Assembly (NCBI RefSeq): GCF_964355755.1
Contig: NC_092673.1
Location: 23,377,001 to 23,441,000 of the forward strand
Origin: Antedon mediterranea
Lineage: Eukaryota > Echinodermata > Crinoidea > Comatulida > Antedonidae
DNA: 64,000 bases
Direction: 5' to 3'
Shown: one piece after another, positions 1 through 64,000 of the stretch
Position numbering within the stretch: position 1 is the stretch's first letter
How the letters are laid out: the number at the start of each line of letters is the position of its first letter
Notes under the pieces: model-generated
What the model saw: only the letters and a program-made list of their open reading frames with translations
Databases searched by the model: none
What the model was told of the DNA's origin: nothing
Translations under genes and position numbers: made by a program

Positions 1-127
1 GAACATATAACGTGACAAAGTATTTAAATAGATGTGTGAAAACAGAGAAACAAGCTGTATAATACCCACTACTCTATGTCACAAGACCGACCTAACAGAA
101 TGTGTGTAGTAGATACAAAAAACAGAG
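1..127 (-). other. NOS1AP-like 3' UTR, partial
   Basis: Sequence 3' of the stop codon. No AATAAA is visible on the minus strand before the window edge, so the transcript end lies outside. Confidence 0.5.
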
Positions 128-1123
128 TTAACTATTAACCGTTTCAAACTCTTCAAAAGCGGACGATGGAAGGGGAGGTACTCCGGAATCCTCAGAGTTT
201 TCCGTATTTTCATCGTCGGAGAAACTTATATGGAGCGTGTCAGACAGGTCCAACTTCTTTTGCGGACTGGCGCTTAAACTCGATTCTGGACTTGCCATTT
301 TGATATTGAAATCGTTCGAGTCAAATGTAAATGCTGGCGACACTGGGTCATTATTACGCGAATTCATATCGGTTTCAGTTGTAGTGCCCGACGTTAATGA
401 ATCACTCTTACTCGGAGATTCCGGTAAAATTGTTGTTATCAATGTCGATTCTACCGGTGTACTGATAGAACCGTATCCGTTGTAAATGTGCCGTGACGAT
501 TTCTGCGACTGCTTATTTTTCTCATCAAAATCTTGCTTCTCGTAACAATCGTGAATGACGGAATTCACCGATCTAACCGTGCCAGTCGGTGTTGAACCTG
601 GCGACATGCTGACTCCAGACGATGTTGAACCGCTTTGTGGAAGTCCATAGTTTCTGTGCCTACTATGTTTTCTAGAGTCTAACTGTTCCACAGATATATT
701 AAGCATTTTAAGACTGTCCGATATCGGTTCATTTTGACAAGAGTCACTGTGATATACTGGGTACTCGTTGTTGCTATCACTGCCACTGCTGTTCCGCAAA
801 CTTTCCAAATGATGTTGTTTGTAGCTGTTTATACTGTCAGTAGCATTGTGACTACTAACCAGCGTATTCTCAAAGAGTTCTTTAGATCTATCCTGCAGGA
901 TTTGTGTGGATGTCACACCATTAGCATTCAACTCTGGTCCAGGGCCTGCAGGCCGTGGTGTTGTTGGATCTGTTAGCATTGGTATATCGTTTAAGAATGG
1001 GTTGCCTGTGCTATGTGATGGTGTGCCGTATACTTGAGCTTCGAGTTCCTGAATGTGGTTCACCAGCTCTTGTTGATTTTGCAACAGATCTCTGTTTTGT
1101 AGCATTACTTGATGTAGTCTTGC
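128..1123 (-). CDS. NOS1AP: NOS1AP-like terminal coding exon 9 (residues 304-634)
   Basis: After the acceptor CTTCAATAG it opens with [20 protein letters not shown], the second half of the coiled coil. A DPTTPRP block follows (also present in vertebrate NOS1AP), then about 280 residues of low-complexity Ser/Thr/Asn sequence with several SP motifs, and an acidic tail [15 protein letters not shown]. The stop TAA is at 130-128. The protein ends FEEFETVNS, so there is no C-terminal hydrophobic PDZ ligand. The internal EEF could correspond to the ExF motif reported for NOS1AP binding to nNOS, which is inference only. Confidence 0.93.
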   Translation of the reverse strand, partial: ARLHQVMLQNRDLLQNQQELVNHIQELEAQVYGTPSHSTGNPFLNDIPMLTDPTTPRPAGPGPELNANGVTSTQILQDRSKELFENTLVSSHNATDSINSYKQHHLESLRNSSGSDSNNEYPVYHSDSCQNEPISDSLKMLNISVEQLDSRKHSRHRNYGLPQSGSTSSGVSMSPGSTPTGTVRSVNSVIHDCYEKQDFDEKNKQSQKSSRHIYNGYGSISTPVESTLITTILPESPSKSDSLTSGTTTETDMNSRNNDPVSPAFTFDSNDFNIKMASPESSLSASPQKKLDLSDTLHISFSDDENTENSEDSGVPPLPSSAFEEFETVNS

Positions 1124-4100
1124 CTATTGAAGAAAAACAAAATGTTTATTTTAAATTCAATCAACATTAAATAAATAAACAATTGATAAATAATGGGCAA
1201 TATATTACTTATGGAATTTACTTCCAGATGCAACACTACTCCTCAGTATTGGAGAAGTACCCACTGCTTCCATGGGCTCAAATCCAACCCTAGCCATCAG
1301 CACAAACTGAAGGGTCTATAGGTTTGAATACCAGGATGGAATAGGTTTGAATACCAGGAGGTCATAGGTTTGTGTACCAAATGATAATTATTTGTGTTCT
1401 CAATGTACAAGTACAATTGACGTCAGAGTATAGGCCAAAACACCAGACCAATTATGTGTATAAATAGTAATATGGCATCTATTCATGATATACAGTAAAC
1501 AACTGTCTCTCACCTGTGCTTCTATTCTGGCAGCAGATTCGGCATTCAGTTGATCTTTTATCAGAGACACCTGGGCCACGGCAACTTGCGTCTGGGTCTG
1601 TTGATGTTGCACTTGTTGCTGCAATAACTGTTTCTGGTGATACCAGCTCAATAACGTCCCGGTTTTAGAATCTGGGTCGGTGTCGATCATGTAGGGGGCA
1701 TTGTGGGAGGTTAAGGTTGAAATGGATAGTTCCGTCTAGAGAGATAGAAATCAATTAATTAGAATATGATAGTTACCATGTTATAGTACATTTTTTTAGA
1801 GGAAATGGATGAATAGAGGTGGGGGTGGGGAATAGATTTAATACAATTAAGTTTTGGAAATTTGATTATAGGAGAATAATTTGATTTGTTAACTGAATCA
1901 TAATTGAAACTAAAACTAATTGTTATTTAACATACTGATGATCAAAGTAGTTTTTTACCATGTTTTTAAGTATACAAGTGCTTGTTAAAAGACATACTTA
2001 AAAGTTAATGTTATTAAGGCCTTGTTTCCCATCAATTTTGACACATGCATAAAGATTTATTACTTTAAAGGAAGCAGACAATATTATAAACAAGGAAAAT
2101 CAAAAGGTGACTCATAAACAAGGAAGAAAATAAGCATGATATAAAAAGAAAAGCATTCAAAAATTGTAATGGAAATAGAATAGGAAACCTGGGCTGTCCA
2201 ATTAAAAGGTGCTGTGATTTTAAAGTAATAATCACAGGCAAAAAAATAAAAAATTAACATTTTATTCCAAGAAACACCTTTGGCTTTGTCCATCAATGTT
2301 TAATAATTTCATAAAGTACATACAGTGGAACTTGGTACACTCCTATTACAGAGACATGATCCCTATTATATTAAGGAGACACTTGTTAGGTCTCAAAGCT
2401 CCTTTAATAGCGGTTCTAGCAACCAACATATTGTCCACCACTTTATGGCTATTTATACCTGATAACTATCATCTTGCCGTTTGCTAGGATCCATATCTGA
2501 TATGCGTAGTGTAGCCTGTCGTGATATTGACTCCAATGGTGAATCCGTCTCACTTTCTTTACCTAGTCCTGTAGAAAGAGAAGTAAACAGACATTTTAAT
2601 TTCAGAAATTTTGACATTAAAAACTTTGCCAAACAAATTTATACTACATATAGTAGAACCCCTATTCTGGACAAACAAACAAATTGAATCTTTCTAATGA
2701 GTGTAAAGTTCTGTCTACACTATAACATTTTATGTGGCAAAAAAATGTGATGATGTCATATCACTACCATATTTGGCCATATCACTATCATATTTGGGCA
2801 CAATTTTTTTCTCAAACAAGTTTGATAGAGTAGATAGAGCTTTACCAGTAAATTGAATTTGGTCACTATCAAACTAGTTTGACAATAAAAGTGTGCCCAA
2901 ATATAATAGTGATATACCCAATTATGGTAGTGAAATGACATATCATCATGTTCATATATGGGCACATCACATAGATTCTATAGTGTGGACAGAGCTTTAG
3001 GTTACTATTTTATACAATTGATTTTAACCTGAACTTCTGTTAAATTGAGAAGTTGTCTGCACAAAAACCCTAAGAAAAACCCTACTTCTAATCAATATTT
3101 ATTTTTAATATATTTATCTTCATCTGTTTTACTTTTTCAATAAAATATATATCATTGCACAATGCAGATGTTTTAAACTTAGTTTCAATTAACTTGTCAC
3201 GTTGTCTGCCTGTCTCCTCCATTTCCTTTACATCTACTCATCACTGATAGTTTTATCAAGATATTCTAATTACAGTTTTTAACATAGAAAGAGACATGTA
3301 TGTTGAATATATATTAAATATTGTTGTTCTTAATTCTTTCTGTCATGTACAATCTTGTTTGTTGCGGTTTCTTTATTTGTACTAGTTCCCGCCAGAAGGG
3401 GGAACCATTCGTGACAGGGTTTGCGCTAACATTGATTCAAAGGTAAGATCCATTTAGCGATGGGCTTAGCATCCAGTAAGTATAGCTAAAATCTCTGCTA
3501 AAATTGTGCAATAAATTGTGACACTGGACGGACCAAGGACTTAAACTACTAATTTCGCCCCTTCATTTCCCACGCTTGTGCTACCAAATCCTCGGAAATA
3601 TTCCTCATAAATACTGTACCTCCTCATATTTTTCCACACTTGTGCTACCAGGCCCATGTAAATGCGGAACCTCCCCGTATGAAAATATTTAAGAACAGCT
3701 TGCAAAGTATATTGAGTAAACAGGTAAAAGAAATAGTTTTACTGCAGTAGAATAAATTTGACATAGTCTCTTATACATGTGTTCTTCTTTTGAAAAGCAT
3801 TTATTACAGTTGTTCAGAAACATTAGTGTCACATTATTGTGAGTTCCTATGCATATTTTCAAGCACAGTTTTAACGTTTTGTAATTTAAGTAAAGAGATA
3901 TCGTCATTGTACTATATCATCACTTGATATTTAAAGTTTATCCATTTAAAAGTAGGTTAATGTATTAAGCGGATACAGTAGTACATTTAAATAAAACTAC
4001 TTGAATTGTGTTGTTTAATTTGATAAATTGATCTGCGGATTAGCAATGAAGACAACGTCCTAAGTGCTGACATTCCTAAGAATGTATGAAGAATAGCTGA

Positions 4101-7100
4101 ATTTACCACTGCATTAGTTCATTAGTAGTGGTGAAGAAAGTGACAGAAATCAATAATATGTTTTCTTACGTTGACAAGTTTTCATTCTAAAGATCTCGTT
4201 AATATATCAACTTTCATTTTTATAGCACATTACTACGTGCAGCTTTATCATTTGAAAAGTCTTAATCATAAACTTTGCCAGCGTTTAGACAGGAGAGATG
4301 TATAAATAGAATAGGTGCAGAAGATGCACATGGGTATAAATATGATGTAAATTTAGAAATATACAGAGAATAGAGAGGGCGTTTTGGTCAAAGCATTCAA
4401 GGTTTTTGTCTGAGTTTAACTACCATAAACTGTGGTGTTCACTCCTGTACTGTATGTACATTAACTTAATAATATTTATCATTCTATGTCAACTGCACTA
4501 ATAACATAATGCACTAGCACTGCAGAGTTCTCTAAGGGTATGTTCAGACTCACGGAGTTACGGTGGAGTTAGCTACGCAAGGCGTACGGTAATCCGTGGC
4601 GTTAAAAGCCAAGGTGTTCAGACACAACGACCAACATTCCAATGCCTTGCGTTTTTATTTATATAAATTATAATGTTTACCTTCAAATATACTGATTTGT
4701 TCTTACTACTTGTAGAATTGCATTTTAATTCAAAATATTTTAAAACGTAATTGTTACACAGACAATTATCTGATTAATTGATTTAATTTATGAACATATC
4801 ATATCACTGACGCCAACTTTACTGTTCTTTAAAATCTGAACCTGAAAATACATTTGACATAGCTATTTCGCTGTCGTATCATAGGGTAGTTGCTGTCTGC
4901 TAATCGTGGTCGTGTGTTTTCATTGGTTAAGGTTAAAATCACTGAGCTCCCTAACGCTAATCCGCAGCATGGTTCAGACACAGAAATATGTACGCCACAG
5001 ACTGAGTCTGAACATACCCTAAATAAAATCAGATTTTTTACTGACAAATCTGCAGGATGCTTGCTAAATTGATGATCTGTGCATATAGAGGTCGGTCGGC
5101 CAAAATGAGGGGAGAATTTGGACAATTGAAAGGGAAAGTCTAGTACATGGTTTAAATGAAACTACTGTATCACCTTATGCAAATAAAAATCAACCTAATA
5201 TTGTTTTCTACATATTTGGAAACGGAATTTCAAAAGCGTATAAATTTAATTAAAATGATATTAATAATTTACATGACATTTTTCAGTATGATAAAAACTT
5301 TTGATACAAAAACTTAAAATTACTGCAATAAAATCAATGTACTTAAAGTAAACAGGTCAACAAAGTCTAGTATCTGAAAAAGAATCTTTTTGACATACTT
5401 TTCAAGACGATAAAACGTAAATATGCCTATTTAGAAGACAAAATTACCTCTGGTTCTTGAGTCGTCGCTGTCGTTACACTCATTTTCTAGCTGAGAATCA
5501 CCTGCGGACGTTGTTTGATGCAGACTCAATTTGTGACATACTTCAAAAGCTTGGCCAATTGTTCGAACTATTCGCATAGCTTGGCTCTAAAATGGATACA
5601 AAAATGTAGAAAGTTAAATAAGGTAGCATTATATGCTAATCCAATTAAATTTTTTTAACTTCCTTTCAAATCTTTCTAAAGAAAAAACAAACATATAATC
5701 TATATTAAAAATAATCCAACTCACGGATATCTTCCCACTCTTGGATATAGTCCCACGCTCTGAGATATTTCTATGCTCATATATATTCTAACTCTTGGGT
5801 ATATTCTAACTCTTGAATGTAGTCCCACACTTGGATATAGTCCCACGCTCTGAGATATTTCTATGCTCATATAATTATATTCTAACTCTTGGGTATATTC
5901 TAACTCTTGAATGTAGTCCCACACTTGGATATAGTCCCACGCTGGGATATATTCCCTCACTCGGATATACTGTAGTCCCACGCTCGGATATAGTTCCACA
6001 TTTGAATATATTCCCATGCTTCGATATAATCCCACGGTTATCCCCTAAAAACTTTCCCATTATAACTAGGCTTTAATTGAGTTACAGTCTTAGATACAAC
6101 AAACACATAAATAAACTGAACAAAATGGTGGATTTCAAAACATATTTTTTCTCTGAATTAATGGATTATTAGATCAAATCATGTAATACATATGTGAGGC
6201 CTTTGCAGAATCAATCATTTTTGTTGCCCTGAGGGCAACCAGTGATTGTTTCAACCAGTGATTGTTTTGCCCAAATAAAGTCCAAAAAAATATTTTGTTT
6301 TGTGAAATACAACAGTATAGTCCAGCCTCGAACCAATTTTTTTAATTGTTTCACCAAAGGAAATTGAGAGGGAAAATCAAATCAGACAAAGGTTATTATC
6401 CTCAGGGCAACGAAAAAAATCTTGATTCTGTGATGCCTGTAAATCAAGTTTTAGACTATTCTTGATCTTCCAACCCGTCAATGAAGCTTTCGTCAAGCAT
6501 CATAGCCAAGTGTTTGTAGAGATTGGATTACTTAAAGTTTGTAGATTCATAAAGGAAATCAATAAGTTATTATAATGCACAATCAATGGTTGTGAATAAG
6601 CACAAGTTTGTGGGACATACAATATTATGTCTTTTATTATAAAGTGAAACCTGTCATTTAATATGATGTTGTACAAGAGACTTGGGTACAGGTCCATCAA
6701 AGGCATTTTTAAAGCAAAACTATTTAGGGGGAAAATATTATCTAACCATTATTCAACTGGGGTTCTCAACAGACGGCATGCGGACCAATCTGGTTTACCA
6801 GTGAATTTCATATGAAGTTGCTGCATTTTATTGTTAAAAATTACATGAGCTTTTAGGGATTTTCTCATGGACCTTCCCAATTATGGACAAACTACTTGAT
6901 GATAATGATATGTTCTACAACACATATGGTCCGCAAGATTATCAATAGAATCAAGCCTGCACTAGAAAACTGTTCGAGTACTCTGATCTAAAAAGTCTAG
7001 CACTTTATGTTTGTATAAAATCCACAATTAACATTTAAGCCCAAAGATTTCCAAATACATTCAAGGCAAATGATTTATGGGGATTTTTATCGGTATCTCT

Positions 7101-10100
7101 TTGATCTACAATTTAGGAGATTAATTCTATGATAGAATGTTTAATAAAAATATCTCTGTTTTGAGACAAAATGTGGGAAATGTTGCGATTGACATAAATC
7201 AACATTAATCATGATTTTTTTCTAAAGTTCAACAAACGGTAATATGGTACTTGTCATCACACGATTCATGTATTAATAACTTAACAAAATAATGAGTTTA
7301 AGCTGACATCCTATTTTCCATCAGTTGTATTTTGAATGCCGTCGCAAATGTTTGAATAAATCATCTAAAACAATAAAACACAAACATAAAGAATACATTA
7401 CAGTACTTATGTATGCAATAAATGTTTTCAAGTGCCATCGTGACTGCGTCGTAATTTACTGTACCTTTTTAGTTGACTTGAACACGTTGCATTTAAAAAC
7501 GTTAGTCTGACTATCTCTGGCAATGTAGCTGAAAATGCGCAGTTCCTGGGAATCATGGGAAACGTAGAAAACTCTGTAAAACAAGAAATAAAGTATTTAT
7601 TAGAGTAAATAAGGCAAGAGGACATGACTTTTATTATAAATTGTAACCCCTAACTGTCATTTGATTGAACAATTGTGGGTCACATGGCATGCAATAGTAC
7701 ACACTATTGAACGGTCATTCAATAGTAGTTTTTAAATTTTTTTTTTGATCAGTACGAGCACTTATAAATACAATTATTTCTTATAATGTATCATTTGTAA
7801 AATCATACATTTAACATACAGTAGCTAAATGATTTTGAGAAGATGCCTAATTTGCTGACCTACAGTATACTACGTACTGTTTACATGATAAAAAATATGG
7901 AATGAAACGATAACATTAACTTACTAAAGTTGCTTATGATTTTTAGATGCCTAAACTATACTACTGTCTCGCATACATAATATATTGCATGATATAAACA
8001 TTAACTTCTATAAAAGGAGGACTTGTAGTAAAGTTGCTTCCTTAATTCTGAACTATAGCAGAAAAACAAACTGTACAAAATTACAATTAAATTATAACTA
8101 GTTCTATACTACAGTTTCCTATTTTAATTAGCATACGCTAGCGACAATGAGCTTATCATGGCGCCATTAGATGCATACTTAATATATTTCAGTGAGTGAG
8201 ATTCTATAACGCTGTGATGGCAGATTGATTGGTTAATTAATGTACGCTAATTGCTATCTTATCTAAACGATGCTAAAATGAACAATGGATATGGTATTAA
8301 TATGTTGATTTCCAAAGTGTCTCACAGCAGTGAGTAACCACAAACAACAGAAGAACAGCACTGTAGGCTATTGGTAATTGTCTTGTTGACACCTAGGCAG
8401 TAATGCACCTAGGCCTAGATATACGATCTAGGACTAACTCAGGACTTAAAGGTATACCCAAGGTATATTAGTGCACAATGCTGATAGCAAGGACAAATTA
8501 TTAACTGTTGAGGAAAAAAAATGGACACAGAGATACACTTATCACTACAATACAATGGAAGTTTTTAAGAAACGTTCTGATGGGATCAAACATTAAATTA
8601 AATCAGCATCTTATGATGGAACTAATATGGTTTAGGGTTGTTAAAAGACTCCTTGCTAAAACACTTATTGTTTTAGACATGCAATCCATATCTCCATATA
8701 TCAGTGTGAACAGGTTCATAGTCTTAGCTAGTCATAAATTTATATTTCTATCCAGCTAATGTTTATTAATTTATATTGCTCATTGTTGTCTAGCTTCACC
8801 AAGTTTACGACAGTTTTGTAATGCTAATAGAGATAGCAAAATAACATGACACCAAATCCTACCACTAATAAAGTGCTCAGAATTTAATTTATTGAATTCA
8901 AAAGCAAATAACACTTTAAACGAATAGTGAAATTAATTATACAGTACACCCATAGACCTTCAAATAGGTGATGTATAAAAATGTTTGTTTTTCTATGTTG
9001 TCAGAAATTAGAAAGTTTAGTCTTGGAATGTGATGGTGATAGGATAGGTGACCAATCAAAATACAGCTGAGACAAGTAGTAATTTTCAAAACTAAATCAA
9101 AGCATTTAACATCATCCTGTAAAAGGTGGTTACATATTTCAGTATCTGCCAATAATGCAAAGTGACATTTGTTGAACAAACAAGTTAGTCATTTTCAAAG
9201 TAATTTATGGGAAACCCCCAGTAAAAAAACATGATAATTATGGTCAAATCAATGACACATGGCCTAAAACGTCCTGCTTCTGGGTTTTCCCAACAAGCCA
9301 AAGAAATAAAGACATTTTTGACAAATCATTCTGTCCATCCACGCTCAGGAAATTGATGTTGTTGAAAATTCTGTTGATATTGTACTTATGTAATTTATGG
9401 GAAACCCCCAGTAAAAACATCAAATCAATGATACATGTCCTGAAAAGCCCTGATTCTGGGTTTTCCCAGTACAAAGCAAAGAAATAAAATAAATCATTCT
9501 ATCCATCCATGTTCAAAAATTGATGTTGAAAATTCTGTTGATATTGCACTTTGTTCTTTTAAACATTTTTTTAGACATTTTCGTTTATACAGACAGATTT
9601 TCTTTCTTACCTATATACTGGGTGATGCATGATCATCAATTTACATTCATCCCAAGTCCATTGCTTCTTCTGAAAATAAAACAAAAGGAGCATTGTAATG
9701 TCATAATATATCTCAAAGAAATTAAATTGAGAATGATTGGAATCATTGGGAATCATTGGAATTATTTTATCCATGGAGAAAATTAGTTCTAAAATGTCAA
9801 GATCAAGCATGGACCTATAAATTAGGCCCATGGATCAAGATGTCAGTCAAGGTATGGTCAGGGTATAAAATTATCAAATTAACATTGTTAATAAATTAGC
9901 CATCAATGGAGGTGTCTGTCAAAACAGCAGGACAGCAGTTAATAGGGTTGTACTGTACTTAATTACAAAGATAATTAAGTCATATAAAATATAATATAAT
10001 ATTTGTAAATTTCTTTTTTTGCTTTAAATTTTGTTTTTATCCTGATAAAATGCCAGTAAATACCACATCCATTGTGTCATTGTGAGATACACAGAGGTCT

Positions 10101-13100
10101 GCGAGTTCACCAGCAAAGCTAAACATAAAGGCCTCACAACACAGTAGACCTACATCTGACCTCACATTGTAATATCATGGAGGAATTATAACTCCTCTAT
10201 GATTGTCCAATGAACTACGGGTAAATTGAATTCAGACATATCCCCCTTTGATATATCACTTGCTCTGATGAAGGAATAGTATTGCCCAAAAGCTCTGTTA
10301 ATTTATCTGGATGTTTTACTTTTATCGTTCTGATTTAGTTTTTGCTTATTTTATTTTTTTTTATCTCCATTGAGATCCAGCATTGTCATTATTTTAAGTT
10401 ATTTTTCTTTTGGATTTATATATAATACTATCACTATAGTAATTATATTAACAGATGTCGTGAATTAAAACATGTAATAATTATACTTATTATTTTTAAT
10501 AATAGCAATATAATACCTTTTTCTTCTTTCGTAGTGAAACCTTTATGCCGTCCACAGAAATACAAATGTTCACTTTCTTTTTCTTTATTGCTTTCGCTTT
10601 GAATTCATACTGCAAAAAAAAACAAAACAAAAATAAATAAGTTTACTGAAACACTGTAGCTTCTTGAAAAAACATTTTTTTTAATAATAAAAATTGATCC
10701 ATAAAAAAAACAGGGTACAAAAAAAGGAGTGAGAATTTGAACACATGCATGCACTCAATTCCTCAATTCAATATATATAACAAATAAAATCAGTTTTCCA
10801 TATAACAATTAAAATGTTTGAAATTTGTCATATTTTTACATTTTCAACATTTTTTCCCCAGACAGTTGGGAGGTTTGATAGCCTGTATCTTTAATATTAA
10901 TATACATTATCAATAGAGAACAACCCAACACCGACATATTATTTGTATTTAACTATAAATACATACCATTTCATGTGTACTATTTATTTATTTACGCTAT
11001 ATTAATCGACTTGAAATTATCATTGAAAGAGCCTTGTATGAACTATTCAACTGAGAGATTATTTAAACAACATGACAGAGGTGATGTTTATGACACCTGC
11101 ATATACCAAGTGTGTACTTATACTAAATAGTGAATGTGTGAAGGTATTGCACTATATTGCATATACCTGTGTAGATATTAATTTGTTCGGTCGGCTTCCT
11201 TCTAATGTGACAGGTAAAATTGTGTATTTCGATGAATGCCCATTCGTTAATTAAGTATGCATCACAAGCTCAGTTGCTTTTGAAGTGTTTAAGCCTATGT
11301 ACATTTTCTGTGTGAGTAAATAGCTGTGGTATGGTACCTTGGAAGTAAATTAATTCTACATAGCACATTGTGATCATACATAGAAGTATGTATCACCCTT
11401 TTTGTTGTAATAAGTATTAGTAATAATTGTGCCTTGTTAGGAATCTGGTCAACTGTCACATAATTGTGATCAACAATCTTAATTTTGAACGAAATTGAAT
11501 GAATTTTCAATAGCAAATATGAACATAAATAACATGTTGCTCCTAAACTTGGAAGAGGAAGGAAACATCAACGCATTAATTTTTAGGCTAAACACAATAT
11601 TTTTCCATAGCATAGCAGAATACGAAAAAAAGGGTCATAACATGGTCACAACTACTAATACTTCACACCTCTCAACTCAATAGTAAAAACAATAACATTT
11701 CAAATGAATTTGTACTGTGTGTACGATACAGCCATGAATTAGATCAATTCATACATATGGTTCATACTATAATAATAAAAATAATCATAAACGGTTGGAT
11801 AAGTGTACAAAGAAAAACAGAGCATTGTTTATTTTCTATAGATAATGAGTACAAAAGCTATAATGGTGATCATTATGCTCAAGTGGTTGTCAAAAGGAGC
11901 ATCGATTTCGATTTGTACATGAGTGAGCAAGCCTTCAATAAGTACATTTTAATTCAAATTGAACTGTAAACTGAAGTTGAAAGATCACAATGGATTGTAA
12001 GGGCATGATCATCAACGTTTTACCAACAGGTGTCTTTAAATATCAACACAAAAAATGACTATTTTATGCTTATTTTGGAATAGGCAAACACAATACAAAT
12101 ACTCTCCAGAATAGCAAGACCCAATCTAGAATATTACATACACTACCTCTTTTAAACCAGCTAAAAACGTTGATGAACACAAAGTCTATAAAACGCAAGT
12201 GAGTGGCTGAGCTGTTAAGACAGTAGAACCGTAATATAAGTAGCCATGTTAATATTGGCAAGGGTTCAAGCCTTACTCGCTCCATGGTTCTGGTGGTAGA
12301 AATCTTCTCGAATATTGAGGACTATAAATCGTAGGTCCAATGTACACAAAATGCTTGTGTGCATTTTAAAGAACCTAGTACATCTTTTGAGATGAGTAGG
12401 GGTTACCCCAGTGTACTATTTCACACAGCCACTGTCATACACAGCCACTACTGAAGGTAGTGTAGTCCTTCTAGTAGGCCTTCTAGTTGCAAAATCTTGG
12501 AGCTTGGAGGCCACTTGATAGAAGAAAACTAACTATATCATTAATCCATATACACAGTATTGAACAGGACTAGAAAACTTGCCTACCACCAACAAAATAA
12601 TGTCAGGTATGTAGAATTTCACTGCCTTTCGACAATTGTGATTAATTTCACTATAAAGTGATCTAAAGAAAAATTGAAATTTGTTTTTGTTCACAAAAAT
12701 AAATAGGCAAGTTGAAAGTTGGACAGATATAAGTTGTATGGGGGTAAACAGATTTTAAATATGATAATTTTAAAAAATCATTTTCTACACAACTTATTGA
12801 AAAATGCCTATAATACACTACTTAGCGCCATATGAACAATGATTGTAATGATAAACACATCACAGAGTAAACACATTGACAGTGTGATATCGTCAGGCCC
12901 AGCATGACTTCTTACAAGAAGTTGATTGTTAACTGTTACAGGCATTTAATGTTTCAACATGGAGAAATACGAATACGAATAGAACTTTATTGCAATCAAA
13001 CGAAAGATTGAAGTTTCTCCATGGTTTCAACAAGCTAATTTTACACATACAGTGATCTAGCCTAGTCTAGCATAGACTTGTATATGGATATAATAATATA

Positions 13101-16100
13101 GAATATACTTTACTGTTTACTTTCTTTTATTCATTATGCTCCATGTATACATTCTCAAGAAATTAATTTTACTTTATTGTATTAATTGTAATAATTACTC
13201 AAACGGTATGACATCGATCCTGCTCTAGGAAAAACTATGATTACAAATGGATAACAATCTTCAAGCTGAATCATATAAACTCACATTCACTCACACTTCT
13301 TCTTACAAATTTGTCATTTTGGCTTATGAAATCATGTAGAAAATGCCGAAATCATGTAGAAAATGCCGGACTCCTGAATCCTTTGCAAAAAAACACCAAG
13401 CACAGGGCTTGGATATGCGTTGAGTACTAAACAGTGAGTTTTTCATACGGTAAGTCAGATCAGGCGTTGCAAAGCCTAGAGAATGAATTGTAATCTGCCA
13501 GTGTGAACTAGCCCTAAATTATGTTAAGGTTATGGTTCTTGATCTACATTTAATTTCTTTCTTAACATTTCATTCAAATCAATAACTAGTGCAAGATAGC
13601 TTCTGATTGCGGAGATGACGAGAATATTGACAGAAATAACATTCCATTTACGTCCTCTGAGAAGCTTTATTATAAGAAATAATACACAGTAGTCAAGCTG
13701 GGAATAACACTTAATTGGATGGAAACAAACATTAAATTGAGAATTCATATGACAATAAGATGATATCTACCGGCAATCACTGCACTACAAAATTTTGTTC
13801 GTTGGGTAATAGGGCATCATTCTTTAAATCACTGCAAAAAACTGTAAATCTAATTACAGTATAATAATATAAACCACCCATTCAGGAGACATCCCTGCAA
13901 AAGGGACACTTTAAAAATTAGGGACAATTTGTGTTTTAACAATTTCGACTACGGTAACCAAAATTATTTCCTAGGATCCTAGGACCATGAAGACCAGCAC
14001 TAACATGTTCACTTATTTTTTTATGTCTTTAGGCACATGCGGCCAAGGATTACCAATAGAAAATTAATCACTGTCCTATTAGATAGTTGGTAATCCCCTA
14101 TTTGTTGCTATTTTGTGAACCAGTTCAGCGGGAACACCGTACTCATCCCAAATGATGGACTGGGTTCTTTAAAGTACACCAAGGGTTATAATTGTGTACA
14201 CTGGATCTATGGTTTATAGTTCTTATCCGAGAAGACTTGTTCGACCATCAGAACTATGAACAAGCCTCAAACCCTTGCCGATATTGTTGGCTCTTTAGGT
14301 ACGGTAAACGGCGCCCCTGCCTTAACCGCTTGGCCATCTGACTCGCCCTAAAGTTACTTCCATGAATGTGACATAGATTGAAGCATTGCATGTAATCTGT
14401 AAAGATGATGTTCATTAGATACACTGTAATCATATTTCTTAAATACAAGGCCCTCCATTCATTAAATACTAATTACATTTTACATCCTCCATTTCACTGT
14501 ATATTCTCCAGCATAATCAAATTAGCTATCTAGTAAATGACCAAGTGCTACAAATGAATTTTGGCTCTAAACTGATGGAATTTGTGAAGCATACATGCAT
14601 TGAGATAATATAACAAGAATACATTTTATATTCCCATCGTCCTACTAAATCATTACAAATGAAATAGAAGCATTAAGTTTTACATCATAGCATATTATTC
14701 CTTGAGGAGTTTACCTCATAAAACGTTTTCTCAACCACTCAGTGGATAAGTATCCCAGAGTGCATTTCATTTCCTTCAGCTCAATGCACTGTATTGTTTT
14801 AACAGACTAAAAAGATGAGTACAACCATAGAGATATTTACAACGACTAAAATACTTCCTCCCATGACAATTTGAATTTATAGTAAATATAAATTATTAAA
14901 AATGATATTAAACTTAATCTGTAGATTTATTGTTTGCTTTGGTAATAAAATAATACAGGAAAAATATAATTTAAAATAAAAAAAACAATATGGAATTATA
15001 TAGTAGAGCTCCTCCCTTGGGACACTCCTATTCAGGGGACAACCCTAAAACACTTGTACAGTAGGATCTACCTCGTTTAAAGGATATAGATTGAATGCCA
15101 GAGAATTCTTGGAAATAATATCAATGTATAATCATCTATAATTGGATTTGATATTTCAATTATGGCCAACTTGAACTATGATATTAATAATAAATTATCA
15201 AAAAATCTACAGAGACAGTATACATTGCTTGATACCCCAATATTATTTTTTTACTATATAATAGATAAATTAACTAAGTAAATTTAAAGATATTATTATA
15301 CTGTAATAGATATCACTTTAATATTTTAATTTGCACTGAGGAAGGGTTAGTACTACCCAAAAGCTCAGCAATTCAGGGAAATCATTTTGATTTAGGTTTA
15401 TTGTATCTCCATTGAGAAACAGCCACGTACACACAGTAACTGTAAGTAATTAATACAGTATATTCATTTATATCATACTCAACTGGTCATTTTCTGGGAA
15501 AACCATGTTCACACGAAAGTAAAAAACCCCAGGTAGAACAGTACAGTATATTGAAAGTCCCTTCCTCCCACACCCCAAAAAGTTGTGATTGCTAGTCATG
15601 CTGCTGATTTTGCTAGTAAAAGTTTGCTAATTTTCGAGAAATTCTGAGCCCTGCACCCCAACCCCACACACCCCATGGATAGCACAAGGAAATAATTAAC
15701 TGAATACTTGACATGAGAAAAATGTATTAAAAAACAAGTATTTTCACTTTAAATGTTGCAACAGGTTGATTTAATGATCTAAGATTGGACAAGCAAGTTC
15801 ATGAACAAACAACAAATAGGTTAATATAAGTAGGTTGTTAGGGAAAGAGTTGAGGAAAGAATATAGGGGTATGTTCAGACTCACAGAGTTACGGTGGAGT
15901 TATGTAAGCGGCGTACATATTTTTGTGTCTGAACCAGGCCGCGAATTAGCGTTAGGAAGCTGTTACTCCGCGCCAGTGGCGTTAATAACTCTAGCGGGAC
16001 TCGAGAGGGTAGATTTAATAACGCTAATCCAGTGATGCATCAGTAATTTTAACCTTTACCAATGACAAGACACGACCACAATTAACAAAAATTAACAGTA

Positions 16101-19100
16101 ACTTTATATTATGTACTGTACCTGTATACGACAGTGAAATAGCTATGTCAAATGTATTTCCAGGTTTTCAATTTTAAAAAACCTTAAAGTTGGCGTCAGT
16201 GATATGATATTTTCATAAATTAAATCAATTAATAAGATAATTGTCCGTGTAATAATTACGTTTTAAATTATATTGAATTAAAATGCAATTCTCAAGTAGT
16301 AAGAACAAATCAGTATTTGAAGATAACATTATGTAAATAAAAATAACAAAAACAATGTAAACTTTCATGCATTATCATGAATGTATACATATACAGTAGT
16401 TCTATCTGCTTTGACCTGATCAGAGTGTTTTAAACGCAAGGCATTAGAATGTTGATCGTTGTGTCTGAACACCTTGGCTTCTAACGCCACGGATTACTGT
16501 ACGCCTTGCGTAGATAACTCCACGGTAACTCCATGAGTCTGAAAATACCCTGAAAGTGACAACATACTTCAACCAATTTTGAAAACATACATTTTTTGTT
16601 AAGGTACTAAAAAAGAGACAAGAGCTTTAATTAAAAATATAAAAGAGAAACATTGTAAATTGAATAGTGATATTTTTTCTTTATATTTATTGTTATGTAG
16701 CTCCACATCTATGTTTAAAAATCAGCCACTCATCTGCCTTTAGTTAGACTAATGAGAGGAGTATATAATGAATTTTACTAATAATAACCATGTCTTTATC
16801 AATTATCTATACTCTAATTACTAATGAAATTATAAATTAAAGCAACGTTCAATTATTTCACTGTTTAATGATCAATCAATTGATTTAATTATAATTGTGT
16901 AAACCATTGGTTAGCAAAGTAAACTACTGCAAATTATTTAACATTTAAACTAGAATAAACATAAGTGTTTTTTTCAGAATTTATTGGCATGACATCTTCC
17001 ATGTAACATTTATTTTACTATGGTTAAACTTCTTTATTAATTTTTTTAATGACTTGATGTTGATGACCTATAGCACAGCTGATATTACTGTTTCAAGGGG
17101 TATACAGATTACAATTAATGTACAGTCTATTTCCGTTTCTGTTTAGTAACAGTTCAAGGCTGAAATTGATTGTTATTAGAATGATGAAAAATTGAATCAA
17201 AATTAAATCAATTAAGTTCGTTGATTACGCCTTAATGAGTAAAATGTTGAAGAAATTTATGACGTTTTGAACAAACTCATTATATTCCTGAATGCCCCTT
17301 TTCAAGTTAGAGATGAGCAGAAGTGGTGAGTTGGCCTAACAACACTTTGTAGAGAAATGAACCATCCTATGAAAATGGAATTGATAGACCAACAAAAGAT
17401 TTCTCATCGATACAGTTTCATAGTGGTTAGCCAGTTCCCTCACAAATTGATAATGATCATTGCTGCTGTGCTCATAACTTTAATACAATTAATAAATATT
17501 ATTTCTTTCTCATTCATAACCTACAGTAGGAATGTTTGTAGGCACCTTGGTACTTGACATGTTTTTATAGCTTCATATATGATAAAAATGCAGTTGTTTA
17601 CAAGTCAACAATTAAAATCCATATTTTCAACATAAATTATTTACCATTCAAACAAAACAATACCAAACATTTTTCAGAATCATTGAACTTTTAAACTTTC
17701 ACCAACACTGCGATTGGCTTAGTTTTTCTTCCTTTATGAGAAGTTTTATAAAAATAAAATAAATATAAAATGTAGGAACAAAATTTGATATTTAGTTCAT
17801 TCTTAAAGAATGTGGATAAAATGTTGAATTGGAATTGTTTACAATTTCCTTATTGCTGGTCAGTGATGTGTTGAGTGACTCACTTTTGAGCTCAGTCTTG
17901 AAATATGCAGAAAATGAAACAAGTTGCAGAGTGAGTTCAACAAAATCAGTTACGTTTTTGCTAAAATATTTGACCTAATAACAGTTGCTGAATTATTTAT
18001 ATGCTAGCTGTTACAAACCTTCAAATAATATACATAGTATTTGTTGTGACTAAAAGTGAAAATGATGATGATGACAGTATTTCTGTTGATGAGAATGTGT
18101 CTTTAAAGATGATGTCACACAAGCAGTCAAAAAGAGCATCATCATAAATTAAGCACTGTCTTCACTATCAAACTAGTCACTGTCTTCACTACACATAAAT
18201 GTGATGTGCCCAATATGGTAGTGAAATTCTCAAATGTGGTAGTGATATGACATCATCATGTCCATATATGGGCACATAACACTTAATATTTGTCACAAGT
18301 TTGGCAGAGCTTTAGACAGCGATATTGCTTAATAATAAGGAAAACATGTTGGCAAACGTGGCGTGTCATACATATAATTGAACTGTAATATTATAGTTTA
18401 GGCCAAAAATGATCTGCTGGTGGTGCTCGTAAAAGAACACAACAACAACACATTAAAAGACAAATTGAATAAAGTGTAATTTTCACCCAATGAATATGCT
18501 GTTATTGTCTTTCTGAAAGTATGAACCCCAGACATGAAGATGTCTGGGGTAGCAACACAAGTAATTTGACCAAGTGGCAGTTATTACTATTACAATATTA
18601 TTATCAGATTTTAAATTGTAAATATATGCAGTACTATTAAAATACAGCCTTCACAAATATATTTACACAGTACAGTTGTAATCCAGATAAACAGCAATAA
18701 AGAACAACAATACAGGGGTCAATTATCACATTGTTTTTGATTGACCATAGGTCATCTACAGTGTAGTACTAAATAAAGTCAATAAATGGCATTTTATGAC
18801 CAGTAGCAGAAGTTGTGGGTTTCTTGCCTGGATTGAATGACCATCTGCATAAACAGACTGCCTATATTAATTGCTTCCTAAATAGTGGTTTATGACAAAC
18901 ATTTTACGATGTAATTAATTATCAGTTAGTCACAAAAAATAATACAAGCTGAAATTTAGCTTTTTACTGATAAGATCTAACTTGATCATGAAATCTCTGT
19001 TAAGCTTTGTTGATTTATATTTCAGCTGGTGTGTCAACAGTGAAAGGCCCAGAATAAGCTATTTAAGCTGATCTTATATTCAACTAAATGTATACATTTG

Positions 19101-22100
19101 CTAAGACAATGAACTTCCTTCACTTGTGAATTCTGAATTTGTAAAAGAGAAAATGAGGGAAAAAGGTCTATGTCGGTTTATCCAGGTAAGCTAGGCACGA
19201 AATAGACTTCAATATTTTCTCAACAGACGGTAGTATGTCAACCTTAATTGTACATACAATATTAAAATGATGAAAAGAGGGCTCCTCAAAATATCCCCCT
19301 AGTTGAAATAAATGTTTAATTTCTAAAAGTTCTTTATCTTCCATCATGTATCTCACACATAAAATACATAAATCATTATATTAGTAATGAGGATGATCAT
19401 AAAATAATTTAACCGCCGTAATTTAAAGTCCCTATTGAGTATTGGCTGTTAACATTTTAATAGTAAGCTTTATTTAAATTCAACGCCAACACAATAACTA
19501 GCCTAACTAATTTCATGATATAGTTGGCAATTCACGAGACATCTCACCGGAGTTGTAGCGTAATTCATGCTTTGCTTGTTACGGTACAATTTACATATTG
19601 TTGGAATCATTTAGACATGCCCGAAATTGCGTTTTCGTGTGCATAATGAATTTTTACTCAAGGAATCACTTAGTGGACTATCAAAGGTGATCTTATTTTG
19701 ATCTTGTAAGGAAAAAAGATTTAAGAAAATTGTCTGACTGCTTGTGAAAAAGACAGCCGTATTCAGTTGATGATTGCATAAATCATTTAATTATTAGTGT
19801 CATCTACTGTAATGAAATTGAAATGAGGCAGTAGTCAAGAAGGAGAATCAAAATCAAAATAGACAACATTATTAAGTTATTAACAAATCCTAAAATGATA
19901 AAGTTCATTAAAATAAAGAAAATCCTATGTCACAGTTTGTAAAAATTTTGTTTCTAAAATCTTAAATTTTTAGAAACAAGAATCTTTTATAGAATACTTT
20001 CATGTTGTATTCTGAATAGCCAGGCATAACAGACATAGCACCAGTAATGCATGATCATGATGTTGTACCTAATTGGCACATTGATGCGGCCATATTTGAT
20101 AGTCCCTCTGTTTTGTAGCTATTCTACAGTAGTTTAAATTATGCTTAATCCTCACATTCTTACAGGTTCATTCAGTGATCCAGAACAGAAGAGATACATG
20201 CTGGGGTTCAGTGATTTCCATGTTCTTTAATTGTATCAGGTTACCAGGTAACCACAACCTGTCCTCTAGAGAGCTATTGGCCTAGACACATAGCATGTAG
20301 TAACCCGATTTAAAAAGGTGTATCACCAGATTCTCACCTACAGATACTATTTTGCCTTATCATTGTATTAGGCTAGATTAAGCTTGGTTCCACTAGCGAC
20401 ACAACGTAATGCACAACGTATGAAAATGCCCTAATTACGTTTGCCCCACCTGCGTGACATTAAACCTGTGATGTTTGCAGCACGGCTTCGTCGTCAGTTC
20501 TCACTTTTGATCATGCAATACAGTACTTTGCTTCAATACGTCGCTGTGTAATGTTGTATCGCAAGTGGGAACAATGCTTTACTGTATGACTGATGAAATA
20601 TGTCAATAACACAGCATTATGTACACATAAAAATAACAAATTCATAGTAATTTCAACATTTACATTTTCACACATACTGATTACTAATTTTTAATATCAA
20701 TAACTTATAACACCACACATTTGCATGTTTACAAAAAAAAAACAGAGAATGAAAAAAGTGGTTAAAACAACAATAAAAAAACACCCCTTTATTAACATTT
20801 GGAAATTTCATTATTTAATTCAGTTCAACCACAGTTCAACATGTTTTTTCAATGATACAATTTTTTTGTTTATTATCTTCAATAAATAAACCATATTGTC
20901 TTTTTTCCATTGTGTTGAACAATGCAATAAGATCATTAACATATCATAAAGCTATATTGAACCTGTCAGTGTGGAAATACTATCAACACAGATTACAGGA
21001 AACATCTATTTCGAACGGTCGCCAGGAAGACGATCATTTTAAATTGCCTTCTAATATTAACGTTATCAACACAAAGGACACAACCAATGATGCTTTCAAC
21101 AACCTTAACGTGACCTTTAACCAACACAAAAATACCTTTAGCCTAGGACCTATAGAAGCAAGGTATTGATGTTGGCATATCTTCGGGCAAGCATCGCTTA
21201 ATGATCGTCAGATTTGTTTCTAATAGCCAAATGATATCACTTCAAAAACAAGTTAGTCATCTCCCCAGGGCAAGTGGAATTCACCTGAGACAGGATTTCA
21301 TCTATTATTGTCCGTAATAAGCGTATCGATAGACTATCCGGTATGAGAGTGTAAAAATATCTCACCCGACCTTTGTAGTTTAAAATTCATAGAAAGATTA
21401 ATATATGTCGTTCCAATGTTATACTTATTACATCAATATTTTTCAAATCGAATGAATGATTTTAAATATACGAATAAATCATATTGCTGTTGTGAAGGCC
21501 ATACAGTAGTTACTGTAGGTTGTATGCGATAAACAATCCACATAGCATATCTAGTGTTCTCATTGTTATAGCAATGAAACTAATTACTAATCTAAGTTGG
21601 AGAGTTCCTTTTAAATGTGAAACAAAGTAAATAGAGAATAACTTTTTCGCATTGTATTTGAATAGTGCACAGGTGTGGACAACAACTTTGTTGTTGTTTA
21701 TTGATTTTCCACAAATTAATATATATTTTCTTAATAAATCATTAAATATTTATAAATGTTGATGGTGATCAAAATATGTCTAGAAATAGACTGTTTAAAG
21801 TCTATTTCTAAAAAGTAGAGACCGCCATTAATAACCAAACAGAAAAAAACATTAGATGACTTCTTAATCTCTGTATTAATATTCCCTAACAGCTGCCACC
21901 AATCAAAAGAAGACTACCAGAGTACTAAAACCAATCAAAAAAGGGCTGCTTCTATTGAAAAATAAAAAAAGAAATGGTTTTCGTGGAAACCAGTTTCGGC
22001 AGTTGTTTATAAATAAAGATCGCGTTGCAGCTCAATTTTTACCCTGCTGCCAAGAAAAAACTGTTTCTCAAAAGAACTGTATTTAAAACCGTATTTTCTG

Positions 22101-25100
22101 CTTAATAGAAACAGGCCCTTAGTTTGCCAATTGTTATATAATTGCCAATTAGAGGTAGAATACAATAACTGTTTTAACAATTAAAAAGTTAATTGGTATG
22201 CAATATTTTGACATTTCTATTCAGTGTCTACAACATTGTTTAAATAAATTTAATTATTTTTTTTTAGTAACAGAAATAAACTGACGTATTTCATTCATAC
22301 ACAAATCACTGTCCTATATTCATTGAATATAGGCCGAACACAATACAAAATAATATACAATTAGAATAATGGTATGTTCCACTGTATGCCAATTGTCTAC
22401 ACACTTTTAATTTCTTTAATGTGCTAAAGTGTTTTCATGTACAGTATATTGTATCCGTCTCTTGGTTACCGTTTTCAGCGAGTTCTATGCATTATTTAAA
22501 TCATTTTGTTGATTCAATTTTCGAAATAACTGAATTTCAATATTAAGCATTTCGTTCTCTTATTGTAAATGCCATATTTGGTAAATTGATACACATTTTT
22601 TAAACATAAAAAAGCAGATGACACTATTTAGTATGTTAAAGAAGAAAAGAACATGATTAAAACTATTTATATAAAATATTCTTATTTAATATTAAGCAAA
22701 TTTGTTTTGGGGGGATGGGGACAACCAAACCAAATGAAAATGGGATTTAAAATTACAATTGTTATATAAAAGTTTATAAACAGACAAATTTGATATGAAA
22801 TATTATGTTTTTGTCATCACCATATTAAACGAGCCAGGGTAAAGAACCAATTTGAATCACCTATTTTCAACTATAGATAATGTCAAAGAATGTTTTCTTT
22901 GGAAGGAACAGGTGGTTGGTTGGATTGGTTTACCTGTCATAGTTTAACCTTTGCATACCAGCATGTTGAAACGGGCTGAAAGGCAGTAGGTTACCCCCTT
23001 TCAGCCAGTTTGGTATTCAAATAATATAAATAAACACTGATCCATAAAGATAAACAATTAAAGATAAAGTAAAGGAAGATGAGAGAAAATGTCAAGTTCT
23101 GGAATTTAAAGTGCATGGAGTGAACTTCTATTTTACTGGCATTCTAAATTTCCACTCAGCCAGCACCAAATAACATGATAACAATATTGATAATTTAAGT
23201 TTTTCTTTTCAGAAAACTTATTAAGTATATGTGGTATGGGAATCATCGATATATTTAAAGCTACAGTACAATATATTTTCTTTTTCAAATATTGTACCAA
23301 ATATTACCAAACAATATAAATGTGTAATTTTTTGTTATTTTAGCAAATTTTTTTTATGTTATGCATGAGAATGTAAAGATGCCTAAAATATGAAACTATC
23401 AGGAACAACAAGAATTGGTAGGTACAGTATAGCAATGAACATACCGGAAAATTTTCACATTTGCTTATACGGATTTTTAAGAGCAGAAATGTGAATATTA
23501 AATATTAAAATCTAGAAATAAATACCGAATATTCATATATACAAGTATAGATTTCACAAAAATGATAATATGATATATCTATCTAGTAATTTTGGTCGTT
23601 CTACTTATCATGCGCCAACAGGTAATTTCAGAAATGGCATAAACCTTTTAAACATAATTAGAGTTACCATTTATGTTGCAAAAAACTATAAAAGCTCTGG
23701 ACATTTATGAGTAATTTTGTCCAACATCATTGAACCAATTCAGACAATATTAGGGGGGAAAAATCATAACACATTTATATCATACAACTAGAAGAATAGG
23801 AATATCCTCAAATATAGGATATACGACAGCTATTCATAAAACCAAAATCTACCAGATAAAAATGTAATTCTTTTACACTGAAGTAATGTTGGTAGCATAA
23901 TAGAAAAATTAAAATTATGAAACATGGGGACATATATATAATTATTGGTAAGTATGATAAATAAAAATGTAATTTGCCCGCACCTGGGCTTTAATATATT
24001 CAGATACATTAGAGCATATCCACAAACAGTGTCATCTCAATATGTATAGTAGTATATTTTTATAGAATTCTTCATTATATCTTTTGCTTTTATCTACACA
24101 GTTAAAAAAACTGGTCGTACCCTGCAAATTGGCCTCTGTCGCTTTAAATCTAGGCGTTAACAATTTGTTTAAGGAATGATTACTGAAAAAATTATCCCCA
24201 AAACTTTAAGATTTATAAAGTACCCTAGTTATACGTATTTTTCTTTCAGTTCTTCATTAAACTAAATCTGGGTATCATTGCAACCATTTTGATACTCAAC
24301 TTAAAAGTCAAATCATTGCATCTACATCAATAATTTAGTAAAGGTAGAATTCGTAAAAAAAAGTCTTTAACTGCGTATACACTCATATGTAATTGTGTTG
24401 CCTAAGCTATGCTTTTAGTTACATAGAAGCAGCAAACTGAGTTAAGCCCTAGGGACAAGACCAAGTCTATACAGTGATATAGCAGTGACTTTTACATTTA
24501 AAGATATGCTTAGATTTTTGGGTGATGTAGGCCCTGTTTCTGCTGCCAATCCCAAATATACCGTATATATACCGTATATGAAATTCGTGCACCGTTTCCG
24601 CTGCACATACTTCGTGGGTGCGCTGTAAAAAAGTTGGCTTTCATTACCCAAAATGCATTTCGTGAGACGGAAGTATGGATTGACCTAGAGTCTTGTGTAG
24701 TGAGGTTTATACCTGACAAAAACAAAACAATGTAAAACGTCGTAGCATTGCTTTCTATTTTAAATCTAATGAGCAGAAGTGGAAACGAATTTACACCGCA
24801 CACACAATCTAGAAATGTAGAAGGGCATTGACTAGATTTATGCAAAGAAGACGACGGCGTTTGCCGATAACTTTGGCGTTAAGTCTACCACAAATTCTGC
24901 TTTTATTTTGTTTGAGATACTTTTGTAAATCTCGGTATCTCTTCTGTTGCCATGCAGTCTCCCCCAACCTTCGCTTTTCCCCACAATTGAATTGCAAAAA
25001 TAGTTATTTCTTCAGTCCACAGTAACATTTTAATCTGTTGCTTGCTTATACACGTGTGTCAATGCAGCAGAAAAACCAAACAAACGCGTCACACTCGTTT

Positions 25101-28100
25101 TTGACCTTGTGTCATGGGCCAGGTCACATATACGGTATATTTTGAGTGCAGCAGAAATGGGGTACGAAATATACGGTATATTTTTTAATATACCGTATAA
25201 TATCCACAAACGATAGGGATATTTATGCGGTATATATAACGCATATATATACGGTATATTTTTTATGAGACCCGTTTCTGCTGACAAAAAAAATACCGTA
25301 AAGAAAATATACCGTATATATACTTGGCAGCAGAAACGGGGCCCTAGTGTACTGTACAGTAGTGTTTGCAAGATGTGTACTCACTGTAGTTTCCTAGATA
25401 ATAGCGAGCTTTCGTTTTAGTACGGTAAACGTGCAGTACGGCCGGTTTAACCAACCGTGACCGTACTCATTTACTAGGTTCCCGTCATGTCTGTTTCTGT
25501 TTCGTTTTGTTCACGGGCGCGACGGGAACATGTGCGCGATGTATCAGGTACCATCATCAGTTGACTCGACTTTCAGCATCTTACAACATGGCGAACCTAC
25601 ATAGGGTACGAGATGCTCTTGTTGCTGCCTATATATCAGATGTTCTGGACGAGGAAGAATTCATTATGTTGTATAGTATGAATTCCCCAAGTAATCCTGA
25701 TTTTCAGTATAAAAGTGATGAATATCAATTCAACTTGGATAAATTCAACGATGATGAATGCAACAGCTATTTCAGGTAAGCCGACCATCAGGCTAAATCA
25801 GGGTAGCACTTTATTTATCAATTTATAATCTACTACTAGGTAGGGCTAGATAACGTTAAGGCATTATAAAGCTTAAATACATTTAACATTGGTTACTAAC
25901 AATTATACTTCCATATACCTTGAAGGTATTGCTTTCTTTTATGTATAGCCCTAGTAGGCTACTATACTATCTACAGAAGCTACTATTTAGTAATAAATGT
26001 TGATTAAATATTAAATTAATATATGATGCCCATAACATGTCCAGTATCATGTATGTTATCCATTATGAGATTTAAAATATACTGTGTATTATTATTTCCC
26101 TTAGATTCCAGAAAAATGATATCTACCGGCTGAAACATGCTTTGGGGGTGCCACCAACTGTAATTCTGGAGAATAAGTCGAAAATTGATGGACTTGAGGC
26201 TTTGTGCATCACACTCCAAAGGTATGCATATCCTTGTAGATATGGAGATCTTATCAAGGACTATGGACGTTCAGTACCACAGCTTTACTTGGCGTTTAAG
26301 TGGATGACCAACTACATCTTCGACATCCATAGACATCGGATCTCATCCTTAGACCAGCCATGGTTATCCCCACAACATTTACAGGAATTTGCTGAGGCAA
26401 CACACACAAAGGGTGCTGCTTTGAGGAACTGTTGGGGGTTCGTTGATGGAACCGTAAGGCCAATATGCCGACCAAATCAGCATCAACAAGTTATGTATAA
26501 TGGTCACAAAAGAATCCATGCCATGAAATTCCAGTCAGTGACAGCTCCCAATGGCCTCATAGCTCACCTATATGGACCTGTGGAAGGGAGGAGACATGAT
26601 GCATTTCTCCTTCGTGAATCGGGTCTGTTGACAGAGCTTGAGGCCAGATCACATGATCCACAGGGAAATGTATTGTGCGTGTATGGTGATCCTGCGTACC
26701 CATTGCGCCCACAATTGCAAGCACCTTTCCCGACGGTACGGATAACACCAGAACAAGTGGCCTTCAACGCGGCAATGTCCAAAGTCAGAATTAGCGTTGA
26801 ATGGCTATTTGGTGACATTGTAAATATATTTAAATTTACAGACTATAAGAAGTCTCAGAAAGTGCAATTGAGTGCATGTGGCAAAATGTACATTGTTTCT
26901 GGAATACTTACAAATGCACATACATGTGTGTATAAGAACAATACATCTGCCTATTTTGAACTTGAACCGCCATCGCTGGAAGAATATTTTCAATGAATGT
27001 ATTTTTTTTCTAAATTATTGTAAATAATTGTGATAGAAGTGATATTGAATTTATTAAAAATTGTATAAATTATAAAGTAAATAACTGTTTCCATTTAAAT
27101 TTAAGAAGTTATTCATATAAATATTTTTATTGTAACCATATACATATATACATTCATAAACATCTAACTGTAATACAAGAGAACCTTTAATAGATTAAAA
27201 GAAATAAAATGGTTCCAGTTTAAATAAAAATCCTGGAAAACTCTTAAACACTTAACTGTATATAACATACCAACACTAAAGATACACCTGCAATAGAACA
27301 AATATTTAGTGTATTTTTAAAATGTAAATTATTGTAATTGTGACTAAAGTGATAGCTGAATTACCGGTATTATGTTAAAACGTCGTAAGGTAAATAAATG
27401 TTTCTATTTATTGATATTGAAAAGCATGTATTAATTATATTTTGTTAATGCTCATTCATATAGAAACAAAACTTCTTTGATTTAAACTACATATTCTTTG
27501 GCATCAATGGTATTCAAAACATTCAAGATAATAATTAATAGATTGAAAGAAACAATGGTATAAGTATATATAAATAAAGGCATGCATTAATAAACACATA
27601 AATATATATAAAAACAACTATAGTAGAAAGTATATTGCACAGATTAGCACAATAAAAAAATATATCAAGGATCTAGTTTTTCTTTTCCATGGACTTAAGA
27701 AATGCCATCATCAGTGTTTGCGTTTGCTGGTTTTGATGTTGCAAGAGTTGCTGTTGTTGAAGTATTTGCTGCTGCATTTGTTGTTGTTGTTGCAGTTGTT
27801 GCTGTTGGAAGGCCTCAAATCGTCTTTCCCTTCCTCTTTCTTCTGCCCTCCTTCGTTCTTCTTCCTCTTTTTTTCTCTCCATCTCCTCCCTTCGAAGTTG
27901 CTGATCTATCTCCATTTTTTTTTGAATGATACCGATTGTGTCATTCCCACTATTCCTTCTTTTTGGTGTGTTACTTTCAACATCAAGCCTAAAAATAAAT
28001 TTACAAAAATAAGAACTAAACTAAGGAAGAGGGGGATAAAAAACACTTTAATCTACCTCTACATTTTACATAAATTTGGTATTACCTTTTCCGCGTTTCT

Positions 28101-31100
28101 CCAAATGTTTCACATGCACGTTTTCTCATTTCTGCACCATCAGCCTTTTTCTTCTCTTCATCTCCTCTTTCCTTTGGTAACATTTCTATATCCTCCTCTT
28201 CTTGGATGAATTCTTCAATACTTTCCCTTATTTGCTTTTCCTCATCTGTCTCCTCCACTGCAATTCCACTGGCTGCCTTTTCTTTGTTATTTTTTCCTTT
28301 CACCTTATCCATCAAATTAGATATGCGATCTCGCACTGCCCGCCTGTCAACTTTGTATTCACGGGCCTTCATTGCATCAGCAACAGCCTGCCATGCCTTT
28401 CCCCGCTCAGTTGTGCCCTTCTTGGACTGAAAAGGTCTAGCCAAGATTACTTCTCCTATTAGGATTTGATCCTTTTGGTTGTCCCAGATCATGCTGAAAT
28501 AAATAATAAAATCACATAATTTATGATAGTGTTTTTTAATGTAATATTTTTCTCATCAATTCAGTGTAGGAGTTTTTAATCTAATGAAGTAATAAATGAA
28601 AATAAATAATATAGCTTGAATGAACTATCCACTTTATACAATTAATCATGCTAATATTGATTGACATTGATAACACATTTATTTCAGACTGAAAAAAGCA
28701 TACTATTATATAATATTATATGTTTTGTGCATACAAAAAAAAAGTTTACAATTATAATAATATATTAAAATAAATGTAAAAAAGTGAGCACTATTGAATT
28801 ATCTAACTAACCGGTTTGTACTCTTTTTTGTCTTAATTTCTTCTGCCTGTTTTGAAAAAAAAATAAATAAAAAATCAAGATAAAAATAATAAAATGTACA
28901 CAAGCTTATCTACATATATCTTATATTGTATGACAATAAGATAAATACTTTAAGCTACATTGGCAGGGAGTTGTTATAAATCTAATAAAGTAAACAACTC
29001 CTTTGTTTTAAGCAAAGCAGGATTGAATTGAAGATAATTTGATTAGCTAGTTTTTATCAATATTATTGAACTTGTCATTTTCTGTCATCTTTTGAGTAGG
29101 GGGTCCTACGTATCTAGACCTCCTATTTGTGCAAGTTGTGTTTATTTGTAGGACCGTGTAGGGATAGCCTAAATGCCAGCAGCTAGGGTATCGCAGCTAG
29201 GCCCTAGGCTAGTTAGTTCGATTAGGCCACTGGTTTGCCCTCTATTATACTACTACTAGCCTAGGCTAGCTAGGCCCTAGGCCGAATCTCTAAGCCAATT
29301 TTTTTATTTTATATTTGGCATCACTGATCTAGAGCACTACATTAATGAACATTCATTTAATATGCTATAGCCTAGTCTATGTTTGATTACATAAAGCTAA
29401 AATAACGACTGATTAAACTGCTTTACCTTTGACGATACTGCTTCCATCGTGTCCTTCGTATTAAAATACACAGCTGAATGTTCGTTTCAGACAGGACGCT
29501 ATTTCTTCTCACTACCGTTCTGAAATTTAGCGCTACGGCGAGTCTTAAATTTCTGCGCATGCGTAGATCACATTTCGGTTCAAATTACCGTACTGAACTA
29601 CTTCCGTACTAAAACGAAAGCTCGCTATTAACATTTTTCAAAGCTTCTTGATTAGTAATCACACAAAACTGACACCACCTGTAGCAGTAGATGCTATATC
29701 AGTTGGAGGTGCTCCACTGTCCTTACCAGACCAAAAATAGCAGCTACTGCCACTTACTATAGTATAATAAACTGACAATGGCTTAAACCTATACAAGGTT
29801 ATTTAACAAGCCATGATTTCAACCCATCTTGTCTTTAAATAGAAGTTTATAATTTTGTTTACTACCCGATAACTAATATCAAATACATTTTTTACAGTAC
29901 TCAGTAGTCAAATATTTTTATTTATTTTTTTGTATTACTTAATATGTAATTTTTGTATTGTTCTTTTTGTATTTTAGCCCTTGGTGTCGTTCTGTTTGTA
30001 TTTCAGAAAAATGCTAATAAAATGCATAATAAAATAGCAATATATTTTACATTTGACTGATAGCATTTCTGATTATGTACAAATCATAAGAGGAAAGTAA
30101 ATTAAATTTTACCTGAAGGAGACAGAGTTTATACTACACCCCAAAGAATGGGATTTTATTTCTTTAATAGTCTTCACATTTTGATATAGGTATTAATGAA
30201 ACAGGTGCAGTACTTTCATTTTGTAATGAAATGTAATGGAAGTGCACAACAAGATTTAAAATAATATGCATGTGTTCATAATACATTATTTCCCATTCAC
30301 AATGAGGCCTAAGGCACAATAATTCTTTATGGAGAACAATTGGGATTTTCCCTAAACATCAATGAGTCATACAGCAGGGTGTGGTAAACACGTTTATGTG
30401 AACTGCCTATTACAATCATCACTGACCCAATGTCACGTGACCTTACAATGAGAAATGTGACATCATTTCAAAGATGAGTTTTATCAGGTGAACATATTTT
30501 CCTCTTTCCACCCAGGTGTATAAAATGGGTACCGGACATCAAGACACAACTTTGCGCTGATTACTAGCTGCATTATTGTGGAAGTATTGTGTCCATACTT
30601 GTTTGATCCAAAAAAATGACCATGCCTATTGAGAGCTTGTGTATATAGGCACAATAAGAGTGACCTATTATATGATCATTATTATGATTATTTTTCAGTA
30701 AATAAAAATTGAAAGAATCATCAAATTTGTCATCAAATCCTTGTTATTTGACCTCATTTTTACCTACGGTAGATGGATCAAAATAATTTATTTTCCAGTG
30801 GATAACTTGATTGACAATTACGATATTGAAAACGCATCATGCTGATCTTGACAGTATGTATGTAATCCTTCAGATTAGATAGAATATTCTATTCATTAAA
30901 TTATATATGAATTAAAGTCATAATTAAAAGTGGTATTTTCGTCACCAGAAACTGAATTATATCATAGGGATATTATAGTTCAATATATTAATATCTCTAT
31001 GCTTATATTTAGTTGAACATTTCACAAGATATCGAAATTTTAAATAAATAAATATATAACCATTCTGATAAGTTCATACCCTTGTTATTTAATCAAAATT

Positions 31101-34100
31101 GCTTGATTATAAATAAATATTATTTTTAAGTACTGTAGTCGATGTTGACCTCAAGTCAAGTGAAAGGAAAAAAGCCACTTGAGTACAGTTTAAGAATGTA
31201 CTAACATTGGAGTCTGAGTAATCGATGGCATACAAAGATGACTGCAGACAATGTTGCGGTTGACTAGGCAAATGATAGTTCAACTGAAGGTGTTGATGAG
31301 GCAGGTAAATAACAAAAGCAGAATTATATGAAACCAACCAGAGAAAACTATGTCTGTGGCCAGACAGTAAGTTGTTGTTTAAATGTTCATGTTTGATTTG
31401 TTCAGAGTATCACAACATATCAGCTTGCATTCCTAATAGACTATTCCGATTTTGGTTTCTAATTAAATCCATTATAAGAAAATTAAGATATCAGACAATT
31501 TTGTCAGCCAGAAAATTGTTGAAATAATACATTATAAGGCTACAGTACATTCACACTTGATCCCTTTCACAAAAAAGTAGGCGCTGTCTAATTATATGAA
31601 GTGTACATGTACCTTAGTTTTTTAAAAGTGTGAATGTACCTTTGGTTTTTTTAAATTTCCATAATTAATAGTCATTTGATTATTTGATGTAAACATCATT
31701 TGATGTCAGTTAAACTGAGTTATTGAACATCATTTAGACATATTCTTAGAAAAAATGTTCCAGATGACACACTGATGAATAATGTTGTATTGTTGATTAA
31801 TTACTAATTTTGTTTGTTTTATAAAACAAATTGAATGTTTTGTACACTAAATTAATAAACAAGAGGAGAAACCTTTTAATTATGTCATTGCATTGTGTAT
31901 GTGTGTTTGCAACTGGTGTGTTCTTTACCATGTACTGAAGCAGTTGAGTTTCTTTTTTGATGAAATATTTTCTTGTACCTTTATCGAGATTTTGTGGCAT
32001 TAAACGATGACGTATTATATTTTGAAGAATTTTTTTTTTATGATGGATTAGATTCTAGTTCAAATAATCTGAGTCAATTTTTTAAAATTTGATATTTGGT
32101 TGAATTTGCAGTCATTTTCAATCTAAAAATATTTTTTATTTCATTTTGACATCTAAACAACAAACCGATGAGTTCATTTTCCTCTGTAATTGATTTCTAC
32201 AGTTCAATGAGAGAACATCGGTTACACATAAACATCATATCATGTTAGCTGCGTTGACGGCTTTGCGATCAGTATCCAGATTTGCTATTTGCCTCAACGA
32301 GGCCTCAATCTAACATTTGTTAACAGGTAAATAAAAAGTATCGGCTTGGGAGGAGCATTTGCCAGGCCATTAATATTTCACCGCAGCTATGCTTGATTGC
32401 CTCGATAAATAACATGCACATTATGGCGGCTGTGTTACATAAAATTCCACCGACTTCAATAACTGTATATATTATATCTCTATATTTTTCTTCTTATTCA
32501 TTAATTTAAGTGTATAATGTACAGTACGTTAACTTTTACGTAAAATTGTCTATAAAATAAATAAAATAGATATACTGTAAATAAAAACAAAAATAATAAA
32601 AAGACTTTTAAGAACCAATATTTTTTTTGTTTTCCTTTTATTGGTTATAATAAAAAAAAAAAAACATTTATAATGCATCATATATCCAATAAAATTACTC
32701 ATAGGCGCAGTACAAACATTGGCACAAATAGTGCCGACATTCAAAGAAATATTTAATATCTAAAGTATGTAGTTATCCTAAAACCCAATAACATAAAAAA
32801 TATTATAACTAATATTTTTATAATTAATTGCATTTTATTTTAAATGCAGAGTCAGAAAGTGGCAATCAGAAACACCTGTTATTGAGAAAAAAACATCTAA
32901 TAATAAACATCTAATAATAAACATTACCATGGTTACTGACGAAGCATAATTTTCGTTTTAAAATAATATTTATTACCGCACTTTTTGCTTTTATTATACT
33001 TTCTCCATACTCTTTAAAAAAAAAAAATTAATATTTGATTTACTGTAACTCTAAAAAGAACTTATAACAGATGATACTGTATTTCACAAAAAAATTGGGT
33101 CTTTACCAATACAGGATAAAAGAAATTCCTTAATTTTCTACATGATTACCCAATGAAATGGATTGTTTAATCATCCACAGAGAAAATTAACTATGAAAAG
33201 TTTTTGAATTTGCAGAATAATTTGGTACAAGTAATTATAATTAGGTAAATTTGTTGCTACAGGAATAGAGAGGATAGCAATGAATAGAGATGAATGTTTG
33301 GTTTAACCAAGTGAAAGGGATAAAACTTGCTGTAAACATTTTAAACTGGAATTCAATTTTCATAGAAATATTTATTTTAATTCAACTTTAATATACTGTA
33401 TAAATTTTAAAAATAGGTTATATTAACCTTAACCTAGGTTTAATAAACTCTTTAAGAGCTTGTATGTACCCAGAAATTATTATAATGAAATAGTTATTAT
33501 TGTTTTTGAGATGAGAAAATAATATGTAAGAAAAGAAATAGTTACTGGTACTCAATGGCGATATTTGTGTTATAGTACCTCTCAATTATCAAAATACAGT
33601 ACATTAATAACTTGTAAAATATCAAAAGTTTAAATAAATAAAGTAACTGAATAATATTTTGCCAAATTACATTAGAAACAGAATTTTAATAGTCAGTAAA
33701 GTACAAACAATATATAATTCGTTTCTATACAATTATAGGTTTAAAAACAAAAAACCAAAAACAATGATCTTATCGCCAAATATATATTTTTTGTTTACTA
33801 AACTATTTTATGGTATCAAGATTAAATTATGTGTTAAATAATTGTTGTTTTGCACTCTCTGTACTATAGCAACCAATACTGTACAATGAATAAATATATT
33901 TCTGTGGGATTGAATGCTATCTAATGATAAAATAATATTGGTTGTCATGGGTACATCTTTTCATACATGATTATAATGTATTAAAAAGGGAACAAAAAAC
34001 ACAATATAGAATTTAATTAACATCAGATACAGATGTGCTAGAACTTGCTTTGATCCAATCTAACAGGTTTTTTTAGTTTATTTGATTAAAATATTTATAG

Positions 34101-37100
34101 TATTTTTTGTTTAATTTTTTACTGAAACTTCTGTATGCAGCTATTTCCTGAAAGCCTAGTGGTCAAAGAGAATTTATAAAGGGATATAATGAACATTCAA
34201 ATATTAATTAATCCCTTCACAATTATCGGTCCTAGAGCAATATAAATTTAAACATACTGGAACTAGTAATGCTGTTTCATGTGCAATGTTGAGAGTGAAA
34301 AAAGTAGATATCTATTCACATTTGAATACTGTATACCATAAGCCACCGCAGTCTGATAATAGCAGAACTTTTTTTAAAATCTGTAATTTGGTAGACTTTC
34401 ACAGATTTTCTAATCTTACTATTTTAACGCATTACCTACTGTACGTGAATAAAATGTTTTAACGCAGTTTTTAAATTGATGTGTGTATGACAGTATAAAC
34501 AGCGACATTTCCTTCAAAATATAAATGAAGATGAAATAATCCGATAGTATTGAAATTGGTCCACAGGGATTGTACAGCAATGAATATTTGATGACAACAA
34601 TAATTTACGTCGTTACTCTATCCCGTTACTTTTACAAGTACATAATGATGATGGATGTAAAACACCAACTAAACAACTATGCATTATTATGGTCAGTTGC
34701 CGCAAAATCCATCAGTGAAATATAAAATTTAAACTGCTAACATATCTAGCAAATAAAACTACACATTACATGCCAAGCTAGCATCAGACTTTACATGTAC
34801 CTAATATGTTACGATCTACCAAGCCAAAAACAGTTATCCAGTGGCGTAACAGATGAGCGCTCACTGGATAGGGGCCCCGGAGCTCAAGGGGCCCCTGAGC
34901 AGTGCCTAGTACTGGTACTGGTTCAAATAACCGTCTCACAAGCCTAGTGAGACAATGTTGTCACCAAACAGGTATGATTGAATCTGATGCATTTTCTTTA
35001 GAAAGATTCTAAGCAAAAACAGTCAGACTAGACAACATTAAAAGCATTAAAAAGACAAGCTAACATATTCGACAACCAAATCCATTCTGCATTGAATTAA
35101 GCACTTACGATTTTATGCAAATATTTATAACAGTTTTGTATTCCCCCTATGGTTACGTTGTAAGCTAAATATGCCATTATCGTTACTAGTGATTGTCTAA
35201 ACAGCGCTATTTGCGATTAGGAAGTTAATGTGTACAGTAGGTATACAATTACACATTTTTTTTAGATTTCTATGTAACTTGATTCAGCCCCTATTCCATT
35301 TATCATGTAGTAAGAGATTTATTTTTTTTAAATTTTACATATTGTTTAGTTATAAACCAGACAGTATGTTTGCTATACATTTCTTCCAGCCAATCTAAGG
35401 GTGCGTATATAACACGCTATTACACACATATTCAACATGCTTATGAGATGTGTGTTGTATATTGAAGAGATTCCGTGTGATATTTTAATTGCGAAAAAGG
35501 CTAAAGATGTGTTAAAATTTAGGGTGTTGTATAAACACAGCATAATTAAAACATAGGATGGATTCACATTGGAATGCATCTACAGTATATCAGAATAGCA
35601 GGCACAAAATAGTTCCCAAAACGGATTGGCAATACAGTAAAACGATTTCACCAATGTTTCTTTAATAGCCAATCACCTACATTCCAGGTCTAAATTAAGG
35701 TATGACTTTCATGATAACATATTGCAATATAACACTTTGTGGTCATTTGTGAACATAGGCTACAGTATTTATACACAAATTATACATAGATGGAATATAG
35801 GCTTGCAATATAAAATGTAGCAAAACACATCATTTGTCATACAAGGTAGAAAAGATACAGAACATAGAAAAGATGTGTGGACAGGCGAAACTAGATAGAT
35901 AAACTAGAAATAACAATCGCTGAAGCAGGTGATTTTCACAATGTTATCTCTAAAGAAGTATTATCCAATCAGATAAAATTGATGACACACTTGAGTGGCA
36001 CTATTTCAACAGAAGCTCATTAGGCTATGAATGATGGAATAGATTGAATGTTTACAGCGGTTCTCTATCAAATTAAAGATTCAATGTTTACCATGCATGG
36101 CACTATCTCATTAAAATGTTTACCGTGTACGGCACTGTTAAATCAAAGATGCTTTAATACTGTAAAGATTTCTGTGACTCGTTAACAATACACAATGTTT
36201 ACAGTCCGCAAATTCATCTACTAACACCATAGAAATATTATAAGGAAACTATATGAGAATAATAATGTGAGTACAGTATTGTATACAATCACAGATTGGC
36301 AGTTTGGGATGGCTGATCAGGGAGGTATAAAAATATACCTCCATGGGCTGATGTGGGTGCGAATGAGCTAAACCTAAATTTCATAAATGGTTTTTTAAGG
36401 CCTATTGTACCTTCTACAACCCATCCTCAAATACATTAATGCCATCCAAAAATGTATCTATTGTAGCCACTTGTGGACTGTAAAGCACTCTATAAATTAA
36501 CCAACCTAGGAGGAAAATTCTTTAAACAAATATTTGCTTTGAAAATAAAATGTTTTTTAAAAAACCACAAAGACGAAAAATCAGTTGATCCTATTCAGGT
36601 ATTTATTGATGACAAGTGTGTTATGTCTGCTAAGCCAGGGATGGCTATTTTGTTATGCCTGATACGGCATGTCGAAGCCTGGCCTTTGAAAGGTAAGAAT
36701 AATTAAAACTACGAGTATCTCGTAGACAAATCAAAATACATATCAGGTGCAATAGACTGTAACGGATCAGCAATCAAATATCAAGTCATAAATATTGGCC
36801 AATGACCCTTGGAAAACTGTGTTCTATAGCTACTGATGCCTTACAATCAGGTACATACTGCATTTAGAGTGGCAATGTTTTATGTGTGCTGGATACTCAA
36901 TATCATAGTTCTAGAAACAAAACTGTTTCTAATTTCTGTAATGTTGATATAAAGTTTGCAGTACACCGACACCATGTGTATTAGTTCTGAAAAGAACTGT
37001 TGAGTTTCTTGACGTTTCGATAAATATGCTTTGATCAATGCGTATCTCACTCCTGAGGAAAATTATATTTAATTATTCACATTGGTATCAATTGAGTATT

Positions 37101-40100
37101 TGCTACAGTATTCAAAAGGTTCTTTGTAGAAAAACCTGTATTCAACGTGAGGGAGTGTGGTTGGCAGAATAGTTCATATTGCTCAGGGAGGCTCAAGGAA
37201 CTTTACCTTTTCATATCATACCTCTCCCTCTGGTTTATCCAGGTAAGCTAGGCACGGAATAGACATAACATTTGAAATTTCAGTTTGAATTTATTGTTGT
37301 TTCGCACACTTTATCTTTAGACATAATCCTCCTGCCCTGCAATGTTGTTTGAAGGTTGGAATAGCAAAGACCAATAATAAATATGTTTTTGGCACTTTAG
37401 CAGATGATTATCCAGACATTTATTTCTACAAGTAGCTTATAAAAAAACACTCACTTCACATTCTGTGCAGGTGGAGTGTGATTAAGGAGAAAATGAATAC
37501 ACTTGTTATCTGTAGGACTGAGAGGTTTTTCAAAGGTGAAATCATGAATGCTTGAAGAAGGGATAACATATTGCTGTTATTCTTGTTTAAAAGATAACAA
37601 ATACTGCTTTAAAACAGATAATTTTTAATCAAAATCATTTCATGTTTACATCAGGTATAATGCTTTTATTGAATTAAAATAATATGTTTGTGTAAACAGT
37701 AATTTTGGCACATAGCTTGCTATTGCCTCAAATAATATGATCTATGGAATGCCAGCTGTGCAAAAACAAAACGATTGTTAGATTTCTTTGCATCTTTACC
37801 CTCCTGTTATTGGCGAATTTATTTTGCTGTTGGTTGGGTTTGAAAATAAAATAAAAATGGGCAGGATTTTGAATGAATTCTGCAAGTATGTCCTATTTTT
37901 TCCTTAAATCTTGAATTTATACTGTATAAATAATGTTTAAATTAAATCATTAATTAATGAAGTAAATCTAAATCTTTTTACTGTAAAGCCTTCTTATAAT
38001 TAGGCACAATTGAAACATCATCAAATCAGCTTGCAACATGAAATGACAGTTTGAAAGGCAATGAGTTCCACCATAGAAATTATTAGGGATCCTGTATTCT
38101 AAGCCTTTAAACTCTGGATTACAGAGAAGCTAACGACAACAATTACTGTGGCATTGAGGCCTAAGTGTGTGTGGCTGAATGTGCAATAAAATAAAACAAA
38201 GATTCTATTATGTATTATTAAAGGTTATGCACAAGTTGTTAAGAATCTGGTATGCAATGGTTAATGCTTTAATCAACTTTAATATAGCAAGGCTTGATTT
38301 CCTAAATTGTTCTACCAAATAATCCAAAGGTAGTTTGATTTGAAGTAGGCCTAATACATGTAGATACAGTATAAAGTGCCAATAGTTCAGACATATCGGT
38401 GCTTTTATCGTACTTATGCAGAGTAGGTCTGAACCAGGAAAAGATTAGTGTAACACACCCTACTAGTTCATACCTAAACCGAACATTATATCTTACATTT
38501 TGTACCTACTGTAGGCAGTATTATTGAGGAAAGTGTTGCTACTTGTTACTATTTTTAACATGCTCACTGTCTAGCCCACAAGGGATAAAGGAATAATAGT
38601 GGTTTGTTGTGCAGTAAGTAATAAATCCATGCATACTGCTACTAAAGGTACCTGTACATTTGCAAATTACAAAAACAATGTATAAATAATTATGTATAGA
38701 AAAGTACCAGTAAGTTATATTGAAGGACACTGAAATATTGACAAAATGTTTTCTTTATATTCAAATTATCATGGATGTATAATCATACAATATGTTCACT
38801 CAGCACTCGGTTATCTTGGATATTAAGGCCTTTCACCAAGCTTCACTTTTTTTTTACTGTACGATGCATTAACTATATTAAGTACAGTACAATACTATTG
38901 TATTGTATAGTATGTCATGTACACCAACAAACTTTTTTTTTGGTATATAGTTTAGCAATACCCTACAAAATACAGTGGCAGATAAAAACTTTTAGATTTG
39001 TGCTCCCACAGAGATAACATTTTATACTGTATATTTGTTTAATCTTTGAATGAAAATACATCATTGCACTGATCACTTTTAATTAGTTGCCAGATTCAAG
39101 ATGGAGTAGCAATTATGACAAGGGCTACTGAATGATACCATTTTAATAAATCATACAGTAATCAAGAAACATGATTAAATTCTTCTTTAAAAGATTGCAT
39201 TAATCTATTCTATAAATTGTCTGTTCAGAAGAAAAGTGATTTGTTTTACTTACGAAATTACAATCAAGACATTTAATTAAAAAAAGAATTACAACTCTGA
39301 ACTCTGTAAAAGGTCCTTATAAAATTAAAATAAGCCCACAATGCATTTAAATATACAGTTCTAACCCCTTATTTGGGTATTCTAACCCCTTATTTGGGTA
39401 TTCTAACCCCTTATTTGGGTATTCTAACCCCTTATTTAATACATTAGAATCCTCCTAATTGGGACACCCTGTGAAAGAAATGAGGAAAAGTATATGTTTT
39501 AACATTATGGTCAACCTCTATTCAAGGAACAAGGGGACACTTTTTGGGTCACAAAATTGTCCCCTTAATAGAGGTTCCACTGTCTCTAAGAATTTTGAGA
39601 ATCTACATCAGTCAATAAGATGTTATTATTGCCTTTTAATTACCAAACTATATTTACTAGAGAGAGTGGAACACAATAGTTTGGCATCCAATAATATGTT
39701 ATAAATTATATATTGTGGTCTAGACATGTGGTGTTAATGAGTGTAGATTTACTGTACTGAGTGTGATCACCCTATAATTTATGTTAAAAAAAAAACCCAC
39801 AAGGAATTGCATTCCCAGGGATATAAAGATTATTCAGAAATTGTTTGAATACCAAAAAAAAATAATAAAGCATTTCACAACATAGGACCATTTTATGACA
39901 TCATAATCATAATTTTTAATTCAGTATCCTTCCTACTTTTACATCGTCAGTAAAACTATTAATTATATATTTTGTTGCACTCTCCATTCTCTACAGAATG
40001 CTCCAGTGAGCAGATTGTTGCAATTGAATACCATGTCCATAATTAATTAATTAACAGGCAACATACAGTAGTGTCAGTCTTTTGGCAACTTTTTTTTCAA

Positions 40101-42614
40101 TTTTTTTTATGTTGTTACAAAACGTAAACGTATATATTTAAATACTTTATATCTTCATTTCATCCTTTCAGCGAGCATCTTGTGAATGCTAGGATGCTTC
40201 AATGCGACAAGCTTTTTGACAAAAATAATTTAAAATCAGAAAAAAAAAAAAATAAATCACAATTATTTTCTCCCTTGCCTACAGTAATGAGATAACATGA
40301 TGCGCTGGAATTACATTTCACAAGTTAAATTGATCGAGAACCTTTCGAAAAACAATCAATAACAAAATATTCTGTATGGCAGTATAGGTTGGAGTGCTGC
40401 ACTGTAGAGGTATGGAGTTTTCTTGATGACCAGTTTGCAATCTACATTAGTTAAAGTTAAAATGCGGGCTGATACAGTAAATCTTTTGAGTGTAAAACAA
40501 ATGGTCAAACATTAAGGTCTAGGTCGGAGTTGGTAACCATGGTATAACACTGTATGAACACAGTGCAAAAATCCGATTTGTAGGATGACATTAATTGAGT
40601 TGCGTATATATAAAAAAATAACTCTTAATAGCTCCATAGTTAAAAGCATCAAAACGACGCAACGCTTAATACAGGATATATTTGAAAAGTCCACAGCGTA
40701 TTGAGAAAGTTTGTGACATTTTTTTATAAGGCACAATAGAAATGGTTTATATGTATGTATGCGATAAATAATGGGCTATTGTCGGTTTATACAGGTAAGC
40801 TAGACACGAAATAGACAACTTTAATACAAACCACAGTAGAACTCCTTTCTTGGAACACCTGCAATATTTAAGGGACACTTTCAAGTGAATCAAATTTGGT
40901 TTGGTCCCAAATGTTTCCCTTAATCCTGGGGTCTCTATACTATACTGTAAAAATGAACAATGTATCAGTATATCTAAAAAAACAAAAACATTAAAAAACG
41001 TACTCTTATTCTTCTCATGGCCGACACAATTTCAACTCTACTGTTTGGGCGTGGCACATCAAGTGTTCCAATATACTAAAAAAGAAAATTGAAATCGGAT
41101 TAAATCTGATTAATATATAATTCTATTTTTGTATTTTTTTTTTTTTTTGTTATCAGTAACAAATTCCAGAAAAATGCCCAGAAATATTCAACAAAAACAT
41201 TTGAATCTATAAAAGGTTAATAATACAGTATGATGTACAGGTACATTATTGTATGAATAATTTTATGAATTATACAATATTAAATGCATAGATTAAATTA
41301 GCGAGTGAACCAGGGCATTTAGCAGTGAACCAGGGCATTTAGGAGTGAACCAGGGCATTTAGGAGTGAACCAGGGCATTTAGGAGTGAACCAGGGCATTT
41401 AGGAGTGAACCAGGGCATTTAGGAGTGAACCAGGGCATTTAGGAGTGAACCAGGGCATTTAGGAGTGAACCAGGGCATTTAGGAGTGAACCAGGGCATTT
41501 AGGAGTGAACCAGGGCATTTAGGAGTGAACCAGGGCATTTAGGAGTGAACCAGGGCATTTAGGAGTGAACCAGGGCATTTAGGAGTGAACCAGGGCATTG
41601 AGGCATTCTTCTGTCCCAATGTTGTTGAATAAGCTGTTTTTACTAGCTATATGCTCAGTTAACCACAAAGAAAGACTTCAACTTAGACCTTTTTAAATTC
41701 AATATTAAGTCTACACAAAGCAACAAGTCAATAAAATGTTTATAAAAATCAGATAAAAGGCTACGTAAGGTATTCTCATTAGGACAAACACAATCTAACT
41801 TTATATTTACAGCATAGCAAATATATTTAAAATTATATTCATATTGTTTATTACTGGCATTGAAATATTTTATTCTTTTCTAAATATAATTTCTAGTTTA
41901 AATGCAAGGTTCAAATTGATTACAGTACAGTAAATTAAAATACTGTAGGACCAGAATTTAAAAAACATTGGTAGACCAGCAAAAGATGCCATAACATTTG
42001 TTTAAAATATTAACTCCTCAAACCAGGGAAGGGTTGTAGGCAGGACCTGAAACATTTCCCAGGGCCTAGAATTCAGCAAAGTTGCAATGGGGTCTGAAAG
42101 CGAAGCGCTCAAGGCAGCATATTTGTTGAGGAAAATAAATTAATGTAATGATAGATCTCATGACAAATATTGACTTCCTAAATGCAATCAGAACAAACAA
42201 TTTTATCAAATCTATGTTTCTCTGTAATAAAAAAGGTTTGTCCAAAGCATAAAAATTCCCCCCTGCCTACTGTACGAGCCTGGACAACCTACCTCCTCTT
42301 GTACCCAAATTAATTTTAATGGACACGTAGTTTTAAACAGATTTCTCAAGAATACAGCATTTTGTATAATACTGTACATTACCTATACACGGAATATAAT
42401 ATAAGAAATTGTTTATGACTCATGGGATACATAATACCTTCTTGTATGTTATTTTATGATGTATTTAAATAAAATTTAAAATGCTTAGCGTTCATTTTTA
42501 ATAAATTACCTTCGCTTGGAAATGAATACCATGTTGAAACGCTTCGTCATTATGCAACGGGATTCTGGAATCGTACGTGTCTTCCACCAAATTGTATTTA
42601 TTCCTTTTAGGCAT
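128..42614 (-). CDS. NOS1AP: NOS1AP/CAPON-like PTB-domain adaptor protein, complete 9-exon gene model
   Basis: Coding exons, in transcript order: 42510-42614, 41004-41075, 10517-10609, 9611-9669, 7465-7573, 5448-5586, 2459-2568, 1514-1735, 128-1123. All have GT/AG borders, the phases join without a break, and the sum is 1905 nt (634 residues plus stop). Residues about 20-175 form a phosphotyrosine-binding domain whose exons match vertebrate NOS1AP almost block by block ([20 protein letters not shown] at the start, then [11 protein letters not shown], the lysine-rich [13 protein letters not shown], and [20 protein letters not shown]). Residues about 262-336 are a Gln-rich coiled coil ([20 protein letters not shown]). 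The remaining 300 residues are Ser/Thr/Asn-rich and probably disordered. In vertebrates the family links neuronal nitric oxide synthase to Dexras1, Scribble and synapsin at membranes; that role is carried over by homology only. The C-terminus (ETVNS) lacks the vertebrate PDZ-binding tail. Confidence 0.93.
1124..1513 (-). other. NOS1AP intron 8
   Basis: A short intron. At 1316-1381 a roughly 22-27-bp unit (ATAGGTTTGAATACCAGG) is repeated about three times imperfectly. Otherwise nothing is recognised. Confidence 0.7.
1514..1735 (-). CDS. NOS1AP: NOS1AP-like coding exon 8 (start of coiled coil, residues 230-303)
   Basis: A 222-nt exon, phase 0 at both ends. It begins [20 protein letters not shown] and continues into the Gln-rich heptad region ending SAARIEAQ. 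The block QTQVAVAQV is near-identical to vertebrate NOS1AP. The acceptor is TCTCTCTAG and the donor GTGAGA. Confidence 0.92.
1736..2458 (-). other. NOS1AP intron 7, with fragment of an interspersed 'CAGTGGAAC' repeat
   Basis: AT-rich intron. At about 2322-2420 a segment starting ACAGTGGAACTTGGTACACT with 'TTAAGGAGACACTT' resembles the interspersed family also seen at 39447-39585 and 40846-40940. Nothing else is recognised. Confidence 0.55.
2459..2568 (-). CDS. NOS1AP: NOS1AP-like coding exon 7 (linker, residues 193-229)
   Basis: A 110-nt exon found by splice logic. The phase-1 end of exon 6 and the phase-0 start of exon 8 demand 3n+2 nt between them. This interval has a TTTCTACAG acceptor and a GTATAA donor, and it is open in the needed phase. 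It reads [20 protein letters not shown] then [16 protein letters not shown]. The linker is Ser/Asp-rich and not conserved enough for homology to confirm it, so confidence is slightly lower than for its neighbours. Confidence 0.82.
2704..2999. mobile_element. MITE with 20-bp terminal inverted repeats (Tc1/mariner-like)
   Basis: The left end TAAAGTTCTGTCTACACTAT and right end (2980-2999) are inverted copies with two mismatches. A second inverted layer (GATGTCATATCACTACCATA against TATGGTAGTGAAATGACAT) lies inside. The ends begin and finish with TA, as expected for a TA target duplication. It has no coding capacity. It sits in NOS1AP intron 6. Confidence 0.75.
3000..4534. other. NOS1AP intron 6, unassigned part
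   Basis: No gene or conserved exon found. Around 3563-3680 a phrase 'CACGCTTGTGCTACCA' recurs once imperfectly, suggesting an old small duplication. The rest is AT-rich single-copy-looking DNA. Confidence 0.5.
4535..5020. mobile_element. MITE family A, copy 1
   Basis: The ends are GGGTATGTTCAGACTCACGG and its inverted counterpart (…GAGTCTGAACATACCC). They are flanked by TAA on both sides (…TCTAA|GGGTA and TACCC|TAAAT), which fits the 3-bp TWA duplication of PIF/Harbinger-type MITEs. A second layer (GTGTTCAGACACAACG against GTTCAGACACAGAAATA) lies inside. A sister copy in the opposite orientation is at 15866-16551. Open frames across it are by-products. Confidence 0.75.
5448..5586 (-). CDS. 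NOS1AP: NOS1AP-like coding exon 6 (C-terminal PTB helix, residues 147-193)
   Basis: A 139-nt exon starting [20 protein letters not shown], the long C-terminal helix of the PTB domain. An acidic stretch ([11 protein letters not shown]) then leaves the domain. The acceptor is CATTTTAG and the donor GTAATT. It ends in phase 1 (G), which required a further exon before the coiled-coil exon. Confidence 0.92.
5724..6040. repeat. Minisatellite, GGATATAGTCCCACGCT-type unit
   Basis: A degenerate 17-19-bp unit (GGATATAGTCCCACGCT) lies within larger 90-94-bp repeats: TTGGATATAG recurs at 5741, 5831 and 5925. Because the units drift around multiples of three, several frames stay open. These have repetitive Tyr/Pro/Ser composition and are not genes. 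It sits in NOS1AP intron 5. Confidence 0.85.
6041..7464 (-). other. NOS1AP intron 5, remainder
   Basis: No gene found. At 6218-6420 the words TTGCCCTGAGGGCAACC and 'CCTCAGGGCAACGAAAAA' form a loose inverted pair. Together with the NOS1AP-unrelated sequence between them they may be a decayed small transposon. Confidence 0.4.
7465..7573 (-). CDS. NOS1AP: NOS1AP-like coding exon 5 (PTB domain, residues 110-146)
   Basis: A 109-nt exon. After the one base that completes Arg110 it reads [20 protein letters not shown] then [16 protein letters not shown]. The acceptor is TTTTACAG and the donor GTACAG. This is the central peptide-binding beta strand region of the PTB fold. Confidence 0.93.
7574..9199 (-). 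other. NOS1AP intron 4, first part
   Basis: AT-rich intron. I see no conserved exon, RNA gene or complete mobile element here. Confidence 0.5.
9200..9552. repeat. Tandem duplication, 190-bp unit, about 1.9 copies
   Basis: Both copies start GTAATTTATGGGAAACCCCC (9200 and 9390) and end with AATTCTGTTGATATTG. Several internal deletions in the second copy make it shorter. It lies about 60 bp from the acceptor of NOS1AP exon 4. Confidence 0.85.
9611..9669 (-). CDS. NOS1AP: NOS1AP-like coding exon 4 (PTB domain, residues 91-110)
   Basis: A 59-nt exon encoding [20 protein letters not shown], with the final arginine codon split AG/A across the next intron. The WTWDE block is diagnostic for NOS1AP. 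The acceptor is TTTATTTTCAG and the donor GTAAGA. Confidence 0.93.
9670..10516 (-). other. NOS1AP intron 3, with dispersed-repeat fragment
   Basis: At 10256-10379 a stretch containing 'TGATGAAGGAATAGTATTGCCCA' (shown here split: TGATGAAGGAATAG, TATTGCCCAAAAGCTC) and 'TCTCCATTGAGA' resembles 15328-15424. The two are probably 3' tails of the same retroelement family. Nothing else is recognised. Confidence 0.5.
10517..10609 (-). CDS. NOS1AP: NOS1AP-like coding exon 3 (PTB domain, residues 60-90)
   Basis: A 93-nt exon reading [20 protein letters not shown] followed by [11 protein letters not shown]. The acceptor is TTTTTGCAG and the donor GTATTA; phase 0 at both ends. The lysine clusters flank a beta strand and are typical of NOS1AP. 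It lies 30.4 kb from exon 2 across the giant second intron. Confidence 0.93.
12196..12520 (+). mobile_element. tRNA-derived SINE (Leu/Ser-like head), copy 1
   Basis: The A box TGGCTGAGCTGTTAAG (12204-12219) and B box GGTTCAAGCC (12263-12272) are spaced as in a tRNA promoter. A body follows that is shared with the minus-strand copy at 14100-14349: AATATTG..GGACTATAAA, then CCAATGTACAC, then TTTTAAAGAACCTAGTACATC, then GAGATGAGTA. The acceptor stem does not pair, so it is not a working tRNA gene. Confidence 0.75.
12521..14099. other. Intron 2 segment with small repeats only
   Basis: Contains a short hairpin at about 12957-13023 (CATGGAGAAA … TTTCTCCATG) enclosing AATAGAACTTTATTGCAATC, probably the end of a decayed retroelement. 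A 21-bp tandem doublet lies at 13327-13368 (GAAATCATGTAGAAAATGCC twice). No gene seen. Confidence 0.5.
14100..14349 (-). mobile_element. tRNA-derived SINE (Leu/Ser-like head), copy 2
   Basis: Read on the minus strand, it begins AGGGCGAGTCAGATGGCCAA with A box TGGCCAAGCGGTTAAGG and B box GGTTTGAGGC (14265-14274 on plus). Then come the same body words as copy 1 (CTTCTCGGATAAGAACTATAA, here quoted in parts: CTTCTCGGAT, AAGAACTATAAACC; GTGTACAC; TTTAAAGAACCCAGTCCATC; GGGATGAGTA). Copies 1 and 2 are clearly diverged, so the family is old. Confidence 0.75.
14350..15865. other. Intron 2 segment with repeat fragments
   Basis: At 15003-15058 a fragment of the 'GGGACAC' interspersed family (AGAGCTCCTCCCTTGGGACA). 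At 15328-15424 a relative of the 10256 repeat (ACTGAGGAAGGGTTAGTACT … CCCAAAAGCTC … TCTCCATTGAGA). No gene seen. Confidence 0.45.
15866..16551. mobile_element. MITE family A, copy 2 (inverted relative to copy 1)
   Basis: The ends GGGTATGTTCAGACTCACAG and …GAGTCTGAAAATACCC match copy 1. On the minus strand it then follows copy 1 closely: GCGTACAGTAATCCGTGGCG, GGTGTTCAGACACAACGATC, and the middle segment ATCACTGACGCCAACTTTA. It carries about 200 bp more than copy 1, chiefly in the AT-rich middle. Confidence 0.75.
16552..18149. other. Intron 2 segment, nothing recognised
   Basis: AT-rich DNA without a supported gene, RNA or complete mobile element. The longest open frames (about 66 codons) have no coding character. 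Confidence 0.5.
18150..18320. mobile_element. Degraded relative of the 2704-2999 MITE
   Basis: Shares with that element TATGGTAGTGAAAT, GTAGTGATATGACATCATCA, CATATATGGGCACAT and the terminal word GGCAGAGCTTTAGA. The left half carries a small internal duplication of CACTGTCTTCACTA. Confidence 0.55.
18525..18550. other. Perfect 10-bp hairpin
   Basis: ACCCCAGACA, a 6-base loop, then TGTCTGGGGT. The stem is GC-rich in an AT-rich setting. The function is unknown and it could be the remnant of a foldback repeat. Confidence 0.6.
18551..20383. other. Intron 2 segment with one copy of a dispersed 35-bp motif and a hairpin
   Basis: The dispersed motif (core GTTTATCCAGGTAAGCTAGG) is at 19173-19207. 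A 12-bp perfect hairpin TTGTTTCTAAAA/TTTTAGAAACAA is at 19948-19979. No gene seen. Confidence 0.5.
20384..20574. mobile_element. Short MITE with about 32-bp terminal inverted repeats
   Basis: The left end TTGGTTCCACTAGCGACACA, continuing ACGTAATGCACA, is matched by the inverted right end …TGTGTAATGTTGTATCGCAAG then TGGGAACAA, with about six mismatches. The interior is 120 bp and GC-richer than the flanks, with no ORF. Confidence 0.65.
20575..24527. other. Intron 2 segment, no supported gene
   Basis: Contains an open frame 20852-21169 on plus (see findings), an 11-bp perfect hairpin TAGAAATAGAC/GTCTATTTCTA at about 21780-21809, and a near-palindrome CCTATATTCATTGAATATAG near 22314. A segment ending GAAACAGGCCCTTA at 22108-22121 recalls the ends of the 24528 element. 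The rest is AT-rich and unremarkable. Confidence 0.45.
24528..25346. mobile_element. Non-autonomous foldback element with multiple internal end-like motifs
   Basis: The outer ends TA-GGCCCTGTTTCTGCTGCC and (inverted) …TTGGCAGCAGAAACGGGGCC match over 22-23 bp. End-like CGTTTCTGCTG motifs recur inside at about 24594 (+, one mismatch), 25145 (-) and 25270 (+). Each is followed by TACCGTATATA-type subterminal repeats (24557-24585, 25134-25260, 25305-25320). There is no transposase. Apparent ORFs of 60-113 codons here run through the inverted repeats and are not supported. Confidence 0.7.
25401..25425 (+). repeat. Harbinger left terminal inverted repeat
   Basis: 25 bp, identical to the reverse complement of 29604-29628. 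Confidence 0.92.
25588..26996 (+). CDS. Harbinger DDE transposase (two exons)
   Basis: Exons 25588-25775 and 26105-26996 (GTAAGC donor, TTTCCCTTAG acceptor, split Arg63) give 359 residues. The start was chosen at ACAACATGG, a strong initiation context; the frame is also open upstream to 25507. The DDE_Tnp_4 catalytic core is intact: Asp177 in GFVDGT, Asp258 in YGDPAYPL and Glu295 in SVEWLFGD. The family landmarks [13 protein letters not shown] and GRRHDAFLL lie between them. The N-terminal part ([20 protein letters not shown]) is also typical. Family role: it cuts and pastes the element and works with the Myb-like partner, which brings it to the ends. There is no stop or frameshift, so it may be functional. 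Confidence 0.9.
27673..29447 (-). CDS. Harbinger Myb/SANT-like DNA-binding protein (four exons)
   Basis: Exons 29427-29447, 28812-28846, 28086-28493 and 27673-27988 join in phase (780 nt, 259 residues plus stop). The first reads MEAVSSK. The third holds the Myb/SANT-like trihelix region with spaced aromatics ([20 protein letters not shown] … [11 protein letters not shown] … [14 protein letters not shown]). The C-terminal half is a highly charged then Gln-rich coiled coil ([26 protein letters not shown]). Autonomous Harbingers of animals carry such a second protein, which binds the transposon ends and helps nuclear import of the transposase. The exons at 29427 and 28812 are short; they were accepted because start, splice sites and phases fit. 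Confidence 0.82.
29604..29628 (-). repeat. Harbinger right terminal inverted repeat
   Basis: 25 bp, exact inverse of the left end. The TTA after 29627 is part of the presumed target site. Confidence 0.92.
29629..36559. other. Intron 2 segment, mostly unassigned
   Basis: A short inverted-repeat pair at about 31550-31641 (TACATTCACACTTGA … AAAAGTGTGAATGTACC) looks like a 90-bp MITE. At 34851-34915 a GC-rich patch starting CAGTGGCGTAAC with GGGGCCCC words resembles the end of an interspersed hAT-like repeat. No gene, RNA gene or long tandem array was found in the remainder, which is very AT-rich. Confidence 0.45.
36560..36690 (+). pseudogene. Possible NDUFS1 (complex I 75-kDa subunit) N-terminal fragment
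   Basis: The frame reads [20 protein letters not shown], followed by [15 protein letters not shown]. This resembles the start of the 2Fe-2S ferredoxin-like domain of NDUFS1 (an IEVFVDG.SVM.EPGTTVLQAC type motif). The cysteine ligands that should follow are absent, and the frame stops after 36703. If real, it is a decayed gene fragment or retrocopy on the strand opposite to NOS1AP. Similarity is limited to about 35 residues, so chance is possible. Confidence 0.3.
36691..39358. other. Intron 2 segment with repeat fragments
   Basis: At 37005-37060 the words GACGTTTCGATAAATATGC and CTCCTGAGGAAAAT recall the tails of Penelope-like elements (inference). The dispersed 35-bp motif is at 37231-37264. 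No gene seen. Confidence 0.4.
39359..39438. repeat. 21-bp minisatellite, about 3.8 copies
   Basis: Unit TTCTAACCCCTTATTTGGG plus TA, perfect across copies. Confidence 0.92.
39447..39590. mobile_element. Interspersed 'GGGGACA … TAGAGGTTCCACTG' repeat
   Basis: Contains CCTCTATTCAAGGAACAAGG, GGGACACTTT, TTGTCCCCTTAATAGAGGTT and CCACTGT. Inverted halves (CAACCTCTATTCAAGG/CCTTAATAGAGGTTCC) form a small foldback. Related fragments lie at 2322-2420, 13873-13910, 15003-15058 and 40846-40940. Confidence 0.55.
39591..41003. other. Intron 2, 5' end
   Basis: The dispersed 35-bp motif copy is at 40782-40816, and a GGGACACTTT-type repeat fragment follows directly to about 40940. No gene seen. Confidence 0.45.
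41004..41075 (-). CDS. NOS1AP: NOS1AP-like coding exon 2 (PTB domain, residues 36-59)
   Basis: A 72-nt microexon, too short for ordinary ORF detection. It reads [20 protein letters not shown] then RRIR, the first strand and helix of the PTB fold. The acceptor is TTTTTTAG and the donor GTACGT; phase 0 at both ends. Both borders coincide with the vertebrate exon. Confidence 0.93.
41076..42509 (-). other. NOS1AP intron 1
   Basis: A 1.4-kb intron holding the 20-bp minisatellite. Otherwise AT-rich without recognisable features. Confidence 0.8.
41301..41600. repeat. 20-bp minisatellite, 15 copies, almost perfect
   Basis: Unit AGGAGTGAACCAGGGCATTT. Copies 3-14 are identical. Only the first two copies (GCG…, AGC…) and the last base of the final copy differ. 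This is GC-rich relative to its surroundings and lies within NOS1AP intron 1, about 225 bp upstream (transcript sense) of exon 2. Confidence 0.97.
42510..42614 (-). CDS. NOS1AP: NOS1AP-like coding exon 1 (start codon, residues 1-35)
   Basis: Reads [20 protein letters not shown], then [15 protein letters not shown], the same start and the same splice point as vertebrate NOS1AP exon 1. The ATG is at 42614-42612 and the donor is GTAATT just below 42510. No other ATG is needed, because the family begins exactly here. Upstream DNA (42615-42720) is probably 5' UTR; a TTTGCAG/GTTTT acceptor-like site near 42708 could mark a leader intron. Confidence 0.93.
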
Positions 42615-43005
42615 GTTTATGTTCTTCTACTTTCAATCTCAAAATAGTTTTGTTTAATCAAGTCTAAAATCAGTCTTTAATAAAGATAATTCCATTCTTC
42701 AAAAAAAACCTGCAAAACAATTCAAAGTTAATGTGTACTACATGTAAATTGAAAAATCAAATTGTAGACAATTATTTATTATAATACATTTGTTGAATAG
42801 GCTTTCTTTTGGATGGCAACTCAACTTGTCAGCCATTGATAATGAGTAAAAGCATACCAGAAGATAGATAATTAAGAGGGTTAGGTTTTTAATATTTAGG
42901 AACAAGTTTTATATTTAGGTACGGGTTTTAGGAATGCAATTTTACCGTACCTTTAACGGAAGTGCGTGCCCTCTATAATTACCGTACCTTTACGGTACCA
43001 TATTT
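42615..43005 (-). promoter_or_regulatory. Probable NOS1AP 5' UTR and promoter-proximal region
   Basis: Sequence immediately upstream of the start codon. At 42943-43000 TACCGTACCTTTAACGGAAG and TACCGTACCTTTACGGTACC form a direct/inverted cluster. No TATA box can be assigned with confidence. Confidence 0.4.
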
Positions 43006-44837
43006 GGCGCTAGTTCCGTTTCGCACCTGTTGTTTATTTCGACTCAAAATTGGTTAAGTAACTTTATCGTGAGTACCACACCTTAGAATTAGGCCTCAAA
43101 AATACTTTTACGAAGGAGATCATACAAAAAGTGACAAATAAAAATCCTTTAAATTGATTAATTTACAGACGTGTTTCTCGCACATTGGTTCGTGAATTTA
43201 CTCCATGTTCAATGTTGTTGTTTCTATGAAGCGCCAAAAGAGCAATCATAATAGAGGGCTAAAAACTCAGTAAATTGTGTATATTTAATGCATTTATTGG
43301 TGAAAATTATGTTCAATTTTATCATATTTTGTCAATGTCAATGCAACAAATATATTACTGTTGATACTGTACATGGTTTTCGCAGGAACTTTTAGGAATG
43401 AAAATCGACAAATTCATCATCATATTACATGACAGTATGTAGTGTAGGGGTGTACCTGATCTAAATAATATTCCTCTTAGTCTTACGCCCGTATTCTTAA
43501 ACCGGACTTTAGTCGTAGTTCAAAGTTCGACTTGAAAAAGTCGTAGTTCGAGCTATTACTTCAAATTCGATTAAAAAATGAAGTAGTCGAAGTTTGCAGT
43601 TTGACTTAATGAAGTCGAGCTTTTAGTCGAGTTGCACACGTCTGGGTAACAAAGGCTAAACATTAGCCAATGACAAGAGAGTATTTGAGGAGCAGATGAA
43701 ATTTTGGGCATTGATATCACTTTCCATTTTCTTACAAAACTTTTTACGCATCAGGACTATATACATGAAAAATAATTTTAATCGTTAATTATTAGAACAA
43801 GATCACAGTATTAATTTAACAGTGAAGTACTTTTGATTAACAACAAACAAAATCTTCAAAATATATTTAGGAACCATGGCGGTACGGTAACTTTCATATT
43901 TTCTAGGCCTCCAACAAAGTATGATCGCGACGAACCACGCACTTCCTAGCGTGACAAGAAAGCGCTAGGCCCCCTAAACATTCCATCGCGTGGTGAATTG
44001 CCGCATCTCCCATTGTCGCTATGGCGTGACGTAGTTCAAGTCGGACTTGCGCGAAGAAAATAATGTAATTTGTATACAGTTGTAAATAAAGATGATTTTC
44101 ATTATTATAACTTACACCAATGTATATTTAATTAAGCTAATATAAATATAGATATTTCATTCTTCAATATCTGGCCAATATAACAACTCAAAGACTATTA
44201 CGTTTTTTATAAACATCGTTTAAAACCATTTAGTTGACCATTGAGCCTGCCCCCTCCAGGACTAAAAAAATCGATCAAAATCCGTCTCGATTTAGTCAAG
44301 GTTGGCCTGATTTAGTCGGTGATTTAGTTGAAGTTCGGTTTATGAATTAAAATGACGTCATTTTTTTAGTTTTAGCTTGAACTACGACTAAAGTCCGGTT
44401 TAAGAATACGGGCGTTAGTATTACTCTAGGCCTAGGGTTGGTTGCTATTTGAAAACAGCAAATTATTAGCAGTAAAATGTTACAGCATTTTTATTGACAA
44501 AATATATTAAAATTTAACGTGTATTTCAATAATAAATGCATTAAAAGAAGACGCATTCCATTGAGATTTTAACCATCTATTGTTGTTGCTCTTTTGGCGC
44601 TCCATATAGACACGAAAATATTGAACTTCGAGTATGCTAAATTCGCAAACGGTATGCGAGAAACATGTCTGTAAAATCATCAATTAAAGGATTTATTTGT
44701 TACTTTTTATGCGATTCTTCTTCATAAAAGTACTTATGAGGCCCAATTTTCAGGTGTGGTATTCACAACAAGTTGCTTAACAATTTGGAGTCAAAAGGAA
44801 GTCAAAATAAAAACAGGTGCAAAACGGAACTAGCGCC
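43006..44837. mobile_element. 1.8-kb inverted-repeat element (outer), with about 260-bp diverged ends
   Basis: The left arm 43006-43262 begins GGCGCTAGTTCCGTTT and runs through ACGTGTTTCTCGCA to GCGCCAAAAGAGCAA. The right arm 44570-44837 is its inverted, roughly 80%-similar copy (TTGCTCTTTTGGCGC … GGAACTAGCGCC). No transposase is present. It contains the younger element 43485-44415. It lies about 400 bp upstream of the NOS1AP start codon. Confidence 0.75.
43485..44415. mobile_element. Nested MITE-like element with perfect 39-bp terminal inverted repeats
   Basis: The ends at 43485-43523 and 44377-44415 are exact inverse copies (first bases ACGCCCGTATTCTTAAACCG). They are followed by subterminal AGTCGTAGTTC and GACTT/AAGTC motifs in both halves. 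Flanks TAGTCTT and TAGTATT may be a 7-bp target duplication with one change. It is inserted within the outer element, so it is the younger of the two. Confidence 0.8.
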
Positions 44838-45521
44838 CCATATTTTTAGCCACAGCGGTTTTTTTTTAAACTCACTATTTATTCACTGGTCTTTACCCAT
44901 CATTGCCTAAACGGATATTTTTATTAGGTTTAGAGGTCCAGAGACCAGATCATCTCAGCGAATAGCAAAGGCAAAAGTATCTCTAAGCGAGCGCTGGGCA
45001 GTTGCATTCCGGTGCCAGAACTGTACAGAGTTTTATATCTATTGCCACCAAAATTAGTGTCATTGGTCGAAAAAACATTTTAAGAAATCGGTAAATGAAT
45101 AAGAATAAGAGTATAGGCCTAACAGTAGTAAGCTAATATACACGTAGCCGGTAAGGCTTCTCTGATTGAGAGTAGGCCTACACTTTCACCTCCTTGCTGG
45201 AGTCTGCACTGACTGAGCAGTGCTGGGCTAGCCTCTGGTCTCTGTTATGTCAAAAGTGTACATCAAGTATCCGGTGCGGTGGTGGTGGTAAACAATCTAA
45301 TCTGTCATTTAAAAGTATCAACTTACCTTTTATTAAAAGCTAACTCTCCAAGGGTTAAAAACGCAATTATATAGTTAAAAACCCCCAAATAGTTTCAGTT
45401 ATCACAATATCAGGTGAGAATTGAGCAACAAACAACAGACCAACTACAATGTTTAGTACCGTCTTACACCAACATCTAACCGATAAATGGTCACGGTGTA
45501 AAAAATCGTGATCCATTCATG
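44838..45521. other. Intergenic spacer, nothing assigned
   Basis: Moderate GC for this window. No open frame or repeat family recognised. It could hold distal regulatory DNA of NOS1AP or simply be old repeats. Confidence 0.4.
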
Positions 45522-45529
45522 CAGCAGGC
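45522..45529 (+). repeat. Left copy of 8-bp target site duplication (CAGCAGGC)
   Basis: Identical to 56716-56723. Each copy directly abuts the first base of the terminal inverted repeat. Confidence 0.85.
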
Positions 45530-45697
45530 GCTTGTGTCAAGCTAGCCAACAATAAGCCAGCCAACAATAAGCCAGCCCACTTTTATTTTTTCCAGCCAAC
45601 AATAACTATGAAACGCCGTTTGTGCATTCTTTACATTTTTATTGTTACTTATGGCTTTTATGGTATTAGGAATTAAATATTTGTGAGAAAAACGGCG
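45530..45697 (+). repeat. Left non-satellite terminal inverted repeat of the foldback element
   Basis: The tip GCTTGTGTCAAGC is itself a 5-bp stem with a 3-base loop. Tandem AGCCAACAATAAGCC words follow (45542-45575), then unique sequence up to AATTAAATATTTGTGAG, where the satellite begins. One base differs from the right end over about 167 bp. Confidence 0.9.
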
Positions 45698-48600
45698 GAT
45701 TGTTCCTGGGATTCACTTGGTGGGATTATACTAGGGTACCCCCTTAGTCGTCCAGTATAAGTTAGAGTGGGACCACTGGTCCCGTTTACTCAGCCCTCAT
45801 CATTAAAATTTGAGTGTAACTCAATTACGATTTTTAAAATATAGTTAAATTTGAAACTGTATTTGTGAGAAAATGGCGGATTGTTCCTGGGAGTCACTTG
45901 GTGGGATTATACTAGGGTACCCCCTTAGTCGTCCAGTATAAGTTAGAGTGCGACCACTGGTCCTGTTTACTCAGCCCTCATCTTTAAAATTTGAGTCTAA
46001 CTCAATTACAATTTTTAAAATATAGTTAAATTTGAAACTGTATTCGTGAGAAAATGGCGGATTGTTCCTGGGAGTCACTTGGTGGGATTATACTAGGGTA
46101 GCTCCTTAGTCATACAGTATAAGTTAGAGTGGGACCACTGGTACCGTTTACTCAGCCCTCACCTTTTAAATTTGAGTGTAACTCATTTACGATTTAAAAA
46201 ATATAGTGAAATTTGATACTGTATTTATGAGAAAATGGCGGATTGTTCCTGGGAGTCACTTGGTGGGATTATACTAGGGTACCTCCTTAGTTGTCCAGTA
46301 TAAGTTAGAGTGGGACCACTGGTCCCGTTTACTCAGCCCTCATCTTTAAAATTTGAGTGTAACTCATTTACGATTTTTAAAATATAGTGAAATTTGATAC
46401 TGTATTTGTGAGAAAACAGCGGATTGTTCCTGAGAGTCACTTGGTAGGATTATACTAGGGTACCCCCTTAGTCGTCCAGTATAAGTTAGAGTGGGACCAC
46501 TGGTCCCGTTTACTCAGCCCTCATCTTTAAAATTTGAGTGTAACTCATTTACGATTTTTAAAATATAGTGAAATTTGAAACTGTATTTGTGAGAAAACGG
46601 CGGATTGTTCCATAGAGTCACTTGGTGGGATTATACTAGGGTGCATCCTTAGTCGTCGAGTATAAGTTAGAGTGGGACCACTGGTCCCGTTTACTCAGCC
46701 CTCATCTTTTAAATTTGAGTGTAACTCATTTACGATTTTAAAAATATAGTGAAATTAGATACTGTATTTGTGAGAAAACGGCGGATTGTTCCTGGGAGTC
46801 ACATGGTGGGATTATACTAAGGTACGTCCTTAGTCGTCCAGTATAAGTTAGAGTGCGACCACTGGTTCCGTTTACTCAGTCCTCATCTTTTAAATTTGAG
46901 TGTAACTCAATTACGGTAAAAAAATTTTAAAATATAGTGAAAATTGATACTGTATTTGTGAGAAAATGGCGGATTGTTCCTGGGAGTCACTTGGTGGGAT
47001 TATACTAGGGTACCTCCTTAGTTGTCCAGTAGAAGTTAGAGTGGGACCACTGGTCCCGTTTACTCAGCCTTCATCTTTTAAATATGAATGTAACTCATTT
47101 ACGATTTAAAAAATATAGTGAAATTAGATACTGTATTTGTGAGAAAACGGCGGATTGTTCCTGGGAGTCACATGGTGGGATTATACTAAGGTACGTCCTT
47201 AGCCGTCCAGTATAAGTTAGAGTGCGACCACTGGTTCCGTTTACTCAGCCCTCATCTTTTAAATTTGAGTGTAACTCAATTACGGTAAAAAATTTTTAAA
47301 ATATAGTGAAAATTGATACTGTATTTGTGAGAAAATGGCGGATTGTTCCTGGGAGTCACTTGGTGGGATTATACTAGGGTACCTCCTTAGTTGTCCAGTA
47401 GAAATTAGAGTGGGACCACTGGTCCCGTTTACTCAGCCCTCATCTTTTAAATATGAATGTAACTCATTTACGATTTAAAAAATATAGTGAAATTTGATAC
47501 TGTATTTGTGAGAAAATGGCGGATTATTCATGGGAGTCACTTGGTGGGATTATACTAGGGTACCTCCTTAGTTGTCCAGTATAAGTTAGAGTGGGACCAC
47601 TGGTTCCGTTTACTCAGCCCTCATCTTTAAAATTTGAGTGTAACTCATTTACGATTTTTAAAATATAGTGAAATTTGATACTGTATTTGTGAGAAAACGG
47701 CGGATTGTTCCTGAGAGTCACTTGGTGGGATTATACTAGGGTACCCCCTTAGTCGTCCAGTATAAGTTAGAGTGGGACCACTGATCCCGTTTACTCAGCC
47801 CTCATCTTTTAAATTTGAGTTTAACTCATTTACGATTTTTAAAATATAGTGAAATTTGATACTGTATTTGTGAGAAAACGGCGGATTGTTCCTGAGAGTC
47901 ACTTGGTGGGATTATACTAGGGTGCATCCTTAGTCGTCCAGTATAAGTTAGAGTGGGACCACTTGTCCTGTTTACTCAGCCCTCATCTTTTAAATTTGAG
48001 TGTAACTCATTTACGATTTTAAAAATATAGTGAAATTAGATACTGTATTTGTGAGAAAACGGCGGATTGTTCCTGGGAGTCACATGGTGGGATTATACTA
48101 AGGTACGTCCTTAGTCGTCCAGTATAAGTTAGAGTGCGACCACTGGTTCCATTTACTCAGCCCTCATCTTTTAAATTTGAGTCTAACTCAATTACAATTT
48201 TTAAAATATAGTTAAATTTGAAACTGTATTCGTGAGAAAATGGCGGATTGTTCCTGGGAGTCACTTGGTGGGATTATACTAGGGTAGCTCCTTAGACGTA
48301 CAGTATAAGTTAGAGTGGGACCACTGGTACCGTTTACTCAGCCCTCACCTTTTAAATTTGAGTGTAACTCATTTACGATTTAAAAAATATAGTGAAATTT
48401 GATACTGTATTTATGAGAAAATGGCGGATTGTTCCTGGGAGTCACTTGGTGGGATTATACTAGGGTACCTCCTTAGTTGTCCAGTATAAGTTAGAGTGGG
48501 ACCACTGGTCCCGTTTACTCAGCCCTCATCTTTAAAATTTGAGTGTAACTCATTTACGATTTTTAAAATATAGTGAAATTTGATACTGTATTTGTGAGAA

Positions 48601-50739
48601 AACAGCGGATTTTTCCTGAGAGTCACTTGGTAGGATTATACTAGGGTACCCCCTTAGTCGTCCAGTATAAGTTAGAGTGGGACCACTGGTCCCGTTTACT
48701 CAGCCCTCATCTTTTAAATTTGAGTGTAACTCATTTACGATTTTTAAAATATAGTGAAATTTGAAACTGTATTTGTGAGAAAACGGCGGATTGTTCCATA
48801 GAGTCACTTGGTGGGATTATACTAGGGTGCATCCTTAGTCGTCGAGTATAAGTTAGAGTGGGACCACTGGTCCCGTTTACTCAGCCCTCATCTTTTAAAT
48901 TTGAGTGTAACTCATTTACGATTTTAAAAATATAGTGAAATTAGATACTGTATTTGTGAGAAAACGGCGGATTGTTCCTGGGAGTCACATGGTGGGATTA
49001 TACTAAGGTACGTCCTTAGTCGTCCAGTATAAGTTAGAGTGCGACCACTGGTTCCGTTTACTCAGTCCTCATCTTTTAAATTTGAGTGTAACTCAATTAC
49101 GGTAAAAAAATTTTAAAATATAGTGAAAATTGATACTGTATTTGTGAGAAAATGGCGGATTGTTCCTGGGAGTCACTTGGTGGGATTATACTAGGGTACC
49201 TCCTTAGTTGTCCAGTAGAAGTTAGAGTGGGACCACTGGTCCCGTTTACTCAGCCTTCATCTTTTAAATATGAATGTAACTCATTTACGATTTAAAAAAT
49301 ATAGTGAAATTAGATACTGTATTTGTGAGAAAACGGCGGATTGTTCCTGGGAGTCACATGGTGGGATTATACTAAAGGTACGTCCTTAGCCGTCCAGTAT
49401 AAGTTAGAGTGCGACCACTGGTTCCGTTTACTCAGCCCTCATCTTTTAAATTTGAGTGTAACTCAATTACGGTAAAAAATTTTTAAAATATAGTGAAAAT
49501 TGATACTGTATTTGTGAGAAAATGGCGGATTGTTCCTGGGAGTCACTTGGTGGGATTATACTAGGGTACCTCCTTAGTTGTCCAGTAGAAGTTAGAGTGG
49601 GACCACTGGTCCCGTTTACTCAGCCCTCATCTTTTAAATATGAATGTAACTCATTTACGATTTAAAAAATATAGTGAAATTTGATACTGTATTTGTGAGA
49701 AAATGGCGGATTGTTCATGGGAGTCACTTGGTGGGATTATACTAGGGTACCTCCTTAGTTGTCCAGTATAAGTTAGAGTGGGACCACTGGTCCCGTTTAC
49801 TCAGCCCTCATCTTTAAAATTTGAGTGTAACTCATTTACGATTTTTAAAATATAGTGACATTTGATACTGTATTTGTGAGAAAACGGCGGATTGTTCCTG
49901 AGAGTCACTTGGTGGGATTATACTAGGGTACCCCCTTAGTCGTCCAGTATAAGTTAGAGTGGGATCACTGATCCCGTTTACTCAGCCCTCATCTTTTAAA
50001 TTTGAGTTTAACTCATTTACGATTTTTAAAATATAGTGAAATTTGATACTGTATTTGTGAGAAAACGGCGGATTGTTCCTGGGAGTCACTTGGTGGGATT
50101 ATACTAGGGTGCATCCTTAGTCGTCCAGTATAAGTTAGAGTGGGACCACTTGTCCTGTTTACTCAGCCCTCATCTTTTAAATTTGAGTGTAACTCATTTA
50201 CGATTTTAAAAATATAGTGAAATTAGATACTGTATTTGTGAGAAAACGGCGGCGGATTGTTCCTGGGAGTCACATGGTGGGATTATACTAAGGTACGTCC
50301 TTAGTCGTCCAGTATAAGTTAGAGTGCGACCACTGGTTCCATTTACTCAGCCCTCATCTTTTAAATTTGAGTGTAACTCAATTACGGTAAAAAAATTTAA
50401 AATATAGTGAAAATTGATACTGTATTTGTGAGAAAATGGCGGATTGTTCCTAGGAGTCACTTGGTGGGATTATACTAGGGTACCTCCTTAGTTCTCCAGT
50501 AGAAGTTAGAGTTGGACCACTGGTCCCGTTTACTCAGCCCTCATCTTTAACGTTTGAGTGTAACTCAATTACGATTAATATTTTAAAATATAGTGAAATT
50601 TGATACTGTATTTGTGAGAAAATGGCGGATTGTTCCCGAGAGTCACTTGGTGGGATTATACTAGCGTACCTCCTTAGTTGTCCAGTTTAAGTTAGAGTGG
50701 GACCACTGGTCCCGTTTACTCAGCCCTTATCTTTAAAAT
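45680..50739 (+). repeat. Left arm: about 28 copies of a 181-188-bp satellite monomer
   Basis: The landmark GGCGGATTG recurs at 45694, 45875, 46056, 46237, 46418, 46599, 46780, 46968, 47149 and so on (steps of 181, sometimes 188). The monomer contains GGATTGTTCCTGGGAGTCAC, GGGATTATACTAGGGTACC, GTCCAGTATAAGTTAGAGTG, the palindrome GGGACCACTGGTCCC and TTTACTCAGCCCTCATCTTT. The 188-bp form has an expanded A/T tract (GGTAAAAAAATTTTAAAATA). A block of 12 monomers (about 2186 bp) is duplicated: private variants at 46056, 46599 and 47518 recur at 48242, 48784 and 49705. Confidence 0.95.
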
Positions 50740-50814
50740 TTGAGTGTAACTCAATTACGATTAATATTTTAAAGATGAGGGCTGAGTAAACGGGACCAGT
50801 GGTCCCACTCTAAC
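50691..50814. repeat. Centre of the foldback: 49-bp near-perfect hairpin stem with 26-base loop
   Basis: GTTAGAGTGGGACCACTGGT … TATCTTTAAAAT (50691-50739) pairs with ATTTTAAAGATGAGGGCTGA … CCACTCTAAC (50766-50814). The loop TTGAGTGTAACTC-AATTACGATTAAT is ordinary monomer sequence. The arrays switch strand here without any unique spacer. Confidence 0.92.
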
Positions 50815-53800
50815 TTATACAGGATGACTAAAGAGGTACTCTAGTATAATCCCACCAAGTGACTCTCAGGAACAATACGCTGTTTTCTCACAAATACAGT
50901 ATCAAATTTCACTATATTTTAAAAATCGTAAATGAGTTACACTCAAATTTTAAAGATGAGGGCTGAGTAAACGGGACCAGTGGTCCCACTCTAACTTATA
51001 CTGGACGACTAAGGGTGTACCCTAGTATAATCCCACCAAGTGACTCTCAGGAACAATCCGCCGTTTTCTCACAAATACAGTTTCAAATTTCACTATATTT
51101 TAAAAATCGTAAATGAGTTACACTCAAATTTTAAAGATGAGGGCTGAGTAAACGGGACCAGTGGTCCCACTCTAACTTATACTGGACAACTAAGAGGGTA
51201 CCCTAGTATAATCCCACCAAGTGACTCCCAGGAACAATCCGCCATTTTCTCACAAATACAGTATCAAATTTCACTATATTTTAAAAATTTTATCGTAATT
51301 GAGTTACACTCAAATTTAAAAGATGAGGGCTGAGTAAACGGGACCAGTGGTCGCACTCTAACTTATACTGGACGACTAAGGACGTACCTTAGTATAACCC
51401 CACCATGTGACTCCGAGGAACAATCCGCCGTTTTCTTACAAATACAGTATCAAATTTCACTATATTTTTAAAATCGTAAATGAGTTACACTCAAATTTAA
51501 AAGATGAGGGCTTAGTAAACGGGACCAGTGGTCCCACTCTAACTTATACTGGACGACTAGGGAGGCACCGTAGTATAATCCCACCAAGTGACTCTCAGGA
51601 ACAATCCGCCGTTTTCTCACAAATACAGTATCAAATTTCACTATATTTTAAAATATTAATCGTAATTGAGTTACACTCAAACGTTAAAGATGACGGCTGA
51701 GTAAACCGGACCAGTGGTCCCACTCTAACTGATACTGGACGACTAAGGGGGTAACCTAGTATAATCCCACTAAGTGACTCCCAGGAACAATCCGCCATTT
51801 TCTCACAAATACAGTATCAAATTTCACTATATTTTAAAATATTAATCGTAATTGAGTTACACTCAAACGTTAAAGATGAGGGCTGAGTAAACGGGACCAG
51901 TGGTCCCACTCTAACTTATACTGGAAAACTGAGGAGGTACCCTAGTATAATCCCACCAAGTGACTCCCAGGAACAATCCGCCATTTTCTCACAAATACAG
52001 TATCAATTTTCACTATATTTTAAAAATGTTATCGTAATTGAGTTACACTCAAATTAAAAGATGAGGGCTGAGTAAACGGGACCAGTGGTCGCACTCTAAC
52101 TTATACTGGACGACTAAGGACGTACCTTAGTATAACCCCACCATGTGACTCCGAGGAACAATCCGCCGTTTTCTCACAAATACAGTATCAAATTTCACTA
52201 TATTTTGAAATATTAATCGTAATTGAGTTACACTCAAACGTTAAAGATGAGGGCTGAGTAAACGGGACCAGTGGTCCCACTCTAACTTCTACTGGACAAC
52301 TAAGGAGGTACCCTAGTATAATCCCACAAAGTGACTCCCAGGAACAATCCGCCATTTTCTCACAAATACAGTATCAATTTTCACTATATTTTAAAATTTT
52401 TTATCGTAATTGAGTTACACTCAAATTTAAAAGATGAGGGCTGAGTAAACGAAACCAGTGGTCGCACTCTAACTTATACTGGACAACTAAGGACGTACCT
52501 TAGTATAATCCCACCATGTGACTCCCAGGAACAATCCGCCGTTTTCTCACAAATACAGTATCTAATTTCACTATATTTTTAAAATCGTAATTGAGTTACA
52601 CTCAAATGTTAAAGATGAGGGCTGAGTAAACGGGACCAGTAGTCCCACTCTAACTTATACTGGACAACTAAGGAGGTACCCTAGTATAATCCCACCAAGT
52701 GACTCTCATGAACAATCCGCCGTTTTCTCACAAATACAGTATCACATTTCACTATATTTTAAAGATCATAAATGAGTTAAACTCAAATTTTAAAGATGAG
52801 GGCTGAGTAAACGGGACCAGTGGTCCCACTCTAATTTATACTGGACAACTAAGTAGGTACCCTAGTATAATCCCACCAAGTGACTCCCAGGAACAATCCG
52901 CCGTTTTCTCACAAATACAGTTTCAAATTTCACTATATTTTAAAAATCGTAAATGAGTTACACTCAAATTTTAAAGATGAGGGCTGAGTAAACGGGACCA
53001 GTGGTCCCACTCTAACTTATACTGGACGACTAAGGGGGTACCCTAGTATAATCCCACCAAGTGACTCCCAGGAACAATCCGCCATTTTTTCACAAATACA
53101 GTATCAAATTTCACTATATTTTAAAAATCGTAAATGAGTTACACTCAAATTTTAAAGATGAGGGCTGAGTAAACCGGACCAGTGGTCCCACTCTAACTTA
53201 TACTGGACGACTAAGGGGGTAACCTAGTATAATCCCACCAAGTGACTCCCAGGAACAATCCGCCATTTTCTCACAAATACAGTATCAAATTTCACTATAT
53301 TTTTTTAATCGTAAATGAGTTACACTCAAATTTAAAAGATGAGGGCTGAGTAAACAGTACCAGTGGTCCCACTCTAACTTATACTGTACGACTAAGGAGG
53401 TACCCTAGTATAATCCCACCAAGTGACTCCCAGGAACAATCCGCCATTTTCTCACAAATACAGTATCAAATTTCACTATATTTTAAAAATCGTAAATGAG
53501 TTACACTCAAATTTTAAAGATGAGGGCTGAGTAAACCGGACCAGTGGTCCCACTCTAACTTATACTGGACGACTAAGGACGTACCCTAGTATAATCCCAC
53601 CAAGTGACTCTCAGGAACAATCCGCCGTTTTCTCACAAATACAGTTTCAAATTTCACTATATTTTAAAAATTGTAAATGAGTTACACTCAAATTTTAAAG
53701 ATGAGGGCTGAGTAAATGGGACCAGTGGTCCCACTCTAACTTATACTGGACGACTAAGGGGGTAACCTAGTATAATCCCACCAAGTGACTCCCAGGAACA

Positions 53801-56560
53801 ATCCGCCATTTTCTCACAAATACAGTATCAAATTTCACTATATTTTAAAAATTGTAAATGAGTTACACTCAAATTTTAAAGATGAGGGCTGAGTAAATGG
53901 GACCAGTGGTCCCACTCTAACTTATACTGGACGACTAAGGGGGTACCCTAGTATAATCCCACCAAGTGACTCCCAGGAACAATCCGCCATTTTTCACAAA
54001 TACAGTATCAAATTTCACTATATTTTAAAAATCGTAAATGAGTTACACTCAAATGTTAAAGATGAGGGCTGAGTAAACCGGACCAGTGGTCCCACTCTAA
54101 CTTATACTGGACGACTAAGGGGGTAACCTAGTATAATCCCACCAAGTGACTCCCAGGAACAATCCGCCATTTTCTCACAAATACAGTATCAAATTTCACT
54201 ATATTTTAAAATATTAATCGTAATTGAGTTACACTCAAACGTTAAAGATGAGGGCTGAGTAAACGGGACCAGTGGTCCCACTCTAACTTATACTGGACAA
54301 CTAAGGAGGTACCCTAGTATAATCCTACCAAGTGACTCCCAGGAACAATCCGCCATTTTCTCACAAATACAGTATCAAATTTCACTATATTTTAAAAATC
54401 GTAAATGAGTTACACTCAAATTTTAAAGATGAGAGCTGAGTAAACCGGACCAGTGGTCCCACTCTAACTTATACTGGACGACTAAGGGAGTAACCTAGTA
54501 TAATCCCACCAAGTGACTCCCAGGAACAATCCGCCATTTTCTCACAAATACAGTATCAAATTTCACTATATTTTAAAATATTAATCGTAATTGAGTTACA
54601 CTCAAACGTTAAAGATGAGGGCTGAGTAAACGGGACCAGTGGTCCCACTCTAACTTATACTGGACAACTAAGGAGGTACCCTAGTATAATCCCACCAAGT
54701 GACTCCCAGGAACAATCCGCCATTTTCTCACAAATACAGTATCAAATTTCACTATATTTTAAAAATCGTAAATGAGTTACACTCAAATTTTAAAGATGAG
54801 GGCTGAGTAAACCGGACCAGTGGTCCCACTCTAACTTATACTGGACGACTAAGGGGGTAACCTAGTATAATCCCACCAAGTGACTCCCAGGAACAATCCG
54901 CCATTTTCTCACAAATACAGTATCAAATTTCACTTTATTTTTTTAATCGTAAATGAGTTACACTCAAATTTAAAAGATGAGGGCTGAGTAAACAGTACCA
55001 GTGGTCCCACTCTAACTTATACTGTACGACTAAGGAGGTACCCTAGTATAATCCCACCAAGTGACTCTCAGGAACAATCCGCCGTTTTCTCACAAATACA
55101 GTTTCAAATTTCACTATATTTTAAAAATTGTAAATGAGTTACACTCAAATTTTAAAGATGAGGGCTGAGTAAATGGGACCAGTGGTCCCACTCTAACTTA
55201 TACTGGACGACTAAGGGGGTACCCTAGTATAATCCCACCAAGTGACTCCCAGGAACAATCCGCCATTTTTTCACAAATACAGTATCAAATTTCACTATAT
55301 TTTAAAAATCGTAAATGAGTTACACTCAAATGTTAAAGATGAGGGCTGAGTAAACCGGACCAGTGGTCCCACTCTAACTTATACTGGACGACTAAGGGGG
55401 TAACCTAGTATAATCCCACCAAGTGACTCCCAGGAACAATCCGCCATTTTCTCACAAATACAGTATCAAATTTCACTATATTTTAAAATATTAATCGTAA
55501 TTGAGTTACACTCAAACGTTAAAGATGAGGGCTGAGTAAACGGGACCAGTGGTCCCACTCTAACTTATACTGGACAACTAAGGAGGTACCCTAGTATAAT
55601 CCTACCAAGTGACTCCCAGGAACAATCCGCCATTTTCTCACAAATACAGTATCAAATTTCACTATATTTTAAAAATCGTAAATGAGTTACACTCAAATTT
55701 TAAAGATGAGAGCTGAGTAAACCGGACCAGTGGTCCCACTCTAACTTATACTGGACGACTAAGGGAGTAACCTAGTATAATCCCACCAAGTGACTCCCAG
55801 GAACAATCCGCCATTTTCTCACAAATACAGTATCAAATTTCACTATATTTTAAAATATTAATCGTAATTGAGTTACACTCAAACGTTAAAGATGAGGGCT
55901 GAGTAAACGGGACCAGTGGTCCCACTCTAACTTATACTGGACAACTAAGGAGGTACCCTAGTATAATCCCACCAAGTGACTCCAAGGAACAATCCGCCAT
56001 TTTCTCACAAATACAGTATCAATTTTCACTCTATTTAAAAAATTTTATCGTAATTGAGTTACACTCAAATTTAAAAGATGAGGGCTGAGTAAACGGGACC
56101 AGTGGTCGCACTCTAACTTATACTGGACGACTAATGGGGTACCCTAATATAATCCCACCAAGTGAATCCCAGGAACAATCCGCCATTTTCTCACAAATAC
56201 AGTATCAATTTTCACTATATTTTAAAAATTTTATCGTAATTGAGTTACACTCAAATTTAAAAGATGAGGGCTGAGTAAACGGAACCAGTGGTCGCACTCT
56301 AACTTATACTGAACGACTAAGGGGGTACCCTAGTATAATCCCACCAAGTGACTCCCAGGAACAATCCGCCATTTTCTCACAAATACAGTTTCAAATTTAA
56401 CTATATTTTAAAAATCGTAATTGAGTTACACTCAAATTTTAAAGATGAGGGCTGAGTAAACGGGACCAGTGGTCCCACTCTAACTTATACTGGACGACTA
56501 AGGGGGTACCCTAGTATAATCCCACCAAGTGAATCCCAGGAACAATCCGCCGTTTTTCTC
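50766..56560 (-). repeat. Right arm: about 32 copies of the same monomer, opposite orientation
   Basis: Inverse of the left-arm monomer (AAAGATGAGGGCTGAGTAAA, GTGGTCCCACTCTAACTTAT, GTATAATCCCACCAAGTGAC, GGAACAATCCGCCATTTTCT). It has its own higher-order repeat: a 1277-bp block of seven monomers. Private variants AATCCTACCAAGTG (54320 and 55597) and GATGAGAGCTGAG (54428 and 55705) recur exactly 1277 bp apart. Confidence 0.95.
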
Positions 56561-56715
56561 ACAAATATTTAATTCCTAATACCATAAAAGCCATAAGTAA
56601 CAATGAAAATGTAAAGAATGCACAAACGGCGTTTCATAGTTATTGTTGGCTGGAAAAAATAAAAGTGGGCTGGCTTATTGTTGGCTGGCTTATTGTTGGC
56701 TAGCTTGACACAAGC
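56548..56715 (-). repeat. Right non-satellite terminal inverted repeat of the foldback element
   Basis: Inverse copy of 45530-45697. The single observed difference is TTTTCATTG versus TTTTTATTG in the shared orientation. Confidence 0.9.
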
Positions 56716-56723
56716 CAGCAGGC
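56716..56723 (+). repeat. Right copy of 8-bp target site duplication (CAGCAGGC)
   Basis: Direct repeat of 45522-45529. Confidence 0.85.
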
Positions 56724-57084
56724 AGCAGTTTTCAAAGTTTATACTATAGCGCCCTCAATATTATTGTTTGTCCCATTTTTCTGCTGGTGGTGGTAGTGTT
56801 TTGAAACTGACACAAAACCAGGCAGTCTCATGCTAAATTAAAATCCTGATCTTTATGTTAAGTTTTCAAATGTATTATAATTATATATAGCAAACGACGT
56901 TTTCAGGTAAATATTTATGTACAATTTTCACTAATAAACTATTACTTATTAGTAGGCTAATGGAGATGGCAATAGGCTAGGCGCCGGCTCTACTTGTTGG
57001 TTGAGGCCTAGGGCCTAGGCTAGGCCTAGCTAGGCTAGAGGCCTACTCAGATCAGAATCATGCTCTACTACTAGGCTATAAGGC
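56724..57084. other. Intergenic spacer with TAGGCC low-complexity patch
   Basis: 56985-57060 is dominated by GGCCTAG/CTAGGC words. Similar patches lie at 58945-59040 and 29190-29285. No gene seen. Confidence 0.5.
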
Positions 57085-58942
57085 GGTGTCAGATGAAATC
57101 GGTCGCGTTTGAAATCGGTCGCGATAAAATCAACTTCCGGTATTTTGTATGGCGCGCCGCTAGAGCTATACGTTTAATGATATCGGTCGCGTTTGAAATC
57201 GGTCGCACTAGGCCCTAGGCCTAGATACATTTTTAATGAAAACGCTAATTATGTTTTTAGTTAATTTTGAATATAGAATTTCTAATACTATTAACATTTT
57301 TTTTACCTCGATCGTTATTATTTTTTTAGTACAGTAAATATAAATATTTATTTCATTATTTATAAATAATTTGTGTTTTCATTTTATCTTACAGACAGGT
57401 GTCAATGAATAATTGTAATGTGTTTAGAAAATCGTTTTAAAAAGTGTTTAAGTTTTTTAAAAGATTAGCATGCCACTGTTTTAAAAATGTTGAAATAATT
57501 TATTGCGTATCACAGTTAATTACGAAACTAGTTCTATACCTGCAAGTGGATACCAGCCACGAGGTTTATGCAATAAAGGAAGATGATGTATGACGATGAT
57601 TTTTACGTTTGATATCCGCCACTCTTACGTGAGCATGGTTTTAGGATAATACTAATATTAATAAAATAATATGCCGTTATAAATCAATCTACCGGGCCTA
57701 TACAGTAGGACTATGCTGTACAATAGGCCTAGATGTGAGAATAATAATGGATGGATAATAAAGGTGGGCACGATTCTCAAAGAGGTAATCTTGCACTGAT
57801 ATTTAAACATTTAGATTTACGAACGGCGTACGGATGTGAGATACTTGGTACTAAATTATTTACATTAAGTGATCATTATAAATGAAGAAATAAAAGATAT
57901 TAAAATTAAAAACTATAGTATCGCCGACGTATATACGTATTATATACATTATTTCAAAATGGAACTAGGTTTCACAAAAGCACGTGCAGGCCTATTGATG
58001 TTTCAACCGTATGGTTATTAGTAATAGGCCTAGTATACGTCATCTTTACATGGCCATGGACAACGATACGTGTTTTGTCCATGATTTGACACACTAGTGC
58101 GTGTTTTTTTTAAAAGGGAATCCCCGTCAGCAAAATAACGTGCAGTTAACGTCAGCACGATCATATCCACGATATGGCATATTTCGGGGTTTATTTCAGT
58201 AACTCGCCTTTAAACGATCCGCATATAATAATCATTTTTTACTAGAAAATATTTTAGGCCTAAACATTAGTAATAAAAATATACACGTCGTGATTTGCCT
58301 CAACAATAATCATTATATACTTAATATTATCCTACATAACGTACAGACATAAATAAAATAGAAATTAAAATAAGGTGATCCAATAATAGTAAATTTTTAA
58401 CGACATCGATATTATCTGCCACAAAAATGGATATGCTGGCTTTACGGGCTATAAATTTAACAATTAATGTTTTTAAATAAATTGTTCTCTTTTACGTAAT
58501 TGTTTGCATAATAAAAGACACAGACGTATATTCTCTATATATATTAATAACAGTACATAATAAAATAGAGGTAAATTATTATATGCCTAATAAAATATTT
58601 AAACGTGTTTAGAAATGTCCATTTTGAAAAGACACAGTCCTTCTTCTCTGAGACCTGTGAAATTAAAAAAAAATGATTAATAATAAATATTTATTAACCA
58701 AAATAAAAAATATCCACATACCGTAAATAATCTAGTTCCTAAAAAATATCAATTAAATCTAGACTATATAAACGAAGAAAATGATTATCCCGCTAGCATG
58801 CATCTCGCTCCATAAAAAATAGCGCGACCGATTTCAAACGCGACCGATTTCAAACGTATAGCTCTAGCGGCGCACCATACAAAATACCGGAAGTTGATTT
58901 TATCGCGACCGATTCCAAACGCGACTGATTTCATCGTAAACC
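57085..58942. mobile_element. 1.86-kb inverted-repeat element with about 110-bp ends
   Basis: The left end (57085-57200) and right end (58825-58942) are inverted copies. They share GATGAAATCGGTCGCGTTTG, GCGATAAAATCAACTTCCGG and CGCTAGAGCTATACGTTT, and the word AAATCGGTCGCG is repeated within each. Flanking CTATAAGGC (57076-57084) and CTATAGGC (58943-58950) look like an 8-9-bp target duplication with one base lost. The 1.6-kb interior is AT-rich, with no ORF over 60 codons, so it is non-autonomous. Confidence 0.78.
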
Positions 58943-59138
58943 CTATAGGCTAGCTAGGGCCTAGTAGGCCTACTACTACTACTACCACCTAGGCTAGGTC
59001 CTAGGTAAGCCTAGGCCTACTAGTACTACTAGCCTGTGGCAGTGGTTGGTTGGAAATAGATAGGCCACACTATATGACCATGATTTTTATGACAATATTA
59101 TTTTTTCTAGATCAGCAAAAGCGCACGCACAAATAATA

Positions 59139-59302
59139 ATGCCCAAGGGTGAAAAAGGTATCTTGGGGTATCGTAAAACGCCAGGGAAAGAAATTCTGTT
59201 TTCATTTGTACCGCGAAAAGGTAATGAATGTGCGTCAGATGAAGAGGACTCAGATTATGAACCGTCAGATGAAGAAAGAGATGAGCAAAGCGTGATAAAA
59301 AG
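59139..59302 (+). CDS. FBXL6: FBXL6-like exon 1 (residues 1-54)
   Basis: Starts MPKGEKGILGYRKTPGKEIL after ATAATAATG. It ends in an acidic Asp/Glu run, donor GTAATT, phase 2. No ATG upstream in frame was needed. A TTTTTTCTAG at 59101-59110 could be the acceptor of a leader intron. Confidence 0.75.
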
Positions 59303-61276
59303 GTAATTGACGCGGCATAGGTTGAAGTTCAAGTAAAAAAAAATTGAAATTAAATAGTTTTTTGTCCCCGAAAAATAATACAATATGTCCTTATTCAATT
59401 ATGTGCAACTTTAAGTAAAACCATCCTTCCTTTCTTTGGAGCATCACTATTAAGTCCTAGAAAAGGGAGAAAATTATTTGATAACACTATAATAGCACTT
59501 AAAGTGGACACGTCGTTGAGAAGGTGTCCATAGAACTTTTATTGTATGTTTTAAAATATGGTATTTGATTGTAATTTAATCTCTATCTGCATAATTTACA
59601 TTTTCTTAAGCAAAAGTGCCTCTAAACTAATAACATCCAAGTTCAAAGGTGACAGCAAGCAGGGAAAAAAGCGAACAAGAAAAAGCAAACAGAAGGAAAA
59701 GATAATGAAGCGGAGAAGAAACATGGTAAGCGATTTGTCTCCGCCTGCATCATCTTCGAAAGGATTTCAGCCAGCAGCAGAGAATGGACATCAATTTTGG
59801 GGTCAGCTTCTTCCAATCGAGATTCTTGTCCGTGTATTTGAGGTTGTTGTACAAGAGAAAGGGGCTGTACCATTTCTTTGTAGGTATGTTTTAAACACAT
59901 TATTTATCTAATGAAATAGTTCAGATATCCTAAAATTGGTGGGGTTTCCTGATAAATGTACAATTTCTCCGAACATCTCGATGGCGCACAAGTTTACTAT
60001 TAATAGGTTACAAATGCCGCTCTTTGAAAGTACACAGAAATAGCTTGGTATTTAGGATCAACCAAAATAGCGCCCTCTATGATTGTATTTATTTAAAAGA
60101 AATATAATGTCCTAAATTTTAGAATGTCGTGATATTTTATTTTTTTAAAGTTTGTTTACTACTATGTGTACATCCATTATGTGATTCCCTAACTTGAGCC
60201 ATTTTTCTTTTAACTTTAGAGTATCACGTGTTTGCCATCTGTGGCGAGAGGCTGCATCTAAACCATCTCTATGGCAACGTATTGACCTCTCTTTTGGTTG
60301 GGTGAAATCTATAGCACATACCTTAAATATATTACTGGAAAACCGTCTGTCTCGTCTAAAAGTATTAAATTTATCAATGAGTGCCAAACTGACAGATAAA
60401 GAAATAAAGGTAACTCTCTATTAACTTTATTTTCTTTTTGCTTTTGATAATTTAAATTAATATTTCCAGCCCTCTAGAATATTCATGTCTAGTAGTGACA
60501 TCAAAAGAAGTAATGCAGTTCAGAATGTGGCACAATAATAGTGACAAACCTGATTGAGTCATGTGGTGGTGACGAATCTTCTAGAATGCAACCTGTACAA
60601 AATTGAGTTTTAAATAATATTTGTTTTTGTTGTTTTTACAGTTGATAGTTGAGAAATGTCAACTTCTGGAGTCCATCAACCTAACCGGCTGTATCAAGTT
60701 GACACCAGCGTCGTTTAAACTATTGTCAACTAAATGTCAACATCTCAAAGCTCTCAATTTATCAAAGTTAACTGTACGTTGTTGTCTATAGGCTTGGTCA
60801 TAGGTTCAGGTCTTGTATCTGTACATTTTTCTCATGGTTAAAACACCACTTTTTAGCCAAACAGCAAGACAATGTATTTAGGCGTATGGATATGATTAAA
60901 ATAAAAAAAGACAATATTATAATTGAGGAGAGTTTTAAGAAACAGATTGCTTACAACATACCCATATAGTTTTCAGAAACTGTTGTCTTAGACTCTACAA
61001 ATTCATTCTAATTAAAAATTTATAACTAGATAATTGAAGAATGATTTTACAATGCTGTTCACCAATTTCTGCAATCTCAGTATCTTGCATTTTTGTACAT
61101 ATATTTTTTGTTTCATTTTATAACCATGAATACCAATTTATGATTTTTTGTAGAGTTCAATTTTAACGCCTGTTTTGTTGAAGTACATGGTGGAGACGTT
61201 TAACAGTCGCCTGGAAGAGTTCATTATCACAACATCGCAATTGAGAGGCTTCCAGTCAGTTTTAAAGTCGCTAATG
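59139..61276 (+). CDS. FBXL6: FBXL6-like F-box/leucine-rich-repeat protein, 5' part (five exons; 3' end beyond window)
   Basis: Exons 59139-59302, 59611-59883, 60220-60409, 60642-60773 and 61154-61276 have GT/AG borders and matching phases (294 residues so far). Order: an acidic N-terminus (DEEDSDYEPSDEERDEQ); a basic, NLS-like stretch at residues about 65-92; an F-box at about 121-169 (QLLPIEILVRVFEVVVQEKG … RVCHLWREAASKPSLWQRI); then leucine-rich repeats (LKVLNLSMSAKLTDKEIK, LESINLTGCIKLTPASF, LKALNLSKLT). The F-box with PFLCRVSRVCHLWREAAS closely resembles vertebrate FBXL6. F-box proteins recruit substrates to SKP1-CUL1 ubiquitin ligases through SKP1; the substrate here is unknown. The last visible donor leads into the CTAC satellite. 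Confidence 0.85.
59611..59883 (+). CDS. FBXL6: FBXL6-like exon 2 (residues 55-145; first half of F-box)
   Basis: Acceptor TTTTCTTAAG, donor GTATGT, 273 nt, phase 2 to phase 2. Holds the Lys/Arg-rich stretch and QLLPIEILVRVFEVVVQEKG. The first bases could alternatively be set a few codons later, since the 5' half is not conserved. Confidence 0.8.
60220..60409 (+). CDS. FBXL6: FBXL6-like exon 3 (residues 146-209; second half of F-box, first LRR)
   Basis: After completing the split Arg it reads VSRVCHLWREAASKPSLWQR, then IDLSFGWV and the first leucine-rich segment. Acceptor TTTAACTTTAG, donor GTAACT; it ends in phase 0. Confidence 0.88.
60642..60773 (+). CDS. FBXL6: FBXL6-like exon 4 (LRRs, residues 210-253)
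   Basis: 132 nt, phase 0 at both ends. Reads LIVEKCQLLESINLTGCIKL then TPASFKLLSTKC, a typical cysteine-containing LRR. Acceptor TTTTTACAG, donor GTACGT. Confidence 0.88.
61154..61276 (+). CDS. FBXL6: FBXL6-like exon 5 (LRRs, residues 254-294)
   Basis: 123 nt, phase 0 at both ends. Reads SSILTPVLLKYMVETFNSRL then EEFIITTSQLRGFQSVLKSL. Acceptor TTTTTTGTAG, donor GTGAGA. The next exon is beyond the satellite and outside the window. Confidence 0.82.
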
Positions 61277-61367
61277 GTGAGATATATCTGGGCAAATTGT
61301 ACACAGGAAGGCAGCATCCTTTCTGCAGCCATGAAGTGTTGATGCATTACAGTGTAGCTGACATACA
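61277..61367 (+). other. Start of FBXL6-like intron 5
   Basis: 90 bp of unique sequence between the donor and the satellite. Confidence 0.6.
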
Positions 61368-64000
61368 CCCTACCTAGCTACTTACCTTTCTACCTACTGA
61401 CCTACCTACATACCTATCGACCTAGCTACCTACTGACCTAGCTAGCTACCAACCTAGCTAGCTACCGACCTACTTATCTATACTGACCTACCTACATACC
61501 TATCTATCTACCTACCTACTGACCTAGCTACATACCTATCGACCTAGCTACCTACCGACCTACTTATCTATACTGACCTACCTACATACCTATCTATCTA
61601 CCTACCTACTGACCTACCTACATACCTATCTACCTACCGACCTACTTATCTATACTGACCTACCTACATACCTATCTATCTACCTACCTACTGACCTACC
61701 TACATACCTATCGACCTAGCTACCTACCGACCTACTTATCTATACTGACCTACCTACATACCTATCTATCTACCTACCTACTGACCTACCTACATACCTA
61801 TTGACCTACCGACCTACTTATCTATACTGACCTACCTACATACCTATCTATCTACCTACCTACTGACCTACCTACATACCTACCGACCTAGCTACCTACC
61901 GACCTACTTATCTATACTGACCTACCTACATACCTATCTATCTACCTACCTACTGACCTAGCTACTGTAGCTACCGACCTAGCTACCTACCGACCTACTT
62001 ATCTATACTGACCTACCTACATACCTATCTAGTTATTTATCTACCTACTTACAGTACCTACCTATCTACCTACTGACCTATCTACCTACTGACCTATCTA
62101 CCTACTGACCTATCTACCTACTGACCTATCTACCTACTGACCTATCTACCTACTGACCTATCTACCTACTGACCTACCTACCTACCGACCTACCTACCTA
62201 CCGACCTACCTACCGACCTACCTACCTACCGACCTACCTACCTACCGACCTACCTACCTACCGACCTACCTACCTACCGACCTACCTACCTACCGACCTA
62301 CCTACCTACCGACCTACCTACCGACCTACCTACCTACCGACCTATCTACCTACCGACCTATCTACCTACCGACCTATCTACCTACCGACCTATCTACCTA
62401 CCGACCTATCTACCTACTGACATACCTACATACAACCTACCTACCTACCGACCTATCTACCTACCGACCTATCTACCTACCGATCTATCTACCTACCGAT
62501 ATACCTACATACAACCTACCTACCTATCAACCTTTCTAACCCTACCGACCTAACTACCTACCGACCTATCTACCTACCGACCTATCTACCTACCGACCTA
62601 ACTACCTACCGACCTATCTACCTACCGACCTATCTACCTACTGACATACCTACATACAACCTACCTACCTACCGACCTATCTACCTACCGACCTATCTAC
62701 CTACCGATCTATCTACCTACCGATATACCTACATACAACCTACCTACCTATCAACCTTTCTAACCCTACTGACCTATCTACCTACCGACCTATCTACCTA
62801 CCGATCTATCTACCTACCGATATACCTACATACAACCTACCTACCTATCAACCTTTCTAACCCTACTGACCTATCTACCTACCGATCTATCTACCTACCG
62901 ACCTATCTACCTACCGACCTATCTACCTACCGATATACCTACATACAACCTACCTACCTATCAACCTTTCTAACCCTACTGACCTAACTACCTACCGACC
63001 TATCTACCTACCGACCTATCTACCTACCGATCTATCTACCTACCGACCTATCTACCTACCGACCTATCTACCTACCGATCTATCTACCTACCGATATACC
63101 TACATACAACCTACCTACCTATCAACCTTTCTAACCCTACTGACCTAACTACCTACCGACCTATCTACCTACCGATCTATCTACCTACCGATCTATCTAC
63201 CTACCGACCTATCTACCTACCGATATACCTACATACAACCTACCTACCTATCAACCTTTCTAACCCTACTGACCTAACTACCTACCGACCTATCTACCTA
63301 CCGATCTATCTACCTACCGATCTATCTACCTACCGATCTATCTACCTACCGATATACCTACATACAACCTACCTACCTATCAACCTTTCTAACCCTACTG
63401 ACCTAACTACCTACCGACCTATCTACCTACCGATCTATCTACCTACCGACCTATCTACCTACCGACCTATCTACCTACCGATCTATCTACCTACCGATCT
63501 ATCTACCTACCGATCTATCTACCTACCGATCTATCTACCTACCGATATACCTACATACAACCTACCTACCTATCAACCTTTCTAACCCTACTGACCTAAC
63601 TACCTACCGACCTATCTACCTACCGATCTATCTACCTACCGATATACCTACATACAACCTACCTACCTATCAACCTTTCTAACCCTACTGACCTATCTAC
63701 CTACCGACCTATCTACCTACCGATCTATCTACCTACCGATCTATCTACCTACCGACCTATCTACCTACCGACCTATCTACCTACCGATCTATCTACCTAC
63801 CGACCTATCTACCTACCGATCTATCTACCTACCGATATACCTACATACAACCTACCTACCTATCAACCTTTCTAACCCTACTGACCTATCTACCTACCGA
63901 CCTATCTACCTACCGACCTATCTACCTACCGACCTATCTACCTACCGACCTATCTACCTACCGACCTATCTACCTACCGATCTATCTACCTACCGACCTA
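61368..64000. repeat. CTAC-type compound satellite, over 2.6 kb, continuing past the window
   Basis: Built from CTAC/CTAT/CGAC tetramers in three zones. Zone 1 (61368-62035) has an 82-91-bp unit marked by GACCTACTTATCTATACTGA at 61467, 61557, 61639, 61727, 61811, 61901 and 61992. Zone 2 (about 62040-62420) is a simple 16-bp unit CTACCTACYGACCTAY. Zone 3 (about 62420-64000) has 16-bp units interrupted by a longer cassette (GATATACCTACATACAACC … TATCAACCTTTCTAACCC) that recurs about ten times at irregular spacing. It lies in an intron of the F-box gene. Confidence 0.97.

Follow-up and report, generated by a model that had tools for sequence, protein, structure and literature searches.

Satellite palindromes carried as the body of a foldback DNA transposon, probably of Rehavkus type, in the crinoid Antedon mediterranea

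The spread of satellite arrays to new sites is a long-standing question, as is the origin of higher-order repeats. Among echinoderms, the TU elements of the sea urchin are foldback elements with tandem repeats of ~15 bp in their outer ends. A literature search for these TU elements found no dedicated paper, and a sea-urchin foldback element is cited in the paper on Tetris (PMC4079207). As described in passages of that paper, Tetris of Drosophila virilis is a non-coding foldback element whose inverted ends contain tandem repeats of ~220 bp; its target duplications measure 8–10 bp. Its arrays vary in length and hold up to 66 copies, its inverted ends reach 1,735 bp and enclose a unique middle, and its authors tie the element to satellite formation, suggesting that arrays of large size may have interfered both with the integrity of the element and with its ability to transpose. 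Rehavkus elements, according to passages of PMC6446971, have 9-bp duplications, ends of 26–400 bp, a PHD finger and a minisatellite; very few are known, and they are reported from arthropods and annelids. Rehavkus-1_TC of Tribolium castaneum, in the relevant section of PMC10218199, is a 9.5-kb element with a 164-bp satellite in each of its inverted termini, arranged mostly in arrays of 5 and 8 monomers. The Mutator/foldback element Tm1 of root-knot nematodes is described, in excerpts of PMC3169594, as having 9-bp duplications, composite ends of mostly 14-bp tandem units (8–21 bp each, 1–9 per end, differing in number between the ends) and a putative transposase resembling the Phantom subclass. 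Finally, Galileo of Drosophila, a foldback-like P element, has long, internally repetitive inverted ends whose repeats contain additional transposase binding sites (PMC3688188, in part).

Since Tetris and Rehavkus-1_TC carry them, satellite-like repeats in foldback ends were already known from these sources. An initial annotation of the DNA studied here had assumed that the arms of foldback transposons are as a rule short and unique, which does not hold for the internally repetitive ends of Tetris, Tm1 and Rehavkus-1_TC as these are described in the same passages (PMC4079207, PMC3169594, PMC10218199). Here we describe satellite DNA that makes up the body of a DNA transposon and has been carried by it to many separate sites of one genome. 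The starting point is an element within the window, by which we mean the whole 64,000-nucleotide stretch analysed (C4:23377001-23441000). It is probably a non-autonomous foldback DNA transposon whose body consists of two inverted satellite arrays, with a Rehavkus-type (Mutator-like) family as its most likely affiliation.

The element in the window and its two arms

The element occupies positions 45530-56715 of the window (11,186 bp) between two copies of CAGCAGGC, which a scan of the whole window found at 45522 and 56716 only, the reverse complement being absent. It starts with GCTTGTGTCAAGC, a small self-complementary tip of a 148-bp end, and its last bases are the reverse complement of GCTTGTGTCAAGC. 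When the first 400 bp were compared with the reverse complement of the last 400 bp, 398/400 positions matched, with two differences, and a 15-bp repeat of 2.6 copies (45539-45577, TRF) was found inside the left 148-bp end. Long, inverted and internally repetitive repeats thus take up nearly the whole element, as is characteristic of foldback transposons. Two satellite arrays in opposite orientation with matched ends and an 8-bp duplication at 45522..56723, comprising about 60 monomers, had been proposed in the initial annotation; TRF, the end comparison and the CAGCAGGC scan confirm this layout and the approximate number (Table 1). The ends had been given as almost identical over 167 bp. Their near-identity stands and reaches further than that, whereas the non-satellite end proper measures 148 bp.

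Table 1 Features of the satellite palindrome in the window (window positions).
Feature	Position	Strand	Basis or remark
Target-site duplication, left copy, 8 bp, CAGCAGGC	45522..45529	.	Only two occurrences in the window; family norm 9 bp
Left terminal inverted repeat, 148 bp, starts GCTTGTGTCAAGC	45530..45677	+	Family end alignment
Left satellite array, 27.9 copies, period 181	45678..50762	+	TRF, monomer split
Monomers L3-L13, block copy 1, left arm, 12-monomer period	46041..48045	+	L3/L15 to L13/L25 identity 0.983-1.0
Monomers L15-L25, block copy 2, left arm	48227..50232	+	Identity to L3-L13
Palindrome centre, arrays overlap by 10 bp (ATATTTTAAA)	50764..50773	.	Overlap reads as both arrays; spacer absent
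Right satellite array, 31.7 copies, period 181	50766..56567	-	TRF, monomer split; opposite orientation
Right terminal inverted repeat, 148 bp	56568..56715	-	End comparison, family alignment
Target-site duplication, right copy, 8 bp, CAGCAGGC	56716..56723	.	Only two occurrences in the window

Stop-to-stop frames of at least 110 codons were absent from the element, and the window held no Rfam family at gathering scores and no tRNA gene. Elsewhere in the window, a Harbinger-type transposase at 26076-26993 was 99% identical to an Antedon mediterranea protein, and the product of a minus-strand frame at 128-1120 shared 81% identity with a capon-like protein from Anneissia japonica, also a crinoid.

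The arms consist of long tandem arrays of a homogeneous monomer, as is required of satellite DNA, with 27 whole monomers in the left arm and 31 in the right, spaced mostly at 181 bp and otherwise at 180–190 bp. Left and right monomers of equal rank had a mean identity of 0.919, as against 0.920 for all left-right pairs, the outermost pair (0.995) being the exception. A mirror palindrome produced by recent inverted duplication of a whole arm was accordingly rejected, since monomers of equal rank resembled each other no more than left-right pairs drawn at random. In the left arm a block is duplicated with a period of 12 monomers, and the repeats of the right arm lie at 7, 8 and 9 monomers. These separate repeat patterns, together with the non-mirror order of the monomers, indicate that the two arms grew separately. 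Derivation of the monomer from the 148-bp end was also considered and rejected, as the best match between them was 12 bp (E 3.2), at chance level.

Palindromes that arise from chimeric or adapter-less reads, or from wrong joins within a one-way satellite array, are a known type of artefact, and satellite arrays are hard to assemble. The arms of the window element nevertheless differ in monomer order and length, so that neither is the other read back; this argues against a read artefact, from which mirrored arms would be expected.

A family of copies with constant ends

The genome (354,431,138 bases, 18 contigs) was searched with a 179-bp query from the left end (45522-45700), and 40 matches were scored among 107 first-look candidates, a figure that is therefore a lower bound. 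The at least 40 end matches were read as 17 inverted pairs and six single ends, which disposes of the concern that the ends might occur at this locus only. Chance is excluded as their source, because 17 pairs are inverted and most of the 16 testable pairs have their own 9-bp duplication. Pairs with both ends read span 7,500 to 33,174 bp. Ten of them (the window copy and nine others) were read completely, and all ten are palindromes of the ~181-bp monomer, 7,500–17,732 bp in length, with arms that are often unequal within one palindrome and reach up to 58 whole monomers. The C5:18.4 Mb copy holds a nested insertion of ~1.4 kb that looks like a hAT element.

For six further pairs the ends were read and the interiors probed with 20 short stretches. 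Of these probes, 16 matched the monomer, and the four that did not all lay in the pair at C3:8.28 Mb. The probes changed orientation from plus to minus in five of the six pairs; at C5:1.14 both were plus, so that opposed ends alone are demonstrated there. In the 17th pair (C4:17.14 Mb) the first 13 bp of the left end are missing; the duplication count covers the other 16 pairs. Among the single ends, C7:23.9 Mb had monomer in 6/6 probes, turning from plus to minus inside, and C9:22.9 Mb had monomer in 5/5, all minus. At C8:2.84 and C5:15.76 Mb the monomer was matched by 0/4 and 0/5 probes, respectively. The former survives as a very small, worn remnant, with monomer over 204 bp in one orientation and 326 bp in the other, and the latter retains 71 bp of monomer, while one of its five probes matched 118 bp of the C3 centre (see below) at 88%. 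The copies at C10:7.72 and C10:8.07 Mb each have one end and one arm interrupted by other sequence, and no second end was found within the 20 kb examined.

After exclusion of both C4:17.14 ends, C5:15.76 and C8:2.84, which are truncated or carry indels, 36 of the 40 ends could be aligned. Over the 148-bp end, 26/36 matched the consensus throughout, and the ends differed pairwise by 0.5% on average. This mean difference rose to 3.1% over the next ~142 positions, which belong to the first monomer, and was 9.2% (gaps counted) for monomers in general. Recent transposition that required the ends would give such near-constancy, and exchange between ends could add to it.

Footprints and movement of whole palindromes

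All 16 pairs in which both ends are complete are bounded by identical terminal bases. Of these, 11 are flanked by an exact 9-bp target duplication; two match at 8 of 9 positions, two (the window copy and C10:24.97) have an exact 8-bp duplication, and C7:1.14 matches at 7 of 9, as read from the flank letters. The family norm is 9 bp, and the 8-bp duplication of the window copy is thus a near-standard footprint. Since ten separate full loci share one layout, most with a 9-bp duplication of their own, an origin of the palindromes in assembly or read errors is very improbable, the more so as the same join recurs at unrelated sites.

This recurrence is clearest for the window copy and the C7:1.14-Mb copy, which have both arms in common in flipped orientation. 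Their ends matched at 594/600 and 600/600 positions and their centre joins at 995/999, the longest exact match was 678 bp, and no similarity was found between their flanks. That the same arms and the same centre join lie in unrelated flanks shows that satellite palindromes move whole. A further join, read from the letters, is common to C10:22.8, C4:3.74 and, flipped, C5:18.4 and C7:1.17; compared with C10:22.8, the surroundings of this join agreed at 999/1000 positions in C4:3.74, 953/976 in C5:18.4 (48 gapped columns) and 919/986 in C7:1.17 (28 gapped columns). Exact stretches of 956 bp were common to two other copies and of 975 bp to C1:38.67 and C3:20.65, which share arms and have different centres. 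Within any single element (n = 10), the longest exact match between the two arms was 285 bp or less. The claim of the initial annotation that a satellite palindrome had moved as a transposon is therefore borne out by paired ends, target duplications and the presence of the same two-armed element at unrelated sites.

Spread of the palindromes by segmental duplication or satellite exchange, with merely incidental flanking repeats, would fit the clear duplication of monomer blocks within arms and the exact stretches that different lineages have in common. Against this, the 16 complete pairs all end at the same terminal bases, and duplications of 9 bp at 11/16 pairs are not incidental. When the flanks of 18 copies were compared, the sole match between copies was one of 26 bp (C4:3.99 with the right flank of the window copy), the one long match being between the two flanks of C5:18.4 itself. 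We regard this explanation as extremely improbable and retain transposition of whole palindromes.

Centre joins of six kinds were found among the ten fully read palindromes. In a k-mer analysis the arms overlapped at four kinds of join (by 10, 5, 3 and 1 bp), and at the other two kinds 15 and 24 bp were assigned to neither arm; joining at short matches is therefore possible and not general. The arms of the ten full copies were cut into 622 pieces, of which eight of unusual length were dropped and 614 classed by similarity, and each arm was written as a string of monomer classes. The closest sister insertions (the window copy with C7:1.14, and C10:22.8 with C4:3.74) are 99–100% alike at ends and centre, and sister arms differ by entire monomer blocks. 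Single growth steps can therefore be read, and the whole-block differences are interpreted as growth after or between jumps. Monomer blocks are duplicated inside the arms, in agreement with the earlier suggestion that the satellite grew inside the transposon. Between copies classed in different lineages, exact matches reach 356 bp, which makes some exchange between lineages likely.

A coding relative and the probable identity of the family

One coding copy was seen, at C3:8279859-8313032 (33,174 bp), flanked on both sides by ATGTGCGAG, an exact 9-bp duplication. A 148-bp end bounds it on either side; inside these ends lie two satellite arms in opposite orientation, which enclose a coding centre. 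Its arms measure 10,007 and 7,406 bp (53 and 39 whole monomers), and its centre of 15,761 bp is sited where the monomers change orientation. Two open frames, of 1108 and 774 codons, lie in this centre. The first (P0127) contains a PHD finger (PF00628; 24.2 bits, cut-off 24), and PHD fingers from the PDB match the same stretch. The second, which follows it, contains USP- and ULP1-type domains: a UCH ubiquitin-protease domain (74.2 bits) and an Ulp1/C48 (Peptidase_C48) domain (68.5 bits). Alignment with SENP1 showed that the H, D and C, which we take to be the catalytic triad, are all kept in the Ulp1/C48 domain. By reading, the two frames can be joined in phase across a GT-AG intron; counted from the first methionine in frame one, the product would have 1,822 residues, and a further upstream exon is possible.

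In the joined core, D264, D340, C387xxH390 and E587 were picked out by eye, and presumably resemble the D/D/CxxH/E pattern of Mutator and hAT transposases. Pfam transposase models gave no match to the C3 copy at E up to 10, with the frames apart or joined, so that membership of the Rehavkus/Mutator-like group rests on architecture. PDB transposases gave no sequence match to the C3 protein, the joined core producing two chance-level matches, and a tblastn search with P0127 against phage records found none. The Rehavkus traits found are the 9-bp duplication (11/16), 148-bp ends followed by tandem arrays, and the PHD finger (in the one coding copy).

An alternative is a foldback transposon moved by a different transposase, for example one supplied from elsewhere in the genome by a Phantom-type or another Mutator-like element, with the C3 centre captured by or nested in the element. 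The C3 core without a transposase profile match would suit this, and 9-bp duplications and repetitive ends also fit the Phantom-type Tm1, as far as it is described in parts of PMC3169594. On the other hand, the C3 centre encodes a PHD finger, as is stated for Rehavkus in a passage of PMC6446971. As regards capture, little exact sequence is common to the C3 arms and the palindromes, and the innermost whole monomers of the C3 copy are undecayed (0.967 and 0.983 to the consensus), as with a younger insertion. Yet the centre lies exactly at the change of monomer orientation, and the incomplete monomers that border it show decay. Moreover, comparison of the 400 bp just within each border gave no inverted matches longer than 10 bp and no direct matches longer than 8 bp, and the centre therefore shows no ends of its own. 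Weighing these points, we consider a different transposase with a captured or nested centre unlikely, and a Rehavkus-type family remains the preferred assignment.

Exact matches between the C3 arms and any of the ten palindromes were 391 bp or shorter, and thus give no sign that any of these palindromes descends from the C3 copy. A search for remnants of the C3 centre in 12 copies gave, among the 20 best matches, ~58 bp of decayed monomer, the one larger exception being 94 bp in C10:8.07 Mb.

Footprints, movement as whole units, independently grown arms, different joins and a coding relative whose ends and arms are the same, all read directly in the assembled genome, suggest a mechanism in which coding copies would make the transposase, which would bind the 148-bp ends. 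This enzyme would excise the element and insert it with a 9-bp stagger, regardless of the content between the ends. Loss of the coding centre and joining of the inverted arms by end repair would give satellite-only palindromes, which would then be mobilised in trans. Between jumps, multi-monomer blocks would be duplicated or lost, so that the arms lengthen and shorten, and the 148-bp ends would stay nearly constant. More tentatively, and with more doubt than confidence, we propose that the higher-order satellite was born, enlarged and dispersed in a giant Rehavkus-type transposon with a transposase fused to ubiquitin and SUMO proteases, and that mobile, centre-deleted palindromes found new arrays where they land. 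If a satellite was indeed born and dispersed in a transposon, related copies with differing block numbers would form a natural series of satellite growth. The PHD, ubiquitin-protease and SUMO-protease domains of the coding region could act on host chromatin or on SUMO silencing.

ULP1 domains are known in other transposons, and a paper on Ginger elements (PMC2836005) reportedly mentions ULP1 21 times. Among the papers listed in searches on Mutator-like elements, none was recognised as describing a combination of ULP1 with PHD or ubiquitin domains, and we make no claim that it is unreported.

The family resembles the TU elements of the sea urchin in layout, being an echinoderm foldback with ~15-bp repeats in its outer ends. 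In the parts of the source that describe Galileo (PMC3688188), the element belongs to the P superfamily. In the present family, the monomer matches the 148-bp end no better than chance; by analogy with Galileo, the arm monomers may carry transposase binding sites. With Tm1, as excerpted from PMC3169594, the family shares 9-bp duplications and tandem units that are unequal in number between the ends, and differs in having a ~181-bp monomer rather than units of 8–21 bp. The likeness to Rehavkus, in the passages of PMC6446971, extends to the 9-bp duplication, the length of the ends, the PHD finger and tandem repeats near the ends. Here, however, the host is a crinoid rather than an arthropod or annelid, and UCH and C48 protease domains are present, while the words "ULP" and "ubiquitin" are absent from the main text of that paper. 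Compared with Rehavkus-1_TC, as given in part of PMC10218199, the present family has arms of up to 58 whole monomers, a 33-kb coding copy and centre-less palindromes. Tetris, in the passages of PMC4079207, is likewise a foldback element with tandem repeats in its inverted ends, target duplications, length variation and a link to satellites. In contrast to it, arms of 2–11 kb are found here in elements that keep both ends and the target duplication, and ten full elements that are almost wholly satellite (7.5–17.7 kb) carry footprints, contrary to the suggestion made there about larger arrays. What sets the family apart from these systems is its scale, its occurrence in a crinoid, its protease domains and the insertion footprints around palindromes that have no centre.

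Other repeats and a Harbinger-type transposon in the window

Outside the palindrome, the window carries a Harbinger-type transposon that may be complete, together with two minisatellites. A simple-repeat array built on CCTA, with a higher period of 32 bp, was also seen at 61369-64000; it is at least 2.6 kb long and continues past the window end.

Further features of the window
Feature	Position	Strand	Description
Harbinger-type transposon	25399-29630		Exact 27-bp inverted ends
Transposase frame of this transposon	26076-26993		DDE_Tnp_4
Second frame of this transposon	28085-28552	Opposite to transposase frame	Myb/SANT-like match slightly below Pfam cut-off
Minisatellite	39359-39437		21-bp unit, 3.8 copies, 100%; very uniform
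Minisatellite	41298-41603		20-bp unit, 15.2 copies, 98%; very uniform

Minisatellites in the coding centre on C3

The coding centre between the satellite arms of the C3 copy of the palindrome family has minisatellites of its own, at 3887-5174 and 9971-11136 of the concatenated sequence of C3:8289500-8307500. The second of these lies within the open frame of the PHD-finger protein, and its unit of 117 bp corresponds to 39 residues.

Surroundings of copies on C5, C7 and C8

The two flanks of the palindrome copy at C5:18404830-18421908 have 468 bp in common at 92.5% identity, which indicates that this copy is placed between two copies of another repeat. Within C7:1140461-1179192, two palindromes classed in different lineages are found less than 40 kb apart (pairs at 1.140-1.156 and 1.168-1.179 Mb).

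A miniature, worn relic of the family is present at C8:2838729, where a single 136-bp end is accompanied by 204 bp of monomer in one orientation and 326 bp in the other. On both sides of this relic, a direct repeat of the surrounding sequence was read by eye; at ~45 bp, it is far longer than a target duplication.
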